Positions 1 to 64,000 of a stretch of 64,000 bases of DNA are shown piece after piece. Below the pieces are notes generated by a model. That model ran no database searches. It saw only the letters and a list, made by a program, of their open reading frames with translations, and was not told the DNA's origin. Within the stretch, counting starts at the first letter, position 1. Every line of letters begins with the position of its first letter. The stretch is taken from NCBI RefSeq assembly GCF_016863135.1, contig NZ_BOOH01000021.1, positions 1 through 64,000 on the forward strand. Reading direction: 5' to 3'. The translations under genes and the position numbers were made by a program. The DNA is from Planobispora longispora. Lineage in GTDB: Bacteria; Actinomycetota; Actinomycetes; Streptosporangiales; Streptosporangiaceae.

Positions 1-17
1 TCGTCTGCGCGAGTGAC

Positions 18-1439
18 TCAGAGAGGGATGTTGCCGTGGGCGCCGCGGGCCGGGGTGGCCTGCGCCAGCACCCGGGCGATGGCGCCGCGGGTCTCCTCGG
101 GCTTGATCACCTCGTCGACCACGCCGAGCTCGATGGCCCGGTCGAGGCCGCCGGCGAGGATCTCGTGCTCCTCGGCGAGCTTGGTCTCCAGGGCGGCCCG
201 CTCCTCCTCCGGGGCCGCCGCGAGCTCGCGGCGCTTGAGGATGCGGACCGCGGCGACCGCGCCCATGACCGCGATCTGGGTGGTCGGCCAGGCGAAGACC
301 TTGGTGGCGCCCAGGGAGCGGGAGTTCATCGCGATGTAGGCGCCGCCGTACGCCTTGCGCGTCACCAGCGTGACCCGCGGCACCGAGGCCTCGGCGAAGG
401 CGTGCAGCAGCTTGGCTCCGCGCCGTACCACGCCGTCGTGCTCCTGGCCGACGCCCGGCAGGTAGCCGGGGACGTCCACCAGGACGACCAGCGGGACGCC
501 GAAGGCATCGCACATCCGGACGAACCGAGCGGCCTTCTCGGCGGAGGCCGCGTCCAGGCAGCCGCCCAGACGCATCGGGTTGTTGGCGATCACTCCGACG
601 GTCCGGCCCCCGAGCCGGCCCAGCGTGGTGACGATGTTCGGCGCCCACTTGGGGTGCAGCTCGACACCCGGCTCGTCGAGCAACCCCTTGACCAGGGGCT
701 TGACGTCGTAGGCGCGGCGGGCGCTCTCCGGGAGCAGGTCGGAGAAGTCGACCTCGTCGACCTCGGTGCGGATGCGGCCCTGGTGGCCCAGGAGCACCGC
801 CAGGCGGCGGGCCTGGACGTAGGCGTCGGTCTCGGTCTTGGCGACCACGTGCACGACGCCGCTGCGCTTGCTGTGCGGCTCGGGGCCGCCGAGCGCCGCC
901 ATGTCGATCTGCTCGCCGGTGACGCTGCGGACCACGTCGGGCCCGGTGACGAAGATGCGGCCCTCGTCGGCGAGGATGACGATGTCGGTGAGGGCCGGGC
1001 CGTAGGCGGCGCCGCCGGCGGCGGGACCGACCACCACCGACAGCTGCGGGACCACGCCGGAGGCGCGGGTCATCGCGGCGAACACGCGGCCCACCGCGTG
1101 CAGGGACTCGACGCCCTCGGCGAGACGGGCGCCGCCGGAGTGCCACACGCCGATGACCGGCACCCGCTCGCGGACCGCGACGTCGTAGGCGTGCACGATG
1201 TGCTCACAGCCCTCGCTGCCCATCGCGCCGCCCTGGACGCGGGCGTCGCTGCAGAACACGACGACCGGCACGCCCTCCACGCGGCCCATCGCGGCGAGCA
1301 CGCCGCTGCGGTCTTCCGGAGTGATCAGCCGGATCGATCCCTCGTCGAGGAGGGCCGCCAGGCGCACCTGGGGATCCCGGGGATCAGCGGCCTCCTTGTC
1401 GGAGGGCTCGGTCACCACCCTGTTGTCGAGCACGGTCAT
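18..1439 (-). CDS. accD: Acyl-CoA carboxylase carboxyltransferase (beta) subunit
   Basis: Carboxyltransferase of the biotin-dependent acyl-CoA carboxylase family, expected to move CO2 from carboxybiotin to acetyl- or propionyl-CoA to feed malonyl-CoA to fatty acid synthesis. The 473-residue protein carries the crotonase-type double fold: the N-half has GVWHSGGARLAEGVESL and the oxyanion-type GPAAGGAAYGPAL, the C-half has VDVPGYLPGVGQEHDGVVR and RKAYGGAYIAMNS. Length is typical for the accD6 group. ATG is preceded by AGGAGC five bases upstream. It is the last gene of the fab operon, 12 bp after fabF, the same place accD6 has in Mycobacterium. Substrate (acetyl- versus propionyl-CoA) cannot be decided from sequence alone. 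Confidence 0.93.
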   Translation of the reverse strand: MTVLDNRVVTEPSDKEAADPRDPQVRLAALLDEGSIRLITPEDRSGVLAAMGRVEGVPVVVFCSDARVQGGAMGSEGCEHIVHAYDVAVRERVPVIGVWHSGGARLAEGVESLHAVGRVFAAMTRASGVVPQLSVVVGPAAGGAAYGPALTDIVILADEGRIFVTGPDVVRSVTGEQIDMAALGGPEPHSKRSGVVHVVAKTETDAYVQARRLAVLLGHQGRIRTEVDEVDFSDLLPESARRAYDVKPLVKGLLDEPGVELHPKWAPNIVTTLGRLGGRTVGVIANNPMRLGGCLDAASAEKAARFVRMCDAFGVPLVVLVDVPGYLPGVGQEHDGVVRRGAKLLHAFAEASVPRVTLVTRKAYGGAYIAMNSRSLGATKVFAWPTTQIAVMGAVAAVRILKRRELAAAPEEERAALETKLAEEHEILAGGLDRAIELGVVDEVIKPEETRGAIARVLAQATPARGAHGNIPL

Positions 1440-1451
1440 ACGGAGCTCCTG

Positions 1452-2684
1452 TCAGACGCTGGTGAAGGCCACGGCGACGTCGTGTCCGCCGAACCCGAAG
1501 GAGTTGTTGATCGCCGCGATCTGGCCGCCCGGCAGCGTGCGGGGGCCGCCGAGTACGAGGTCCACCTCGATGCCGTCGTCGAGGTCGTCCACGTTGATCG
1601 TTCCAGGGGCGACCCGCTCGTGCAACGCCAGGACGGTGAAGACCGACTCGATGCCCCCGGCCCCGCCCAGCAGGTGACCGGTCATCGACTTGGTCCCGGT
1701 GACCAGCGGGTGGCCGCCGATGACCTCCTTGATCGCGATGGTCTCCACCACGTCACCCGCGGGGGTGGAGGTGGCGTGCGCGTTCACGTGCTTGACGTCC
1801 TGGCCGGTGAGACCGGAGTTCTCCAGGGCGCGGCGCATGGCCAGCATGACCCCGGCGCCGGTCGGCTCCGGCTGGGCGATGTGGTGGGCGTCGGCGGAGT
1901 AGCCGACGCCGGCGGCCACCGCGTAGATCGTGGCGCCCCGGGCGCGGGCGTGCTCCTCAGACTCCAGGACGAGGATGCCGGCGCCCTCGCCGAGCACGAA
2001 CCCGTCACGCGCCCGGTCCCACGGCCGGGAGGCGCCCTGCGGGTCGTCGTTCCGGGTGGACATGGCCCGCATCGCCGCGAAGGAGCCGATGTTGAGCGGG
2101 TGGATGGCCGCCTCGGTGCCGCCGGCCACGATCACGTCGGCCCGGCCGGAGCGGATCATCTCGATGGCGTAGCCGATGGACTCCGCGCCGGTGGCGCAGG
2201 CGCTGACGGTCGCGTGCACGCCGGCCCGCGCCCCGACCTCGATGCCGATCCAGCCGGCGGGGCCGTTCGGCATCAGCATCGGGACGGTGAACGGCGAGAG
2301 CCGCTGCCAGCCCTTCTCCTTGAAGGTGTCGTAGGCGGACAGGATCGTGGTGATGCCGCCGATCCCGCTGCCCACCACGACGCCGAGGCGCTCGGGGTCG
2401 ACCTTCTCGATCCCGGCGTGCGCCCAGGCCTCGCGGGCCGCGACCAGCGCGAGCTGCTCGGCCCGGTCCAGCCGCCGCGCCTCCGGCCGGGGCAGCACCT
2501 CGGTCGGGTCGACGGCGGCGACGGCGGCGAACTTCACCGGGACCGAGTCGATCCAGTCCTCGGTGAGCGTGCGGACCCCGGACTGACCGGCGAGGAGGGC
2601 CGACCAGGTCGAGGCGGCGTCCCCACCGAGGGGCGTCGTCGCGCCGAACCCGGTGACGACGACACGTACCCGGTCTGTACTCAC
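1452..2684 (-). CDS. fabF: 3-oxoacyl-ACP synthase II (KAS II)
   Basis: Condensing enzyme that elongates acyl-ACP with malonyl-ACP. From the GTG at 2684 the protein has 410 residues and starts MSTDRVRVVVTGFGATTPLG. The nucleophile lies in VSACATGAES (Cys163), and the two catalytic histidines in NAHATSTPAGD and KSMTGHLLGGAGG; a GGHDVA-type C-terminus follows the glycine-rich NNSFGFGG loop. A start three codons earlier (GTG 2693) is possible, but AAGGAG overlaps that codon and sits eight bases before GTG 2684, so the later start is preferred. Co-directional with acpP upstream across a 287-bp spacer and with accD 12 bp downstream. Confidence 0.95.
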   Translation of the reverse strand: MSTDRVRVVVTGFGATTPLGGDAASTWSALLAGQSGVRTLTEDWIDSVPVKFAAVAAVDPTEVLPRPEARRLDRAEQLALVAAREAWAHAGIEKVDPERLGVVVGSGIGGITTILSAYDTFKEKGWQRLSPFTVPMLMPNGPAGWIGIEVGARAGVHATVSACATGAESIGYAIEMIRSGRADVIVAGGTEAAIHPLNIGSFAAMRAMSTRNDDPQGASRPWDRARDGFVLGEGAGILVLESEEHARARGATIYAVAAGVGYSADAHHIAQPEPTGAGVMLAMRRALENSGLTGQDVKHVNAHATSTPAGDVVETIAIKEVIGGHPLVTGTKSMTGHLLGGAGGIESVFTVLALHERVAPGTINVDDLDDGIEVDLVLGGPRTLPGGQIAAINNSFGFGGHDVAVAFTSV

Positions 2685-2971
2685 GTTCTGCACTCCTTGG
2701 ATCTCGCGGTCGGTGCCGGGGATCTCCGGGACTTCTCGTCACCGGATGGCGTCCCCGACGTGTCCCCGGCGTCCTCGGGTGGCGAGGTGAGGGTGGTACG
2801 GCGCCGCGTGCCGGGGGAGACGGCGCCGCCGGGGCCCGGTCAGGACCCCCGGGCCCCCGGGGAGTCGCGGGCGGATCCTCGCCGTGGGCGAGGCCCGTGG
2901 CCGCGACCCGGGGCGTGTCCGGTGGATCCCCGCCGCGGGCGCGCCCCGGCGAAGACCCACCGAGTCACGCC
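2685..2971 (-). other. Long spacer inside the fab operon with GC-rich hairpins
   Basis: The gap between acpP and fabF is unusually long for this tight operon and contains no convincing reading frame. It holds a perfect hairpin CCTCGCC-GTG-GGCGAGG at 2877-2893 and a run of CCCCGGG-type self-complementary sequence at about 2845-2862. These could attenuate or process the transcript so that the very abundant ACP is made in excess over FabF. That role is inference; the inverted repeats are seen directly. Confidence 0.45.
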
Positions 2972-3211
2972 TCAGCCCTGGATGTAGCCGATGACGTCCT
3001 TGACGGTCTTCAGGTGCTTGAGCTGGTCGTCGGGGATCTCGACGCCGAACTCGTCCTGGGCGGCGACGGCGATCTCGACCATGGACAGCGAGTCGATGTC
3101 GAGGTCGTCCACGAAGCTCTTCTCCGGGGTGACCTCGGCGGCCGGGATGCCGGTGATCTCGTTGATGATCTTGCCGATACCAGCGAGGATCTCCTGCTCG
3201 GTCATGGCCAT
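2972..3211 (-). CDS. acpP: Acyl carrier protein
   Basis: Small acidic carrier (79 residues) whose Ser in the DIDSLSMVEI motif is the expected 4'-phosphopantetheine site. It carries the growing acyl chain for FabD, FabH and FabF. The start is ATG 3211, with AAGGAGAA ten bases upstream; a longer upstream reading to 3268 has no ribosome site and adds a non-ACP, basic leader. It sits between fabH and fabF as in other actinomycetes. Confidence 0.96.
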   Translation of the reverse strand: MAMTEQEILAGIGKIINEITGIPAAEVTPEKSFVDDLDIDSLSMVEIAVAAQDEFGVEIPDDQLKHLKTVKDVIGYIQG

Positions 3212-3333
3212 GTCGCGTGTTCTCCTTGGGTCGGTTTTCTTCTCGTTCTGCGCGGCGGGGCCGCGCAAGCACTGGAAAGGATCTCAAACGTCCGGGACGA
3301 CGAGGTCCGTATGGGGTTGTGCGTGCTCTCGGT

Positions 3334-4290
3334 CTATGGGATCTCGACGACCTGGGCGGCGTAGGTCAGACCGGCCCCGAAGCCCAGCAGCAGGGCGAGC
3401 CCGCCCGACTCCACCTCGCCGCGCTCGATCATCCGGGACAGGGCCATCGGGATCGAGGCGGCGGAGGTGTTGCCCGCCAGCACGATGTCCTTGGCGACGA
3501 CGGCGTTGTCGGCGCCGATCTTGCGCGCGATGGCCTCGATGATGCGCACGTTGGCCTGGTGGGGCACGAAGGCGGCGAGGTCGGCGGGGTCCACCCCGGC
3601 ACGCTCGCACGCCTGCCTGGCCACCGGGTGAAGCGAGGTCGTAGCCCAGCGGAACACGGTCTGGCCTTCCTGATGGAGGAAGGAGTGGCGGTCCTTGACG
3701 ATGATCGCGTCGGACTTGTCGCCGTCGCTGCCCCACACCACCGGGCCGATGCCGGGGGTGTCGGACGGGCCGACGACCGCGGCGCCCGCCCCGTCGGCGA
3801 AGATCACCGCGGTGGCCCGGTCGGTCCAGTCGATCCAGGGCGAGAACTTCTCCACGCCGACGACCAGCACGTTGGTGGCCGATCCCGCGCGGATCGCGTC
3901 GTTGGCGACCGCCAGCGCGTAGCAGAAGCCGGAGCAGGCGGTGTTCACGTCGAAGGCGCCGGGGGCGTTGATGCCGAGCCGGGCGGCCACCCGGCCGGCC
4001 GCGTTCGGGATCTGCGTCTCCAGGGTGCAGGTGGCCACGATCACCAGGTCGATGTCGGCGGCCGACAGCCCGCTCGCCGCGATGGCCTTGCCGCCGCCCT
4101 GCACGGCCAGGTCGATCTCGGACTCGCCGGGTGCGGCGATCCGGCGTTCCTGGATGCCGACCCGGGTGCGGATCCACTCGTCGTTGGTCTCCATGGTCTT
4201 CGACAGGTCGTCGTTGGTGACCACGTTGGAGGGCTGGTAGTGGCCGAAGGCCAGGATCTTCGCGCCCGGGGCGCCCTGTGAGATCTTCAT
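3334..4290 (-). CDS. fabH: 3-oxoacyl-ACP synthase III
   Basis: Initiates fatty acid synthesis by condensing an acyl-CoA primer with malonyl-ACP. 318 residues with the full thiolase-fold triad: Cys119 in NTACSGFCYAL, His244 in FVPHQANVRI and Asn274 in LAGNTSAASI. The N-terminal NDEWIRTRVGIQERRIA signature is intact. In actinomycetes FabH usually prefers branched primers derived from Val/Leu/Ile, which is family knowledge and not visible here. The gene starts 7 bp after the fabD stop, so the two are probably translated together. Confidence 0.96.
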   Translation of the reverse strand: MKISQGAPGAKILAFGHYQPSNVVTNDDLSKTMETNDEWIRTRVGIQERRIAAPGESEIDLAVQGGGKAIAASGLSAADIDLVIVATCTLETQIPNAAGRVAARLGINAPGAFDVNTACSGFCYALAVANDAIRAGSATNVLVVGVEKFSPWIDWTDRATAVIFADGAGAAVVGPSDTPGIGPVVWGSDGDKSDAIIVKDRHSFLHQEGQTVFRWATTSLHPVARQACERAGVDPADLAAFVPHQANVRIIEAIARKIGADNAVVAKDIVLAGNTSAASIPMALSRMIERGEVESGGLALLLGFGAGLTYAAQVVEIP

Positions 4291-4297
4291 CGGACGA

Positions 4298-5251
4298 TCA
4301 CCCTTCCCCGGTCGTGTCGGACCCGGACGCGAGGAGCTCCCGGGCGGGGCCGAGGTCGTCGGGCGTCTTCAGCGCGACGGCGGTGACCCCGCGCAGCGCG
4401 CGCTTGGCCAGGCCGGTGAGCGTGCCGCCGGGCAGCAGCTCGATCATCGCGGTGGCGCCCCGCTCGGCCATCGTGGCCATGCAGGCGTCCCAGCGCACGG
4501 GGTTGGCGACCTGGTCGACCAGGCGCCCGATGAACTCGGCTCCACTGGTGATCACGGCGCCGTCGGCGTTGGACAGCAGCGCGACGGACGGGTCGCGGGG
4601 CGGGAGTGAGGCGGCGGTCTCGCGCATGCGGTCGACCGCCGGCGCCATGTGGACGGTGTGGAAGGCCCCGGCGACCGAGAGCGGGATCAGGCGCGCCCGG
4701 GCCGGGGGCTCGGCCTTGAACGCCTCCAGCCGCTCCAGCATGCCGCCCGCCACGACCTGCCCGGCGCCGTTGATGTTGGCCGGGGTGAGGCCGTGCTTGT
4801 CGATCGAGGCGAGCACGTCCTCCTCGACGCCGCCGAGCACCGCGACCATGCCGGTCTCGGTGATCGCGGCGGCCTCGGCCATGGCCCGGCCGCGCTCGCG
4901 GACCAGGGTCAGGGCCTGCTCGGCGGTGAGGACTCCGGCCAGGACGGCGGCGGTCAGCTCGCCGACGCTGTGCCCGGCGACCATGCCGGGCGCGCCCGAG
5001 CCGGGCGCGCCGGAGGCGGGAACGACGCCGAGGACCTCGGCGGCGGCCAGGCCCGCGGCCACGAGCAGCGGCTGGGCGACCGCGGTGTCACGGATCTCGT
5101 CCGCGTCGGCGGTGGTCCCGTAGGCGATCAGATCGAGGCCGACGATCTCGGACCACGCGGACAGCCGATCCGCGATGCCGGGGATCTCAAGCCAGGGGGT
5201 CAGGAAGCCTGGGGTCTGGGCGCCTTGGCCCGGAGCGACGATGACGAGCAC
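4298..5251 (-). CDS. fabD: Malonyl-CoA:ACP transacylase
   Basis: Loads malonate onto ACP. The GTG at 5251 gives a 317-residue protein beginning MLVIVAPGQGAQTPGFL, exactly the family N-terminus; a further 39 in-frame upstream codons lie in the AT-richer leader and are rejected. The nucleophile is in VAGHSVGEL and the catalytic His in VAGAFHTVHM. Alanine/glycine-rich insert near residues 84-94 (GVVPASGAPGSGAPG) is longer than in E. coli. First structural gene of the fab operon, downstream of the PucR-type regulator. Confidence 0.95.
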   Translation of the reverse strand: MLVIVAPGQGAQTPGFLTPWLEIPGIADRLSAWSEIVGLDLIAYGTTADADEIRDTAVAQPLLVAAGLAAAEVLGVVPASGAPGSGAPGMVAGHSVGELTAAVLAGVLTAEQALTLVRERGRAMAEAAAITETGMVAVLGGVEEDVLASIDKHGLTPANINGAGQVVAGGMLERLEAFKAEPPARARLIPLSVAGAFHTVHMAPAVDRMRETAASLPPRDPSVALLSNADGAVITSGAEFIGRLVDQVANPVRWDACMATMAERGATAMIELLPGGTLTGLAKRALRGVTAVALKTPDDLGPARELLASGSDTTGEG

Positions 5252-5301
5252 GAAATCCAGCCTGCCCTGTAGAGGTCCACCACACGGATAGAGATCAGGA
5301 T

Positions 5302-5326
5302 GAACTTTGTCCGCAATCTTTTGTAG
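5302..5326. promoter_or_regulatory. Candidate regulator site upstream of fabD (direct repeat)
   Basis: In the AT-rich 117-bp gap between the regulator gene and fabD, CTTTGT at 5305-5310 is repeated as CTTTTGT at 5318-5324, in phase with one helical turn plus three bases. The fasR-type activator encoded just upstream would be expected to bind close to fabD, so this is a plausible operator. Assignment is by position only; no matching consensus was verified. Confidence 0.35.
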
Positions 5327-5368
5327 GGAACATACAGGGGAGGTTTCGGCAGAATTAAGTAAGGACAC

Positions 5369-6526
5369 CTACGTCAGAGACGGTTCGGACAGACGCCCGA
5401 GAATGAGGCCCACCTGGAGGGTGAAGGCCGAACGCCCCTCCGTGGGCTGGTATCCGGTCAGCTCTGTGATCTTCCGGAGACGGTAGCGCACCGTGTTCGG
5501 GTGCACGAACAGCAACCGGGCCGTCGCCTCCAGGGACGTGCCCTGCTCCAGATAGGTCGCGAGCGTGTCGAGGAGCGGCGTGCCCACCAGCGGCAGGTAG
5601 ACGTTCTCGACCAGCTGTGCCCTGGCGTCCTCGTCGCCGTCGATGGCCCGCTCGGCGAGCAGGTCCTCGGCGTGGACCGGCCGGGGCGCGTCCGGCCACC
5701 CGGAGGCGGCCCGCAGCCCGGCGATCGCGGCCCGCGCCGACCGCGCCGCGGTGTGCAGGTCGCTCACCTCCGGCCCGATCACGATCGGGCCGGGGCCGAA
5801 ACGCGGCACCACGTGCTTGGCCGCCGCGGAGACGCTGTCGGCCCCGCCGACGATGACGATCAGCTGGTCGCCCTGGACCCCGGCCAGCATGTCCAGCCCG
5901 GCCCTGCGGCCCCGGTCGCGCAGCCCGTCGATCACCGCCTGCGGGTCGTCGTCGGGCGCCTGCCCGGCGAGCACGACCACCGGCGAGGAGGTCCAGCCCA
6001 GCGCGGCGGCCCACGAGTGCAGCCCGTCGTCCACCTCGCCGCGGACCAGGGCGTCCACGATCAGCGCCTCCAGGCGCGCGTCCCACGCGCCGCGCGCCTC
6101 GGCCTCGCGGGCGTAGACGTGCGCGGCGGCGAAGGCGACGTCCCGCGTGTAGCGGAGCATCGCCTGCTGGAGCTGGTCGTCCCCGCCCGGCGCGGCCAGC
6201 TCTCCGGTCTGCGCCTCGACCACCTCGACCACGGTCCGGACGATGTCCACGGTCTGCTGCAGGGAGATGGACCGCTTCAGCTCGCGGGGCGCGGTGCCGA
6301 AGAACTCGATGCTGGGCGCCGGCTGTCCCTTCCCGGCGTGCTGGAACCACTCCACGAACGCGGCGATCCCGGCCTGGGCGACCAGCCCCACCCAGGACCT
6401 GTCCTCGGCGGACAGTGCGCGGAACCACGGCAGCCGCTCGTCCATTCTGGCCATGGCGGCCGTGCCCAGGGAGCCCATGGCCCGTTCCAGCCTGCGTGTG
6501 GTGTCCTCGCGGATCCGATCGTTCAC
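5369..6526 (-). CDS. fasR: PucR-family transcriptional regulator of fatty acid synthesis
   Basis: 385-residue regulator with a C-terminal PucR-type helix-turn-helix (YLEQGTSLEATARLLFVHP then NTVRYRLRKITELTGY). The N-terminal two thirds form the conserved actinobacterial domain starting with ATTRRLERAMGSLGT-like sequence and containing ALSAEDRSWVGLVAQAGI. The place immediately upstream of fabD matches FasR (Streptomyces) and Rv2242 (M. tuberculosis). By homology it activates the fabD-fabH-acpP-fabF transcript; ligand unknown. The gap to fabD is 117 bp and AT-rich, so fabD probably has its own promoter. Confidence 0.88.
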   Translation of the reverse strand: MNDRIREDTTRRLERAMGSLGTAAMARMDERLPWFRALSAEDRSWVGLVAQAGIAAFVEWFQHAGKGQPAPSIEFFGTAPRELKRSISLQQTVDIVRTVVEVVEAQTGELAAPGGDDQLQQAMLRYTRDVAFAAAHVYAREAEARGAWDARLEALIVDALVRGEVDDGLHSWAAALGWTSSPVVVLAGQAPDDDPQAVIDGLRDRGRRAGLDMLAGVQGDQLIVIVGGADSVSAAAKHVVPRFGPGPIVIGPEVSDLHTAARSARAAIAGLRAASGWPDAPRPVHAEDLLAERAIDGDEDARAQLVENVYLPLVGTPLLDTLATYLEQGTSLEATARLLFVHPNTVRYRLRKITELTGYQPTEGRSAFTLQVGLILGRLSEPSLT

Positions 6527-6589
6527 GGAATAAAGAGTGCCAGGTCGCCGGGAATGCGCCAGCCCGTCCGAGTCGTGGACATGGGAGGG

Positions 6590-7069
6590 CTAGATCACGG
6601 CGACGGCGGTGATCAGACCGAGGGCCAGGTGGGTGACCGCGAGCAGGCGCGTGCCGGGCTGGAGCTCCGGTTCGGAGACCAGCTTGCGGACGGAGATCCC
6701 GGCGGCCAGGTCGAAGAGGATCATCGCCACGGTCTGCACGGCGATGCCGACCAGCCCGTAGACCAGCGTCGCCAGCAGTCCCTCCTGCAGCGCCCCGCCG
6801 GAGGACCAGATGGAGGCCGCGACGATCAGGCCGACGGCGGCCAGGCCGGAGGAGGTGAGCAGGGTGGCGTTGGGATTGCGGTCGGTCTTGATCAGCTGGC
6901 TGAGCTTGCCGGGGATGGCCAGGTCGATCACGTAGAAGCCGATGATCAGCAGGAGCACGCCGAGCGCCGCGTAGGAGGCGATGGCGAGCGCGTCCCGGAC
7001 GAGGGTCTCGGCGAGGGTGACGGTGCCGGTCGTGTCGGGAAGCGGGACCGGCTGCGGGCTGGGAGTCAT
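6590..7069 (-). CDS. DUF350 membrane protein (YjfL-like)
   Basis: 159 residues with four predicted membrane helices (about residues 27-50, 70-90, 99-121 and 140-158) and paired small-residue motifs typical of DUF350. It lies downstream of a glutathionylspermidine-synthase-like enzyme and a YgiB-like protein. E. coli yjfL-yjfM-yjfC groups the same three families, which argues for one functional unit at the membrane. The biochemical role is unknown. Confidence 0.8.
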   Translation of the reverse strand: MTPSPQPVPLPDTTGTVTLAETLVRDALAIASYAALGVLLLIIGFYVIDLAIPGKLSQLIKTDRNPNATLLTSSGLAAVGLIVAASIWSSGGALQEGLLATLVYGLVGIAVQTVAMILFDLAAGISVRKLVSEPELQPGTRLLAVTHLALGLITAVAVI

Positions 7070-7156
7070 ATGGATTCTCTCCGGGCGGTGAAGGTTGGTG
7101 TTCGAGGGGCTGAAGAGGTTGCGGGGGCCGGGGTGCGGGGCGTCACCATCCTGCCC

Positions 7157-8317
7157 TCACAACTCGATGCGGTGGGGCACGAAGGACGACGTGTCGTCGG
7201 TGATCAGCCCCGAGGTCTCGCGGATGCCGAGCCCCGCCGACTCGTCGCAGACCACCCATGCGCCCAGCACCGGCCGCCTGCCGTCGAAGGACGGCAGCGC
7301 CTCGAAAGCCTGGTGGACGTAGCCCTCGGCGCCGTAGGAGCCGCCGGTCTCGACGTTCTGGCCGGGGCCGACGATCCGCATGCTCGCGCCCTCCCGGCCC
7401 AGCAGCGGCTTGGCGATGTGGGCGGTCAGGTCGCGGGGGCCGTCGAGGTAGGCGGGCAGCAGGTTCGGATGGCCGGGGTACAGCTCCCACAGGACGGCCA
7501 GCAGCGCCTTGTTCGACAGGAGCATCTTCCACAGCGGCTCGATCCAGGTCATCGAGATCTGCTGGCGCACGGCCCGCTCCCCGAACGGGTCGGCGATCGC
7601 CCACTCCCACGGGTAGAGCTTGAAGAGCGTACGGATCATCCGGCGCTCCATGTCCACGAACCGCAGGTTGAGGCCGTCCCAGCCGATGTCCTCCATGGCC
7701 ACCGCGACGGTCGTGAGCCCGGCCTGGTCGGCGGTCTCCTGGAGGTAGGCGAGCGTCATCGCCTCCTCGCCGGTCTCGTCCCTGTTGGTCCAGGCGAAGT
7801 GGGCGGGCCCGGTGGGCATCACCTTCGCGATGTCCCGCCAGCGGTCGATCAGCCGCTCGTGGATGGAGTTCCACTGGTCGTCGTCCGGGTGGCGGTCCTT
7901 GAGCCAGAACCACTGCACGACCGAGCTCTCCAGCAGGCTGGTCGGGGTGTCGGCGTTGTACTCCAGCAGCTTGGCCGGGCCGGTGCCGTCGTAGCGCAGG
8001 TCGAACCGGCCGTACAGGTGCGGGTCGCGCCGCTCCCAGGAGCGGGCGATCTCCGGCGCCGCCCACTCGGGGACGGCGAAGTCGGCGTAGCGGCCCCGCT
8101 CGACGACGTGCTCCACCGCGTGCAGGCACATGCGGTGCAGTTCCTCGACCTGCTCCTCCAGGGAGAGGACCTCCTCCATGGAGAAGACGTAGTGCGCGCT
8201 CTCGTCCCAGTAGGGACGGTCGAGACCGCCGGGGTGGGCCGTACGGTGGTAGGCCAGGCCCTGGCTCTCGATGATGCGCTCCCAGCCGTCGCGGGGGAGC
8301 GAGGTCTCTCGTCGCAT
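7157..8317 (-). CDS. Glutathionylspermidine-synthase-like ATP-grasp ligase (YgiC/YjfC type)
   Basis: 386 residues from ATG 8317 (MRRETSLPRDGWERIIESQG, the usual YgiC/YjfC start). An upstream in-frame ATG at 8365 would overlap the preceding gene and adds only alanine-rich sequence. The C-terminal synthetase fold shows LLEYNADTPTSLLES, NRDETGEEAMTLAYLQ, KPLLGREGASMRIV and a late GAWVVCDESAGLGIRE, the ATP-grasp segments of the family. Like YgiC it lacks the N-terminal amidase of true GspS, so it should only form, not cleave, an amide bond. Acceptor is unknown; actinomycetes lack glutathione and glutathionylspermidine, so the substrate is probably different. Ten bp after the YgiB-like gene. Confidence 0.85.
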   Translation of the reverse strand: MRRETSLPRDGWERIIESQGLAYHRTAHPGGLDRPYWDESAHYVFSMEEVLSLEEQVEELHRMCLHAVEHVVERGRYADFAVPEWAAPEIARSWERRDPHLYGRFDLRYDGTGPAKLLEYNADTPTSLLESSVVQWFWLKDRHPDDDQWNSIHERLIDRWRDIAKVMPTGPAHFAWTNRDETGEEAMTLAYLQETADQAGLTTVAVAMEDIGWDGLNLRFVDMERRMIRTLFKLYPWEWAIADPFGERAVRQQISMTWIEPLWKMLLSNKALLAVLWELYPGHPNLLPAYLDGPRDLTAHIAKPLLGREGASMRIVGPGQNVETGGSYGAEGYVHQAFEALPSFDGRRPVLGAWVVCDESAGLGIRETSGLITDDTSSFVPHRIEL

Positions 8318-8327
8318 CGGCCGGCGG

Positions 8328-8756
8328 TCAGCTGCCGGAGCCGCCGCGGCCGCCGAAGCCGCCACGCTGGATCACGGTGCCGTTGCGGCTGACGATGGAG
8401 ACGTCGGAGGGCTTGACGGTGGTGCCCTTCGAGACCTTGGTCCCGGAGCGGAATCCCCCGTAGTACCAGCCGTAGGCGCCGCGCGAGCCGTGGTAGCCGT
8501 CGTCGTCGCAGTAGTCGTCGTCCACGACCTCGTAGGTGCCGTCCGACAGCTGGTTGCCGAGGTTGACGCAGTCGGCGTTGACCTCCTCGTAGTCGTCGTC
8601 AACGGCCGCGCACGAGCCGATGACGACCAGCGCGACGACGCCGATCGTGCCGAGGGTGATGACCGTGGACGCCTTCGAGCCCGACTTCCCCGACTTCTTC
8701 GCCTGGGGGTTGGACTTGCCGGAGGGGTTCTGCGCCATCGGGTGTTTCTGCGCCAT
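8328..8756 (-). CDS. Membrane-anchored acidic YgiB/YjfM-like protein
   Basis: 142 residues: a Lys/Ser-rich cytosolic N-terminus (1-30), one membrane helix (31-49, TVITLGTIGVVALVVIG), an Asp/Glu-rich segment with Cys63 and Cys83, and a tail ending RGGFGGRGGSGS. Such Gly/Ser tails and adjacency to a YgiC-like ligase recall the DUF1190 YgiB/YjfM proteins. Sequence similarity to E. coli YgiB is not strong by eye, so the name rests mainly on architecture and neighbourhood. First gene of the three-gene unit. Confidence 0.6.
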   Translation of the reverse strand: MAQKHPMAQNPSGKSNPQAKKSGKSGSKASTVITLGTIGVVALVVIGSCAAVDDDYEEVNADCVNLGNQLSDGTYEVVDDDYCDDDGYHGSRGAYGWYYGGFRSGTKVSKGTTVKPSDVSIVSRNGTVIQRGGFGGRGGSGS

Positions 8757-8866
8757 TGAACTCCAATGAGATGTGTCAGGCCAGCGTAGCCAGGGCGTTT
8801 TAGCTGTTCAACTGTGTGACCATCCTGTTAAGTTCCCCGGGCGGCGGGGTTGTCGGTGAGGGACCG

Positions 8867-8882
8867 TAACGTCGGGGATGTG
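8867..8882 (+). promoter_or_regulatory. Probable leaderless promoter -10 of the WYL regulator
   Basis: TAACGT at 8867-8872 fits the actinobacterial -10 pattern TANNNT and ends seven bases before the GTG start at 8880. There is no usable Shine-Dalgarno sequence, so the message is probably leaderless. No clear -35 is seen. Confidence 0.45.
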
Positions 8883-9581
8883 AACCGTACCGACCGGCTA
8901 TACGCCCTCGTCGAGGAGCTGCGCGCGATCTCTCCCCGGCCCCGGTCCGCCCGCGATCTCGCCGGGCGGTTCGAGGTGAGCGTGCGCACGGTCGAGCGCG
9001 ACATCTCCGCGCTCCAGCAGTCCGGCGTGCCGATCTACGCCGAGCCCGGCAGGCGCGGCGGCTACGTCCTGGACAAGAGCAAGTCCCTGCCGCCGCTGAA
9101 CTTCACCCCGGAGGAGGCCGTCGCGGTCGCCGTGGCGCTCAGCCGCGCGGGCGACAGCCCCTTCTCCGCCCAGGCCCGCAGCGCCCTGCGCAAGCTGATG
9201 GCCGCGATGCCCGAGCTCGACGGCGACCGGGCCAGAGAGCTGGCCGGGCGGGTGCACCTGCTCGTCGAGCCGGAGCCGTACCCCCGGGTCTCGCGGGTGA
9301 TCGAGCAGGCGCTGCTGCACCGCCGCGTCCTGCGGATCGCCTACACCGACTCCAAGGGGCAGGCCACCGAGCGCGAGGTGGAGCCCGGCGTCTTCGTCGG
9401 CGGCCGCGGCGGCCACTGGTATCTCGTGGGCTGGTGCCGCAGCCGCGGCGACGTCAGGATCTTCCGGCTCGACCGGATCTCCAGGGCCGAGGAGACCGAC
9501 GAGCCCTCCCCCGAGCACCCGCCGGAGCGGTTCTCCCCCGAGGTGCCGGGCCTGGTGTTCGGAAATCCGAAACTCGAATGA
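8880..9581 (+). CDS. WYL-domain (YafY-type) transcriptional regulator
   Basis: 233 residues from GTG 8880 (MNRTDRLYALVEELRAIS, the common start of this family; an in-frame TTG at 8850 is less likely). N-terminal winged HTH (residues 1-60, SARDLAGRFEVSVRTVERDI), then GGYVLDKSKSLPPLNFTPEEA and a WYL domain whose core reads RRVLRIAYTDSKGQATEREVEP and GGHWYLVGWCRSRGDVRIFRLDRI. Family members sense nucleotides or other small ligands. Divergent from the YgiB-like operon and 76 bp before a VOC gene, which is its likeliest target. Confidence 0.9.
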   Translation: MNRTDRLYALVEELRAISPRPRSARDLAGRFEVSVRTVERDISALQQSGVPIYAEPGRRGGYVLDKSKSLPPLNFTPEEAVAVAVALSRAGDSPFSAQARSALRKLMAAMPELDGDRARELAGRVHLLVEPEPYPRVSRVIEQALLHRRVLRIAYTDSKGQATEREVEPGVFVGGRGGHWYLVGWCRSRGDVRIFRLDRISRAEETDEPSPEHPPERFSPEVPGLVFGNPKLE

Positions 9582-9657
9582 AAACACCGACATAGGGCTG
9601 TCGTCAGTACGGTTCATCGTAGAGGTGTTCGAGGAAAACAATCCGAAGGGACACCTG

Positions 9658-10044
9658 ATGATCAACACCGTCGCCTGGTTCGAGATCGCCACCGACGACC
9701 CGCAGGGCGCGGAGAAGTTCTACGGCGGCCTGTTCGGCTGGACGTTCTCCACCGACGAGGACTCCGCCAAGGGCGGGATGGACTACCGGCTGATCGGCTA
9801 CCCGGGCGCCGAGGGTCCCAAGGGCGGGGTGTACGGCAACGGCGGCCAGTTCCCCAACCACGGGGTCTTCTCGGTGGTCGTCGCCGACACCGCCGTCACC
9901 TGCGAGCACGCGGAGAAGCTGGGCGGCGAGATCGTGTTCAAGCTGCTCGACAACCCCCACGGGCCCGACTTCGCCTACATCCGCGACGTCTCCGGCAACC
10001 TGTTCGGCGTCTTCACCCCGCCGAACCTCCCCGCCGGGGCGTGA
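9658..10044 (+). CDS. VOC-family (glyoxalase/bleomycin-resistance fold) protein
   Basis: 128 residues from ATG 9658, preceded by AAGGGA at eight bases; an earlier in-frame GTG (9625) has no ribosome site. Paired beta-alpha-beta-beta-beta modules are visible, starting VAWFEIATDDPQGAEKFYGGLFGWTF and ending GPDFAYIRDVSGNLFGVFTPP. Related to the short-chain VOC proteins often cotranscribed with YafY-type regulators. Substrate unknown. Confidence 0.85.
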   Translation: MINTVAWFEIATDDPQGAEKFYGGLFGWTFSTDEDSAKGGMDYRLIGYPGAEGPKGGVYGNGGQFPNHGVFSVVVADTAVTCEHAEKLGGEIVFKLLDNPHGPDFAYIRDVSGNLFGVFTPPNLPAGA

Positions 10045-10087
10045 CCGCGCGCGGGCCCGGCTGCCCGGAGGCGCCCCGCCTCGCCGG

Positions 10088-10633
10088 TCACCGGTGACGC
10101 GATGACGGGCCCGGCCGGTCTCCCAGGGCGAGGAGCGCCTCGCGCAGGAGGTCGGCCAGAGCCCGGGCGGTCTCCTCGGGCACGCCGGCGAACAGGGCTT
10201 CGTGGGCCTGGGTGGTCGCCACGGCCAGTTCCTCGGCGCGCCGGACGCCCAGCGGCGTCAGCCGCACCCACGAGCTGCGCCCGTCGGCCGGGTCGGGCTC
10301 GCGCTCGACGAGCCCGGCGGCGGTGAGCCGCTGCAGGATGTTGCTCGTCCCGCCGGTGGTGAGCGAGGAGCGCGCGGCCAGCAGGCTCGGCTTGAGCCGG
10401 TACGGGGCTCCGGCCCTGCGCAGCGTCGCCAGGACGTCGAAGTCGGCGTAGGTCAGGCCGTGCTCCCCGAGCACGGCCTGGGTGACCTCCTCGACCCGGC
10501 CCTTCAGCCGTCCGAGGCGCTTGACGATCTCCAGCTGCACGGTGGCGGTCTCCGGCAGCTCGGCCCGCCACGCCTCGATCATCTCGTCGACGTGGTCGCG
10601 CTCTCCGATGCGGCCGCTCTCCCCTTTCGGCAT
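10088..10633 (-). CDS. MarR-family transcriptional regulator
   Basis: 181 residues. The winged helix reads LTYADFDVLATLRRAG, RLKPSLLAARSSLTTGGTSNILQRLTAAGLVEREPDPADGRSSWVRLTPLG, complete with the beta-wing. It is divergent from an amidohydrolase gene across a 75-bp region holding its probable operator, so it most likely represses itself and that enzyme. The start codon lies seven bases after a good -10 box, indicating a leaderless transcript. Confidence 0.92.
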   Translation of the reverse strand: MPKGESGRIGERDHVDEMIEAWRAELPETATVQLEIVKRLGRLKGRVEEVTQAVLGEHGLTYADFDVLATLRRAGAPYRLKPSLLAARSSLTTGGTSNILQRLTAAGLVEREPDPADGRSSWVRLTPLGVRRAEELAVATTQAHEALFAGVPEETARALADLLREALLALGDRPGPSSRHR

Positions 10634-10640
10634 GGGATTG

Positions 10641-10670
10641 AGGATATCTCCCTCACCTGATAGCTTTCAA
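10641..10670 (-). promoter_or_regulatory. Promoter of the MarR-family gene
   Basis: On the minus strand TTGAAA (10670-10665) and TATCCT (10646-10641) are separated by 18 bases, and TATCCT ends seven bases before the ATG at 10633. This is a near-consensus promoter for a leaderless mRNA. Confidence 0.65.
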
Positions 10671-10684
10671 AAAAGCTTTCTTGA
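10667..10684. promoter_or_regulatory. Candidate MarR operator (18-bp palindrome)
   Basis: TCAAAAAAGCTTTCTTGA is symmetric at 16 of 18 bases around AAGCTT, the size and TCAA/TTGA half-site form common for MarR dimers. It overlaps the -35 box of the marR-type promoter and lies just upstream of the amidohydrolase ribosome site, so one bound dimer could shut both genes. Function inferred from position. Confidence 0.65.
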
Positions 10685-10708
10685 TTGCTATTCCGAAAGG
10701 GGACTTCC

Positions 10709-12055
10709 GTGCGCACTCTCATCACCGGCGGAACCGTGATCGACACCGAGCCGGAGCCGCGCGTCCTGCCCGGGACCGACGTGCTGGTCGAGGACGGCGT
10801 CATCACCGCCGTGGGGCCGGGACTCGCGACGTCCGCCGGCCTCCCTGAACTCCCCGAGCCGGCGGGGCCGTCGCATGCCGCGGGGCTCGCGGAGGCCGGA
10901 TCCCCGGACGTCCAGGTCGTCGACGCGACGGGCATGATCGTGCTGCCCGGGTTCGTCGACACCCACCGGCACGTCTGGCAGAGCGTCTTACGCTCCGTCG
11001 CCGCCGACATGACGCTGGGCGGCTACCTCGACCTCATCCTCGGCCGCCTGGGTCCCGCCTTCCGCGCCGAGGACGTGCACGCCGCGAACCTGTGGGGCGC
11101 GCTGGAGGCGCTCGACGCCGGGATCACCACGCTCCACGACTGGTCGCACGTCCAGCTCACCCCCGAGCACACCGACGCGGCGATCCAGGGCTTGCGGGAG
11201 TCGGGGATCAGAGCGGTCTTCGCCTACGCGCACCCCGGCAGCGGCGACGCCGTACGCCGGGAGGACGAAGTACGGCGGACCGCCGCGACGCTCGGCGGCT
11301 CCGGCCTCGTCACCCCCGGCCTCGCCGCCTGGGGCCCGGTCTACGGCTCGATCGCCGGGGCCGAGGCCGACTGGCGGCTCGCCCGCGAGCTCGGCCTGCG
11401 GATCAGCCTGCACGCCACCGGGACCGGCGCGGTCGAGCGGCTGCACGCCGCCGGGCTGCTCGGGCCGGACGTCATGGTCGTGCACGGCAACGGGTTCACC
11501 GACGAGGCCGTGAAGCTGCTGGCCGGCGGCGGGTGCGTCGCGTCCGTGACCCCGGCGGTGGAGATGCAGATGGGATTCGGCGACCCGGAGACCGGCCGGT
11601 TCCGCGCCGCGGGCCTCCCCACCGGCCTGGGCGTCGACACGGTGACGAACGTCCCGGGCGACATGTTCGCCGTCATGCGCGCCGCCTTCGCGGCGGACCG
11701 GGTCCGGGGCGGCTGCCTGACCGTCGCCGACGTGCTGCGCATGGCCACGATCGAGGGCGCCGCCGTCCTCGGCCTGGAGGACCGGATCGGGTCGCTGCGC
11801 CCCGGCAAGCAGGCCGATCTCGTGCTCCTGCGCACCGACGGCCCGGGACTGGCCCCGGTCCACGACCCGATCGGCGCCGTGGTCACCGCCGCGGGCGTGC
11901 GCGACGTGGACACCGTGCTGGTCGCCGGGCGGATCGTGAAGCGCGCGGGCCGCCTGCTCCACCCCGGCCTGCCCGGGGCGCTCACCCTCGCGTCCCGCTC
12001 GGCGGCCCACGTCGTGGCCGGGGCCGGCGGGACGGGCGCGGCCGTCTCGCGGTGA
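10709..12055 (+). CDS. Amidohydrolase / chlorohydrolase-type metal enzyme
   Basis: 448 residues from GTG 10709 with AAAGGGG seven bases upstream. The amidohydrolase core carries the first metal ligands in GFVDTHRHVWQS, further histidines in ISLHATGTG and VMVVHGNGF, and the last Asp in LGVDTVTNV, followed by the LRPGKQADLVLL C-terminal beta-domain. This is the cytosine deaminase/ATZ-TRZ branch acting on ring or amidine C-N bonds. An alanine/proline-rich insert (about residues 40-65) splits the N-terminal beta-sandwich. Divergent MarR control suggests induction by an aromatic or heterocyclic substrate (inference). Confidence 0.85.
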   Translation: MRTLITGGTVIDTEPEPRVLPGTDVLVEDGVITAVGPGLATSAGLPELPEPAGPSHAAGLAEAGSPDVQVVDATGMIVLPGFVDTHRHVWQSVLRSVAADMTLGGYLDLILGRLGPAFRAEDVHAANLWGALEALDAGITTLHDWSHVQLTPEHTDAAIQGLRESGIRAVFAYAHPGSGDAVRREDEVRRTAATLGGSGLVTPGLAAWGPVYGSIAGAEADWRLARELGLRISLHATGTGAVERLHAAGLLGPDVMVVHGNGFTDEAVKLLAGGGCVASVTPAVEMQMGFGDPETGRFRAAGLPTGLGVDTVTNVPGDMFAVMRAAFAADRVRGGCLTVADVLRMATIEGAAVLGLEDRIGSLRPGKQADLVLLRTDGPGLAPVHDPIGAVVTAAGVRDVDTVLVAGRIVKRAGRLLHPGLPGALTLASRSAAHVVAGAGGTGAAVSR

Positions 12056-12130
12056 GCGGCTCATCACGGCCGGACCGCCGGGATGGGCGTCGTCGTATCA
12101 CGATGAGGAGCCCCGGCGCTTTCACAGAGG

Positions 12131-13327
12131 TCAGGGGACTGGGGCGGGCGGGAGCCGTACGGTGACCACGAGGCCGCCGTCGGGGCGGGGGCGGGCCTCG
12201 GCGGAGCCGCGGTGGGCCAGGGCGATGGCGCGGACGATGGACAGGCCGAGACCCGCGCCGCCGGCCGAGCCGGTGCGGTCGCGGTCCAGGCGGCGGAACG
12301 GCTCGAAGAGGTCGTCGACCCGCCCGGCGGGGACGACGCGGCCGGTGTTCTCCACGGTGACGAGGCTTCCCCAGCGGTCCCGACCGGTGCGCAGGACGAC
12401 CAGGCCGCGCTCGTCGTTGTACTTCACCGCGTTGTCCAGCAGGTTGCCGATCATCCGCTCCAGCAGCACCGGATCGCCCTCCACCGGGGCCGGGCACAGG
12501 TCGGCGGCGGCCTCCGGAACCGAGGTGAGCGCGCTCCCGGCCAGTTCGGCCAGGTCCGCCGGGCGGCGGTCGGTCAGCTCGCGCTCGCTCTGCGCCAGCA
12601 GGAGCAGCCCCTCGATCAGCCGCCGCTGGCGGGTGTTGGACTCCAGCAGCTCGGCGCCGACCCTCCTGACCGGCCGGGGGAGTTCGGGATCGGTCATGGA
12701 GACCTGGAGCAGCGCCCGGTCGATCGCCAGCGGGGTGCGCAGCTCGTGCGAGGCGTTGGCGACGAACCGGCGCTGGCTGTCGAAGGCCCGGCCCAGGCGC
12801 TCCAGCATGGAGTCGAAGGTGTCGGCCAGCTCCCGCAGCTCGTCGTGCGGGCCGTCCAGGGCGATGCGCCGGTGCAGGGTGCTCTCCGACAGGCGCCGGG
12901 CCGTCTCGGTCATCCTGTGCAGCGGCGCCAGCACGCGGCGGGCCACGATCCAGCCGATGGCCAGCCCGACGCACCCGACGATCACGACGGCCGCCAGCGA
13001 CCACTGGAACATCGAGGTCATGATGTTCTCGCGGTACATCTCCTTGGTCATGGCGACGGCCCGGACGGTGCCGGCGTCGGCGGGGATCCGGATGACGGGC
13101 CCGCCCGTCCCGAACACCGTGCCCGGCTTGGCCGCCAGGACGGTCTGTGAGATCACCCGCTCCACGAAGAAGTAGTTGACCAGCACGAGTATGGCGCCGG
13201 CGGCGAAGAACAGGCTGCCGTAGACCAGGGTCAGGCGCAGCCGCACCGAGATCCGCCGGGCGCTCACCGGTCGCGTCCCGTCGCCGTCGCGCCCATCCGC
13301 GGATCGCGCTCCGCCGCGCGTGCTCAC
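12131..13327 (-). CDS. Sensor histidine kinase
   Basis: 398 residues. The GTG start at 13327 overlaps the stop of the response regulator gene (GTGA), so the pair is translationally coupled. Two membrane helices (about 31-52 and 109-129) flank a short extracellular loop; a HAMP segment (VARRVLAPLHRMTETARRL) leads to the H-box FVANASHELRTPL (His194). N-box NLLDNAVKYN and G-box GAGLGLSIV complete the ATPase domain. The partner is the OmpR-type regulator just upstream. Position downstream of the lipoprotein-adaptor-ABC genes suggests it senses envelope or antimicrobial stress; that is inference. Confidence 0.92.
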   Translation of the reverse strand: MSTRGGARSADGRDGDGTRPVSARRISVRLRLTLVYGSLFFAAGAILVLVNYFFVERVISQTVLAAKPGTVFGTGGPVIRIPADAGTVRAVAMTKEMYRENIMTSMFQWSLAAVVIVGCVGLAIGWIVARRVLAPLHRMTETARRLSESTLHRRIALDGPHDELRELADTFDSMLERLGRAFDSQRRFVANASHELRTPLAIDRALLQVSMTDPELPRPVRRVGAELLESNTRQRRLIEGLLLLAQSERELTDRRPADLAELAGSALTSVPEAAADLCPAPVEGDPVLLERMIGNLLDNAVKYNDERGLVVLRTGRDRWGSLVTVENTGRVVPAGRVDDLFEPFRRLDRDRTGSAGGAGLGLSIVRAIALAHRGSAEARPRPDGGLVVTVRLPPAPVP

Positions 13328-14019
13328 CGTCCGGCTTCCGGGGCCGCCCCGCGTTCCAGCAGGCGGTAGCCCGAGCCCGTCACCGTCTCCACCACCGGAG
13401 GAGGGCCGAGCTTCTTGCGCAGGTTCATCACGATGACCCGCACCGAGTTCGTGAAGTAGTTGATGTTCTCGTCCCATGCCTTCTCCAGCAGGTCCTCCGC
13501 GCTGACCACGGCGCCCTCGGCCCGCAGCAGGATCTCCAGGACGGCGAACTCCTTCGGGCTCAGCCCGACGTACCGGCCGTCCCGGAAGACCTCGCGGCGG
13601 GCCGGGTCCAGGGTGACGCCCGCCCGGCTGAGCACCGGCGGGACCGCCTGGGAGGTGCGGCGGGCCAGCGCGCGCACCCGGGCAACGAGCTCGGGGAAGT
13701 CGAACGGCTTGCACAGGTAGTCGTCGGCGCCGATCGTCAGCCCCTCGACCTTCGCGTTCAGGTCCGCGGCGGCGGTCAGCATGATGATCCGCGCCGACAC
13801 CCGCCCGGACACCAGGTGGCGGCAGACGTCGTCGCCGTGGACCACCGGCAGGTCCCGGTCCAGCACGATCACGTCGTAGTCGTTGACCGCCGCCCGCTCC
13901 AGCGCCGCGTCGCCGTCGTAGACCACGTCCACGGCGATGGCCTCGCGCCGCAGTCCGGTCGCCACGATGTCGGCGAGCACCCGCTCGTCCTCCGCGATGA
14001 GAACCCGCATGGCGGCCAT
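13324..14019 (-). CDS. OmpR-family response regulator
   Basis: 231 residues: receiver domain with acidic pair Glu10/Asp11, phosphoacceptor Asp54 (VIVLDRDLP) and Lys104 (YLCKPFD), then a winged-helix DNA-binding domain from about 135 (LSPKEFAVLEILL to ETVTGSGYRLLE). It is 131 bp after the ABC permease stop and coupled to the kinase downstream. A degraded relative of its receiver domain lies at 37515. Confidence 0.94.
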   Translation of the reverse strand: MAAMRVLIAEDERVLADIVATGLRREAIAVDVVYDGDAALERAAVNDYDVIVLDRDLPVVHGDDVCRHLVSGRVSARIIMLTAAADLNAKVEGLTIGADDYLCKPFDFPELVARVRALARRTSQAVPPVLSRAGVTLDPARREVFRDGRYVGLSPKEFAVLEILLRAEGAVVSAEDLLEKAWDENINYFTNSVRVIVMNLRKKLGPPPVVETVTGSGYRLLERGAAPEAGR

Positions 14020-14149
14020 CCTGGGTTGCGGCGGGTAAACATCGCATAAGGGTCGGTGCCCGGCCCGCCTGGAGGGACGGCGGACCGGAGGCGACGGACG
14101 GCGGACGCGAAGCCCGCCGCCCGGCCGGACACCGGGGCACGGCCCGTGG

Positions 14150-15454
14150 TCAGGTCGTGTTCAGCGCGAGGGTGGGGGACATCCGGGCCGCGCGGGCCGC
14201 CGGGTATATCCCCGCGGCCGTCCCGACGATCAAGGTGGCTGCCAGGCCTCCGGCCAGCGCCCAGGCCGGGACCACCGCGGGCAGGTCCCGCACGGCCGCG
14301 TAGCCGACCGTGACCGCCGCCCCCAGCGCCGCGCCCGCCACCCCGCCCATGCCGGACAGCAGCAGCGACTCGGCCAGGAACTGGCTGCGGACCTGGCCCC
14401 GGGTGGCGCCGAGCGAGCGGCGCAGCCCGATCTCCCTGCGGCGCTCCAGGACCGAGATGACCATCGTGTTGGCCACGCCGACCCCGCCGACGAGCAGTGC
14501 CACCGCGCCGACGCCGAGCAGCAGGTTCGTGAACGCCCCGTCGGCCGCCGCCTTGGCCTCCAGCGCGTCGGAGGGCCTGCTCACCTCGACCTCCTCCGGG
14601 TTCTCCGGGTTGACGGTCCTGGGCAGCGCGTCCCGTACGGCGGCGACCGACGCGTCGTCGGAGCGGACGTAGAGCGTGGTCGGGTTCCCCTCCGAGCCGA
14701 GGTGCCGCCGGGCGGCCTCGAACCCGACGAGCACCGACCGGTCGATCTCCGGGGCGAGCGTGGACGGCTCCAGCACGCCGACGACCGTCCACCACTGCCC
14801 GGCGATCCACACCTGGTCGCCCGTCTCCCGCACGCCCAGCCGCCGCGCGGCCACCGAGCCCAGCACCGCCGCGCGCTGCGCCGCCGTCGCCTCGTTGAGC
14901 CACACGCCCCGGTCCATCGGGGTCCGGAGGGTGCCGGGCAGGTCGAGGGAGGCCGCCAGGACGGCGAGCCCGCCGGTCTGCCCTCGCGGGATCATGCCGG
15001 TCCGCCGCACGCTCTCGCCGGTGCCGCCCGTCGCGCCGACGGCGGTGACGGGGCCGATCCCGGCGGCCATCACGACCGACTTCTCCGAGAACTCGGCGTC
15101 CTCGCCGAAGAGGGTCTGGCCGGGGGAGACGGTGAGCAGGTCCGTGCCGAGACGGTCGAGCTCGCCGAGCAGGCGCGCTTTACTGGAGGAGGAGATCCCG
15201 ACGACCGCGACCATGGTGGCGATGCCGATCGCGATGCCGAGCGCGGACAGGATCACCCGGCCCGGCCGGGTCCGCAGCCCCGAGGCCCCCACGCGGACCA
15301 GGTCGGTCCAGCCGAGCCGCGCGGGCACCAGCGCGCCCCGCCCGCGGTCCCGTACGGTCTCGACCCGTCCGGACCGCCGCCCGGCGGGCTCGGCGGGCTC
15401 GATGGGCTCCGCAAGCTCCGTGCGCTCCACGGGGTCCGATCGCCACAGCTTCAT
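14150..15454 (-). CDS. MacB-type ABC transporter permease (FtsX domain)
   Basis: 434 residues from ATG 15454, which overlaps the ATPase stop as ATGA. An acidic/proline-rich cytosolic leader precedes TM1 (about 62-85, [21 protein letters not shown]), then the large extracellular MacB core domain, then three C-terminal helices with the FtsX signature [25 protein letters not shown] split across the loop. Works with the ATPase and adaptor encoded upstream, probably as an extracytoplasmic mechanotransmission or efflux complex. Confidence 0.92.
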
Positions 15455-16353
15455 CCTGCACCTCCGGAAAGTGCCCGCCCTCCGGATGCCGGTTCGCGGG
15501 ATGTCCGCTCGTCGGCGACGATCAGGCCGTCGCGGAGCCGGATCCTGCGCGGCACCACCGTCGCGATCTCCTCGTCGTGCGTGATGATCGCGACGGTGGT
15601 GCCGGAGGCGTTGAGCTCGCGCAGCACGGCCAGCACCTCGCCGCCCGAGGCGGTGTCGAGGTTGCCGGTCGGCTCGTCGGCCAGGAGCAGGGACGGCCCT
15701 CCGGCCACCGCCCTGGCCACCGCCACCCGCTGCCGCTCCCCGCCGGACAGCTCGTTCGGCCGGTGGCCCAGCCGGTGCCCGAGCCCGACCCGCTCCAGCG
15801 CCGCGGCGGCCCGCCGCCGCCGTTCCCGCCGGGGGATCCCGGCGTACAGCATGCCGTCGGCGACGTTGTCGAGCGCGGTGACGCCGTCGGCGAGGTGGAA
15901 CTGCTGGAAGACGAACCCGACGTGCCGGGCGCGCAGCGCCGACAGCTCCCGGTCCGTCAGCGACCCCACCTCGTGCCCGGCGATGGCGACGGTCCCCGCC
16001 GAGGGCCGGTCCAGCGTGCCGATCAGGTGGAGCATGGTCGACTTGCCCGATCCCGAGGGGCCCACGATCGCGACGAGCTCTCCGGCGTCCACTCGCAGGT
16101 CCACGCCCCGCAGCGCCCGGACCCCTCCCGGGTAGCTCTTCTCCGCGCCTCGCAGCTCGACCACGGGTCCCGTCCCGTTCCCAGGTCCGCTCGGTCCGTT
16201 CCCAGGTCCGCTCGGCCCGTTCCCAGGTCCGCTCGGCCCGTTCCCAGGTCCGCTCGGCCCGGCCACAGACTCCGTCCCGGTCCCGGTCCCGTTCGTGTTT
16301 CCGGGGCCGTCCGGATCGGCCACGGGCTCCGCCCCGTTCGCGAGGCCGCTCAT
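15451..16353 (-). CDS. MacB/LolD-type ABC transporter ATPase
   Basis: 300 residues. After an unusual 60-residue Gly/Pro/Asn-rich leader come Walker A (GPSGSGKST), Q-loop FVFQQFHL, signature LSGGERQR, Walker [13 protein letters not shown] and H-loop ITHDEE. Start ATG 16353 overlaps the adaptor stop (ATGA). The leader contains four copies of a seven-residue unit encoded by a perfect or near-perfect DNA repeat and is not part of the nucleotide-binding fold. A second possible start further in cannot be excluded, but coupling favours 16353. Confidence 0.93.
16177..16260. repeat. Four tandem 21-bp repeats in the ABC ATPase leader
   Basis: Four contiguous copies of a 21-bp unit (plus strand form begins GTTCCCAGGTCCGCTCGG), identical except for one T/C change in the first copy. 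Each adds seven residues (G-P-S-G-P-G-N), so copy-number change keeps the reading frame. Probably an expandable minisatellite. Confidence 0.9.
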
Positions 16354-17399
16354 GTCCGCGGCACCTCGACCTCCACACCCTCGGCGAGGCCCTCGCCGGA
16401 CACCTCGACCCGGCCGGCGGCGAACAGGCCCGTCTCCACTGCGATGACGCGCCCGTCGGCCAGGCGGACGCCGTACCCGCCCTCACGCAGGGCGAGCAGG
16501 GCCTCGACCGGGACGGACAGCACGTCCTCGCGCACCTCGCTGCGGAGGTGCGCCGTGACGGGGGCCTGGTCGAGACGGCCGAGCTTCCCGGCGTCGTCCA
16601 GAATGATCTCCAGATCGATCGTGGACTCGCCGGTGGGCTGGCCGTTCTGCTCGACCGGCTCGGCGACCGTGCCGATCCCGGTGATGCGGCCCTCGACGGA
16701 GCCGCCGCCGGGCAGGTCCACCGTCACCGGGGCGCCGGCCCTGGCGAGCCGCTGGTCGGCGGAGTCGAGGTCGACGTGGACGGTCCTGCGGGTGCTCGTC
16801 GTGGTCACCACGGACTGCCCGGCGGACGTCCCGGCCGCGGCGGTGACCTCGGCGATCCTGACCGGGCCCGGGGCGACGGCGACCTGGGCCGCGTCGACCG
16901 TCCCGGTCTCCTCCAGGCCCGCGTCCTCCTGCCATTCCCGTACGGCCTGCCCGGTCTCCCAGGTGAAGTCCTCGTCCACCGCGCCGGGGTCGTAGCCGAG
17001 GGCCTTGAGGTTGCGCTCCAGCTGGCGCACGTCCCTGCCCGAGGTGGAGGACGACAGTGTGCGGTAGACGGGGATGTCGCCGTACATCAGGACCACCGGC
17101 CGGCCGTCCACCCGGTAGAGCCAGCCGCCGCGCCGTACGACGGCCCCCTCGTCGCGGGTCCGGGTGACCGTGCCTTGAGCGTGGTTGGGCAGCGTCCGGC
17201 GGTCCGAGTAGCCGAGCGTGCCGTCCACCGCCTCGGTGTCGGCCAGGTCGGAGCGGGTCACCTCGGCGGTCGCCGCGGGGGCGGTGGCGGAGGCCGCCGC
17301 GGTGCCGTTCTCCTCGCCGGTCATGATGAACGCCGCGGCGCCGCCCCCGGCGAGCAGGACGGCCGTGGCGGCGCCGGTGACCACCCTGCCGCGCCTCAC
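16350..17399 (-). CDS. Secreted adaptor with peptidoglycan-binding domain (MacA/HlyD-like)
   Basis: 349 residues: N-terminal signal/anchor helix (about 6-26), a biotinyl-lipoyl-like segment ([27 protein letters not shown]), an inserted PG_binding_1 module ([23 protein letters not shown] with [15 protein letters not shown]), and a C-terminal membrane-fusion barrel ([19 protein letters not shown]). Links the MacB-type permease to the cell wall. Start overlaps the lipoprotein stop by four bases. Confidence 0.88.
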
Positions 17400-17917
17400 G
17401 ACCGCTCCGCGGGCCGGCCGGGCAGGAGCTTCTCGCAGGCTTTGTGCGCCTTCTTGAACTCCGGCGAGTCGGGGTTCAGCTCCGGGCCGCCGATCTTGAC
17501 CCCGCCACCGCCGCCGGAGAAGTCGGGATCGGCCATGTCGATGCCGTTCTCCCGCATGCAGCGGGCGAACGCGAGCAGCGCGTCGCGGGCCCGGGGGTCG
17601 TCCACCGGACCCCTCATCGCCTTCGGGGCGTATTTCTGGCAGGCTTTGTGTGCTTTATCGAATTTATTCTTGTCGACTTTCCCCGCTATCTTCACGCGCT
17701 CGCCACCCGGTTCCGGATCGGGCATGTCGATGCCGTTCTCCCGCATGCACTGGGCGTACTTCACCCCGTCTTCCTGCGCGGACGCGGACGGCGATGCCGA
17801 TGGACCGGTCGAGGAGGCCGTGCTTCCCGCCGTGGCGACCTCGGCTTTCGGAGCCTGGCCGCACGCGGTCAGAACGGCGAGCGGGACGAGCGCCGCCGCC
17901 ATCCGGATTCTTTTCAT
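17396..17917 (-). CDS. Small lipoprotein with duplicated Cys/Met/His repeat
   Basis: 173 residues with a short signal peptide and lipobox LTAC (Cys19), then a Ser/Ala linker and two copies of one module. CMRENGIDM is identical at 57-65 and 120-128, and KAHKAC is identical at 88-93 and 156-161, so each module holds Cys, two Met, His and Cys. GGAAGGGA lies seven bases before the ATG. It heads a run of four-base ATGA overlaps into the adaptor, ATPase and permease. Genes like this are common beside actinobacterial MacAB-type operons, but I know of no established function. Metal, heme or thiol chemistry is possible but unproven. Confidence 0.82.
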   Translation of the reverse strand: MKRIRMAAALVPLAVLTACGQAPKAEVATAGSTASSTGPSASPSASAQEDGVKYAQCMRENGIDMPDPEPGGERVKIAGKVDKNKFDKAHKACQKYAPKAMRGPVDDPRARDALLAFARCMRENGIDMADPDFSGGGGGVKIGGPELNPDSPEFKKAHKACEKLLPGRPAERS

Positions 17918-17958
17918 GGGGCTTCCCTTCCTGTCGCCACAGATTCAACGGAAGCCCT

Positions 17959-17989
17959 GTTAAACACTCCTTAAGCGAATTCGTTTAAC
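17959..17989. promoter_or_regulatory. Inverted repeat upstream of the lipoprotein-ABC-two-component operon
   Basis: GTTAAAC (17959-17965) and GTTTAAC (17983-17989) are perfect inverted arms separated by 17 bases in an AT-rich pocket 42 bp upstream of the lipoprotein start. It could be an operator, perhaps for the response regulator encoded in the same operon. Confidence 0.4.
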
Positions 17990-18082
17990 CCGTTCTTATG
18001 CCGGCCGGCTCGGGCGGGAGCGGCGGTCCTGGCCGGAGGTGTGTAATGTTCTGGCAAACCGCCGTAGCACGAGGGGTCGGCG

Positions 18083-19891
18083 ATGCCGGATATGGAACCG
18101 CTGCGGCCGGGGGATCCGCCGCGGCTGGGGGACTACGAGCTGAAGGGCAGGCTGGGGGAGGGAGGCCAGGGAGTCGTCTATCTGGGGGAGTCGGGCAAGG
18201 GCGAGCGCGCCGCGATCAAGCTGCTGCACGTGCGCTTCACCGGGATGGCCCACGCCCGTTCCCGCTTCGCGCGGGAGCTCGCCGCCGCCCGGCGCGTGGA
18301 GGCGTTCTGCACGGCCCGGGTGCTCGACGCCGACCTCGACGGCGAGACGCCGTACATCGCCAGCGAGCTGATCGACGGGCCGTCGCTCCGTCAGGTCGTC
18401 GGGCGCGACGGGCCGCTGACCGGGGAGGCGCTGGAGAAGCTCGCCGTCGGCACGATCACCGCGCTCGCCGCCATCCACCACGCCGGGATCGCGCACCGCG
18501 ACTTCAAGCCGGACAACGTGCTGCTGGCCCCCGACGGTCCCCGGGTCGTCGACTTCGGCATCGCGAAGATCATCGACGAGAGCGGGACCATCACCACCCG
18601 CGCGGTCGGCACCCCCGCCTACATGGCGCCCGAGCAGATCGCCGGGGAGGAGGTCGGCTGCCCCGCCGACGTGTTCGCCTGGGGCTCGACCATGGTCTTC
18701 ACCGCCACCGGCCAGGCCCCCTTCGCCAAGGAGACGATCGTGGCGACGCTCAACCGCGTCGTCAACCACGAGCCCGACCTGGACGCGCTCCCCGAGGACC
18801 TGCGCCCCGTCGTGGCCGCCTGCCTGCGCAAGGACCAGGCCCGCAGGCCCACCGCCGATGAGGTGCTCCGGCGCCTGCTCGGCCACCCGGCCCAGGACGC
18901 CGAGGTCTCCGACGAGGTGCTGGCCGAGGGCGCCCAGATGGCCACGATCGACCTGACCCAGGCGGACCGGCCGGGCCCGGCCGCCGGGCGGCGCTGGCCC
19001 GTGCTGGTGAGCGGGGTGGCGGTCGTCGGCCTGGCCGCGGCCGTCGCCTTCGTGCGGCTCGGCCCCACCTTCGGCGACGGCGTCACGGCCACGCCCACGC
19101 CCACGCCGGTCGCCAGCCCGACCCCGACCCCGACGGCCTCCACCGGCTCGAAGCTGCTCGACCGGATCAGGGACACCGGGAAACTGCGGGTCGGCTATCG
19201 CACGGGCCTGCCGGGAATCGCCCTCGGTTCACGCGGCGGCCCGCTCGAAGGGTTCGAGATCGACGTGGCCGCGCGCATCGCGGAGGAGCTCGAGGTGCCG
19301 AGGAAAGGCCTGAAGTTCGTCCCCGTGGGCTACACCGAGCGTGTGTCCGCGCTGGAGCACGGGCGGGTCGACCTCATCATCTCCACCTTCACCATGACCC
19401 CGGAGAGAGCCAAGCAGGTCTCCTTCGCCGGGCCGTACTACCTGGCCCACCGGGACATCCTGGTCCGCGCCAGCTCCAAGATCACCAAGGTGGAGCACCT
19501 GCGGGGCAAGGCCGTCTGCGTGCCGGAAAGCTCGACGGCCGCCGGGATCCTCAAGGACGAAGTCGCCTTCGAGGCCGTCGAGGCCGCGGATATGTCGCAG
19601 TGCGCGGACAAGGTGCTCGACGGCAGCGCCGACGCCCTGGTCGGCGACGACCTGGTGATCGCCGGGTTCGGCGCCCGCAAGAGCAACCTCAAGATCGTCG
19701 GGGCGAAGCTCACCGATGATCCGTACGGCGTCGCCTTCCGGAAGGGCGACCGGGTGGCCTGCGAGAAGCTCAACGAGATCATCACCGCCATGTACCGCGA
19801 CGGGACGATCGAGGACCGGCTCGAGCGCCACTTCGCCACCGTGGACTTCCGCTACGAGACCGAGCAGCCCAAGCCGACGGCCTGCCGCTAG
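18083..19891 (+). CDS. Ser/Thr protein kinase fused to an extracellular family-3 solute-binding domain
   Basis: 602 residues. Cytosolic kinase (18-270): glycine loop GEGGQGVVY, Lys46 in AAIKLL, catalytic HRDFKPDN (Asp140, Asn145), DFGIAK (Asp157) and APEQIAG. A single membrane helix (305-326) leads to a Thr/Pro spacer (about 335-352) and then a SBP_bac_3 domain (356-590) with LRVGYRTGLPGIA, FEIDVAARIAEELE, GRVDLIISTFTMTPERAKQVSFAGPYY and YGVAFRKGD. This reads as a one-protein sensor: amino-acid-like ligand outside, phosphorylation inside. GAGGGG lies six bases before ATG. HRDF instead of HRDL is conservative. Known in Streptosporangiaceae-type genomes as a bifunctional architecture. Confidence 0.92.
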   Translation: MPDMEPLRPGDPPRLGDYELKGRLGEGGQGVVYLGESGKGERAAIKLLHVRFTGMAHARSRFARELAAARRVEAFCTARVLDADLDGETPYIASELIDGPSLRQVVGRDGPLTGEALEKLAVGTITALAAIHHAGIAHRDFKPDNVLLAPDGPRVVDFGIAKIIDESGTITTRAVGTPAYMAPEQIAGEEVGCPADVFAWGSTMVFTATGQAPFAKETIVATLNRVVNHEPDLDALPEDLRPVVAACLRKDQARRPTADEVLRRLLGHPAQDAEVSDEVLAEGAQMATIDLTQADRPGPAAGRRWPVLVSGVAVVGLAAAVAFVRLGPTFGDGVTATPTPTPVASPTPTPTASTGSKLLDRIRDTGKLRVGYRTGLPGIALGSRGGPLEGFEIDVAARIAEELEVPRKGLKFVPVGYTERVSALEHGRVDLIISTFTMTPERAKQVSFAGPYYLAHRDILVRASSKITKVEHLRGKAVCVPESSTAAGILKDEVAFEAVEAADMSQCADKVLDGSADALVGDDLVIAGFGARKSNLKIVGAKLTDDPYGVAFRKGDRVACEKLNEIITAMYRDGTIEDRLERHFATVDFRYETEQPKPTACR

Positions 19892-19917
19892 GGCGGTGAC
19901 GGGAAACGCCCGCCGGG

Positions 19918-21444
19918 TCAGGCGCCGGGGCAGGTGGTGTTCTCCGCCGGGACCTTCCCGTCGAGCAGGTAGCCGTCCGTCGTCTTCTTCACGCACGCGT
20001 CGCCGGACAGGTAGGCGCCGTGGCCCTCGCCCTTGTATGTGACCAGCGTCGCGGTCTTGAGCTGCTCGGTCAGCTTCGGCCCCCACTCGTACGGCGTGGC
20101 GGGGTCGCCGGTGGTGGCGATCACCACGATCGGGGCCGAGCCGGTGGCGTCGACCTTCGTGGCCTCGTCGCTCCCGGGGGCCGGCCAGACCGTGCAGATG
20201 GTCCCCAGCCCGCTGCTGCCGAACAGCGGGGAGATCTTCAGCGCCTCGGCCTCGGTCTCGGCCAGCTGCTCCGCGGTCGGCCGCTCGCTGCTGTCCACGC
20301 AGCTGACCGCCGGGAAGCTGCTCATGATGGTCGAGTAGGAGCCGTCGGGGTTGCGGCCGTTGTAGCTGTCGGCCAGGGCCAGCATGCCCCGCCCGTCGCC
20401 TTTCATCGCCAGGCCCAGCGCCTGGTCGAGGAAGGGCCAGCTCAGCTCCGAGTAGAGGGCGGCGGCGACGCCGGTGACGGCGAGCCCCTGGGTGAGCTGC
20501 CGGTCCCCGACCGCCATCGGCTCGGCGTCCAGCTCGTCCAGGAGCTTGCCGATGTTGGCGTTCGCGGTCTCCGTGTCGGAGCCGATCTCGCACCCGCCGG
20601 TGTCCTTGACGCAGTCCGCCAGGAAGGACTCGTAGGCCTGCTGGAAGCCGGCCGTCTGGATCAGGGTGCGCTGGTGCATGGAGACGCTCGGGTCCAGCGG
20701 GGCGTCCAGCACGAAGCGGCCCACCTTGCCGGGGAACTTCGTGGCGTAGACCGCGCCGAGCTGCGTGCCGTACGAGATGCCGAAGTAGTTGAGCTTGGCG
20801 TCGCCCAGGGCCTCGCGGATGCGGTCCATGTCCTGGGCGGCGTTCACCGTCCCGATGTACGGCAGGACCTTCCCGGAGGTCTCCTGGCAGGCCGTGGCGA
20901 AGTCTTTGATCGTCTGTGTGATCTCCGTGCGCTCGGCCTCGTCGCCGGGCACGCTGTCGGCGGAGGTGAACCGGTCCATCATCGCGTTGTCGCCGCACCG
21001 CACGCCGGAGCTGCGCTCGACCCCGCGCGGGTCGAAGCCGACCAGGTCGTAGCGGGCGCCCAGGGAGCCGAACGCCTTCACCGCCTGGGCCAGGGTGTCG
21101 ACCCCGGAGGCGCCGGGGCCGCCGAAGTTGAACAGCAGGGAGCCGATCCGCTCGCCGGGGCCGGTCGCCTCGACGCGGAGGAGAGCGATGTCGATCTTCT
21201 CGCCGTCGGGCTTGGCGTAGTCGAGGGGGACGGCCAGCTTCCCGCACTGCAGGCGCTCGTCCGGCGAGGCCGGTGCGGCGCCGTCGGGCCGCTTGATGTC
21301 GGTGCACGTCTCCCAGGCGATCGCGCCCTGCTGCCCGGCGGTGCCGGGCGCCGTGGCGTCCGGTGCGGCGGCGTCGTCCCCGCTGCACGCGGCCAGCCCG
21401 GCCGACAGGGCCGCCGCCGCGGCGGCCGCCAGGATCCTTCGCAC
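19918..21444 (-). CDS. Secreted alpha/beta hydrolase, TAP-type tripeptidyl aminopeptidase lipoprotein
   Basis: 508 residues with lipobox LAAC (Cys20). The N-half has NFGGPGASGVD (oxyanion region) and the nucleophile elbow FGISYGT (Ser224); the C-terminal TAP-like part holds VVIATTGDPATPYEWG (catalytic Asp) and YKGEGHGAYL (catalytic His). Six or more cysteines suggest disulfides. Related to Streptomyces SlpD/SlpE, which release N-terminal tripeptides outside the cell. Monocistronic, downstream of the aceE terminator. Confidence 0.92.
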   Translation of the reverse strand: MRRILAAAAAAALSAGLAACSGDDAAAPDATAPGTAGQQGAIAWETCTDIKRPDGAAPASPDERLQCGKLAVPLDYAKPDGEKIDIALLRVEATGPGERIGSLLFNFGGPGASGVDTLAQAVKAFGSLGARYDLVGFDPRGVERSSGVRCGDNAMMDRFTSADSVPGDEAERTEITQTIKDFATACQETSGKVLPYIGTVNAAQDMDRIREALGDAKLNYFGISYGTQLGAVYATKFPGKVGRFVLDAPLDPSVSMHQRTLIQTAGFQQAYESFLADCVKDTGGCEIGSDTETANANIGKLLDELDAEPMAVGDRQLTQGLAVTGVAAALYSELSWPFLDQALGLAMKGDGRGMLALADSYNGRNPDGSYSTIMSSFPAVSCVDSSERPTAEQLAETEAEALKISPLFGSSGLGTICTVWPAPGSDEATKVDATGSAPIVVIATTGDPATPYEWGPKLTEQLKTATLVTYKGEGHGAYLSGDACVKKTTDGYLLDGKVPAENTTCPGA

Positions 21445-21531
21445 GATGTGCTCCCCTCGAATCGCTCCCAGGGGAAGAGATTCAACCTCACCCGGGCCGG
21501 ACGGTAGAAACCCCTACCCGGGAGGGGGCAT

Positions 21532-21594
21532 GGGAACCCCTCCCCCCGGCGGGCCTCGTCGTAGTGGAGAGGCTACGCCGGGAAGGGGGTTCCC
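21532..21594 (-). terminator. Large imperfect hairpin downstream of aceE
   Basis: GGGAACCCC-type arms at 21532-21551 are mirrored at 21576-21594 (CGCCGGGAAGGGGGTTCCC on the plus strand) around a loop of about 24 bases that contains its own short stem. It ends 17 bp beyond the aceE stop and lies before the hydrolase gene on the same strand, so it is a likely intrinsic, U-poor terminator. Confidence 0.65.
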
Positions 21595-21610
21595 GCGCGG
21601 GAGCAGGGCC

Positions 21611-24361
21611 CTACAGGCCCATCGACTGCAGGTCGTTGCTCTCGGCGCCACCGGCCTCGGTCACGCCGTTCTTCAGGTGGTACTTCGCGATGGCCTCGCG
21701 CAGCACCTCGCCGTCCACCTCGCCGCGCCGGGCGAGCTGGGTGAGCACCGCCAGCGTGATGGAGGCGGCGTCCACGTGGAAGTGGCGGCGCAGCGCCGAG
21801 CGGGTGTCCGACAGACCGAAGCCGTCGGTGCCGAGGGAGGTCCAGTCGCCCGGCACCCACTGGGCGATCTGGTCCTGCACCGCGCGCATGTAGTCGCTGA
21901 CGCCCACGAACGGGCCCTGGGCCCGGGAGAGGGCCCGGGTGACGTACGGCACGCGCTGCTCGGCGTCGGGGTTGAGCATGTTGTGCTCTTCGACGGCCAG
22001 CGCCTCGCGGCGCAGCTCCGACCAGGACGTGGCCGACCAGAGCTCGGCCGCCACCCCCCAGTCCTCGGCGAGCATGCGCTGGGCCTCCACCGCCCACGGG
22101 CCGGCGACGCCGGAGGACAGGATGGTGGCCTTCGGGCCGGAGACCCCGGCGGGCGCGGGCGCGAACCGGTAGAGACCCTTGAGCAGGCCGTCCACGTCGA
22201 GGTTCTCCGGCTCGGCGGGCTGGAGGTAGGGCTCGTTGTAGACGGTCAGGTAGTAGAAGACGTCCTCGGGCTGCTCGCCGTACATCCTGCGCAGGCCGTC
22301 CCGGACGATGTGCCCGATCTCGAAGGCCCACGACGGGTCGTAGGAGACCGCCGCCGGGTTCGTCGAGGCGATGAGCGGGGTGTGGCCGTCCTCGTGCTGC
22401 AGTCCCTCGCCGTTCAGGGTGGTGCGGCCCGCGGTGGCCCCGAGCAGGAAGCCCCGGCCCATCTGGTCGCCCAGCTGCCACATCTGGTCGCCGGTGCGCT
22501 GCCAGCCGAACATCGAGTAGAAGATGTAGACCGGGATCATGTGCTCGCCGTGCGTGGCGTACGACGTGCCGGCGGCGATGGCCGAGGCCATCGAGCCCGC
22601 CTCGCTGATGCCCTCGTGCAGGATCTGACCCTCGGTCGACTCCTTGTAGGACAGCAGCAGCTCCCGGTCGACGGCCTCGTAGGTCTGGCCGTGCGGAGAG
22701 TAGATCTTCGCGGTCGGGAAGATCGCGTCGAGACCGAAGGTGCGCGCCTCGTCCGGGATGATCGGCACGAAGCGGTGGCCGATCTCCTTGTCGCGGATGA
22801 GGTCCTTGAGCAGGCGGACGAACGCCATGGTGGTGGCGACGTTCTGCTTGCCGGAGCCCTTCTTGAGCTGCGCGTAGGCCGCGTCGCCGGGGAGCGTGAT
22901 CGGCTTGGCGCGGACCACGCGCTTGGGCAGGACGCCGCCCAGGGCCGCGCGGCGCTCCTTCATGTAGGCGATCTCGGGGTCGTTCTCGCCCGGGTGGAAG
23001 TACGGCGGCAGCTCGGCGTCCAGCGCCGAGTCCGGGATCGGCAGGTACAGCCGGTCGCGGAACTCCTTCAGCTCGGCCTTGGACATCTTCTTCATCTGGT
23101 GCGTCGCGTTGCGCGCCTCGAAGTCCTTGCCGAGCGTCCAGCCCTTGATGGTCTGGGCGAGGATGACCGTCGGCTGGCCGACGTGCTCGCGGGCCGCCTT
23201 GAAGGCCGCGTAGACCTTGCGGTAGTCGTGGCCGCCGCGCGACAGCTTGCGGATGTCGTCGTCGGTCAGGTGCTCGACCATCTTGCGCAGGCGCGGGTCG
23301 CCGCCGAAGAAGTGCTCGCGGATGTACTCGCCGGTCTCGACGGAGTAGGTCTGGAACTGGCCGTCGGGGGTGGTGTTCATCTGGTTGACGAGCACGCCGT
23401 CGACGTCGGCGGCCAGCAGCGGGTCCCAGTCGCGGCCCCACACGACCTTGATGACGTTCCAGCCGGCGCCGCGGAAGTAGGACTCCAGCTCCTGGATGAT
23501 CTTTCCGTTGCCGCGGACCGGGCCGTCGAGGCGCTGCAGGTTGCAGTTGATGACGAAGGTGAGGTTGTCGAGCTCCTCGCGGGCGGCCAGGCCGATCGCG
23601 CCGAGCGACTCCGGCTCGTCCATCTCGCCGTCGCCCAGGAAGCACCAGACGTGGCTGCGGCTGGTGTCCTTCATCTGGCGGTTGAGCAGGTAGCGGTTGA
23701 ACCGCGCCTGGTAGATCGCGCCGATCGGGCCCAGGCCCATGGAGACCGTGGGGAACTCCCAGAAGTCCGGCATGAGGCGGGGGTGCGGGTAGGAGGGCAG
23801 GCCCTTGAAGCCGTGCGACAGCTCCTGACGGAAGGCGTCGAGCTGGGCCTCGTTGAGGCGGCCCTCCAGGAACGCGCGGGCGTAGATGCCCGGGGCGGCG
23901 TGGCCCTGGAAGAAGACCTGGTCGCCGGACTCGCCGTGGTCCTTGCCGCGGAAGAAGTGGTTGAAGCCCACCTCGTAGAGCGACGCGGCGGAGGCGTAGG
24001 TGGCGATGTGCCCGCCGACGTTGGTGCGCGCGTTGGCCCGGGTCACCATGACCGCGGCGTTCCACCGGATGTAGGCGCGGATCCGCCGCTCGACGTGCTC
24101 GTCGCCGGGGAACCAGGGCTCGCGCTCCGGGGGGATGGTGTTGATGTAGTCGGTGCTGCGCAGGCCGGGTACGCCGACCTGACGCTCACGGGCCCGCTCG
24201 AGCAGCCGGAGCATCAAGTATCGCGCCCGGGTGCGGCCCTCCGTCTTGATGACGTTGTCGAGTGACTCGAGCCACTCCTGGGTCTCGCTGGGGTCGACAT
24301 CAGGGAGCTGGCTGGGTAGGCCGTCGCTGATGATCGAGAAACGCTGGCGTCCGGAAGCCAC
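21611..24361 (-). CDS. aceE: Pyruvate dehydrogenase E1 component (homodimeric type)
   Basis: Thiamine-diphosphate-dependent decarboxylase of the PDH complex, converting pyruvate and reductively acetylating the E2 lipoyl group. 916 residues, family length. ThDP/Mg motif [25 protein letters not shown]-like (positions about 244-270) with [11 protein letters not shown]; early active-site [24 protein letters not shown]; late KATILSSG segment. Acetyl-CoA production ties it to the fab genes at the left, its conserved neighbours in actinobacteria. Monocistronic with a 256-bp upstream gap. Confidence 0.97.
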
Positions 24362-24617
24362 TGGGTCTCGCCTTCCGAGGATGGACTTTTGTCTGGTGTA
24401 GGTCGCCTTCCATCCTGGTCTCTTCCTCCGGAAAGTGCATCTCTACTGACCGGTAACCATGATGTCCCTGCTGGCAGGGGTGGGGAAGTGGCCTAGACCA
24501 CCGATGGTAGGACGAATCCTTGGGGAAGATTACATGGGGGTCCCCCTTTTCTGGAGAGCCCCTCCGTACGAATCTGGAGATGTCCGGACTCATCATGTTT
24601 GGAGGGAGGCACAAGAG
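24362..24617. other. Divergent intergenic region between aceE and the DUF1918 gene
   Basis: A 256-bp AT-richer stretch that must carry both promoters. It includes a self-complementary GGGGGTCCCCC (24536-24546) followed by four T. No operator could be assigned with confidence. Confidence 0.4.
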
Positions 24618-24812
24618 ATGCACGCGACGGTGGGGGACCAGATCCTGGTCCACGGCCACACGACCGGGCAGGGAAACCGGCGTGGAGAGATCGTCGAGGT
24701 GCGCGGGACCGGGGGAGAACCTCCCTACCTGGTGCGGTTCGAGGACGGTCACACCGGGCTGGTCTTCCCCGGCCCCGACGCGGTCGTCGTCCCTGCGCAG
24801 CGCGGATCGTAG
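24618..24812 (+). CDS. DUF1918 small protein
   Basis: 64 residues from ATG 24618, with GGAGG nine bases upstream. Single SH3-like beta-barrel: VGDQILVHG, then RGEIVEVRGTGGEPPYLVRFEDGHTGLVFPGPDAVVVP. These small proteins are widespread in actinobacteria and of unknown role. Nine bases separate it from the YjbQ gene. Confidence 0.88.
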   Translation: MHATVGDQILVHGHTTGQGNRRGEIVEVRGTGGEPPYLVRFEDGHTGLVFPGPDAVVVPAQRGS

Positions 24813-24821
24813 GATTCGTAT

Positions 24822-25229
24822 GTGAGATCTCAGACGATCGAGGTGGTGACGGGCTCCCGCGAGCGGGTGCACGACATCACCTCCGAGTGCGAGGGCTTCG
24901 TCCGATCGTGCGGGGGCGACGGACTGCTGCATGTCTTCGTGCCGCACGCGACCGCCGGCGTCGCGCTGATCGAGCTCGGCTCGGGCAGCGACGACGACCT
25001 GCTCGCGGCCCTGTCCGACCTGCTCCCGGCCGACGACCGGTGGAAGCACGCGCACGGATCCCGGGGGCACGGGCGCTCGCACGTCATGCCCGCTCTCGTT
25101 CCTCCGTACGCCACCGTCCCGGTGATCGCCGGGCGGCTCGCGCTGGGCACCTGGCAGTCCATCGCCGTGGTGGATCTCAACGTTGACAACAGGGAGCGCC
25201 AGGTGCGCCTGTCATTTTTGTCGGACTGA
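24822..25229 (+). CDS. YjbQ/UPF0047 family protein
   Basis: 135 residues, GTG start. The family core is complete: VFVPHATAGVALIELGSG, KHAHGSRGHGRSHVMPALVPPYATVPVIAGRLALGTWQSIAVVDLN, including the conserved histidines that cluster in YjbQ structures. Family members have been reported to show thiamine-phosphate-synthase-like side activity, but the physiological role is unsettled. Confidence 0.92.
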   Translation: MRSQTIEVVTGSRERVHDITSECEGFVRSCGGDGLLHVFVPHATAGVALIELGSGSDDDLLAALSDLLPADDRWKHAHGSRGHGRSHVMPALVPPYATVPVIAGRLALGTWQSIAVVDLNVDNRERQVRLSFLSD

Positions 25230-25352
25230 TCCAGACGTGGCCTAGTCGTTGCCGTGGCGACCGTTGACGACTGAGGGTCACAGCGTGTGGACTGTGCCGA
25301 AGCACTGTGAGCACCGTGCAAGGGCGGGGCCGTCGAAGCAGGAGGGATAAAC

Positions 25353-25781
25353 GTGAGCGCGACCGCGGGTCAGGCGCAGGGCGAACGCAGCCTGGCCGAA
25401 CGACTCGGCCTCAAGCCGGGTCAGGTGGTGCAGGAGGTCGGATGGGACGAGGACGCCGACGACGATCTGCGCGACTCCATCGAGGAGCTGACCGGTAACG
25501 AACTGGTCGACGAAGACTACGACGACGTCGTGGACGTCGTGCTGCTCTGGTGGCGTGACGGGGACGGGGATCTGTTCGACGCCCTGAGCAGCGTGGTGAC
25601 CAACCTGACCGACGGCGGCCAGATCTGGCTGCTCACTCCCAAGGCCGGCCGGGAAGGGCACGTCGAGCCCAGCGATATCGGTGAGGATGCCACGACCGCG
25701 GGTCTCTCGCAGACCAGCAGCATCAGCGCCGCCCCCGACTGGTCGGGGACGCGGCTCGCCACGCCCAAGGCACGCCGGTAA
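25353..25781 (+). CDS. DUF3052 family acidic protein
   Basis: 142 residues, very acidic. GTG start with GGAGGG nine bases upstream. Conserved segments are LAERLGLKPGQVVQEVGWDEDAD, a DEDYDDVVDVVLLWWRDGDGDL core and GQIWLLTPKAG. Lies between the aceE and ahpE genes in many actinobacteria (Rv2239c position). Function unknown. Confidence 0.9.
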   Translation: MSATAGQAQGERSLAERLGLKPGQVVQEVGWDEDADDDLRDSIEELTGNELVDEDYDDVVDVVLLWWRDGDGDLFDALSSVVTNLTDGGQIWLLTPKAGREGHVEPSDIGEDATTAGLSQTSSISAAPDWSGTRLATPKARR

Positions 25782-25877
25782 GGGACCGGTAGGGGTCCGC
25801 CCTGCCGTACGGCTCGCGCGAGCCGTACGGCAGGATGATGACGTCCGTCCGTCATCCGCGTGAAAGGACCAGCGACC

Positions 25878-26336
25878 ATGGCGGTCGAGGTGGGCTCCTT
25901 GGCTCCCGACTTCGAGCTGAGGGACCAGCACGGAACCCCGGTGACGCTCTCGGGCCACCGGGGCAAGAAGGTCGTGCTGATTTTCTACCCGCTCGCCTTC
26001 AGCAGCGTCTGCCACGGCGAACTCTCCGCCGTCCGCGACGAACTGACCGCCGGCCTGCCGGAGGACGTCCAGATCCTCGCCGTCTCCGTCGACTCGGTGT
26101 TCAGCCAGCGGGCCTGGGCCGACCGGGAGGGCTACGGCTTCTCCCTCCTCTCCGACTTCTGGCCGCACGGACAGGTCGCGCGGGCGTACGGTGTGTTCGA
26201 CGATGACAGGGGCGTCGCGAGACGGGGCACCTTCATCATCGACGGCGAGGGCGTGGTCCGCTGGCGCGTCGTGAACCCGATCCCGGAGGCACGCGACATC
26301 GCCGAGTACCGCACGGCGCTCGCGCAGCTTCCCTGA
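25878..26336 (+). CDS. ahpE: One-cysteine peroxiredoxin AhpE
   Basis: 152 residues from ATG 25878 (AAAGGA eight bases upstream; an earlier GTG at 25860 is unlikely). The peroxidatic cysteine is Cys45 in PLAFSSVCHGEL, the same number as in M. tuberculosis AhpE, and there is no second conserved Cys. Reduces hydroperoxides in the cytosol, with regeneration expected from mycothiol/mycoredoxin-type partners (family knowledge). Confidence 0.93.
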   Translation: MAVEVGSLAPDFELRDQHGTPVTLSGHRGKKVVLIFYPLAFSSVCHGELSAVRDELTAGLPEDVQILAVSVDSVFSQRAWADREGYGFSLLSDFWPHGQVARAYGVFDDDRGVARRGTFIIDGEGVVRWRVVNPIPEARDIAEYRTALAQLP

Positions 26337-26432
26337 ACCGAGTGCCGCGAGGTGCTCGCCGAACCTTTTCTCAGCGGTGATCCGGTGGACGCGATCCGAG
26401 CGCCCGCCGGTCTCGACCACTCGGAGGCGATC

Positions 26433-26759
26433 ATGCCCTGCTTCTCGTGCGGGGCCCGGCAGACCGACCCGGTACGCGGCGCCAGCCCGTGGAAGCGCGG
26501 GGTGCGCCAGGATGCCCAGGTGCTCGTCTGCCCGGACTGCCAGCGGATGACCGATCTCGACCTCGACGCCTGCGCCACGTGCGGCTCCACCGCGCTCATC
26601 TGCCGGCTGGGCGAGGTGGAGTGCCGTTCCTGCGGAGAGGTACGGCTCGCCGGGCACCGCCCGGACTGCCCCGCGCGGCCGGAAGGGCCGGAAGGACTGG
26701 CCGACGAGGTCGCGGCGGCGCTGGACCGCGTGCTCGGCCGGCTCACCTCGCACGCCTGA
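26433..26759 (+). CDS. Zinc-ribbon protein with three CxxC pairs
   Basis: 108 residues from ATG 26433, with GGAGG six bases upstream. Cys pairs occur in PCFSCGARQ, VCPDCQRM, DACATCGS and VECRSCGEV, making at least two four-Cys zinc ribbons, followed by an acidic helical tail (LADEVAAALDRVLGRLTS). Ninety-six bases after ahpE on the same strand. No function known. Confidence 0.8.
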   Translation: MPCFSCGARQTDPVRGASPWKRGVRQDAQVLVCPDCQRMTDLDLDACATCGSTALICRLGEVECRSCGEVRLAGHRPDCPARPEGPEGLADEVAAALDRVLGRLTSHA

Positions 26760-26920
26760 CGGCATCGTCCTCCGCCTGTCTCGGTTCCTGGAAGGCGATG
26801 CCGGCGCTGCCCCGCCCTGGGTTAGGGTAAGTCGGCACAAAAAGGGCAGATGATCGTAATGTCGCGCTGCCCTCTCCCCGGAACGGGCGTTCCCGCACCG
26901 ATGATCGTGATGAGGGCTGG

Positions 26921-27886
26921 ATGAGCGACTACGTGGTGGCCGTCGACGTCGGCGGCACCTCGATGAAGGGCGGGATCGTCACCCGGTCCGGCGAGGTCGC
27001 CGTGACCGACCGCCGCCCCACCGGCCGCGAGGGCGGCCCGGCCGCCGTGGTCGCCGCCATCCGCTCCTTCGTCGGGGACCTGGCCGCCCGGGGCGAGGAG
27101 GTCCTCGGCGCCGGCCCGGCCGCCGTCGGCATCGCCGTACCCGGCCTCGTGGACGACGCGACCGCCACCGCCCTGTACGCCGCCAACCTCGGCTGGCGCG
27201 ACGTCCCCGCCGCGGACCTCGTCCCGCTGGACGTCCCCGCCCGGCTCGGCCACGACGTGCGCACGGGAGGGCTGGCCGAGAGCGTTCTCGGCGCCGGCCG
27301 GGAGATCGCCGACTTCCTGTTCCTGCCCATCGGCACCGGCATCGCGGGCGCGATGATCATCGGCGGCGAGCCGTACGGCGGGACCTCCGGCTGGGGCGGC
27401 GAGATCGGCCACATCCCGGTCTTCCCCGACGGCGAGGCGTGTGCCTGCGGCCAGATCGGCTGCCTGGAGACCTACGCCTCCGCCTCGGCCGTCGGCCGCC
27501 GCTACTCCGCCCGCGCGGGATCCCCGGCCACGGCCGAGGAGATCGCCGCGCTGACCGCCGCCGGCGACCCCGTGGCGACAGAGGTGTGGGACGAGGCGGT
27601 CGAGGCCCTCTCCCTGGCCCTGGCCACCTACACGCTCCTGCTGGACCCCTCCGCGATCGTCCTGGGCGGCGGCCTGGCCGAGGCCGGCCCCCTCCTGTCC
27701 GACCCCCTGGCCGCCCGCCTGGCCGAACGCCTGGCCTTCCGCGCCGCCCCCCCGCTCCGCCGGGCCGCCCTCGGCGTCAACGCGGGCATGCTGGGCGCGT
27801 CCCTGCTCGGCTGGCGCGCGGCCGGATTCGCGCACGCAGGCGCGTCATGGTCGCCCGATGTGCCGAAAACCCCGGCGGTGCCGTAA
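26921..27886 (+). CDS. ROK-family sugar kinase (glucokinase-like)
   Basis: 321 residues. ATP-binding AVDVGGTSMKGGIV, catalytic-type LPIGTGIAGAMIIGGEPYGG, and the ROK zinc signature EIGHIPV...CACGQIGCLE (His plus three Cys). No N-terminal HTH, so a kinase and not a ROK repressor. GAGGG six bases before the ATG. Length matches actinobacterial glucokinase, but which sugar it phosphorylates is not shown. It ends 34 bp before the tRNA gene. Confidence 0.9.
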   Translation: MSDYVVAVDVGGTSMKGGIVTRSGEVAVTDRRPTGREGGPAAVVAAIRSFVGDLAARGEEVLGAGPAAVGIAVPGLVDDATATALYAANLGWRDVPAADLVPLDVPARLGHDVRTGGLAESVLGAGREIADFLFLPIGTGIAGAMIIGGEPYGGTSGWGGEIGHIPVFPDGEACACGQIGCLETYASASAVGRRYSARAGSPATAEEIAALTAAGDPVATEVWDEAVEALSLALATYTLLLDPSAIVLGGGLAEAGPLLSDPLAARLAERLAFRAAPPLRRAALGVNAGMLGASLLGWRAAGFAHAGASWSPDVPKTPAVP

Positions 27887-27920
27887 GGTTGTGTCCCGCC
27901 TGTTCCGTCAGGAACCCTCC

Positions 27921-27992
27921 GGGCGCTTAGCTCAGCGGTAGAGCGCTCGCCTTACAAGCGAGATGTCACTGGTTCGAACCCAGTAGTGCCCA
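27921..27992 (+). tRNA. tRNA-Val (anticodon TAC)
   Basis: Cloverleaf: acceptor arm GGGCGCT/AGTGCCC with one G-U pair, D-arm GCTCAGCGGTAGAGC, anticodon stem CTCGC/GCGAG with loop CTTACAA (TAC), and T-arm ACTGG-TTCGAAC-CCAGT. CCA is not complete in the DNA (ACA). Its 3' half is duplicated at 29771, so it was used as an integration site. Confidence 0.95.
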
Positions 27993-27993
27993 C
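27947..27993 (+). repeat. Attachment-site copy 1 (tRNA 3' half, attL)
   Basis: The 47 bases from the anticodon stem to the tRNA end recur at 29771-29817 with one mismatch, in the anticodon (A here, G there). A direct repeat of a tRNA 3' end is the classical footprint of site-specific integration. Confidence 0.85.
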
Positions 27994-27999
27994 AACAAT

Positions 28000-28035
28000 G
28001 CCCCTGGCCTGCACGGACAGGCCAGGGGCGCCGTG
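28000..28035 (+). terminator. Rho-independent terminator after tRNA-Val
   Basis: Perfect 12-bp stem GCCCCTGGCCTG / CAGGCCAGGGGC around a six-base loop (28000-28029), followed by GCCGTGTTTT. The same CCTGGCCTG/CAGGCC core recurs after the duplicated tRNA end at 29819. Confidence 0.9.
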
Positions 28036-28206
28036 TTTTCAGGGGGGTGTCGAGCGTTCACCGCTCGGTGAGCACTCGCTTAACGGGCTATCGCTCGTAC
28101 ATTTCCACTGTGGATGAGAAATGCTGCAGCCGTCCGGCTCAGGAGCGGGACCTTTGCTGAGGGTCGGTGAAGGTATGGCTGATCGGGTTCCGGGCGGTCG
28201 TGGCGG

Positions 28207-29466
28207 CTACGGGTGTGTCTCCCAGAGAGTGCTTACCGGGACGGCCAGCATGCGGTCTCCGAAGGAGAAGGTGTGGGCGCCGGTGTGCAGGACCAGTCCG
28301 GCGACGAAGTCGGGGCCGATGCGCTCGGCGAGGTGACGAAGTCCTTTGAAGTCCTCCGGCCGCACGGTGGACGCGGCCTTGACCTCGATGCCCACCACTT
28401 GGCCCTGGCGGGTCTCCAGGACGGCGTCGACCTCCACCTTGTCCTTGGTCCGGTAGTGATAGAGCTCGACCAGGGTGTCTGACCAGGTCGTCTGCCTGGC
28501 CAGCTCCATGAGGACGAACCCTTCCAGCAGAGGGCCGAACGCGGAACCCGGCCGGAGCAGGCCCCGGGCGTCGGCGCCGAGCAGGTTCGCGGCCACACCC
28601 GAGTCGACAAAGGCGATCTTGGGGGTGTGGACGGCCCGACTGCTGATGTTCTTCGACCAGGCGGGAACACGCTTCACCAGGAAGACCTCTTCCAGAAGCG
28701 CCAAGAACCTCGCGGTCGTGGTGCCAGGCAACCCGAGATCACGGCTCAGCGCTTGGATGACGAGCAATTGGCCGGATCTGGCCGCGAGCAGTTTGATCAA
28801 CGCGCGTAGTTCCGCGGTGCGCTCGATCTCCGACAGCCGCATCACATCACGGTTGATCAGGTCGCCGACGTAGGAGTCGAAGAACCGTTGCCTGCGACGG
28901 GCACTGGTGCGGGCGACCGCCTCGGGGTAACCGCCGCGTACCAGGCGCTCGGTGTAGTCAGCGCGGGTCAGCTGGGAAGTGTGCCGTAACTCGGGCCCTT
29001 GGGCGAAGACCGCATCGATGAACCCATCGGGTCGCCCGTCGATCTCCCCCTGCGCGAACGGCCAGAGTTCGATGGTCTCCATCCGTCCCGGCAGGGTGTC
29101 GGGTAGCCCACGCAGCGCGAGGAGACGAGAGGAGCCGGTGAGTAGATACCTACCGGGCCTCGGGTCGGCATCCACCTGGGATTTGATGGCGAGCAGCAGT
29201 TCGGGGGCCCGCTGAATCTCGTCGATGACCATCCGCTCCGGAAAATCGACGAATCCGCTGGGGTCGCTCAGCGCCGCCTGCCGGGTCAATGGGTCGTCGA
29301 GATCACGCCACTCGGTGTCTCCAGCCTTGGCGAGCTGCCGGACCAGAGTGCTTTTGCCTGACTGTCGGGCGCCGTTGACCAGGACGACGCGGGTATCGGC
29401 TAAAGCGTCTGTGACGGCCTGCTCCGCGTGACGTCGGACCAGGTGCCCCATAGGTGTGGTGACCAT
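28207..29466 (-). CDS. AAA ATPase with DUF4143 domain
   Basis: 419 residues. Walker A NGARQSGKST (near residue 32), Walker B MVIDEIQRAPELL, sensor-like YLLTGSSRL (AAA_14 domain), then a C-terminal DUF4143 (nuclease-like fold) with ELYHYRTKDKVEVDAVLE and GIEVKAASTVRPEDF. The D/E-V-D...E.K spacing resembles PD-(D/E)xK nucleases. Members are common on mobile islands; proposed links to defence or toxin systems are unproven. Sole gene between the tRNA and the duplicated att site; composition is slightly less GC-rich than neighbours. Confidence 0.88.
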   Translation of the reverse strand: MVTTPMGHLVRRHAEQAVTDALADTRVVLVNGARQSGKSTLVRQLAKAGDTEWRDLDDPLTRQAALSDPSGFVDFPERMVIDEIQRAPELLLAIKSQVDADPRPGRYLLTGSSRLLALRGLPDTLPGRMETIELWPFAQGEIDGRPDGFIDAVFAQGPELRHTSQLTRADYTERLVRGGYPEAVARTSARRRQRFFDSYVGDLINRDVMRLSEIERTAELRALIKLLAARSGQLLVIQALSRDLGLPGTTTARFLALLEEVFLVKRVPAWSKNISSRAVHTPKIAFVDSGVAANLLGADARGLLRPGSAFGPLLEGFVLMELARQTTWSDTLVELYHYRTKDKVEVDAVLETRQGQVVGIEVKAASTVRPEDFKGLRHLAERIGPDFVAGLVLHTGAHTFSFGDRMLAVPVSTLWETHP

Positions 29467-29657
29467 ACGCTCATCATGTCAGAGGCGGTGAGATAGACGC
29501 CATGATCGCGGTGAGATAGTCGCTGATTGAATGGTGCGATGGACGCTGATGCAATGGTGGATTGGTCGGTGGTACGCAGCCATCCCCAAAAGAGATTCGA
29601 AGCTCCGGTCGGTGGGGGAGCACCGAGGGGTGACCCGCACCCTGGGGGCTGTGTCCT
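29467..29657. other. Non-coding stretch inside the first island segment
   Basis: No credible frame. It begins with two near-copies of GGTGAGATAG (about 29488-29520), spaced 28 bases apart, upstream of the ATPase gene, and lower GC than the chromosome. Nothing else recognised. Confidence 0.4.
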
Positions 29658-29817
29658 GAGTGACCAACTGGGTGACAACGACTGTGGACGGGGTTGGACA
29701 ACGACGGACAGCCATGGATCGTAGCCGCAGGTCAGAGGCGATATCGATCCTGATGGGAGATCCGTTCGGATCGCCTTGCAAGCGAGATGTCACTGGTTCG
29801 AACCCAGTAGTGCCCAC
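29658..29817 (+). repeat. Attachment-site copy 2 with element-side flank (attR A)
   Basis: 29771-29817 repeats the tRNA 3' half (46 of 47 bases). The preceding 113 bases (from GAGTGACCAACTGGGTGACA) form the element arm that recurs, diverged, at 31976 and 35881. Shared blocks include GGTGACAACG, ATCGTAGCCGCAGGTCA and CGGATCGCCTT. The flank is absent beside the intact tRNA, as expected for DNA just inside an integrated element's far end. Confidence 0.85.
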
Positions 29818-29818
29818 C

Positions 29819-29862
29819 GAAGCCTCCTGGCCTGGTAAAACAGGCCGAGAGGTCTTCGTTTT
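29819..29862 (+). terminator. Terminator hairpin after the duplicated tRNA end
   Basis: GAAGCCTC...GGCCTG pairs with CAGGCC...GAGGTCTTC around GTAAAA, followed by GTTTTCG. It probably is the original terminator of the tRNA gene, displaced by integration. Confidence 0.75.
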
Positions 29863-30030
29863 CGATCAGCCACAGGTTGGCTACGTCGCTCAGGCAGCCA
29901 CCGCCTATGAGACGGTCCTCTCGCCGGCCGCGGAGTCACTGACCGGATGGCGGACATCGGCGTCATCGTCGACGACTGAGTGGAGACCGCTCACCCCCTC
30001 CGGTGAGCGGCCTCCACGTTGTACGGCCCC

Positions 30031-30648
30031 CTACCTGACCAGGTACCAGGCTCCATCGGCCTTGACGCTCACGTATCGGACACCAGCGGGGAGAACAACC
30101 TTCCCGCTGGTCTTGCCGACTTTGTTGACAAGCAGGTGAGGATTCCCTGCAGAGCCGAAAGCGTGGATCGCGAAATGGCCGGCACCGGAGTGGCGGTAAC
30201 GCATTGTCTTCAGACCCCTCACCGTGGTGGGCAGCTTCAGGACCCGGTCTCCGGACAGGCGGATCGTGCGGGTCTTCCACAGCGGCGCGGAGGTGATCGG
30301 CTTGACCTCCACCCGCCAGTTGCCGTCCGCGTTGATCTCGAACGCCGAGGTCTTGTGCCAGTTGTAGAGGTTGTAGACGATCGTGCCGGAGTAGGCGCCG
30401 ATGTGGTTGACGTGCAGGTCGTTCTTGCCGCCGCCGGGCCTGAGGGACCAGACGGCGAAGTTCATCTCACCGTCGTGGGTGATTTTCAGGATGCCGCGAG
30501 TCTTCGTCGCCGTGATCCGGAAGACGTCGTCGCCGGACCCTTCGACGACCTTCGTGGACTTCTGGGCGGGCGTGGCCGCGGCCGGCGGAGCAACGAACAA
30601 GGCGGCGGGGAGCAGGACGAGAGCGACGAGCGCGCGATGCAGGCGCAT
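30031..30648 (-). CDS. Secreted protein with two tandem beta-rich domains
   Basis: 205 residues from ATG 30648 (GGGAGA six bases upstream). Sec signal peptide ends near PPAAATPAQ. Two related modules of about 80 residues follow: both contain a GxLK.TxRxHxGxxxFA core, a LHVNHIGxxSG / LLVNKVGKTSG core and end in ADGNWRVEV / ADGAWYLV. The modules look like beta sandwiches used in binding at the cell surface. No catalytic motif is seen. Second-segment cargo of the tRNA island; function unknown. Confidence 0.72.
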   Translation of the reverse strand: MRLHRALVALVLLPAALFVAPPAAATPAQKSTKVVEGSGDDVFRITATKTRGILKITHDGEMNFAVWSLRPGGGKNDLHVNHIGAYSGTIVYNLYNWHKTSAFEINADGNWRVEVKPITSAPLWKTRTIRLSGDRVLKLPTTVRGLKTMRYRHSGAGHFAIHAFGSAGNPHLLVNKVGKTSGKVVLPAGVRYVSVKADGAWYLVR

Positions 30649-30837
30649 GGAGTGTCTCCCGGGGGCAGAGAGGTGGACGGGAGAGGAGACGCCCGGGATG
30701 TGCGCTGGGTTCACGTCTTATATCAGAACGACCTGGTGCTGTGACTAGAAACGATCACAGGGTTGGCGTGCAGGACGTTCCGGCCGGTTGGATGGACGCT
30801 GATCACATTCGATCAGCGCTCGGGAGGCCAGGCGACC

Positions 30838-30960
30838 CAACCGGTCAAGGTCCGCAGATTCACCGACCAAGAAGGACAGAAACTGCAGGGGATCGTGCGA
30901 CGCGGCACGACCGGCACGGTGCGCTACCGGCGGGCGATGATCCTGCTGACCTCGGCCGGC
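30838..30960 (+). pseudogene. IS630-family transposase N-terminal fragment
   Basis: The translation VKVRRFTDQEGQKLQGIVRR then GTTGTVRYRRAMILLTSAGG matches the N-terminal HTH entry of actinobacterial IS630 transposases. The homology stops right after SAGG, and neither the catalytic domain nor terminal repeats remain. Confidence 0.75.
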
Positions 30961-31150
30961 GGCCTCAAAGCGCAGCCGCCCACGTTTGGCGCGATGCTCG
31001 GCGGTCAGTCCACCGCCCCCGCCGTACCTCAGGCCTCCGGCATAGACGGTCCTGCGCCGGTCGTCACTACCCTTCAGCGCTGTAACTTCAGCCTCTCGAG
31101 CTCAGATCCTCTGGCGGTGGAAGGCGCCTCAGGCGTTGAGTGGAGTGATG

Positions 31151-31885
31151 ATGTCTCATAGAACAACGGTGTTGCTCTCTTTTCTGATGATCATGGGAGC
31201 GGTCGGATGCAGCGTTTCCGGATTCACCGATACGACCTACCGGTGTGGTGACCAGGAGGTTTCGCTGCAAGCACTGAAGGAGGCGAGATCGGCGAGCGAG
31301 CTCGGTCCGGACGGCCGGGAGGCGTTGAAGGGACAAGAGGTGCGGCCGATTGAGGATCTTCCCTCCTGGAGGATCATCGAAGAGAGCGACGCCCGGGTGG
31401 CTCTCATGCGAGAGCTAGACGTGTCGCACGAACAGGGGCAAGGGACGGTGGGCGCTCATGCCCTCCTGGTGGTCGAACGGTTCGGTCCTCCGGGGAATGA
31501 CGGTCGCCCTGGCTGGCACCTGAGGTCGTCCGGTCACTGTGATCTGCGAAAAGACCTCGGTTCCCTGAGAGCAGCTGAAGTGACCTTGGATCCCGCTGTG
31601 CCACCGGGCGTAGAGGCGCGGAAGGTGCACGTTCTGGTCACCGAGCGAGGATGCGCCAGCGGCAAGCGGGCGGACGGTCGCGTACGGCTGGCCGGCATTG
31701 AGCAGACTCCGGCTGAGGTGCGTCTGGTCATCGGCGTCGAACCTCTTGCTTCGGAAGGAGTCCGGACGTGCCAGGGGAATCCCCCGACGCCGTTCACCGT
31801 CGAACTCGACGAACCACTCGGTGACCGCGCTCTCATCGACGCGTCGGTCCACCCGGCTCGGCGGATTACCGGCGGTAGACAGTGA
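31151..31885 (+). CDS. Putative lipoprotein of unknown function
   Basis: 244 residues. ATG 31151 has GGAG five bases upstream; ATG 31148 is too close to it. Signal peptide with lipobox-like MGAVGC (Cys at about 20), then a mature part with four to five Cys (YRCGD, GHCD, RGCASG, RTCQG) and a TPxTVELxEPLGDR-like C-terminus. Lower GC than chromosomal genes. No recognised domain. It lies between the IS630 fragment and the second att-like relic. Confidence 0.65.
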   Translation: MSHRTTVLLSFLMIMGAVGCSVSGFTDTTYRCGDQEVSLQALKEARSASELGPDGREALKGQEVRPIEDLPSWRIIEESDARVALMRELDVSHEQGQGTVGAHALLVVERFGPPGNDGRPGWHLRSSGHCDLRKDLGSLRAAEVTLDPAVPPGVEARKVHVLVTERGCASGKRADGRVRLAGIEQTPAEVRLVIGVEPLASEGVRTCQGNPPTPFTVELDEPLGDRALIDASVHPARRITGGRQ

Positions 31886-31975
31886 TCAACGAATACGTGG
31901 TCGGGGTTCCTTCGGCACTCGTGCGACGAAGCCCATCGAAGACGGGTGTGATAAGGCCATGTCCAAGGAAGTCGC

Positions 31976-32112
31976 TGAGTGAGCGACTGGGTGTGACAAC
32001 GGCCGTAGACACGGCTGGACGCTGGTGGACGGCCGGAGGTCATAGCCGCAGGTCAGGATCGGTACCGGTACTGGTCGGGGACCTGCTCGGATTGCCGCTT
32101 GGCGACATCTCG
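31976..32112 (+). repeat. Second element-end relic (attR B, decayed)
   Basis: Shares with 29658 and 35881 the ordered blocks GAGTGAGCGACTGGGTG, TGACAACGGCCGTAGACAC, CATAGCCGCAGGTCAGG, GGTCGGGGACCTG and CGGATTGCC, ending in CGACATC where the tRNA-derived core should be. The tRNA part is nearly lost. Confidence 0.65.
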
Positions 32113-32171
32113 CTTCGTCGGCGAGTCTCCATACGATGAGGCGAGAGCTGGTCCTGGCGAACGTACCTGGT

Positions 32172-32324
32172 TCAGGCGACCTTGACGGAGCGCGGGCCGA
32201 CGCTGATCGTCACATCGAGGTGTCCACCCAGCGCGGTTGCGTAGGCGCGGAGGGTTTCCCGTTCCATGGCGTCGAGATCGCCGCTTTCGATCTGAGAGTG
32301 CGTTAAGCGAGCTAATGCGCCTTT
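32172..32324 (-). pseudogene. C-terminal remnant of an XRE-type antitoxin-like regulator
   Basis: Only the C-terminal region survives: LTHSQIESGDLDAMERETLR and AYATALGGHLDVTISVG, like the end of HigA-type XRE proteins (SQIExGDLxxxxxxTLRAYxxALGG). The HTH upstream is missing or out of frame; the reading frame continues 54 codons upstream into unrelated sequence. No partner toxin is seen. Confidence 0.55.
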
Positions 32325-32509
32325 CGTCGTTGTGGTTGGTTGGATGAGGTCTGCTGGTCGGTCAGCCGCCGTTCGGCCTACGGGCGCGGCTGGCGCGGAC
32401 ACCGGACCGCTCGTGAGCAGGTTCTCTGCGTATACCGCGACTGGGCTGGTCACGGTCGGCCCGGTGTCCGCGGCGGCGGGCTTCACGCCGTAGGGCTTTA
32501 CACGGATAC

Positions 32510-32998
32510 CTACTGTCGGAGGTCCTGTCGAAGATCGGTCGTCGCGGGACCGGCTGGGACGGCGGGGGTTCGAGGCCAGGTCCAGGCGGAGCGCAGGATG
32601 AAGGCCAGGAGCAGCACCTCGACTCCGATGGAAAGGCCGTAGAAGAAGGCCCAGTCCCAGGACTCCCCTGCCGCGTTGACCACCGAGTAGGGGATGTAGA
32701 GCAATGCGACAACGAGGTTCGTGGCGCGGTTCATCCGGGCGGGCAGCGTCATGGAGAGCATCACCATCAGGGCCGGGATCGCCACGGACGCGAGCATCAT
32801 GGTCAACAACGTCGGGCCGATGTCGAACTCAAAGACGACGCCGGCGCGGAGGTTGTCGATGACGCCGGGCTTGTGGAGGTGGAAGTAGTCGACGTAGATG
32901 TAGAGGAACATGAAGCTGGTCCACGCGGCGGCGAGCTTGGCCTGCACGGGGACCGGCGGGTTGTCGAACAGGTTCGGGGTTTTCGTTCGGATGGTCAT
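32510..32998 (-). CDS. DUF6326 family membrane protein
   Basis: 162 residues from ATG 32998, four membrane helices (about 20-38, 61-83, 93-110, 122-142). Conserved FMFLYIYVDYFHLHKPG entry and ESWDWAFFYGLSIGVEVLL end. Divergent from a TetR-family gene across a region with a large palindromic operator, so its expression is probably TetR-controlled. Such proteins often accompany TetR/MerR regulators; transport or sensing role unproven. Confidence 0.8.
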   Translation of the reverse strand: MTIRTKTPNLFDNPPVPVQAKLAAAWTSFMFLYIYVDYFHLHKPGVIDNLRAGVVFEFDIGPTLLTMMLASVAIPALMVMLSMTLPARMNRATNLVVALLYIPYSVVNAAGESWDWAFFYGLSIGVEVLLLAFILRSAWTWPRTPAVPAGPATTDLRQDLRQ

Positions 32999-33276
32999 CG
33001 GTTCTTCTTTCGAGAGGAGCGGTCCCTCCGCCGGAGTGGCGGCAGGGATGTACCGAGGCCGCGCCCACCTGGACGAGCACATCGCCTCGACCGGGCATCG
33101 GTAGCCCTGACCTCGGACGACTCGAGCGCCGAGGGCAGGCCGTAGCGGTGCTGGTCGGCGGTCCGCATCGTTGTCGCCCCGGCCGGACTCGCCCCCGGCG
33201 CCAGGCGTGCTCCGGCACTCGATCGCTGTTCGATTCCCACAGAAGCCTCCTCGCGTCCGAGCTACGACTCTCGCTG
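32999..33276. other. Leader region of the DUF6326 gene
   Basis: About 280 bases between the operator and the DUF6326 start without a convincing reading frame on either strand. It would form a long 5' leader for DUF6326 if transcription starts at the operator. Confidence 0.4.
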
Positions 33277-33309
33277 CTTCGTACATCGTACGTCGTACGT
33301 TGTACGAAG
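33277..33309. promoter_or_regulatory. 33-bp palindromic TetR operator
   Basis: CTTCGTACAT at the left is mirrored by TTGTACGAAG at the right through repeated CGTACG units. Thirty of 33 bases are symmetric; only one pair and the central base break it. A further half site, GTACGCTGTAC, follows at 33316-33326. Repeating GTAC/CGTACG units would accept two TetR dimers. It lies 69 bp before the tetR start and upstream of the divergent DUF6326 gene. Confidence 0.8.
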
Positions 33310-33378
33310 AAGTAGTACGCTGTACCATGACCGTGCGCTGGACGATTGTCAAGGCGTTCGAGGGAGCGAGGAGACCCG

Positions 33379-34053
33379 TTGTCTGCGAGGGAACGACGCC
33401 AGGTCGCGTCAGATGCGGGGCTGAGCAAGGAGCGGGTGGTGGCCGAGGCGGTCCGGCTCGCCGACCGCGAGGGGGTCGGCGAGCTGAGTATGCGCCGGCT
33501 GGCTCGCGCGCTCGGCGCGGGCGCGATGTCGCTCTACTACTACGTGGCGAGCAAGGAGGAGTTGCTGGACGCCATGATCGACGTCGTGTTCGAGGAGATC
33601 GAGCTCCCGCCCGAAGAGACCGACTGGCAGTCAGCGATGCGACGTCGGGCGGTATCCGCCCGGCAGGTTCTCGCACGCCACCCGTGGGCGATCGGCCTGA
33701 TGGAGTCGCGGACATCGCCGGGGCCCGCGAACCTCCGCCACCGCGAAGCGGTCACCGCCTGCCTGCGGAGGGCTGGCTTCCCGGTCTTGACGGCGACGCA
33801 CGCCAACTGGTTGCTCGACAGCTACGTCTACGGTTTCGCCCTGCAGGAAGCCAGCCTGCCGTTCGACACCGCCGATGAGTTCGCGGACATGGCCGAGGAT
33901 GTCTTCCTGCCCCAGCTTCCTGTTGACGAGTTCCCCTACCTCAACGAGTCCGCCGCGGCGCTCGTCGCTGCCGGCTTCGACCCGGCGGAGGAGTTCATTT
34001 TCGGCCTCAACCTCGTCCTAGCCGCCCTCGAGCCCCTGAGAGTGCCTACGTGA
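33379..34053 (+). CDS. TetR-family transcriptional regulator
   Basis: 224 residues. The TTG at 33379 is chosen because GAGGAG lies five to six bases upstream; an earlier TTG at 33346 has no ribosome site. HTH: LSKERVVAEAVRLADREGV, LSMRRLARALGAGAMSLYYYVASKEELLDAMID. The C-terminal part is of the TetR_C type (tetracyclin-repressor-like) with HPWAIGLMESRTSPGPANL. Likely ligand unknown; likely targets are itself and the DUF6326 gene. Confidence 0.9.
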   Translation: MSARERRQVASDAGLSKERVVAEAVRLADREGVGELSMRRLARALGAGAMSLYYYVASKEELLDAMIDVVFEEIELPPEETDWQSAMRRRAVSARQVLARHPWAIGLMESRTSPGPANLRHREAVTACLRRAGFPVLTATHANWLLDSYVYGFALQEASLPFDTADEFADMAEDVFLPQLPVDEFPYLNESAAALVAAGFDPAEEFIFGLNLVLAALEPLRVPT

Positions 34054-34139
34054 GCCTCCATCCGTGATGTCGTTATGTGATCGTGTGGATTTGTGGTGTT
34101 ACCGCCAGTCTGCGGGTCCAGTTGTGCTGGGATGGCGCG

Positions 34140-34938
34140 GTGACTGAGCGCAAGCCGTACCCGAGCGACTTAACCGACGCTCAGCGGGCGTTGATCGAAC
34201 CGGTCCTCACGGCATGGAAGGCCGCGCACCCCTCGGTCAGCGGCCACGAAGGCAACCATGCGCTGCGGGAGATCGTCAACGCGATCCGCTACCAGGGACG
34301 AACCGGCGTCCAATGGGACTATCTTCCCGTGACCTGCCGCCCAAGGGCGCGACGTACTACTACTTCGCCAAATGGCGCGACGACGGCACCGACGAGACGA
34401 TCCACGACCTGTTGCGCTGACATCTGCGCGAGCAGAAGAAGCGATTAGCCGACCCGAGCCTGGTCGTGCTGGACACCCAAAGCGTCCACGTCGCGGCCGG
34501 GGTTCCCGCCGAAACGACCGGCCGGGACGTCGCCAAGAAGGTGCCGGGCCGCAAACGAGGTCTGGCCGTAGACGTGCTGGGGCTGGTCATCGCGGTCGTC
34601 GTGCTCGCGGCCTCAGCTCACGAGAACGCCGCCGGGATCGCCCTGCTGGACCGCCTCGATACCCGCGAACAGGCCCTGACCCGCCAGATCGAGCAGACCC
34701 AGACCGGCATCGACTCCCTGACCGCGCGGCTCAGTGAACTCAGTCAGGAGGCCGAGCATCTGCGGATCAGCCGCAAGACGCTCCTGTCTCTCGCTGAAGC
34801 GGACCCCGCTCCGGCCGAACCGGATGCGCCGCCGCTGGTCGGCTTCGATCATCCCGACTACCAGCAGATCCTCACCGTCTTCAGCGAGACCGGCGGCTCG
34901 CTGCGCGGGCTGCCGCCGTTCTATCCCGTAAGCGTTTG
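34140..34938 (+). pseudogene. IS5-family transposase pseudogene fused to an unrelated coiled-coil segment
   Basis: Starts GTG with TERKPYPSDLTDAQRALIEP and continues to QWDYLP; a frameshift near 34325 leads to LPPKGATYYYFAKWRDDGTD, then an in-frame stop at about 34418, and further DDE-type sequence (VVLDTQSVHVAAG, KKVPGRKRGLAVDVLGLV). From about 34660 the frame becomes a coiled coil (REQALTRQIEQTQTGIDSLT) plus YQQILTVFSETGGSLRG, the core of a small winged-helix protein common in Streptomyces. That fragment also breaks off. At least two recombination events are needed. Confidence 0.75.
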
Positions 34939-34943
34939 AAGGG

Positions 34944-35771
34944 TTACGTGCTTTGCCCGAGTCTCGCCCGGGCCTGGGTCATCACGTCGGGATGGGGATC
35001 ATCAGCGAGAATCCGCACGATGGCTTCCGGTGTCGTGGGCCATACGGCCAGCCACCATCGCACGTTGACCGATCGATCACGGGCAAGGCGCTGCAACTCG
35101 TCATACGGGAGTCGCTCGGACTGCACTGCGGCCGCGCGGACGGCCATGGACTTGTCGTTGGCGAGAAGGCGATGTTGCTCTGTCGTGGTGCGCGGGTTCT
35201 GAGTGGCGCCGATGCGGACCTTGGGGTCGGGGTCGGCTATCAGGGCGGTGAGGAGGTCCGGATCATCGGTGTACGCTGCCAAGCCTGCTCGGACGGCCGG
35301 AGAGGGGTCCGCAGCGAGAGCCGTGTTCGTCTCCTCGTCCAGCCCACCTCTCCCGGCGAGCAGTCGGCGCAGGTCCTCATCGGCGGATCGGCAGATGACG
35401 CGGCGGACTTCGACGTCGGCGCCCGGATGGTCCGGCAGCGACCACCGGACTGACCCGTGAGGGTCGTCCACCAGAATGATCAGCACGTCAGGCGGGCAGG
35501 CAGGGTTCTCGACGAGTGTCTGGCGGGTCTTCAGATCCGGGTCCCGGGCGAGTTCACGCAGCAGTTCACCGGGTGCGTCGGTCCGAGCCGCGAGGGCACG
35601 CCTGACCGTGCGGGAAGGATCTGCCGCCATGGCTCGGAGGACCTCTGGAGGCGCGGCGGGATCGTTCGCCACGGTCAGCCGGATACGGACTCGCTTGTCA
35701 CGGGCGCGTACGGTCAGGTGAGCCGTGTCCGTACCGCCGTTGGTTTCTGGAGTCCCTGGTTCTTGCTGCAT
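34944..35771 (-). CDS. Leucine-rich-repeat-variant (LRV/HEAT-like) protein
   Basis: 275 residues made of about nine repeats of roughly 24 residues with the pattern LA.DPD..VR..LA..P..P...L..LA (for example LARDPDLKTRQTLVENPACPP, LIADPDPKVRIGATQNPRTT). AAGGA lies eight bases before the ATG. No enzyme domain, no signal peptide: a solenoid scaffold for protein or nucleic-acid binding. Last gene of the third island segment, five bases from the IS5 pseudogene end. Confidence 0.85.
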   Translation of the reverse strand: MQQEPGTPETNGGTDTAHLTVRARDKRVRIRLTVANDPAAPPEVLRAMAADPSRTVRRALAARTDAPGELLRELARDPDLKTRQTLVENPACPPDVLIILVDDPHGSVRWSLPDHPGADVEVRRVICRSADEDLRRLLAGRGGLDEETNTALAADPSPAVRAGLAAYTDDPDLLTALIADPDPKVRIGATQNPRTTTEQHRLLANDKSMAVRAAAVQSERLPYDELQRLARDRSVNVRWWLAVWPTTPEAIVRILADDPHPDVMTQARARLGQST

Positions 35772-35880
35772 CTGTCAGTCCTTCATCGACCATGTGCGTC
35801 GCATGATCGCAGCAGTCACGGATGAAAGGAGTCTGGACACTCGGCCGGAGGAGATCCCTGCCTGTAGGGATCTCTTTCCG

Positions 35881-36012
35881 GATGACCGGCTGAGTGACAA
35901 CGACCGTGGATGCGACTGGACACCGGTGGACGACGAGAGATCGTAGCCGCAGCTCAGGCGCGGTATCGGTCCTGGTCGGGGACTTGTCGAGATTGCCTTG
36001 TAAACGAGATGC
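35881..36012 (+). repeat. Third element-end relic (attR C, decayed)
   Basis: Carries the same ordered blocks as 29658: TGAGTGACAACGACCGTGGA, GGTGGACGACGAGAGATCG, TAGCCGCAGCTCAGGCGCGG, CGGTCCTGGTCGGGGACTTG and ATTGCCTTGTAAACGAGATG. The last block is the start of the tRNA-derived core; downstream of GAGATG the match is lost. Marks the probable right end of the island. Confidence 0.72.
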
Positions 36013-36097
36013 CGCTCCGCACACCGGCATCGGTCTTCGGTCCGGCACACGCCCACCGGGATGAACGCGTGCCGGTTCGTTCAAGCCGGCAAGCGCG

Positions 36098-37450
36098 TCA
36101 AAGAAGCGTGAGCGCCTTGGCCACGCCCGGGTCGCGCCCAGTGGCCAGGTCGAGGGCGGTCATGGGGGCGTAGTGGTCGACCGGTACGCCGATCGTGTCG
36201 ATGATTTCGCGGGCGGGGCCGAGGTGCCGGACCTTGGGCAGGATCAGGACGCTGCCGTCGTCGAGGAGGTATCCCTCGCCGGGGCCGGAGACGGCCCCGG
36301 CCGTGCGGGTCCCGACGAGGGTGCCCAGGCCGTTGCCCTTGACCGCCGCGCTGAAGTCATCGCAGGCCGAGGCGCACGCGCGGTCGGTGAGGACGACCAG
36401 GCGCGAGCCGAGCAGCGGGACGCTGTCGTCGGTCCGGTTGGGCACGCAGTCGCCCTTGAGCGGGCAGAAGTAGCTGGTGACCTTGCCGTGCGCGAACGCG
36501 CCGAGCAGCCGGGTCACCTCGCGGGGTGACCCGCCGCCGTTGCCGCGCAGGTCGAGGACCACCGCCTTCGGCTTGCCCTGCAGCTTGGCGATGACCTGGT
36601 CGGCGGCGCCTTCGTAGAATCCGGGCAGCTGGACGTAGACGGCGCCGCCGGGGAGCGTCTTCGATGTCACCTTCGGGGGCTGCCGCGTGACGGGGCCCTG
36701 CCTGATCTCGACGGTGCGGGTCCGTCCCGTCGTCGGGCGCTTGAGCGTGAGCCGTACCGGGTCGGAGGCGAAGGCGTCGATGATGCCGTCGTTGACGGTG
36801 TCCCCGATGACCGTCGGCACGCCGTTGACCTTGAGCATGATGTCGCCGGGCCGGATGTCGGCCTTGGCGGCGGGGCTGCCGGGCAGGACCCGGGTGATGA
36901 ACAGCGGCGGCCGGGCCGCCGGGTCGAACTGCGGGCCCTGCCCGGCCGACACGCCCACGATGCCTGTCCCGACCGGCCCGCCCTCCGGCGGCGGGGTCGG
37001 CCTGACCCAGCGGGCGTGGTTGTCGTGGAGTCCGGCGACCATGCCGGTGATCGCGGCGCGCAGCGCGGCGGGATCGCCGGTGCCGAGGACCTTCGCGAAG
37101 GCGGCCCAGTCGGTGTCGCGGTCCCCGGTCAGGGCGGGCAACTGGAGGTCGGCCCGGTCGGCGCCGCGCCGTATCAAATCCTGGGTGTAGGCGGCCAGGG
37201 CGCTCTTCAGCAGTGCCCTGGAATCCATGGCCGGGCCGCTGTAGTAGTTGTCCAGCACGCAGAAGTACGCCTGCCGGAGCGTGTTCACCGAGGTCGGCGG
37301 CACCGATTGCGGCGGCGGCCCCGTGACGGCGGCGCAGTCGGCGCCCGGGGTGGAGACCGGCTGAGGGGTGAGGGCGGACGCAGACGCGGACATGGAGCAG
37401 GCCGTCACCAGGACGGCGGCGCAGAGGGTTCTGATCATGGCCGCCAGCAT
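36098..37450 (-). CDS. S41-family C-terminal processing peptidase lipoprotein with PDZ domain
   Basis: 450 residues (ATG 37438 gives 446 and is equally possible). Signal with lipobox VTAC; helical N-domain; PDZ at about 150-240 (LFITRVLPGSPAAKADIRPGDIMLKVNG); S41 core with VVLDLRGNGGG and the Ser-containing DRACASACDDFSAAVKG. The lysine normally four residues after the Ser-helix start is represented in SAAVKG. Secreted protease acting on envelope proteins. First complete chromosomal gene right of the island. Confidence 0.88.
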   Translation of the reverse strand: MLAAMIRTLCAAVLVTACSMSASASALTPQPVSTPGADCAAVTGPPPQSVPPTSVNTLRQAYFCVLDNYYSGPAMDSRALLKSALAAYTQDLIRRGADRADLQLPALTGDRDTDWAAFAKVLGTGDPAALRAAITGMVAGLHDNHARWVRPTPPPEGGPVGTGIVGVSAGQGPQFDPAARPPLFITRVLPGSPAAKADIRPGDIMLKVNGVPTVIGDTVNDGIIDAFASDPVRLTLKRPTTGRTRTVEIRQGPVTRQPPKVTSKTLPGGAVYVQLPGFYEGAADQVIAKLQGKPKAVVLDLRGNGGGSPREVTRLLGAFAHGKVTSYFCPLKGDCVPNRTDDSVPLLGSRLVVLTDRACASACDDFSAAVKGNGLGTLVGTRTAGAVSGPGEGYLLDDGSVLILPKVRHLGPAREIIDTIGVPVDHYAPMTALDLATGRDPGVAKALTLL

Positions 37451-37514
37451 GGCCGGGGGCCGGTTACACGGCGGTGAACGCCGCTGTTACCGCCATTCGT
37501 GGCGGAACGCCGGC

Positions 37515-37790
37515 ATGCGGGTTCCGGTGGTTGAGGACGAACGCGATCTGGCCGGTCCCGTGGCGGTGGGGCCGCGCCGCCATGCCATGGCCGTCGGCGT
37601 GGCGTACGACGGGGCCGCTGCGGTGGCGCGGCCGGCGGTGCACGACTACGACGTTCTCGTGCTGGATCGGGACCTGCCCGAGATGCACGGTGACCCCGTC
37701 TGCCGTGAGCCGGTGATGCGCGGGAGCCGTACGCGGACCCTGCTGACGGCGGCGGCATCGGTGCCGAAGCGGGTGGCGGGCCTCTTCCCC
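37515..37790 (+). pseudogene. Decayed response-regulator receiver domain
   Basis: MRVPVVEDERDLAGPVAV, VAYDGAAAVARPAVHDYDVL and VLDRDLPEMHGDPVCREP align with the functional regulator at 13324 (MRVLIAEDE, VIVLDRDLPVVHGDDVCRH), with the phosphoacceptor Asp retained. The sequence breaks after LLTAAASVPKRVAGL; Lys loop and DNA-binding domain are absent. A frame continues to 37874 without homology. Confidence 0.8.
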
Positions 37791-37874
37791 GTTGTCGAAC
37801 TCGCTGTGGAACTGCTGAAAGGGAAAAACTGGTCAGAGGCGCCCGTTCGTAATGGAATCGGGCGGCTTCTCTGA

Positions 37875-38218
37875 GGACGGGGCTGTCCGTGTCCGGCGGT
37901 TCGAAGACGGGTGGCGTGTCGGATCGGTGAGGCTTTTTCATCCTGATGGCCCAGGTCACGGCGGACCTGCAGAAGGCGGTAGCGGATGAGACGAGGCTCC
38001 CGGTCGGGGCATCGGATCTTGGTCGACTGCTGTCTCACCGGGGGCCTCATCTCACCTCAACCCAGTCCCCTTGCGCCTACGTTGACCAGCGCCGCCAGGT
38101 GGGAAAGGGCTCCTGCTCCGGCTTTCGCGCAGCGGAATGGAACCGGTGGTGGCGATGAGCTGAGGCCCCCTTCGTCTTGGCCGGAGATCAGCCTCCCGAA
38201 GCCGGTCGGGCATCGGTG
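37875..38218. other. 344-bp stretch without recognised gene
   Basis: Several short frames exist on both strands, but none has a ribosome site or a family motif. Probably decayed sequence between the regulator pseudogene and the DHFR-like gene. Confidence 0.45.
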
Positions 38219-38878
38219 TCAGCCAAGGACCGTCACCGAGCGCCCCTCGTCCACGGTGTAGGCGCCCGCGGAGATCGTGCCGAGGCTCGCTGGGGTGAGG
38301 GTCAGCGAGACGACGCCGCCGGGCAGTACGCGCGCGTGCTCTTCTGCGGTGGTGAACGTCGCGGGGGTCGATCCATCCGGGAACAGGCTCTTCCCCGTCC
38401 CGACGACGACCGGGTACTGGAGGAGCCGGTAGACGTCGACGAGTCCTGCCCGGTGCAGCGTCTGCACGAGCCTCCAGCTTCCGTGAACCTGGAGCTCCTT
38501 GCCGGGAAGCTCCTTGAGGCGGCGTACCTCGTCGAGCAGGTCACCGCGCAGGACGGTCGTCGGGCTCCAGTCGGCTTCCTCGTCGGTCAGCGTCGAGCTG
38601 ACGACATACTTCGGCAACGTGTTGAGCTGGGTGGCGATCAGGTCGTCAGGTCCGGTGACCTTCGACCAGTACCCGCCGAGCAGGCCGAAACTGGTGCGAC
38701 CGAACAGGAACGCACCGGCCTCACGGAACCAGCTCTCGACGACCTCGTTGGTGTGCGCCGAGGCGTGCGGGACGAGCCACCCGCCGCGGTCGAAGCCGCC
38801 GGAGCGGTCCTCGCCGGGGGCTCCGGGCCCTTGCATGACGCCGTCGAGGCTGACGAAGATATTGACGCTGAGCAGCAC
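38219..38878 (-). CDS. Dihydrofolate-reductase-like (RibD C-terminal) protein
   Basis: 219 residues from GTG 38878, with GGGGAGAA three bases upstream; longer upstream readings are basic and lack support. RibD_C/DHFR fold: NIFVSLDGVMQGPGAPGED, FLFGRTSFGLL, YVVSSTLTDEE, KELQVHGSWRLVQTLHRAGLVDVYRL and VGTGKSLFP. The family uses NAD(P)H-type reductions, but substrates of these stand-alone proteins are unknown. Downstream of an AraC-type gene on the same strand, 58 bp away; the two are often linked. Confidence 0.9.
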   Translation of the reverse strand: MLLSVNIFVSLDGVMQGPGAPGEDRSGGFDRGGWLVPHASAHTNEVVESWFREAGAFLFGRTSFGLLGGYWSKVTGPDDLIATQLNTLPKYVVSSTLTDEEADWSPTTVLRGDLLDEVRRLKELPGKELQVHGSWRLVQTLHRAGLVDVYRLLQYPVVVGTGKSLFPDGSTPATFTTAEEHARVLPGGVVSLTLTPASLGTISAGAYTVDEGRSVTVLG

Positions 38879-38936
38879 GGTTCTCCCCTGAATCCGGGTT
38901 GCGGACGGCCGGCCGGGATCGGCCGACAGGCGGACG

Positions 38937-39683
38937 CTAGCTGCCGGGCCCGGGGTGGGTCTTGTACAGGAACGACATCGCGGCATGTTCGCCCGCCTGC
39001 AGCTCGCGCGCGGTGCGCCCGACGTAGCGACGCAGCGCATGGGCGAGGTGGGCTTGGTCGAAGTACCCGAGCGTCTCGACGACTGTGCGCCAGTCGTGGC
39101 CGTCGCGCAGCATCGTGGCCGCGGCGTTCGCGCGGTCGATCTGCGTCACGGCGGTTCGCGACAGCCCCGTGATCGCGCGGTAGCGACGCTGAAGGGTACG
39201 CTCGGTGGGACTGGCCTTGGGATGCTCGGCGGCGTGCTCCTGGTCCGCGAGGCGCGATCGCACCAGCAGACCCGCGTCCTGCAGTCGCCGGACGAAGTGC
39301 TCGACGTTCTCGTACGTCGGCGCCTCCCAGTCCTGGCCGCCGATGACGATCCTGCCCGAGTCCGTCACCGGGAACGGCACGTACCCGTCGATGGCCGAGG
39401 CTGCGGGATGCGGCCGAAGAACCGTGCCGAGCGCGAACCGGACCCCGAGGAACTCGGCGTCCGGCGAGACCGGTGCGGTGGTCGCCCTCGTCTCCGGCCC
39501 GCGCAGACCGGCGAGCAGGCGTCCCCGCGTCCGCGAGAGGATCAGATGCCGGCAGGTGCGCGCCGCGGAGGTCATCGTGTCCTCGACATCGCTGCGGGTG
39601 CGCCACACGCGGTCGACGATGCTCGCGTCGATCTCGGTGTCGCGATGCTCGAACCGCAAGGCCAAGGCTCCCTCCACTTCCAA
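38937..39683 (-). CDS. AraC-family transcriptional regulator
   Basis: 248 residues. C-terminal double HTH: ERTLQRRYRAITGLSRTAVTQIDRANAAATML and DWRTVVETLGYFDQAHLAHALRRYVGRTA. N-terminal part has the DUF6597-like beta domain (RHLILSRTRGRLLAGLRGPET). The start is uncertain: TTG 39683, GTG 39677 or TTG 39665 are in frame and GGAGGGA overlaps the region. Upstream DNA was overwritten by an IS remnant (39755-40127), which may have removed the native promoter. Confidence 0.88.
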   Translation of the reverse strand: MEVEGALALRFEHRDTEIDASIVDRVWRTRSDVEDTMTSAARTCRHLILSRTRGRLLAGLRGPETRATTAPVSPDAEFLGVRFALGTVLRPHPAASAIDGYVPFPVTDSGRIVIGGQDWEAPTYENVEHFVRRLQDAGLLVRSRLADQEHAAEHPKASPTERTLQRRYRAITGLSRTAVTQIDRANAAATMLRDGHDWRTVVETLGYFDQAHLAHALRRYVGRTARELQAGEHAAMSFLYKTHPGPGS

Positions 39684-39754
39684 CCTGCTCAGGTTCCCCC
39701 GGAGCGTAGAGAAAAATCGGCAGTGTCACCAACGGCAGTGTGATCGTGATCGAA

Positions 39755-40127
39755 TTCCGGCCCTTGTACGGCGGGACGATCGGCCCTTCGGCGCCCTGGT
39801 AGCCCTTGCCGGCGAGGGTGAGGATGCCGGCCTGCTCCAGCGCGCGCAGGATGCCCCGGATGCGGGCGGCGGTCAGATCATGGATCTTGCCCGGCAGGGC
39901 GCCGGAGGTCCAGATGATCGTCCCGTTCGGGGAGGCGATGACCTGGATGTTCATGCCGTGCACGCGGTGCTTGGCCGAGTAGTAGGGCCGGTCGGCCTTG
40001 ACGTGGTCGGTGTGGATCAGCGTGCCGTCCAGGACCAGGTAGTGCAGTCCGTCCTTCCTGGCCTTGCGCAGGCCACGTAGGTCAGCGTTGGACGCGACAC
40101 ATCGACCGCGGCGCGGTGGAACAGCAC
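39755..40127 (-). pseudogene. IS5-type (DDE_Tnp_4) transposase remnant with internal deletion
   Basis: GTG 40127 starts VLFHRAAVDVSRPTLTYVA, the family N-terminus, then jumps directly into GLHYLVLDGTLIHTDHVKAD, deleting the HTH region of about 80 codons. The catalytic part continues (YYSAKHRVHGMNIQVIASPN, SGALPGKIHDLTAARI, LTLAGKGYQGAEGPIVPPYK) with DDE-type Asp residues, then stops near GRNS. The C-terminus is lost. Confidence 0.82.
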
Positions 40128-40564
40128 CTGAAGCTCCTGGCTGTGACGGTGATGGTTGTGGTGATCAACCCGTCTACCGGGAGCTTCTCTACGTCATCAG
40201 GCAAACGCCGCACCCGCGATCATGCTGTGACCAGCCGGTGGTCCATCGGGGGATGAAAAAGCCTCAGTATTCCAGGATGAGGTGTGGACGGAACCTCGCC
40301 CCTTGCATGTGATCGATAGGGTGATTCATGAATTCGTTGCAGATGCGAGAGCGGCGTGCCCGAAAGAACTGGCGACCGATGTTTCCTTTTCCCCCTCCGG
40401 CGGGCGCTTGAATTATGAGGATCCAGTACGTTCGCGTGGTCCGGCCCGGCTCAAGCCGTACGTCGGCATCCTTCAGGTGCGTGAGCTACCGGCTCGCCGC
40501 CTCATGAGTGCCTAACCTTCAAGGTTGGAATGTCGTAGATGTGCCGACGCTGGTTGGAGCTGTC
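40128..40564. other. 437-bp stretch without recognised gene
   Basis: A 77-codon plus-strand frame (40282-40515) has no ribosome site and no recognisable motif. The stretch is less GC-rich than average and probably is IS flank plus promoter of the next gene. Confidence 0.45.
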
Positions 40565-41029
40565 GTGGTTGTGAAGGAACGGTCTGGACGATCAATCGGC
40601 GCGCCGGGGCTTCTGTTGATCGGTTCGCAGGTGGTCATCGGTCTGCTGCTTCTGTACGCGGCTTCCTTCCCGGGGCTCAGCCCGCTTTGGATACTTCCGG
40701 TCCTCCTGGTGCTCGCGTCGTCCGGGGTGGTGAAGCAGGCCAGGTTCGCCCTCTCTGAGGAGAGCTTCGAGAAGGTCGCGCGCTCGGCGATGGAGGGAGG
40801 TCCCGATTGGAAGACGGGGCCGGCGACGCTGGGGTCGTTCGACATCTCCTGGGCCACCCGCCATGGGGACACCGTGCGTTTCGCCCTGGCGGGGGGAGGA
40901 AACGGCATCCATGATCATGGTTTCATCTGGAGTCCGAAGGGCGAGCCGCCGTTGCCGGAGGAGACGGACTACGCGCCCGACGTCGAACACTTCCATGGCT
41001 CCTGGTACGTGTGGAGAGAGAACTTCTGA
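40565..41029 (+). CDS. Small two-helix membrane protein of unknown function
   Basis: 154 residues from GTG 40565 (GGAG five bases upstream; GTG 40571 is an alternative). Membrane helices at about 11-32 and 38-55, then a cytosolic or exposed domain with DISWATRHGDTVRFALAGG and EHFHGSWYVWRENF. No family recognised. Confidence 0.6.
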   Translation: MVVKERSGRSIGAPGLLLIGSQVVIGLLLLYAASFPGLSPLWILPVLLVLASSGVVKQARFALSEESFEKVARSAMEGGPDWKTGPATLGSFDISWATRHGDTVRFALAGGGNGIHDHGFIWSPKGEPPLPEETDYAPDVEHFHGSWYVWRENF

Positions 41030-41071
41030 GTCCGCGAGTGACCGATCGGATGACGACGACCGTGGGCGAGG

Positions 41072-41881
41072 TCAGAGCGTGAAGGGATTCTCGCCGGATG
41101 CGACGGCCGAGAACAGCGCGGACCCGAACGTGTCGTACAGGTGCCGCTGGAGGGCGGGCCCGAAGGTCACCCGCGCGACGCCGAGCGCGGCGAGTTCGGC
41201 CAGCGACAGCTTCCCGAGCCCGTACGCGACGTTGACGGGACCGGGGATGCCCTCGGTCAGGACCCGGATCACGCCGGGATCGCCGACGCCGAGCGGATAG
41301 ACGCAGTCGGCGCCGGCTGCGAGATATCGGGCGCCGCGGTCGAGCGTGGCGGTGAGCTGGGCCTCCGGCGGCCCGGACCGGCGCAGGAACGAGTCCGTAC
41401 GCGCGTTGACGACCAGGTCCACGTTCAGCGATACCGCCGCCTCGCGCACCGCGGCCAGGAAGTCCGCTTGCTCAGCGATGTCGATCATGTTTCCGTCCGG
41501 CGGGTTCGAGTCCTCCAGATTCAATCCGACGGCCCCGGTCGCGGCGAACCGCTCGACCAGCTCGGCCGGCGCGAGCCCGTAGCCGCGCTCGAAGTCGACG
41601 GTCACCGGCAGGCTCACCGCCCGGACGATCCGTTCGGTCGCGGCCAGCACCTCTTCGACCGGCGCCGCCTCACCGTCGTCGTAGCCGAGCACCGCGGCCG
41701 TGGCGGCGCTGCTCGTGGCCACGGCCGGCAGCCCGGCCGCCTCGACCATCCGGGCCGAGGCCGCATCCCAGGCGTTGGGCAGCACGAGCGGATCACCGGC
41801 CACGTGCAGCCTGCGGAGCGTGGCGGCCTTCTCCCGGGACGGCGAAGCATCCCGGGCTTCCGGGTGGGACAGGTCGCTCAT
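41072..41881 (-). CDS. Isocitrate lyase/PEP mutase family enzyme
   Basis: 269 residues from ATG 41881 with GGAGGA five bases upstream. TIM-barrel markers: LPNAWDAASARMVEAAG, VTVDFERGYG, GAVGLNLEDSNPPDG (metal-site Asp/Glu), LVVNARTDSFL and GADCVYPLGVGD. It lacks the KKCGH loop of isocitrate lyase, fitting the carboxyphosphonoenolpyruvate mutase/oxaloacetate-hydrolase-like branch. Substrate unknown. Confidence 0.9.
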   Translation of the reverse strand: MSDLSHPEARDASPSREKAATLRRLHVAGDPLVLPNAWDAASARMVEAAGLPAVATSSAATAAVLGYDDGEAAPVEEVLAATERIVRAVSLPVTVDFERGYGLAPAELVERFAATGAVGLNLEDSNPPDGNMIDIAEQADFLAAVREAAVSLNVDLVVNARTDSFLRRSGPPEAQLTATLDRGARYLAAGADCVYPLGVGDPGVIRVLTEGIPGPVNVAYGLGKLSLAELAALGVARVTFGPALQRHLYDTFGSALFSAVASGENPFTL

Positions 41882-42038
41882 TGAGTCCTCCATGTCATGG
41901 GCGTCTTCTTGGACAACGTCACTCACGATGCGCGCCCGGCCGTGGGAACGGCGGCGATCCGGCGGTGGAACCGGCGGATCCCGCCGTGCCCGCGGCCGGA
42001 CCGGTCACGACTGGACCACCGGGCCACGGGACCTTTCT

Positions 42039-43481
42039 CTACGGGACCTTCTCACCCTGAGGCGCGGTGCCTGCCGCCTGCGCCGGTGCGGTCACGGCAG
42101 TCAGCCGTCCGCCGGGCATGCCGAGTGCGATGAGCATGCCGGCGAACGCGAAAGCGGCGACCGCGCCCATCGCCGCGGTGAAACCCTCGCCGAACTCCCC
42201 GGCTGACGCGTAACCCCCGGCACCCGCGAAGACGGCGACCGTGACCGCGACGCCGAACACCCCACCGAAGATCCGTAGCGTCATGAACGCGCCGGACGCC
42301 TGACCGATCTCCTGCGGCCGCACTGCTCCGACCACCGCCTTCTGCGCCGCGGGCATGGCCATGGTCAGTCCGGCGCCGCCGATGATCAGCGCGGGCAGCA
42401 GCTCGAGATAGTCCGTACCGGTGTCGGCGACCACGGCGATCCAGCCCATGCTCAAGGTCTGGAGCAGCAGCCCGCCGACCACGAACGTCCGCTCGCCGAC
42501 CTTGTCGGCCAACCGGCCGGCGATCGGCGCGCACACCATCAGCGTCGCGGTCCACGGCATCAACCGCAGGCCGGCGCCGAGGGGTCCTTCACCGTGGACG
42601 GTCTGGAAGTACTGCGCGAGGAAGAACAGCGTGCCGTACAGCGAAGCGAAGACGCAGAAGTTCGCCGGGTTGGCCGTGGCGAACGCCCTCAGCCGGAAGA
42701 AGCGCATCGGCAGCATCGGCGCCTCCGTGCGTCGTTCCCAGAGCACGAAGGCGATCACCAGCACGACGCCGAGCACCAGCGCGCCCAGTACCTCCGCGCT
42801 GCTCCAGCCCGCCGCGTTTCCGCGGACCAGACCCCAGACGACGCCGAACGCGCCCAGGGTCACGAGCGCGACCCCGCCCAGGTCGAGCCGGCTGTCCGGG
42901 CCGGTGACCTCATCGACGCGCCGCACCGTGAGCAGGATCGCGATCACTCCGATCGGCAGGTTCAGCCAGAAGATCCACTGCCAGGCCAGCTCTTCGGTGA
43001 CGACACCGCCGATGAACGGGCCGCCGAACGTCGCCAGGCCGGTGATGCCCAGGTACAGCCCCATCGCCTTGCCCCGCTGCCGGGGCGGGAACATCGCGCT
43101 GACGAGGGTCAGCGACAGCGGCAGCACCAGCGCGGCGCCGGCGCCCTGGAACGCCCGGGAGGCGATCAGAACGCCGATGTCCGGTGACAAGGCGCAGGCC
43201 ACCGACGCGACGGTGAACAGCGCCAGTCCGACGACGAACACGCGGCGGCGGCCGAACCGGTCACCCAGCGCCGCTCCCGTCAGCAGCAGCACCGCGAACG
43301 TCAGGCTGTAGGCGTTGACGGTCCACTCGAGTTCTTCGATCGACGCCGCCAGGTCCTGGCGGATCGTGTTCAACGCCGTGGTCACGATCAGGCTGTCCAG
43401 GGACATCATGAACGATGCCAGCGAAGCAAGCCCCAACACCCAGGCCTGCTTGGACGTCATTCCTCCGCCGCCGCCACTCAC
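42039..43481 (-). CDS. DHA2-type MFS drug exporter (EmrB/QacA)
   Basis: 480 residues, 14 predicted helices. Motif A-like GAALGDRFGRRRVFVVG, motif D1 MMSLDSLIVTTALNTI and motif C-like GLATFGGPFIGGVV. GTG start with AGGAGGAG six bases upstream. Follows the ECF sigma gene by 34 bp, so the sigma factor probably drives its own expression together with this exporter. Confidence 0.93.
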   Translation of the reverse strand: MSGGGGGMTSKQAWVLGLASLASFMMSLDSLIVTTALNTIRQDLAASIEELEWTVNAYSLTFAVLLLTGAALGDRFGRRRVFVVGLALFTVASVACALSPDIGVLIASRAFQGAGAALVLPLSLTLVSAMFPPRQRGKAMGLYLGITGLATFGGPFIGGVVTEELAWQWIFWLNLPIGVIAILLTVRRVDEVTGPDSRLDLGGVALVTLGAFGVVWGLVRGNAAGWSSAEVLGALVLGVVLVIAFVLWERRTEAPMLPMRFFRLRAFATANPANFCVFASLYGTLFFLAQYFQTVHGEGPLGAGLRLMPWTATLMVCAPIAGRLADKVGERTFVVGGLLLQTLSMGWIAVVADTGTDYLELLPALIIGGAGLTMAMPAAQKAVVGAVRPQEIGQASGAFMTLRIFGGVFGVAVTVAVFAGAGGYASAGEFGEGFTAAMGAVAAFAFAGMLIALGMPGGRLTAVTAPAQAAGTAPQGEKVP

Positions 43482-43515
43482 CGTTTCTCCTCCTGTTCAG
43501 GTTCTTCGCGGCCGA

Positions 43516-44586
43516 TCAGGCGCGCAGCGATCGCGGAAGTCCGAAGACCGTCAGAAGCGAGTTGTCGATGAATCGGGTCAGGACGGAAATCCGATCGCCG
43601 GTCAGGGTGAGTACGAGGACTCCGTGCGCGTGCATGATCGGGGTCCGCGGGTCACGCAGATAGCAGCCGAACGCCGGTTGGCCGTTCGCCCGCGTCGGGA
43701 TCAGCACGTATCTGAGGCCGTTGCGCAACGCGACGGTGGCCAGGAAGTTCCGGACGGCGTCAAGGCCCTGATATTCCAGCGGCAGCGGCGGCATGGTCAG
43801 CCACGCGTCGTCCGTCATCAGAGCCACGATCTCATCGACGTCTCCGGCCTCGAACGCGCGGATGAAAGCATCCACGATCCGGCGTTCTTCCGGCGAGTTC
43901 GGCAGCGGGGCGCTCTCCCGGTCGGAACCCGGAAGCTCGTGCGCCAGCGCGGCCCGTGCCCGTTTCAGCGCGCTGGTCACCGCGTTCTCGGTCGTGCCGA
44001 GAATTTCCGCCGTCTCGACGGCCCGGAACGCCAGGACGTCCCGCAGCACCAATACGGCTCGCTGCCTCGGCGGCAATCGCTGCAGCGCCGCCAGGAACGC
44101 CAGCGACACCGACTCTCTGACCTCGTATCGCGCCTCCGGTCCGGGCAGGCGGTCGGCGATCTCGTCGAGCAGCACATCGGGGTACGGCTCCAGCCAGCTC
44201 GGTTCCGCCCGGAGGCGCGACGGCTCAGGCAACGGGACCTCCGGCTGATAGGCCGCATATCCCTGCGGGCGGCGGGTACCGGCCCGCAGCGCGTTGAGAC
44301 AGCGGTTGGTCGCGATGCGGTAGAGCCACGTCCGCACCGACGCGCGTTCCGCGTAGCCGTCGATCCCGCGCCATGCGGCCAGCAGCGTCTCCTGCAGCAG
44401 ATCCTCGGCGTCCTGCACCGAGCCGAGGATGCGGTAACAGTGCACCTGGAGCTCACGCCGGTACGGCTCGACGAGCTCGCGGAACGCCTCACCGTCCCCG
44501 CTTCGCGCCAGCACCAGCAGATCGCCGTCCGGGCGCCGGGCACAGGCCGAGGCGCCGGGTTCCCCGCTCGGCGGAATCCCTCGCAT
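43516..44586 (-). CDS. ECF sigma factor with C-terminal SnoaL-like domain
   Basis: 356 residues from ATG 44586 (GGGAG six bases upstream; a longer reading adds a basic leader). Sigma region 2 (about 24-90, YRILGSVQDAEDLLQETLLAAWRGI split by the loop, TWLYRIATNRCLNALR), region 4 (LPPRQRAVLVLRDVLAFRAVETAEILG), then an NTF2/SnoaL domain (VDAFIRAFEAGDVDEIVALMT, HAHGVLVLTLTGDRISVLTRF). In such sigmas the SnoaL domain tunes activity in place of an anti-sigma factor; none is encoded nearby. Confidence 0.92.
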   Translation of the reverse strand: MRGIPPSGEPGASACARRPDGDLLVLARSGDGEAFRELVEPYRRELQVHCYRILGSVQDAEDLLQETLLAAWRGIDGYAERASVRTWLYRIATNRCLNALRAGTRRPQGYAAYQPEVPLPEPSRLRAEPSWLEPYPDVLLDEIADRLPGPEARYEVRESVSLAFLAALQRLPPRQRAVLVLRDVLAFRAVETAEILGTTENAVTSALKRARAALAHELPGSDRESAPLPNSPEERRIVDAFIRAFEAGDVDEIVALMTDDAWLTMPPLPLEYQGLDAVRNFLATVALRNGLRYVLIPTRANGQPAFGCYLRDPRTPIMHAHGVLVLTLTGDRISVLTRFIDNSLLTVFGLPRSLRA

Positions 44587-44704
44587 GGTGGCTCCCTCTC
44601 TCCCGGGTATCTCTCGTGGGGATGGACACCGCCACCGCCGGAAAGTGGTCGGCCGGCGCCGAATTTTCTGCGAGCTCATCCGCCGTCTTTGACGCCGATG
44701 CCCT

Positions 44705-45268
44705 TCAGTCCTCACCGGATTCGATGCGGTAGGAGCACAGTTCCAGCATCTCCGGGGAGAAGCGGAGGCCGGTGATCCTGCTCGCCAGGGCGAAGGACCT
44801 CTCGATCGGGAAGCGGATGTCCTCCGAGTCGTCGATGTCGTGGTCGGGATCCAGGCCGACCTCGCGCATCTCCCCGACGAAGCGGTCCGGATCGGTGCCC
44901 GACCGCTCCTCAGGGAACATCGGGTCGAACCAGACGACCGGCTCGCCGTCGACGATGTAGGCGAAGGTGTCCGAGGCGTAGTCGTGGCGGGAGACCGACA
45001 CGATCTCGGTTCCCCGCCCGACCCGGGTGTATGTCTCGGGGTCGGCGGCGAGCTGCCATCCTCCCGGTTCGACGGTCAGGGTCCAGTCGCCGATCTTCGC
45101 GGTGCCGACGTAGTCGGCCGGGTCGCACTCGTCCGCGGTGCTCACGTCCACGCTGAAGCGGCGGAGGACCTCGTCCGGGGTGAGGTCCCGGACGAAGGAC
45201 ACGCAGTAGATCTCATCCAGGTCCTCGCAGCCGGAGAGCCAGCGGAATTCCTCGGGGCACTCGGTCAC
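44705..45268 (-). CDS. DUF6461 family protein
   Basis: 187 residues from GTG 45268 with AAGGAG six bases upstream. Conserved opening FRWLSGCEDLDEIYCVSFVRDLTPDEVLRRF-type segment, then IGDWTLTVEPGGWQLA and a late ALASRITGLRFSPEMLE. Cytosolic and acidic. The family is common in actinomycetes, often in several copies; function unknown. Confidence 0.8.
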   Translation of the reverse strand: MTECPEEFRWLSGCEDLDEIYCVSFVRDLTPDEVLRRFSVDVSTADECDPADYVGTAKIGDWTLTVEPGGWQLAADPETYTRVGRGTEIVSVSRHDYASDTFAYIVDGEPVVWFDPMFPEERSGTDPDRFVGEMREVGLDPDHDIDDSEDIRFPIERSFALASRITGLRFSPEMLELCSYRIESGED

Positions 45269-45441
45269 TGCCGCTCCTTCGATCATGTGGACGGCATGAT
45301 CGCAGCGGCCGCCGACAAATCCCACATGTGCAAGCGGTGCGATGACCGGGGCCGGCCACCGATCTTCGCGGCGCGGGGACATCGAGATCGGCCGCCATGG
45401 ACCGCTTCGCGTTCTCCCCCTTCAGGGAAGCCGGGGAGGCG

Positions 45442-46308
45442 CTAGGCGTCCCGGCAGTGGTCCCGGACCTCGGGGAGCCGCCGGAAGCCGGCTGACTCGT
45501 AGGCGGCGACGGCGCCGGCGTTGGAGCTCGGGGTGCAGACGATCGCGCTCGACGAGCCCAGATCCTGGAGCGCGGCCGCCGCGGCGACGGTGATCGCCTT
45601 GCCGTAGCCGTGACCGCGATGTTCCCGGTGCACGCCCATCGGTTCGAGCAGCCCGGGCCTGCCGGGACCGGCCGACCACACCGTCACCGCCGCCACCGCC
45701 TCGCCCCGGCCGTCGTACGCGACCAGGCACCGGGCGTCGGCGTACGGAGGTCCGGCGGCCATGGCGTGCCAGCGCTCGTCGGTGAACGTCGACCTGTCGA
45801 ACGCCGCCCGCTGTACGGCTGTCCGCACGTGAGCCCGCTCCGGCCCGATGACCTCGATCCGCACGCCCGGGTCCTTCACCGGCCGGGTGAGGTCGCGGCG
45901 CAGCGGCGTCCACGGCTCGCCGGCGTTCCAGCCGTCCCCGGCCAGCAGGTCCTGGACCGGTGCGCACATCGACGCGTCGACGCTCGCCTCTCCCTCGACC
46001 AGCACGCCGCGCTCCGGTCCGGTCACGTCCTCGACCAGCCGTCGTGCCAGCTCCTCGTCCCGCTGGGCGTCCGGCGCGACCGCCAGCCGCAACAGCCTGG
46101 GATGGTCCAGCAGCCCGACGGCGAGAATCCGTCCGTCCCGGCTCCACGTCCGGACCGCCGCGGCCGTCGCCTCCGCGCCGAACCGCCAGAACCAGCCCAG
46201 GTCCCCCGGATGCAGTTGCGTCGGCGCCCCGTCGCGCTGCCACTCCCGCAGCACGCCCGCGACCTCGCGCAGCCCGTCGACTCCCGGCCCGTCCAGCGCA
46301 ATCGTCAT
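45442..46308 (-). CDS. GNAT-family N-acetyltransferase
   Basis: 288 residues from ATG 46308 with an earlier ATG at 46320 possible. The C-terminal GNAT fold has GLLEPMGVHREHRGHGYGKAITVAAAAAL (acetyl-CoA loop RGHGYG) and VCTPSSNAGAVAAYESAGF. The N-terminal half looks like a degenerate second GNAT domain. Substrate unknown. Confidence 0.88.
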   Translation of the reverse strand: MTIALDGPGVDGLREVAGVLREWQRDGAPTQLHPGDLGWFWRFGAEATAAAVRTWSRDGRILAVGLLDHPRLLRLAVAPDAQRDEELARRLVEDVTGPERGVLVEGEASVDASMCAPVQDLLAGDGWNAGEPWTPLRRDLTRPVKDPGVRIEVIGPERAHVRTAVQRAAFDRSTFTDERWHAMAAGPPYADARCLVAYDGRGEAVAAVTVWSAGPGRPGLLEPMGVHREHRGHGYGKAITVAAAAALQDLGSSSAIVCTPSSNAGAVAAYESAGFRRLPEVRDHCRDA

Positions 46309-46394
46309 AGCCCCGATCACACATCACCGGACCGGCGGTCCGCATCCCGATTTCGGCCGGCCTCGGCGTGCCCGGCCGTAGGCGGCAGGCGGTG

Positions 46395-47483
46395 TCAGCG
46401 GGCCGGGGGCGGTTCCGCAGGCGGCGTCAGCGGGCCGGGGGGGCGGGGGCGGTTCCACCAGAGGGAGAGGGACAGGGCCGCGGTGATGAGGACGGCGCCG
46501 CCGGCGGCGAAGGCGGCGGCCGTGTCGACCCGCTGGCGGACGACGGTGAAGCTGCCGGGAAGGGCGGCGAGGGCGCTGTCCAGCTGGTCGGCGTTCTCGG
46601 CGCGGTGGTAGGAACCGCCGGTGGTCTGGGCGATCTGCTTGAGCGCGGGCTCGTCGATGAGGCGGATGTTGCGGCCGCCGTCGAATCTGCCGCGGCCGCC
46701 GAAGCCGCCGCCCCAGCCGCCGAAGCTGCCGTCGAACTGCGAGTTCTCGCACACCATCGGGGCCGGGTCCGTGGTGCCGAACCCGATGGTGAAGACGCGG
46801 ACGCGGCGCAGGGCCGCCTCCCGGGCGGCGGTCTGCGGGTCGACGCCCCGGGTGTTGGCGCCGTCGGTGAGCACGACGATCGCGGCGCCGGCGTAGTCGT
46901 CGCCGCCGCTTGCGGGGTTCGCCCCGGTCGGGGCGACCGACGGATCGACCTCCGCGATCGCGTCGATCGAGCTGAGCACGGCCTGCCCGATCGCGGTGCC
47001 GCGGGCCACGGTGAGGTTGTCCAGCGCCTCGATCAGCGAGTCGGTGTCGTCGGTGGGGGGGACGAGCAGGCCCGCGGTGCCCGCGAAGGTGACCAGGCCG
47101 ATGCGCGGCCCGCCGCGCTGCGACTCGATGAACTCCGCGGCGGCCTTCTTCGCGGCGGTGATGCGGTTGGGATCGACGTCCGTGGAGCACATGGAGCCGG
47201 AGGTGTCGAGCGCGAGCAGGATCGTCGCCGACGTCTGCGGCACCGGCACCGACGCCTGCGGCCGCGCGGCCCCGACCGCCAGCACGACGAGCCCGGCCAT
47301 GAACAGCGCCGGGGGGATCTTCCGCGTCCAGCGCGTACGGCCGGGCAGGGCGCTCCGCACGAGCGCGATCGAGGTGACGCGTACGGCGGCCCGCCGGCGG
47401 CGCCGTCGCGCCCACGCGCGGATGACGAGGATCAGCGGGACGATCAGGACTGCCAGCAGCGCCCACGGCCATGAGAACGTCAT
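46395..47483 (-). CDS. VWA-domain membrane protein (BatA-like) 2
   Basis: 362 residues. Membrane helices at about 5-22, 56-74 and near 325-345 bracket a von Willebrand A domain with intact MIDAS (LLALDTSGSM, VVLTDGAN). A Gly/Phe/Trp-rich loop (about 253-268) and IAQTTGGSYHRAE follow. Last gene of the MoxR operon; it starts immediately before the stop region of the preceding VWA gene (47483/47484), so the genes abut. Confidence 0.9.
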   Translation of the reverse strand: MTFSWPWALLAVLIVPLILVIRAWARRRRRRAAVRVTSIALVRSALPGRTRWTRKIPPALFMAGLVVLAVGAARPQASVPVPQTSATILLALDTSGSMCSTDVDPNRITAAKKAAAEFIESQRGGPRIGLVTFAGTAGLLVPPTDDTDSLIEALDNLTVARGTAIGQAVLSSIDAIAEVDPSVAPTGANPASGGDDYAGAAIVVLTDGANTRGVDPQTAAREAALRRVRVFTIGFGTTDPAPMVCENSQFDGSFGGWGGGFGGRGRFDGGRNIRLIDEPALKQIAQTTGGSYHRAENADQLDSALAALPGSFTVVRQRVDTAAAFAAGGAVLITAALSLSLWWNRPRPPGPLTPPAEPPPAR

Positions 47484-48434
47484 TCAGATCACCCGTCCGG
47501 ACCGGAGCACGGTGAGCGCCGCTCCGGCGGTGAGCAGCGCGAGGGCGAGCCCGATCAGCCCGCCGGCGAGGGGCAGCGGCTCGTCGGAGACGGTGAGCCG
47601 CAGATCGATCGTGTCGGCGATCCCGTCGAGCCGCGCGATGTCGGAGGCGGGATGGTAGGCGCCGCCGGTGGTCTGCGCGATCAAGGTGAGGGTGTCCTCC
47701 TCGAGCGAGGTCTGCAGGTGGTAGCCGTCGACCTTCACCGTCGCCCCGGCCGTGGTGCCGATCCCGACGGCGTGGATGCGGACGCCCGCCTTCTGGGCTG
47801 CGGCGGCGGCCTGTTCGACGTCCGAGCCCCGGTTCTGGCCGTCGGAGAACATCACGATCGTCGCCGACGGCCAGTAGCCGATGTCGGGCGTGGCGCCGTC
47901 GCGGCCGACGGTCACCTGCTTGCCGGTGATCGCCGACAGCGAGGCCGTGATGGCCGTGCCCAGCGAGGTGCCGCCGGCGACCTTCAGGCGGTCGATGGCC
48001 TTGAGCGCGAGGGAGTGGTCGTCGTCGGGCCGTGCGACGGTGAGCGCGCCCTGCTCGAACGCGACGACTCCGATGTCGACGCTGTCGGGCTGCCCCTCCA
48101 CGAAGGCGCGCGCCGCCCGCTGCGCGGCCGTCAGCCGGTTGGGCGCGACGTCGTCGGCCCCCATGCTGTTGGAGACGTCGATGGCCAGGATGACGGTGCC
48201 CGCGGTCCGCGGGACCGGCACCATGGCCGCCGGTCCGGCGGTGGCGACGGCGAGCGTCCCGACGCCGGCGATCGTCAGGCCGACCCCGAGGTACGCCCGG
48301 CGGCCGCCCGGAACGGCGACGCCGGCCGCGGCGAGCGCGGCCGTCCGGCGGCGCGCCGAGACGACGGCCGCCCAGGCGAGCGCCGCCGTGACGAGCAGTC
48401 CGACGGCCAGCAGCAGCGGGGAGGACAGGGTCAT
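47484..48434 (-). CDS. VWA-domain membrane protein (BatA-like) 1
   Basis: 316 residues from ATG 48434, GGAGGAGG five bases upstream. Membrane helices at about 5-27, 47-68 and 287-308; MIDAS ILAIDVSNSMG with VMFSDGQN. Start overlaps the stop of a small upstream frame as ATGA. With the second VWA gene it forms the BatA/BatB-like pair downstream of MoxR-DUF58. Confidence 0.9.
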   Translation of the reverse strand: MTLSSPLLLAVGLLVTAALAWAAVVSARRRTAALAAAGVAVPGGRRAYLGVGLTIAGVGTLAVATAGPAAMVPVPRTAGTVILAIDVSNSMGADDVAPNRLTAAQRAARAFVEGQPDSVDIGVVAFEQGALTVARPDDDHSLALKAIDRLKVAGGTSLGTAITASLSAITGKQVTVGRDGATPDIGYWPSATIVMFSDGQNRGSDVEQAAAAAQKAGVRIHAVGIGTTAGATVKVDGYHLQTSLEEDTLTLIAQTTGGAYHPASDIARLDGIADTIDLRLTVSDEPLPLAGGLIGLALALLTAGAALTVLRSGRVI

Positions 48435-48568
48435 GAGGCCTCCTCCGCCGGCCTCGTGGCCGGGGTGCCGCGTCCGTCGGCGACCTCGGCGGGTCCGGTC
48501 ACGGCCTCCTCCGTCAGTCTCATGACCAGGGTGTCGCGTCGGCTGACGACCTCGGCGGGCCCGGTCAT
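48431..48568 (-). CDS. 45-codon coupled ORF with internal duplication
   Basis: ATG 48568 overlaps the DUF58 stop (ATGA) and the TGA at 48433-48431 overlaps the VWA start (ATGA), so the frame bridges the two genes exactly. The peptide is two copies of about 22 residues: MTGPAEVVSRRDTLVMRLTE then VTGPAEVADGRGTPATRPAE, each ending EEA. No known family. It may be a real microprotein or a device that keeps ribosomes on the message. Confidence 0.5.
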   Translation of the reverse strand: MTGPAEVVSRRDTLVMRLTEEAVTGPAEVADGRGTPATRPAEEAS

Positions 48569-49449
48569 GACGACCGGTCCCGGGTCCGGGCGACGACCTC
48601 GACGAGCGCCTCGGCCAGGTCACGGTGGGTGTCGATGCGGTGGACGGGCACCCCGGCCCGGCGCATGCCCGCCGTGAGCCGGGCGTCGCGGGCGTCGACG
48701 GCCTCGCGGAAGCGCACCCGCAACAACGGGTCGGCGGAGTCGACGACGAGCTGCTCACCGGTCTCGGCGTCCTCGACCACGATCAGCCCGGCGTCGGGCA
48801 GCACGTCGTCGGCGGTGTCCACGATCCGCAGGGCGACCACCTCGTGCCGCCGGGCCAGGCGCCGCAGTGAGCGCTCCCAGTCGCCGTCGCCGATGAAGTC
48901 CGACAGCACGACGACGAGCGCGCGGCGGCGGGCGAGCCGTCCGGCCGCGTCGAGCATCTCCGCCAGGTCGGTGGTGGCGCCGCCGCGCGTCCCGGCGGTG
49001 CGTTCCAGCTCGGCGCCGATCCGCAGCGCGTGCCGCCGGGAGGCGCCGGGCGGCACGACGCGCAGCATCCCGGTGTCGAACAGCAGGGCGCCGACGCGGT
49101 TGCCGCCCCGGCCGAACAGCCGGGCCAGGACGAGCGCGAGCTCGGCGAGCACGTCGTGCTTGCCGCGCCCCGGCCGGCCGGCCGCCATCGAGGCCGACCG
49201 GTCGAGCACGAGCCACACCGTCAGCTCGCGGTCCTCGGTGAACACCCGCAGGTGCGGCTCGTCCAGCCGTGCGGTCACGTTCCAGTCGACGTGCCGGGCG
49301 TCGTCGCCCTCGCTGTAGGCGCGCAACCCGGTGAAGTCGATCCCGGAGCCGCGGTGCGCGGTGCGGTGGGCGCCCTGGAGCCGGCCGTCGAGCTTGCGGA
49401 CGACCTTCCACTCCAGGCGGAGCAGGAGTTTCTCGGGGGCGGTGGCCAT
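48565..49449 (-). CDS. DUF58 family protein
   Basis: 294 residues. DUF58 signature GIDFTGLRAYSEGDDARHVDWNVTARLDEPHLRVF, then a VWA-like fold with LVLDRSASMAAG and VVLSDFIGD. Partner of the MoxR ATPase three bases upstream; together they are thought to act as a chaperone module for envelope proteins or metal centres in other bacteria. Confidence 0.93.
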   Translation of the reverse strand: MATAPEKLLLRLEWKVVRKLDGRLQGAHRTAHRGSGIDFTGLRAYSEGDDARHVDWNVTARLDEPHLRVFTEDRELTVWLVLDRSASMAAGRPGRGKHDVLAELALVLARLFGRGGNRVGALLFDTGMLRVVPPGASRRHALRIGAELERTAGTRGGATTDLAEMLDAAGRLARRRALVVVLSDFIGDGDWERSLRRLARRHEVVALRIVDTADDVLPDAGLIVVEDAETGEQLVVDSADPLLRVRFREAVDARDARLTAGMRRAGVPVHRIDTHRDLAEALVEVVARTRDRSS

Positions 49450-49452
49450 GGC

Positions 49453-50442
49453 TCAGCGGTTCTGCAGGACGACGTCGGGCGCCCGGACGGCCCCGAGCAC
49501 CCCGGTGACGATCGTGTCGGCGTCGACGTCGTCCGCCAGGGCCTCGTAGGACAGCACGAGCCGGTGGCGCAGCACGTCGAGCGCGAGCTCGGACAGGTCG
49601 TGCGGCAGGGCGTAATCGCGGCCGCGCAGGAACGCCAGCGCCCGGGCGCCGGTGACGAGCGCGATGGACGCCCGCGGGCTCGCCCCGTAGGTGACGTACC
49701 GTTCCAGCTCGCCGAGCCCGGCCGTCGCGGGGGAACGCGTCACGGCGACCAGCCGTACCGCGTAGTCGACGATCGCCGGATCGACGTACACCTCCCGGGC
49801 GCGGGCCCGCATCGCGATCAGCTCCTCGGCCGTCACCATCGGCTGCGGCGGCTCCGGCGGGCGCAGCGCCCGGCCGACGATCGCCTGCTCCTCGGTCTGC
49901 GTCGGATAGTCGACGACCACCTTCATCATGAAACGGTCGACCTGCGCCTCGGGCAGCGGGTAGGTGCCCTCCGACTCGATCGGGTTCTCCGTCGCCATGA
50001 CCAGGAACGGCTCGGGCACCCGGAACGTCTCGCGGCCGATCGTCACCTGATGCTCCTGCATCACCTCCAGCAGGGCGCTCTGCACCTTGGCGGGGGCGCG
50101 GTTGATCTCGTCGGCGAGCAGCAGGTTCGCGAACACCGGGCCCAGCTCGGTACGGAACTCCCCGGAGCGCTGGTGGTAGACCCGCGTGCCCACGAGGTCG
50201 GCGGGCACCAGGTCGGGGGTGAACTGGACGCGCTGGAACGTCCCGGCGATCGCGGCGGCCAGCGACTTCACCGCGAGCGTCTTGGCCAGGCCGGGCACCC
50301 CCTCGACGAGCAGGTGGCCGTCGGCGATCAGGGCGACGGCCATGCGCTCCAGCAGGACGTCCTGTCCGACGATCGTGCGTTTGACCTCGAACAGCACGTG
50401 TTCGAGCGGGTGGGCCGACTCGGGGGACTTGGTCGAGGTCAT
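49453..50442 (-). CDS. MoxR-family AAA+ ATPase
   Basis: 329 residues. Walker A VEGVPGLAKT, Walker B LLLADEINRAPAKVQSALLEVMQE, sensor ATENPIESEGTYPLPEAQVDRFMM and C-terminal lid with YGASPRASIALV. Chaperone-type AAA+ acting with the downstream DUF58/VWA proteins. 36 bp after the protease gene. Confidence 0.95.
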   Translation of the reverse strand: MTSTKSPESAHPLEHVLFEVKRTIVGQDVLLERMAVALIADGHLLVEGVPGLAKTLAVKSLAAAIAGTFQRVQFTPDLVPADLVGTRVYHQRSGEFRTELGPVFANLLLADEINRAPAKVQSALLEVMQEHQVTIGRETFRVPEPFLVMATENPIESEGTYPLPEAQVDRFMMKVVVDYPTQTEEQAIVGRALRPPEPPQPMVTAEELIAMRARAREVYVDPAIVDYAVRLVAVTRSPATAGLGELERYVTYGASPRASIALVTGARALAFLRGRDYALPHDLSELALDVLRHRLVLSYEALADDVDADTIVTGVLGAVRAPDVVLQNR

Positions 50443-50478
50443 CTGGTGTTCCTTCTCCTGACGCTTGGTCGGCTTCGG

Positions 50479-51273
50479 TCAGATCAGGGGCCCCTCGTCC
50501 GGCGGGCCGTCGTCTTCGCCGCCCAGGGCCGCGCCGATCGGCACCGCGAACGCGATGCCGGCGAACGCCTCGTCGCCCCCCGGGTCGGCGATCGAGACGA
50601 CGATCCCGACGACCAGGCCGCGGGCGTCCAGCAGGGGACCGCCGGAGCTGCCCGGGTTGACGGAGGCGTCGAACTGGATGAGCCCGCTCAGGTCGCCGTC
50701 TTCGGCGCTGCGGTTCAGGCCCGACACGACACCGGTGGAGACGCTGTAGGTCAGGCCCAGCGGATTGCCGATCGCCACGACGGGCGCGCCCACGGTCACG
50801 GCTCCGCCGAGCGTCGCCGGGACGACGATCTCCGGCAGTTCCGCGGGCCTGAGGAGCGCGACGTCGCGCTTGGGATTCGACGAGGTGACGACGGCCTCCG
50901 TCTTGGTGCCGTCGGCGAACGTCAGGTTGATGTCCTTCGTGCCCTCGACGACGTGGTGCGCGGTCAGGATCGTCCCGTCCTCGGCCGCGATCACCCCGGT
51001 TCCGAGCGACTTGCCGGCCCGGATGACCACGACCGACGGCCCGACCCTCTTGTAGACGTCGGCCACCGTGAGCGTCGCACTGGGCGTCGGCGTCGCGCTC
51101 GGCCGGGGTACGGCCTCCTCGCCGTTCCCGCCGCCGCCTCCCAGCCAGTACGCCAGCACCGCCACGGCGACGAGCGCGCCGCCCCCGACGGCGAACCTCC
51201 GAGCTCTCCCGGCCACGGCTCCGTGAGTCCCCTGAGCCTCGGCCGCACCGGCCTCCTGCGGCACGCGCTCCAT
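50479..51273 (-). CDS. S1C trypsin-like serine protease, membrane-anchored (HtrA-like, no PDZ)
   Basis: 264 residues from ATG 51273 (an upstream GTG near 51318 is possible). A membrane helix (about 27-45) and Pro/Ser/Thr spacer precede the chymotrypsin fold with His in ILTAHHVVEG, Asp in KRDVALLR and Ser in ASVNPGSSGGPLL. No PDZ domain. Extracytoplasmic; its place at the head of the MoxR operon suggests quality control of the same client proteins. Confidence 0.88.
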   Translation of the reverse strand: MERVPQEAGAAEAQGTHGAVAGRARRFAVGGGALVAVAVLAYWLGGGGGNGEEAVPRPSATPTPSATLTVADVYKRVGPSVVVIRAGKSLGTGVIAAEDGTILTAHHVVEGTKDINLTFADGTKTEAVVTSSNPKRDVALLRPAELPEIVVPATLGGAVTVGAPVVAIGNPLGLTYSVSTGVVSGLNRSAEDGDLSGLIQFDASVNPGSSGGPLLDARGLVVGIVVSIADPGGDEAFAGIAFAVPIGAALGGEDDGPPDEGPLI

Positions 51274-51344
51274 CGCCCCATACTCATAAATCCCAGTCGA
51301 AAGTGCTACAAACTTCACCTGGGAAATTCATGAGAACCGGAAGA

Positions 51345-51362
51345 ATCCGCGGATCCGCGGAT
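51345..51362. promoter_or_regulatory. Perfect 18-bp palindrome upstream of the divergent S1C and MFS genes
   Basis: ATCCGCGGATCCGCGGAT is fully self-complementary and lies 72 bp upstream of the protease start, between divergent transcription units. Candidate operator. Confidence 0.5.
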
Positions 51363-51623
51363 CCGGATCCCCGGCGGATCGGCGGAGCGGCGGCCTGATC
51401 GAGGCTCCGCGCCACCCCCGTCCCCGGCGCCTCGCCGTCCCGCGAACGTCCGCCGGTCCGCCGTACCGGCGGCACACCGAAGACACGGGGACGCGTCCGC
51501 GATGGAACGGGCGTGGACCCGGATGGAACTCCTTGGTGGATGTCCGGCTCACCGGCCCTTCCTCCGGAAGGCACGGCTGGCACGTTCCATGACGCGCCGC
51601 CTCTCCGCGGTTGAGCGGACGGT

Positions 51624-51666
51624 GAGCGGTTTCCGCGACCTGAACGGCGAGCGGTTTCCGCGACCT
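51624..51666. repeat. Two direct 18-bp repeats upstream of the MFS gene
   Basis: GAGCGGTTTCCGCGACCT occurs at 51624-51641 and 51649-51666 (25-bp period), 32 bp before the MFS start. Possible paired regulator sites in the leader. The rest of 51363-51623 shows no gene. Confidence 0.55.
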
Positions 51667-51697
51667 CGAGGCGACCCACGGTGAAGGAGAGACGGCG

Positions 51698-53137
51698 ATG
51701 ACTGCGGTAAACGTTCTCGGGGCGTCCGGGAAACGGCTGAGCGCGTTCGCGATACCGCTCATCTGCACGGCGCAGCTGATGGCGACCCTGGACGTGACGA
51801 TCGTCAATCTCGCCCTGCCCGCGATCCAGCGGGAGCTCGCCCTGTCGAACGCCGGGCTGGCCTGGGTGATCGACGCCTACACCCTGGCCTACGCCGGTCT
51901 GCTGCTCCTGGGCGGGCGGGCCGGTGATCTGGCGGGGCGCCGCCGTACCCTCATGATCGGGATCTTCGTGTTCACGGTCTCCTCCCTGATCGGCGGGTTC
52001 GCCCACGATCCCGGCATCCTGCTCGCCGCGCGGGCCGGCCAGGGGATCGGCGCCGCGCTGGCCACCCCGACGACCCTCTCCCTGATCACGACGCTCTGCC
52101 CTCCGGGGCCGGCCCGGACGAAGGCCATGGTCGCCTACGGGGCCATGGCGGGCCTCGGTATCACCCTCGGGCTCGTCCTGGGCGGCCTCCTGACCGAGCT
52201 GGCCTCCTGGCGCTGGGTGTTCCTGGTGAACGTGCCGATAGGCGTCGCACTGCTGGCCGGCGCGCCACGCGTACTGCCCGAGTCGACCGGAGCGCGCCGC
52301 CGCCTGGACGTTCTGGGCGCCGCGGTGGGGACCGCCGCGCTGACCTCCCTGGTGTACGGCGTGATCCGGGCCGGCGCCGACGGCTGGGGCGACCCTGCCT
52401 CCACCGTCGCGCTCGGTGCGGCGGCCCTGCTGCTCGCGCTCTTCGTCCTGGTCGAGCGCAGGACGGCCGAGCCGATGCTGCCGTTGCGGCTCCTGGCCCA
52501 TCGCACCCGGCTGGGCGCCTACCTCATCGCCGGGCTGCTGTTCGCCTGCCTCTATCCGTCCTTCTTCTTCCTCAGCCGGGCGCTGCAGGACGTGCTCGGC
52601 CAGGAACCGATCGAGGCGGGCCTCCGGTTCCTGCCGATCGGGTTCGGCGTGCTCGTCTTCGCGCTCGTCACCCGGCGGCTCATGCACGTCACCGGAACAC
52701 GGCCGCTGGTGCTCGGCGGCACCGCCGCGACCGCGGCCGCGGCGCTGTGCCTGGTGACGGTCGACGCCGGCAGTTCCTATCCCGCCCTGCTGCTGCCCGC
52801 CCTCATCGGGCTCGGCGCCGGTGTGGGGACGACGTTCGTGGCCAACGCGGCCTCGGCGATGACCGATGTCGCGGAGGCGGACGCCGGGATCGCATCCGGC
52901 CTGCTCAGCACCTTCCAGGCGGTGGGCGGCACGATCGGCGTCGCCGCGCTCGCCGCCCTGGCGGCCTCGGTGACCGAGGCGGACCTGGCCGGCCGGGCCG
53001 GGAGCGCCTCCGCCGCGCCGACGCCGGGCGCGATGCGAGAGGCGCTCGTCTCCGGATTCGGTCAGGGCTTCGCCGCCGCGGGCGGGCTGGCGGCGCTCGC
53101 GCTCGTCATCGCCGTGTGGACGGCACCGAAGCGCTGA
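51698..53137 (+). CDS. DHA2-type MFS transporter
   Basis: 479 residues, 14 predicted helices. LMATLDVTIVNLALPAIQREL, motif A GRAGDLAGRRRTLMIG, motif C GLGITLGLVLGGLLTE, and RRLDVLGAAVGTAAL between the halves. AAGGAGA nine bases before the ATG. Probably exports a drug or metabolite; 30 bp before the lipase gene, so possibly one operon. Confidence 0.93.
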   Translation: MTAVNVLGASGKRLSAFAIPLICTAQLMATLDVTIVNLALPAIQRELALSNAGLAWVIDAYTLAYAGLLLLGGRAGDLAGRRRTLMIGIFVFTVSSLIGGFAHDPGILLAARAGQGIGAALATPTTLSLITTLCPPGPARTKAMVAYGAMAGLGITLGLVLGGLLTELASWRWVFLVNVPIGVALLAGAPRVLPESTGARRRLDVLGAAVGTAALTSLVYGVIRAGADGWGDPASTVALGAAALLLALFVLVERRTAEPMLPLRLLAHRTRLGAYLIAGLLFACLYPSFFFLSRALQDVLGQEPIEAGLRFLPIGFGVLVFALVTRRLMHVTGTRPLVLGGTAATAAAALCLVTVDAGSSYPALLLPALIGLGAGVGTTFVANAASAMTDVAEADAGIASGLLSTFQAVGGTIGVAALAALAASVTEADLAGRAGSASAAPTPGAMREALVSGFGQGFAAAGGLAALALVIAVWTAPKR

Positions 53138-53167
53138 CCCGCACCTCCATTCCAGAAAGGTGATGTC

Positions 53168-54310
53168 ATGTCCATCCCCCCTCCCAGCGAGGATCCGTTC
53201 TACGCCCCGGGCGGCAGGTCCGGCAGGTCCGGCAGGTCCGGCAGGTCCGGCAGGTCCGGCAGGTCCGACAAGGCCGGCAGGTCCCGCAGCCCCGGTGACC
53301 TCCTCCGGTCCCGGAGGGTCGAGATCAAGACCGGCGTGGAGGCCGCCGCCCGGCAGGTGGTCTACGTCTCGACCGATTCGCGTGGCCGGCCGATCGAGGT
53401 CTCGGGAACGGTGCTGGTTCCCTCCGCGCCCTGGCCGGACCCCGGCCCGCGACCGGTTCTCAGCTACGGGGTCGGCGTGCACGGCCTGGGCCGGGACGCC
53501 GCGCCGAGCCACCTGATGCGGTCGGGCGCCGAGACGGAGATCCCGCTGATCGACCTCGCGCTGGGGCGCGGCTGGGCCGTCGCCGTCACCGACGGGGAAG
53601 GTCTCGGGATGCCGGGTCCCCACACCTACGGCGCGGGCCGGTCGGGCGCCCACACGATGCTGGACATCGTCCGGGCGGCCGCCGGTCTCGACGGGACCCC
53701 GGCCGCGGGCGGGCCCGTGCTGGTCTGGGGCTACTCCGAAGGCGGGCGCTACGCCGCCTGGGCGGCGGAACTCCAGCCCTCCTACGCGCCGGACCTGGAT
53801 CTGCGGGGCGTGGCGGCGGGCGGGGTCCCCTCCGACCTGCGGGCGGTGGCCAAGGCGATCGACGGGGGACCGTTCTCCGGGCTGGGGCTCGCGGTCCTCG
53901 TCGGCCTCGCCCACGCCCACCGGGACCCCGCCCTCGAGGCGATCCTCAGCGAGAGCGGGAGGGCGGCCGCCGCCCGGGCCGCGACCCTGGACGCGGCCGG
54001 GCTGATCGTCGAGTTCCCCGAGCCCATGCACCGCCACACGGTCCGCGAGGAGCCCTGGGACGAGCCCGTCTGGCGGGAGCTCCTCGACCGGGAGAAGAAC
54101 GGCCGGCACCGGCCGGGCGCGCCGCTCTACCTCTACCACGTCGCCGGCGACCTGCTGGTCCCCACCGAGCTCGGCCGGGAGCTGCTCGCCGACTACACCG
54201 CCCGCGGCGCCCAGGTGACCTGGGCCGTGGTGCGGGCCGAGGAGCACCTCGCCGGCGCGTTCGCCGGCGCCCCGGACGCCGTCGCGTGGCTCGCCGGCCG
54301 GCTCGGTTGA
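53168..54310 (+). CDS. Secretory-lipase-family alpha/beta hydrolase
   Basis: 380 residues of the LIP (PF03583-like) fold: nucleophile VLVWGYSEGGRYAAW, Asp in YLYHVAGDLLVPTE and His in AEEHLAGAFAG. There is no signal peptide; instead residues about 15-40 are a Gly-Arg-Ser repeat encoded by 9-bp units. It is therefore either cytosolic or exported without Sec. Follows the MFS gene by 30 bp. Confidence 0.85.
   Translation: MSIPPPSEDPFYAPGGRSGRSGRSGRSGRSGRSDKAGRSRSPGDLLRSRRVEIKTGVEAAARQVVYVSTDSRGRPIEVSGTVLVPSAPWPDPGPRPVLSYGVGVHGLGRDAAPSHLMRSGAETEIPLIDLALGRGWAVAVTDGEGLGMPGPHTYGAGRSGAHTMLDIVRAAAGLDGTPAAGGPVLVWGYSEGGRYAAWAAELQPSYAPDLDLRGVAAGGVPSDLRAVAKAIDGGPFSGLGLAVLVGLAHAHRDPALEAILSESGRAAAARAATLDAAGLIVEFPEPMHRHTVREEPWDEPVWRELLDREKNGRHRPGAPLYLYHVAGDLLVPTELGRELLADYTARGAQVTWAVVRAEEHLAGAFAGAPDAVAWLAGRLG
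53213..53284. repeat. 9-bp minisatellite in the lipase N-terminus
   Basis: Six perfect tandem copies of GGCAGGTCC (53213-53266), one changed copy, then one more perfect copy (53276-53284). Each encodes Gly-Arg-Ser; expansion stays in frame. Confidence 0.9.
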
Positions 54311-54413
54311 GGGGCGCCGAAGACCGCCGGGGGCGTCGCACGTCTCCGCCGCCCCCTGCCCGTCTCCGCCCGTACGGCGCGCAGGCCGTACGGAACCATC
54401 GAAAGGAACGCTC

Positions 54414-54935
54414 GTGAACGACTACATCCCCACCGTCCACCAGCCGGCGGGCGGTACCGCGGGCAGGCCGGGGACATTGCTGGCCGCCATCCTGTCCACC
54501 GCCCTGGCCGCCGCTTCCATGCTGGTCACGGCGGCGGTCTCCCTGATCGCGGGCAGAAGCCTGCTCCGGGACTACCTGCGGGAGGAACTCGGCGCCGAGA
54601 TCGACGCGGCGGCCGTGGACTCCGTCGTGGAGGCCGCGTTCGGCTCGCTTCAGGCGCGGGCGTACGCCTGGCTCTTCTTCGGGGCGGTCTTCGGCCTGCT
54701 CCTGGTTCCCGTCAAGGACGGCAGGACGTGGGGCCGGATCGTGCTGAGCGTCGTCGCGCCCGTCGCCGTACTCCTCGGTCTGCGGGACCTGACGGACATG
54801 GTGTCCCCGATCACCGGGGTCCTGGCGGCACTGGCCGCCCTGGGCGCGCTGGCGGCCCTGGTGACGTGCTGGCTTCCCGCGACCAACCGCCACGTCAGGA
54901 CACGCGGTCAGCTGCGCCGGTCCCAGTCCGGATGA
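54414..54935 (+). CDS. Four-helix membrane protein
   Basis: 173 residues, GTG start, AAAGGA seven bases upstream. Helices at about 22-45, 82-100, 108-125 and 133-155. The region between helix 1 and 2 is helical and charged (LREELGAEIDAAAVDSVVEAAF). No family recognised; in line with the MFS and lipase genes. Confidence 0.7.
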   Translation: MNDYIPTVHQPAGGTAGRPGTLLAAILSTALAAASMLVTAAVSLIAGRSLLRDYLREELGAEIDAAAVDSVVEAAFGSLQARAYAWLFFGAVFGLLLVPVKDGRTWGRIVLSVVAPVAVLLGLRDLTDMVSPITGVLAALAALGALAALVTCWLPATNRHVRTRGQLRRSQSG

Positions 54936-55004
54936 ACGACTCCCGATGAACGACTCCCGATGGGCAACGCCCGACCAGCAATCCCGATGAGCAGCGGAGG
55001 AACG

Positions 55005-55520
55005 ATGTCGACAATCAAGAAACCCGTGGCCGAGAGAATCGCCCGCCTGATCGCCGGGCTCGGCGTCGCCGTCGCGGCGGTCGCGGTCCCCGCGACCCCC
55101 GCCCAGGCCGACGACATCCCCGGCAAGCTGACCGCTCACCTGACCATCACCAGGACGGGGCCCGGCCTTTCGAACTGCAAGCTCGTCACGCTCGCCAAGG
55201 TCGGGATGACGAACGCCCAGGCGCAGTATCTGGTCGGCAACGGCGCGAAGGCCCGGATCGAGGTCTGGGGCGACGACCCCGTCTATGACAACCGGCTCTA
55301 CAAGGCGCCCGACGCGAGCCTGAGCGCGGGGTCGGACCGGAACGGGGGCGGGCTCATCATCCTCTCCCATCCCACGCTCAACTGCGGGAAATACCTCGAT
55401 GAGGACGACGTCTACGAGGGTGACGAGGACGAGATCTACGTCAAGGTCATCTTCGAGGCTCCCGGGTACTCCCGCATGACGAAGAACACGAATGTGGTGC
55501 AGACCAGCTTCGAGCTGTAG
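55005..55520 (+). CDS. Secreted acidic protein of unknown function
   Basis: 171 residues from ATG 55005, GGAGG five bases upstream (ATG 54960 is not supported). Sec signal (IARLIAGLGVAVAAVAVPATPAQA), then a beta-rich mature part with Cys pair SNCKLV/LNCGKYL, an acidic strip (EDDVYEGDEDEIYVKVIF) suited to calcium binding, and a terminal QTSFEL. Resembles a C2-like or DUF sandwich, without firm assignment. Confidence 0.72.
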   Translation: MSTIKKPVAERIARLIAGLGVAVAAVAVPATPAQADDIPGKLTAHLTITRTGPGLSNCKLVTLAKVGMTNAQAQYLVGNGAKARIEVWGDDPVYDNRLYKAPDASLSAGSDRNGGGLIILSHPTLNCGKYLDEDDVYEGDEDEIYVKVIFEAPGYSRMTKNTNVVQTSFEL

Positions 55521-55601
55521 CGGGACCGGGTGGTCCGGAAGATCTCGCCCGGGCCGCCCGCCCCCGGCGCCCGTCACCCCGCTCCGGGGCGAGCGCGTCG
55601 A

Positions 55602-56435
55602 TCACCCGTGGGCGAGCAGTCGGCGCAGGGCCGTGGGCGTGCGGCCCAGCTGGTCGCGGACGGTCCGGGTGAGGTGGGCGTGGTCGGCGAAGCCGAGGTC
55701 CGCGGCCAGCAGGCCGAGGCTGGTCTCACCGGCCTCCAGGCGATCGAGCGCCCGGCCCACGCGCACGCGGTTGCGGTAGCGGGTCAGGGAGACGCCCAGT
55801 TCCCTGGAGAAGGCGCGGCTCAACCGGTACGGCGAGACGTCCAGCAGCTCGGCGAGCGGGAACAGTCCTCCGGCGGCGGGGTGGTCGGCGGCGATGGCCT
55901 CGCGGGCGCGGGTGACCAGTGTCCGATCGTCCCGGGAGGCGCGCTCGCCCGCGGGGGTCGGGCCCGGGGCCACCTGCTCCAGCGCGACCGCGAGCAGGCG
56001 CAGCAGCTCCTCGGCGAGGGCGTAGTCGTGGTCTGCGTTCCCGGGGCGGACGGGGCCGCGCCCGGTGGCCGCGAGGAAGCGGCGGTGGGCGAGGTGCAGC
56101 CGGGCGTCCACGTAGATCGCCGTACGGGCCGGGCGCGCGATGTCTCCGGCGAGGGTCCGCCACAGTCGCGGAGTCAGGTTCACCAGGGTGCACACGTCGC
56201 CGCCCGCCGGGTGGGAGAAGCGCTGCTCCTCGCCCGGGACGCCGAGGTAGGCCATGGTCGGGTCGACGGTCTCGGTCAGCCCGTCGGCCATCCTGCGGAA
56301 CCTGCCGCGGTTGACGAGCACCACCCGGTAGCCGGTGTGGGTCTCGGCCTCGGACCATCCCGTGTGGTCGTCACGGCAGGTCACCGCCGAGACCGCGAAA
56401 CCGGGCCGGGCGGCGAGTGCCACGGATGTTCGCAC
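55602..56435 (-). CDS. AraC-family transcriptional regulator
   Basis: 277 residues, GTG 56435 or 56423. N-terminal cupin-like sensor (DDHTGWSEAETHTGYRVVLV), C-terminal double HTH (FPLAELLDVSPYRLSRAFSRELG and TSLGLLAADLGFADHAHLTRTVRDQLGRTPTALR). Divergent from the large TPR-type gene 123 bp away, which it may control. No effector known. Confidence 0.9.
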   Translation of the reverse strand: MRTSVALAARPGFAVSAVTCRDDHTGWSEAETHTGYRVVLVNRGRFRRMADGLTETVDPTMAYLGVPGEEQRFSHPAGGDVCTLVNLTPRLWRTLAGDIARPARTAIYVDARLHLAHRRFLAATGRGPVRPGNADHDYALAEELLRLLAVALEQVAPGPTPAGERASRDDRTLVTRAREAIAADHPAAGGLFPLAELLDVSPYRLSRAFSRELGVSLTRYRNRVRVGRALDRLEAGETSLGLLAADLGFADHAHLTRTVRDQLGRTPTALRRLLAHG

Positions 56436-56558
56436 CCTAGCGAGGGTAGGCGACGGATCCGGCGATGGATACGGCGGATCCGCCGAGCAAAGATGTTCAA
56501 GCCAGCTGAAACCATCCCGTGGCACCCTGATCGCACACCGATCGGAGGAGCCACCGAG

Positions 56559-58628
56559 ATGACTGCTGCCGTGGATCGCCAGTCGCCGGCCGCGGTCGGC
56601 GGCGGCGTGGGCGGGGGACGGGGGAGCCGCGGAGCTCGCGGAGCTCGCGGAGCTCGATGCGGCGGCTGCCCGCCGCACCTCGGGACGGCACCGGTGGCCG
56701 AGGACGACGAGGTCGGATCGCTGCTCCTCGACGGCGCCCGCGCCCGGTGCGTCGACGGCGACCTGCGCTCCAGCCGGGAGTGCTTCGACGCGGCGTACCG
56801 CGCGGCCGAGGAGCGGGGCGACGGCCCGGCGCTGGCCCTGGCGGCGCTGGGGATGTCCGGTCTGTGGGTGCACGAGCACCGCGGGGTGACGGCCGCCGCG
56901 TCGATCGAGGCACGACTGCGGCACGCGTTGTCGGCGGTGGACCCGCGCTCGTCGCTGGCTCTCCGGCTCCGGGTACGGCTGGCCGCCGAGGCCGACTACC
57001 GGTCGGGCGGGCGCACGGCGGTCCTCGCCGTGACGGAGGAGGCCAGGCGGTCGGGCGATCCGGCGGCGTGGACCGAGGCGCTCAGCCTGGCCCACCAGTG
57101 CCTGCTGGGACCCGGTCAGAGCGAGACGCGGCACGGACTCGCCCAAGAGCTGATCACCGCGAGTTTCCGGACCTCCTGCCGCAGCGACCTGCTGATGGGA
57201 CTGCTGTGGCGCACCATCGACCGCATTCTCGACGCGGACCCGCACGCGGAGCGCCACCTGGCGGAACTGCGCGGCCTGCTGGCCCGGCAGGACCACCTGG
57301 CGGTCGGGTTCGTGGTGCGGGCGATCGAGGTGATGCTCGACATCCGCGCGGGCCGGTTGACGCGGGCCGAGGCCGAGGCGGCCGCCTGCGCCGAACAGGG
57401 GAGGCGGGCCGGAGACGCGGACGCCGCCAATTGGCACGGCGCGCAGCTGGTGGCCATCCGCTGGTACCAGGGGCGCATCGCCGAGCTGATTCCGATGCTG
57501 ACCGAGGAGGTGAACTCGCCGGAGCTCAGCACCGTGGACAACGCCTACGTGGCCGCGCTGGCGGTGGCCGCCGCCGGAGCCGGGGACCGGCGGCTGGCGG
57601 CCGGCGCGCTGGCACGGCTGCGCGGCCGGGACCTGGCCCTGCTGCCCCGGTCCAGCACCTGGCTGGTGGCCATGTACGGGATCGTGGAGGCCGCGCACCT
57701 GCTGGGGGACGCCGAGACCGCGACGGTGGCCGCCGAGTTGCTCGGCCCGTTCGCCCGGCTGCCGATGGTGGCCAGTCTCGGCGTCGCGTGCTTCGGCTCC
57801 GCCCGGCACACGCTGGGCGTGGCCGAGCTGACCGCGGGCGACGCGCAGCGGGCGGTCGAGCATCTGCGGGCGGCCGTACAGGACAACCTGGCCATGGGAC
57901 ACTGGCCGGCCGCGGTGCTGTCGCGCGCGCGGTGGGCGCAGGCGCTGGCGCTCCGGGCGGGGCCGGGGGACGCCGCCGAGGCGGCCCGGCAGCGGGAGAT
58001 CGCCACGGGCGAGGCGGCCGAGCTGGGCATGGTCCTGCCCGGTGGGAGGGAGCCGCACGCCGGGGACGCCGCCGCCGGGGTCGGCGGGCGGCGGGCACGG
58101 GTGGAATGCCGGCGTGAGGGCCGCCGGTGGCGGGTCGGGATGGGGCAGCGGAGCGTGTGGGTCGAGCACAGCCGGGGGATGGCCTATCTCGCGGTCCTGG
58201 TGGCCAATCCCCGCTACGAGATTCCGGCCGTCGAGCTGGCCGCGGGTCCGGCGCCGCGCGGCGGGGCCGCGGCGGGGGCCGGCGCCGGCAGCGCCCAGCC
58301 GGCACTGGACGAGGCGGCGATGCGGACGTACCGCGAACGGCTGTCGCTGCTGCAGGAGGAGATCGACGAACACGAGGCGGCCAACGACATCGTCCGGGCG
58401 GAGCGGGCGCGGGTCGAGCGCGACTGGCTGATCGACGAGCTGGAGTCCGCAACCGGTCTGGCCGGACGGATCCGGAATTTCCCGGAAAATGGGGAACGTG
58501 CCCGCGTCGCGGTCGGCAAGGCCGTCCGGCGTGCCATCGGCCGCATCGCCTCCGCCGACCCGATCCTCGGCGAGGAGTTGCGCCTGACCATCCGGACCGG
58601 GCGGCTCTGCAGCTATCAGCCCGGCTAG
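56559..58628 (+). CDS. Large TPR-like regulatory protein
   Basis: 689 residues from ATG 56559 with GGAGGAG about seven bases upstream. After a Gly/Arg leader with three Arg-Gly-Ala units, residues about 60-500 form helical TPR-like repeats (AYRAAEERGDGPALALAALGM, AVEHLRAAVQDN). The C-terminal 130 residues hold the actinobacterial helical module ALDEAAMRTYRERLSLLQEE...RNFPENGERARVAVGKAVRRAIGRI found at the end of AfsR/TPR-type regulators. No DNA-binding or NTPase motif is visible, so it is probably a protein-interaction scaffold. Confidence 0.72.
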   Translation: MTAAVDRQSPAAVGGGVGGGRGSRGARGARGARCGGCPPHLGTAPVAEDDEVGSLLLDGARARCVDGDLRSSRECFDAAYRAAEERGDGPALALAALGMSGLWVHEHRGVTAAASIEARLRHALSAVDPRSSLALRLRVRLAAEADYRSGGRTAVLAVTEEARRSGDPAAWTEALSLAHQCLLGPGQSETRHGLAQELITASFRTSCRSDLLMGLLWRTIDRILDADPHAERHLAELRGLLARQDHLAVGFVVRAIEVMLDIRAGRLTRAEAEAAACAEQGRRAGDADAANWHGAQLVAIRWYQGRIAELIPMLTEEVNSPELSTVDNAYVAALAVAAAGAGDRRLAAGALARLRGRDLALLPRSSTWLVAMYGIVEAAHLLGDAETATVAAELLGPFARLPMVASLGVACFGSARHTLGVAELTAGDAQRAVEHLRAAVQDNLAMGHWPAAVLSRARWAQALALRAGPGDAAEAARQREIATGEAAELGMVLPGGREPHAGDAAAGVGGRRARVECRREGRRWRVGMGQRSVWVEHSRGMAYLAVLVANPRYEIPAVELAAGPAPRGGAAAGAGAGSAQPALDEAAMRTYRERLSLLQEEIDEHEAANDIVRAERARVERDWLIDELESATGLAGRIRNFPENGERARVAVGKAVRRAIGRIASADPILGEELRLTIRTGRLCSYQPG

Positions 58629-59866
58629 CCGGCGCGCCAGAGCGCCCCGTGGAACCGTCCCTGCGAGGCGACCCAGCCCAGCGCGTAGATCTGGTCGCCG
58701 CCGACCACCAGATCGTTGACGTTCGGCTCCGCGCCCTCGTCCGCGGGCAGGCGCTGCCTGGTCCAGCGCCCGTCGCCGAGGTGCCACAACGTCCCGTGCG
58801 CCGTCGCCGCCCACAGCCCGCCGTCCCCGTCCGGCACCGCGTCCACGAAGGCGCCGTCGAACTGCTCCCGATGGAAGGGACCCCACGTGCAGGTCCATTC
58901 GCCCCGTGTGTGGCGCACCGCCACCAGCCGCCCGGCGACGGTGTCCTCGTTCTCGTCCAGGTAGTGGGTGCCGAACGCCGCCGTCCCGAGCAGCCACCTG
59001 TCGTCCGCGCCGACGACCGCGACGGCCTGCGGGTAGAAGAGGCCGCCCTGGGTGTCGTGGATGGCCTCCTTCGCGTCGATCCGCAGCGTGAACTGCACCG
59101 TCTGCGACACGCCGTCGCGCAGCCGTACGGCCGTGGCCCCGGTGAGGGGAACGGCCCAGATCTCCTCGGCGGAGCCGGACAGCCGGTATGCGTCGACGTC
59201 CGAGAAGCCCCCCACGTCCTCCTGGCCGGCGGGCAGGTTCATCCGCTTCCAGTTCGCGCCGTCCCAGTGGACGGCGACGGTGCTGAAGGTCATCCAGCCG
59301 CCGTGCGCGTCGGCGGAGCCGCCCCCCGCTTTCTGATCCGGCACGTCGAGTGCGAGCGTCCGCCATCCGCCGCCCTCGCGCACACCCACCTTCCAGGTCC
59401 CCGTGTCGCTCCACATCCCCTCTCCCGGCTGCGCCACCCAGATCCCACCGCCGGGACTCGCCGCCAGGGCGCCGGGCTTCATCCCGGGCGGCCCGGCCAC
59501 CGCCTCCCAGCGGCCGTCTTTCCAGCGGCGCAGTGTCAGGTCGCCCTGTCCCTCCTCGCGCAGCGCCCACAGCGCCCCGTCCGCGGTCACCACACCGCCC
59601 CGGAGGGCGCCTCGTTCCCCGGCCGCCAGCAGTTCCCAGCCGGACGGGACGGAGGCCGCCTGGAAGCCGTCCGCGGTGCGGGCGGGCTCGGGGCAGTCCT
59701 CGGACGAGACGGTCACCGCCTCCGCGCTCGCGCCCACGGACGAGGTCACCGATACGGCGGCCTCGGTGGGCGTGCTCGCCGGTCCACCCGTCCCCGACCT
59801 CTCCGACGTGCACGCGGCTGAAACCAGCGTGAGCGATACCGCTGCCAGCGCGCCTGCGAGCCGCAT
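58625..59866 (-). CDS. Beta-propeller-like lipoprotein
   Basis: 413 residues with lipobox VSAAC (Cys19) and a Ser/Thr spacer. The mature part repeats units such as DGALWALREEGQGDLTLRRWKDGRW, GGGIWVAQPGEG, GGLWAATAHGTLWHLGDGRW: Kelch/WD-like blades, probably a propeller. Convergent with the TPR gene; the stops overlap by four bases. Function unknown. Confidence 0.8.
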   Translation of the reverse strand: MRLAGALAAVSLTLVSAACTSERSGTGGPASTPTEAAVSVTSSVGASAEAVTVSSEDCPEPARTADGFQAASVPSGWELLAAGERGALRGGVVTADGALWALREEGQGDLTLRRWKDGRWEAVAGPPGMKPGALAASPGGGIWVAQPGEGMWSDTGTWKVGVREGGGWRTLALDVPDQKAGGGSADAHGGWMTFSTVAVHWDGANWKRMNLPAGQEDVGGFSDVDAYRLSGSAEEIWAVPLTGATAVRLRDGVSQTVQFTLRIDAKEAIHDTQGGLFYPQAVAVVGADDRWLLGTAAFGTHYLDENEDTVAGRLVAVRHTRGEWTCTWGPFHREQFDGAFVDAVPDGDGGLWAATAHGTLWHLGDGRWTRQRLPADEGAEPNVNDLVVGGDQIYALGWVASQGRFHGALWRAG

Positions 59867-59947
59867 GGAGTCCTCACTTCCGCCGGTATCCGGTTGGAGG
59901 ACAATGGTACGGATCCCGCGAAGTGAGGCATCGCCCCGGCGCGCGGG

Positions 59948-60430
59948 TCAGGTGACCGGCACGATCGCCGCCTCGGCCAAGGCTCCGCCCTCGATCCGCA
60001 GCAGGCCCATGGTGCCGTACGGCTGGCGGCGGCGGTCGGTGGGCGAGCCGGGGTTGAAGATGCGCAGGCCGTCGCCGCTCTCGTCGAGCGGGATGTGCGA
60101 GTGCCCGAAGACGACCAGGTCGGCGCGGGGGAACCGGCGGCGCAGCCGGGCCAGCCGCCCCCGCGCCGCGCCGCTGTCGTGGATCATCGCCACCCGGAGC
60201 CCGCCGAGGTCGAGTTCGAGCGTCTCGGGCGCGACCACGTCGTCTCCGTCGTTGTTGCCCTTGACCGCGTGGACGGGCGCGTAGGCGGCCAGCTCGTCGA
60301 GCACGCCCGCGGTGCAGACGTCCCCGGCGTGCAGGATCAGGTCCACGTCGCGCAGGTGCTCCGCGACCCGCGGCGGGCAGGACTTCCAGCGCCGCGGCGC
60401 GTGGGTGTCGGACAGGACCGCTACTCTCAC
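59948..60430 (-). CDS. YfcE/MJ0936-type metallophosphoesterase
   Basis: 160 residues from GTG 60430 (CAGGA eight bases upstream). Complete family motifs: VAVLSDTHAPRRW, ILHAGDVCT, VKGNNDGDD, HDSG and VFGHSHIPLDE, then NPGSPTDRR. Two-metal phosphodiesterase. Small cytosolic enzyme with unknown physiological substrate. Confidence 0.92.
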   Translation of the reverse strand: MRVAVLSDTHAPRRWKSCPPRVAEHLRDVDLILHAGDVCTAGVLDELAAYAPVHAVKGNNDGDDVVAPETLELDLGGLRVAMIHDSGAARGRLARLRRRFPRADLVVFGHSHIPLDESGDGLRIFNPGSPTDRRRQPYGTMGLLRIEGGALAEAAIVPVT

Positions 60431-60561
60431 GACGAGGTCCTGCCCGCGCGAGCGCGCCTCGAACGGCTCGCCGCCCCGCGCCTCCACTCCGAGGCGCGCC
60501 GACGGACCGTCAGCCCTTCCGGAGGGCGGACGGCCCGTCAGCGGCCGGTGCGGACGGCCCG

Positions 60562-62391
60562 TCAGCGCCGGTGGAGACGGAAGTAGTCGAACTCGGCCGT
60601 GGCGCCGGCGCCTCCCAGGGAGATGAGGCCGACGCGCAGGTCGGCCTCGGCGGGTAGCGTCCACACGCCGCCGAAGACCCACGTGCGGCCGTCACGGCTG
60701 GTCGCCGCGCGGAGTTCGTGCTCGCCGTCGCGCCGGTCGACGCGGTGGATGAGACGGAGCCGGGTCTCCTCGGCCGGCGGCCCGACGATCGTGCCGCCAT
60801 AGGCGATCCGGCCGGCGTAGGGCATCTCCTTGCCGAACTCGGTCTGGCGGGTGTTCCAGATCGCGACGTGGACGAGCTTGGTGTAGAGGTCGTCCCCGGC
60901 GTACACGATCAGGCCCGCCTGCTGGTAGTTGCGGACCGTGTCGGTGCCCAGGTCGATGCGGAGGCTGGTCTCGGCGGTCCAGTCGCCCTCGGGGGCCTCG
61001 CGCAGGAGCACCGAGGCGGTGTTGGTGTCCCTGTTGAGCTCGGCGTCCTGCGTCGGCCAGCGCAGCGCCCCGCCGGTGAGCTCTCCCTGCGGCGCGCGCA
61101 CCCAGCTCCAGCCGGGGCGGAGCTGCGTGCCGTCGAACTCGTCGCTGCGGCCGCGGTCGACCGGGCCGGGCCGGGGGGTGGGCGCGACCTTCACGGGCCC
61201 GGCGTGGCCGGGCGCCCGCTGGGGGTCCTCCGAGGCCCACGCGCCGCCCCGGACGGTCGGCCAGCCGCCGATCCAGTCGAGCCGGTCGATCAGCATGGGC
61301 CGCTCGTTGATCCCGAAGGGCTCGTCGAGGTACGGGTCGGCGCGGTCGATGGCGTGGTAGACGAACCAGTCCTGCCCGGCGGGGTCGGTCACGACGGCGT
61401 TGTGCCCGGTGCCCACCCAGCGGTTGCCGTTCGGCGCGATGACGATCGTGCCGCCGGCCCGGGACGCGACCAGCGGGACGCCCTCGCGGTCGGCGTAGGG
61501 CCCGGTGATGGAGCGGGAGCGCCCGGCGTAGACGCTGTATCCGGTGGTCGGGCCCGCGCAGCAGTCGGCGGAGGAGGCGAACAGGTACCAGTAGCCGCCG
61601 CGGCGCACCAGGTAGCCGCCCTCGAACTTGTTGTCGATGGCGATCATCGTGGGCTCGCCCACGGCCTTCCCGCCGGTGGGGTCGAGGCGGGTGATGAAGA
61701 TCCCGCCGTAGTAGGAGCCGTAAACGAGATACTCGGTCCCGTCGGTGTCGACGGCGTGACTCGGGTCGAAGGTCCACTTGAAGTCGCCGGGTCCGCCGCC
61801 GCCCCTGCGCGGGCCCACGACCGGGGCGCCCGAGTCGGTCCACGGCCCGGCCGGCGTGGGCGCGGTGGCCATCCCGATCGCGTTGTCGTTCTGCTCCGGT
61901 GTGACGGTGGTCTGGGTGACCACGTAGTACAGGCGGTACTCGCCGCCCACCCGCCGGATGTCCGGCGCCCACAGGCTGGCGCCCGCCGCGGTGTCGGCCC
62001 ACCCGGGGAGGGTCTCCGCGGTGAAGGCGTCGCCGACGTAGCTCCAGTCGGTCAGGTTCCGCGACCGGGAGATCGGCAGGTAGTGCCGCTCTCCCTCGCC
62101 CTCCCGCAGGGGGTCGCTGGTCCCCACGGCGTACCACCAGCCGTCCTCGCCGCGGACGATCGCGGGGTCGGCGTAGGTGTCGGCGAAGGTACGGCTGACC
62201 GGGTTGCTGTAGGTCCCCGGCCTTCCGCCGGAGGCCGGGACGGGCCCGGCCGGGGCCGGATCACCCGACGCCGGGACGGCCGGCGCGGGAGCGGCCGGCG
62301 CGCCCGGGGCCGCGGTGGCCGGCGCCGCCGCGAGCAGGCAGGCTGATCCCGCCAATGCCATGATCACGCGTTGGACGACTCTGATGACCAT
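60562..62391 (-). CDS. Secreted glycoside hydrolase family 43 enzyme
   Basis: 609 residues from ATG 62391 (AAGAGG six bases upstream). Sec signal (MALAGSACLLAAAPATA region), Pro/Ala linker, then a five-bladed GH43 domain with DTYADPAIVRGEDGWWYAVG (catalytic-base Asp), GASLWAPDIRRVGGEYRLYY and FKWTFDPSHAVD. The C-terminal part (about 430-609) is a DUF1349-like beta-sandwich (DEFDGTQLRPGWSWVR, AGLIVYAGDDLYTKL). Likely alpha-L-arabinofuranosidase, arabinanase or beta-xylosidase. Expression probably LacI-controlled. Confidence 0.9.
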   Translation of the reverse strand: MVIRVVQRVIMALAGSACLLAAAPATAAPGAPAAPAPAVPASGDPAPAGPVPASGGRPGTYSNPVSRTFADTYADPAIVRGEDGWWYAVGTSDPLREGEGERHYLPISRSRNLTDWSYVGDAFTAETLPGWADTAAGASLWAPDIRRVGGEYRLYYVVTQTTVTPEQNDNAIGMATAPTPAGPWTDSGAPVVGPRRGGGGPGDFKWTFDPSHAVDTDGTEYLVYGSYYGGIFITRLDPTGGKAVGEPTMIAIDNKFEGGYLVRRGGYWYLFASSADCCAGPTTGYSVYAGRSRSITGPYADREGVPLVASRAGGTIVIAPNGNRWVGTGHNAVVTDPAGQDWFVYHAIDRADPYLDEPFGINERPMLIDRLDWIGGWPTVRGGAWASEDPQRAPGHAGPVKVAPTPRPGPVDRGRSDEFDGTQLRPGWSWVRAPQGELTGGALRWPTQDAELNRDTNTASVLLREAPEGDWTAETSLRIDLGTDTVRNYQQAGLIVYAGDDLYTKLVHVAIWNTRQTEFGKEMPYAGRIAYGGTIVGPPAEETRLRLIHRVDRRDGEHELRAATSRDGRTWVFGGVWTLPAEADLRVGLISLGGAGATAEFDYFRLHRR

Positions 62392-62450
62392 GAAGACCTC
62401 TTCCGCTCCGGCCCCCGAGCCCTGCCTGGACGATCCTTTCGCCAGCCATT

Positions 62451-62478
62451 TGTACAACGTTGTATTCAACGTTGTACA
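62451..62478. promoter_or_regulatory. Double palindromic LacI-type operator upstream of the GH43 gene
   Basis: Two copies of TGTACAACGTTG / CAACGTTGTACA stand as perfect 12-bp inverted arms around TATT. Each arm contains the self-complementary ACAACGTTGT, so the site offers two or one large LacI-family operators. It lies 60 bp upstream of the GH43 start and 37 bp after the peptidase stop. The regulator is not in the window. Confidence 0.8.
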
Positions 62479-62514
62479 TAGCTCATCCCCTTTCCGGTCC
62501 CGGCGGGTACGGCG

Positions 62515-64000
62515 TCACACCCGGGCGGGGACGATCAGGTGCCGTTCGAGCCACGCGACGACGTTCCTGACGAAGGCCGCCCGGTTGGCGGGCCGCCTGA
62601 TCTCGTGCCCCTCGTCCTCGAACAGCAGGTACTCGCAGGGCACCCCCCGGCCCCGCGCGGCCTGGACGGCCTGCTCGGCCTCGCGCACCGGGACGTTGGT
62701 GTCATGGGCGCCGTGCACGACCAGCAGCGGGGCGGTCAGCCGGTCGAAGGAGCGCAGGGGCGACAGGGCGCGCAGCAGGTCGCGGTCGTCGCGGGGATGG
62801 CCGTACTCGCTGACGGCGGCCGCGGCGATCCACGGCTCGGTCCGCGCGTAGAAGGTCTCGAAGTCGGAGATGCCGCAGACGTCGACCCCGGCCCGGAAGA
62901 GGTCGGGGCGGGTGACGAGGGCGGCCAGGGTCAGGTAGCCGCCGTACGACCACCCCATGCAGGCGATCCGGGCGGGGTCGGCGAGGCCGAGCCGTGCCAG
63001 CTCCTCGGCGCAGTCGGCGGCGTCGTCGATCGCGCGGAAGCGCAGCGCGTGGTTGTCGGCGTCGCGGAAGGCCCGGCCGGAGCCGGAGGAGCCGCGGACG
63101 TTGGGCGCGAACACCCCGATCCCGGCGGCCAGCAGGTTCTGGTACAGCGGGTTGAAGGTGGGGCGTTCCTGGTACTCCGGGCCGCCGTGCAGGTACATGA
63201 GGAAGGGCGACGGCGCCTGCGTCCCCGGGACCCGGTAGAGCCATCCGCTCAGCTCCACGCCGTCCCGCGCCGGGAAGCGCACGAGCTCCGGCTCGACCGC
63301 CTCGGCGAGCGCGTCCGCCCCCGCGACCCGGCGGTAGAGGCCGGTCGCCAGCTCGCACAGGAGCACGTGGGGAGGGCGGCCGGGTCCCTCGGCGCCGAGC
63401 ACGGCCAGGCAGCCGTCCAGCGACACCCTGATCGAGGTCACCACGTCGGCGGGCGGAGGGGGGAGCGGGTGCAGCGCGCCGGTGTCCGTCTCGATCAGTT
63501 CCAGCTCCGACCTGCCGGAGACGTTCCACACCAGTACGGCGCGGTCGCCGTCGGCGCTGAGGGCGAACTGGTCCAGATCGGCGTCCGGGCGCTCGGCCAG
63601 CGTGTCCGTCCGGCCGTCCCCCCGCACCGCGACCAGCGCGGGCCGGTCGCGGCCGGCGTCGGACAGCAGGTAGACGGTCATCCCGTCGGGGGAGAGGATG
63701 CCGTAGTCGGTGGAGCCGGGCAGCCCCGTCAGCAGGGGCCGTTCCCCCGGCGGCCGGTCCTCGGCCGGGGTCCGCCCGTCCGGTGTGGAACGTTCCGAAC
63801 CGCCCGCCAGATCCACCACGGACATCCTCCGCACGCCGCGCGGGCCGCGCCGCAGCAGCATCCGCCGGTGGTCGCGGCTGATCGCGGCCGGATGCGTCAG
63901 CGGACCGGCCGCGACGACCTCCCGGCTGCCTGAGACGGCGTCGACCAGCACCGCCTCGGTCACGCCCGACGCGGAGGTCTCGGCGACGAGGAGGAGCTCT
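62515..64000 (-). CDS. S9-family peptidase (prolyl oligopeptidase type), 5' end outside the window
   Basis: At least 494 residues; the frame continues through the right edge of the window (LLLVAETSASG before the GTG at 63963), so the true start lies beyond 64000. N-terminal beta-propeller-type region, then an alpha/beta hydrolase domain with FLMYLHGGPEYQERPTFNP, nucleophile MGWSYGGYL, catalytic Asp in HGAHDTNVPV and His in EDEGHEIRRP. No signal peptide can be judged. Cytosolic or secreted dipeptidyl/oligopeptidase activity. Confidence 0.9.
   Translation of the reverse strand, partial: ELLLVAETSASGVTEAVLVDAVSGSREVVAAGPLTHPAAISRDHRRMLLRRGPRGVRRMSVVDLAGGSERSTPDGRTPAEDRPPGERPLLTGLPGSTDYGILSPDGMTVYLLSDAGRDRPALVAVRGDGRTDTLAERPDADLDQFALSADGDRAVLVWNVSGRSELELIETDTGALHPLPPPPADVVTSIRVSLDGCLAVLGAEGPGRPPHVLLCELATGLYRRVAGADALAEAVEPELVRFPARDGVELSGWLYRVPGTQAPSPFLMYLHGGPEYQERPTFNPLYQNLLAAGIGVFAPNVRGSSGSGRAFRDADNHALRFRAIDDAADCAEELARLGLADPARIACMGWSYGGYLTLAALVTRPDLFRAGVDVCGISDFETFYARTEPWIAAAAVSEYGHPRDDRDLLRALSPLRSFDRLTAPLLVVHGAHDTNVPVREAEQAVQAARGRGVPCEYLLFEDEGHEIRRPANRAAFVRNVVAWLERHLIVPARV

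Follow-up and report, generated by a model that had tools for sequence, protein, structure and literature searches.

The 64,000-nt stretch of DNA analysed here (the window), from the soil actinomycete Planobispora longispora, raises the question of how the region behind a single tRNA-Val gene came to carry repeated copies of one sequence, each placed where part of that tRNA is or was repeated. An earlier note proposed that three related elements had landed one after another in this site, that all their integrases had been lost, and that the divergence of the remnants could date the events.

The tRNA-Val target and relics A, B and C

The putative integration target is a tRNA-Val(TAC) gene on the forward strand (27921–27993), whose 3' half (27947–27993) constitutes the shared core. 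A second copy of this half at 29771–29817 (46/47 identical) confirmed the reported duplication and forms, with the ~113-bp flank to its left (the arm), relic A (29656–29817, forward strand; arm plus 47-bp core). The tRNA itself is followed by a hairpin and then by sequence that aligns with the left end of a HigBA-like unit (27994–28090, forward strand), probably contributed by the most recent element to land. Searching the P. longispora genome (8.84 Mb) with A returned A, the tRNA, relic C (E 3.9e-17) and relic B (E 8e-10) as the top four places, a match to the core only in fifth place (E 2e-4), and seven remaining places at E 0.7 or worse.

An arm+core profile, built on 37 full arm+core sequences including A and excluding B and C, located the flank again at 31975–32096 (B) and 35880–36016 (C). 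It scored A at 154, C at 90 and B at 70 bits, compared with 8.4 bits for the best of 20 dinucleotide-shuffled windows, bearing out the claimed recurrence. In pairwise alignments the flank copies spanned 31993–32096 (B) and 35894–35997 (C), with identities of 70% for A–B and 79% for C–B, both over 104 nt, and 74% for A–C over 134 nt. The two copies had been described as ending in a decayed start of the core, which held for C and failed for B. Relic C (35880–36016, forward strand) comprises the arm and the first 24–26 core positions, followed by a junction; the segment behind it lies on a contig other than that of the tRNA in all three sister genomes (G001, G002 and G003), with homology beginning at window positions 36008, 36027 and 36085, indicating that relic C was truncated and joined to an S41-peptidase segment. 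In relic B (31975–32096, forward strand), the profile match ends ~7 positions into the core (model positions 1–120 of 162), and from 32094 onwards it gives way to sequence that aligns at 91% identity (207 columns) with DNA beginning 66 bp behind the tRNA of G003 (L055:3168–3374). Profile and sister comparison thus indicate that relic B, its core mostly lost, ends in a ~107-bp deletion joined to a toxin–antitoxin unit. A decayed core at B was rejected, since the match stops ~7 core positions in and DNA of the HigBA unit follows; the inverted-repeat resemblance at 32104–32125 likewise belongs to the left flank of that unit and not to a core.

Aligned over the arm, the three relics were mutually 69–74% alike, and one arm from genus g16 was 79.6% like A and 78.8% like C, while arm B was 77.4% like an arm of G002 and, over 97 bp, 86.6% like one of G003. 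Because the three arms are about as near to foreign arms as to each other, the order A, C, B does not date the landings, a caution against using att divergence for this purpose.

Contents and extent of the island

Unit A is bounded by the tRNA and the full relic A, and the right cores of B and C are damaged. The cargo of unit A is an AAA_14 + DUF4143 ATPase (28207–29466, reverse strand; PADLOC candidate PDC-S01, E 1.7e-182), the DNA of which is 93–94% identical in G002 and in G096 (genus g58) and 87–93% identical in G060. The unit B interval (30031–31885) contains two ORFs without a Pfam match (30031–30714, reverse strand; 31136–31885, forward strand). The second encodes a 249-aa protein present in 20 of 338 family genomes, P. 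longispora included; it was missing from the fetched array loci of G118, G141 and G263, the three of the other 19 genomes that had such loci, and unit B was rejected as a recurring cassette. Next follows the truncated left end of a HigBA-like toxin–antitoxin unit (32094–32298, forward strand), named after relatives in which HTH_3 and Gp49 were matched; its part at 32169–32298 is 80–84% identical to the L103 and L111 units. Behind it, Pfam matches revealed a DUF6326 protein, a TetR regulator and IS5-type transposase pieces (32359–34907), 91–95% identical to segments at other sites in two sisters (G001:C62 and G002:C33). Unit C carries an LRV/HEAT-repeat protein (34944–35771, reverse strand), and the sequence at 34930–35955, which takes in 76 bp from the start of arm C, aligns over 1027 bp at 85.2% identity with L108, in which it forms the unit next to the tRNA. 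The S41/PDZ peptidase segment (36008–37580, reverse strand), which abuts the truncated core of relic C, has a different neighbourhood in each of the three sisters, and a segment with an AraC-type regulator (37917–40274) is 92–98% identical elsewhere in G001 and G002. Ten window ORFs yielded no NCBIfam match above the cut-offs.

Judged by these matches, the genes at 32.4–34.9 and 36.0–40.3 kb occur at other places in sister species, and the notion of a foreign block to the left of every relic fails for 32359–34907. The proposed count of exactly three elements was also not supported, as at least four units (AAA-ATPase, B, HigBA remnant and HEAT) were distinguished. Moreover, the island extends past 36012 to ~41045, because the sequence common to G001 and G003 resumes only at 41045–41071, in a right flank encoding PEP mutase, MFS and sigma factor proteins (41045–44674, reverse strand). 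The sister genomes share the left flank and then differ in their contents behind the tRNA, supporting serial landing at one tRNA gene; the empty state sought among them was not found, as G001, G002 and G003 were all occupied (0/3 empty). The loss of all integrases from the window was upheld, with no int gene at E ≤ 1e-3 in tblastn with four Int queries and a best E of 0.069 in the flanks of the tRNA, A and B. None of the 19 Pfam-scanned ORFs at 28.2–46.3 kb matched an integrase or transfer family, and no RepSA was seen in the Pfam scan of window ORFs.

Arrays and integrases in Streptosporangiaceae relatives

In relatives within the family, the same tRNA is followed by additional copies of the arm with the tRNA half. 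The profile was applied to 44 loci from 39 genomes, 40 of them family loci picked because they had matches, and 28/44 held a core-only (tRNA-type) copy with at least one arm (18 with at least two, 8 with at least three). The maximum was four arms in one fetched stretch and five in G195 across two stretches. The 37 core-to-core units measured 1,082–12,748 bp (median 3,023), and 48 arm copies led into a core in fixed register. Furthermore, for 10 of 48 internal cores the right flank was found elsewhere ≤160 bp behind the tRNA, nine times in another genome. In the pairs L097/L103 and L099/L105, in which one member has a tRNA and the other an arm, the match starts with the base adjoining the core on its right (1,093 bp at 88.7% for L097/L103). 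Island DNA was common to only 48 of 237 cross-genus pairs, many via the same HigBA unit; its identity exceeded that of the flanks in 33 of the 48 (by >3 points in 22; 95.2% vs 79.6% in L111/L115) and lay >3 points below it in six. A phage or plasmid origin was rejected, with plasmid and phage collections matching the core only and IMG/VR giving no exact pattern match.

The search for an intact parent revealed relatives that carry int beside this tRNA, with no single one recognised as wholly intact. An open int frame of 391 aa adjoins tRNA-Val in L097, the motif of such integrases being R, HxxR and Y, although the RepSA-class frame there is split. L093 has RepSA (3.8e-166) and GntR genes beside the tRNA and a frameshifted int. 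The open int frames of L115 and L097 were recognised by sequence similarity, no RepSA-class ORF was found in L115, and PF00589 integrase matches were obtained in L130 and L116. Across the loci, an Int C-terminus was detected 49–143 bp right of 24/82 cores, seven covered over the whole length (four of the seven loci being themselves query sources) and 17 as C-terminal stubs, a retention partly built in because the test demanded the C-terminus. The other 58 cores had no recognisable int alongside in tblastn with the four Int queries. Int fragments distant from cores also occurred in L057, L098, L111, L116 and L122.

The box GTGACNAWC was present in 43 of 65 arms. It also lay ≤100 bp right of 12/82 cores, at exactly 42 bp in ten of these twelve, whereas each of the three stretches used as controls gave 1/82. 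Since the 12 right flanks with a box are mutually related, they are not independent. A reverse box was seen 100–200 bp right of the core in 7/82.

Proposed accretion mechanism, alternatives and known systems

With a probability of roughly 0.8, the locus is a tRNA-anchored accretion array of CIME-like units derived from AICE-related elements. AICE-related (pSAM2-type) elements with Int and RepSA would integrate into the tRNA-Val(TAC) 3' half via their tyrosine integrase, each landing supplying its own 3' half, which would restore the tRNA and displace older elements outward, so that each displaced element would terminate in an arm plus tRNA half. Internal deletions, some beginning inside int, would have stripped many residents of int, rep and other functions but left their att ends, and the residues would be CIME-like units, each holding a single gene or operon (toxin–antitoxin, DUF6461, HEAT, AAA-ATPase). 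The 113-bp arm would represent one attP half carrying predicted Int arm-type sites (GTGACYAACTGGGTGAC), and its counterpart, which also bears this box, would lie 39–71 bp right of the core at the int 3' end. An incoming Int of a relative could integrate or excise units in trans, and the int gene near some relatives' stacks probably moves them; shared arms, boxes and displaced units suggest that Int may bind these sites, may mobilise units in trans and that units may be mobile at present; neither excision nor a circle nor an attP was observed. In the window, no recognisable int remains, both B and C are truncated relics, and DNA known from other places in the genus has been inserted.

A substantial, if less than even, chance is left for simple decay, whereby the units are dead int+rep elements that each landed once and eroded in situ without trans-mobilisation. 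The cut relics B and C and the 58 cores lacking an int remnant agree with this, as do Streptomyces sites, described in PMC9513070, that retain only part of an integrase along with cargo and two direct repeats, but the same cargo+arm units turn up at differing array positions and in more than one genus, frequently with identities above those of the flanks, and arms remain similar beside unrelated left neighbours. Homologous recombination between arms or cores, or transfer of whole arrays, seems a rather unlikely source of the shuffled orders: the 160-bp direct repeats would favour it and L101–L103 homology begins ~130–140 bp right of the core rather than at it, whereas in L097/L103 and L099/L105 the match begins at base 1. 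That the arm is an unrelated dispersed repeat, near tRNA halves by chance, is highly improbable. Arm-like matches do exist at sites other than the tRNA-Val loci that were fetched (G018:C7:2018086 and G216:C11:1200540, for example), and beyond the family they occur in Pseudonocardia, Paractinoplanes and a Micromonosporaceae MAG (34–58 bits). However, the P. longispora genome has no further arm match better than E 0.7, the 48 arm copies reach the core in fixed register, and among 394 class genomes, with two candidates per genome scored, all arm-covering matches fell in Streptosporangiaceae, and five genomes outside the family matched the core alone.

A more far-reaching and doubtful extension is that tRNA-Val(TAC) of the family anchors an integron-like pool of 1–3 kb int-free cassettes sharing one attP arm and exchanged between genera by AICE-type integrases in trans, in which toxin–antitoxin, candidate defence, immunity-like and regulatory genes would be captured and re-ordered. 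Integron cassette arrays employ IntI with attI and attC sites; they resemble the present arrays in their ordered small toxin–antitoxin or accessory units behind one anchor, with an integrase possibly acting in trans, whereas the site here is a tRNA half with a 113-bp arm.

The CIME-like accretion reading has precedents. CIMEs and accretion were reportedly treated by Pavlovic (2004), Bellanger (2011) and Zhang & Loria (2017). In common with AICEs of the pSAM2 type, as characterised in PMC3218068 and PMC9513070, the relatives' arrays contain a tyrosine Int by the tRNA, a RepSA initiator and a GntR regulator; these papers record tandem AICEs at Frankia tRNA-Lys and Streptomyces tRNA-Arg, and AICE03 at tRNA-Val with 46-nt repeats. 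Unlike AICEs, most array units show neither int nor rep, and the FtsK/TraB domain is absent at the five int-bearing array loci checked (0/62 PF01580 matches of these genomes at the array locus). Loss of integration and transfer genes and tandem stacking are shared with CIMEs (PMC5704250), whose att ends are retained; here the right core is full in unit A and damaged in B and C. The arrays differ from CIMEs in their many 1–3 kb units, which hold a single gene or operon each and reappear in several genera at differing positions. Streptomyces DAICEs, as presented in PMC9513070, also show tRNA accretion, loss of int or rep and int remnants between direct repeats, but are defined by a retained traB, of which none was found at the array in the five genomes tested. 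AICE/CIME accretion is already published, and the locus is a well-developed, not unprecedented, genomic-island hotspot, while a family-wide array of small recurring units with one arm in common looks like a novel variation on it; a mostly open-access literature search found no paper on a Streptosporangiaceae tRNA-Val array.

The att arm (113 bp and its boxes) may serve as a marker for int-less units overlooked by int or traB searches, as such remnants escaped the in silico screen of the Streptomyces study, according to PMC9513070, which also mentions few actinobacterial examples of CIME movement in trans. The Int of L097 and the arm+core would form a pair for testing such movement of minimal CIMEs. 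A reading of the arm as the tail (3' end) of an int gene was rejected, as Int sits at the opposite end. An ORF terminates within the arm in L093, L097, L101 and others, encoding in L093 a protein of 260 aa that is not Int and whose weak HTH and DUF5919 matches fall below the Pfam cut-offs.

Arm and core repeats at the tRNA-Val gene

ARAGORN analysis revealed tRNA-Val(TAC) at 27921-27993 as the sole tRNA of the window. As the earlier note had described, its 3' half (27947-27993, the core) is duplicated with a single mismatch at 29771-29817, and the flank of about 113 bp left of this copy (the arm) recurs twice, at 31993-32096 and 35894-35997; the three arm copies are referred to as relics A, B, and C, respectively. 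An arm+core profile of 162 positions, built from 37 sequences including A and excluding B and C, scored A at 154 bits, C at 90, and B at 70, with a maximum of 8.4 in 20 dinucleotide-shuffled windows. Within its own 8.84-Mb genome the arm was restricted to the tRNA-Val locus, the remaining matches being one core-only copy and seven at E 0.7 or worse. It was also observed that the tRNA 3' half terminates in AGTGCCC in the window, versus AGCGCCC in two sister genomes of the genus (G001, locus L056; G002, locus L057). The former would give the acceptor stem a G-U pair. Of 35 core-only copies, 18 shared this T form, and the stem may be rewritten by the elements as they land.

The proposal that divergence among the relics dates three successive landings did not hold. 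The mutual identity of A, B, and C was 69-74% in the arm alignment, whereas A and C matched an arm of genus g16 at 79.6% and 78.8%, and B matched an arm of G002 at 77.4% and a relic of the third sister, G003, at 86.6% over 97 bp. The relics are thus about as close to arms of other genomes as to one another, which is most simply explained if the arms already differed before landing. Position rather than divergence would give the order, with C first and A last, if each landing took place at the tRNA.

Composition of the island in the window and its sisters

Relic B had been taken for a decayed start of the core, a view contradicted by its junction. The stretch 32094-32298 is 91% identical to G003 DNA that begins 66 bp behind the tRNA and forms the left edge of a HigBA-like unit. 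Arm B was thus fused to such a unit, and a deletion of roughly 107 bp in total removed most of the core together with about 65 bp more. A single block comprising the HEAT gene and the first 76 bp of arm C is shared with a locus of genus g6 (L108; 85.2% over 1027 bp), in which it comes first among the units behind the tRNA. Core C is broken at about 36005-36016, at the start of an S41-peptidase segment (36008-37580) whose neighbourhood differs in each of the three sisters. Moreover, G001 and G002 carry, in dissimilar neighbourhoods, segments 91-95% identical to 32359-34907 (a DUF6326 protein, a TetR regulator, and IS5-type transposase pieces), and 37917-40274 (AraC-type regulator) lies elsewhere in these two genomes at 92-98% identity. 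With identities mostly of 91-98% and neighbourhoods varying among the sisters where found, these three look like wandering short segments. Three displaced segments in one island are odd and misassembly is possible, but it would be needed more than once. In addition, the AAA_14-DUF4143 protein at 28207-29466 matched the PADLOC candidate defence model PDC-S01 (E 1.7e-182).

The tRNA had the same left flank, with what is presumably a ROK kinase gene beside it, in all four genomes of the genus. Common sequence resumes at window positions 41045-41071 in G001 and G003, and only at 59936 in the G002 stretch. Between the flanks, G001 carries a HEAT gene and a fragment of an ATPase gene, with no arm found at its tRNA locus. 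The order in G002 is an ATPase gene, a DUF6461 gene, arm+core (L057:5920-6082), and an integrase (Int) C-terminal stub, while G003 starts with HigBA-like genes and a DUF6461 gene with a truncated arm, followed by a core with an Int stub and another arm+core (L055:8419-8555), beyond which the shared flank resumes after 0.2 kb. The sisters differ in content, and neither an empty site nor the window's state was present in any of the three. DUF6461-cluster ORFs directly precede an arm in four fetched loci (L055, L057, L092, and L107), and another copy lies beyond the island at 44705-45382; the Pfam scan for this domain covered L055, L057, and the window copy.

Integrases and candidate parent elements

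In five loci (L093, L097, L101, L109, and L115) an integrase gene lies beside the tRNA and points towards it, together with a GntR-class ORF, and four of the five also have RepSA-class ORFs; in L093, L097, and L101 the reading frame of a 260-aa protein terminates at the arm. The Int frame is open in L097 (391 aa), L115, L116, and L130 and frameshifted in L093 and L109; in L097 it is the RepSA-class frame that is split. Other Int types occupy the same place in L116 and L130 (Pfam scanning at these loci covered the L093 set and the Int of L130 and L116). None of 62 FtsK/SpoIIIE matches in five int-bearing genomes fell at the array, indicating that, in contrast to complete actinomycete integrative elements (AICEs; Int, RepSA, and TraB), these loci are incomplete. 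Hence, relatives bearing the parts of the anticipated parent exist, but no wholly intact one was identified among them.

For 82 cores the sequence extended 700 bp to the right; 24 of them had the Int C-terminus 49-143 bp away, comprising 17 stubs and seven with full-length coverage, four of which were the query loci themselves. Of 65 arms, 43 contained the box GTGACNAWC; it also lay no more than 100 bp to the right of 12 of the 82 cores (at exactly 42 bp in 10), compared with 1/82 in each of three control stretches, although the box-bearing right flanks are mutually related and hence not 12 independent cases. Arm-type Int sites of lambda-like integrases have a two-sided layout, and the boxes on both sides of the core may represent such sites, to which Int would bind.

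A family-wide array of small recurring units

PMC3218068 and PMC9513070 already describe AICEs inserted in tandem at one tRNA gene, along with their decay and accretion, and PMC5704250 defines CIMEs (att-flanked units without integration or transfer genes). The literature search found no account of a Streptosporangiaceae tRNA-Val array in which small units recur with one common arm; within the literature searched, such an array appears to be a new variation on published accretion. The arm matched at E<=1e-4 in 65 of 341 family genomes and 21 of 68 genera, a count that is rough both ways, as some matches are short, G002 was missed despite a clear arm, and scoring was limited to two candidates per genome. 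With the same scoring, arm-covering matches among 394 class genomes occurred only in the window's family. The motif was present in 21 named stretches, including Streptosporangium, Sphaerisporangium, Microbispora, Nonomuraea, Microtetraspora, and Planotetraspora, and also in Pseudonocardia, Paractinoplanes, and a Micromonosporaceae MAG (34-58 bits with the arm+core profile), so its occurrence extends beyond the family.

The array sample comprised 44 loci from 39 genomes (40 stretches picked from the hits plus four genus loci). A core-only, tRNA-type copy accompanied an arm in 28 loci, at least two arms were present in 18, and at least three in eight; core-to-core distances (n=37) ranged from 1,082 to 12,748 bp, with a median of 3,023. 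The right flank of 10 of 48 internal cores recurs within 160 bp behind a tRNA, in another genome in nine, most cleanly for L097 versus L103, whose 88.7% match begins at base 1 and extends 1,093 bp, suggesting that these units were formerly first in line and later displaced. Furthermore, of the 237 locus pairs that span genera and have comparable flanks, 48 shared island DNA (arms masked, at least 300 bp). In these pairs, which are not independent, island identity exceeded flank identity in 33 (by more than 3 points in 22) and was lower by more than 3 points in six; in L111 and L115, from different genera, the HigBA-like block was 95.2% identical versus 79.6% for the flanks.

A few loci lie at other tRNAs, among them L112 and L119 at tRNA-Val(CAC). 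In L119, arm+core stands behind this gene at 10059-10219, and ARAGORN calls the relic a second tRNA-Val(CAC); such arms are therefore not limited to the TAC gene. Arm matches away from the fetched tRNA-Val loci (G018:C7:2018086, G216:C11:1200540, and G031:C1:248380) probably belong to elements with other targets.
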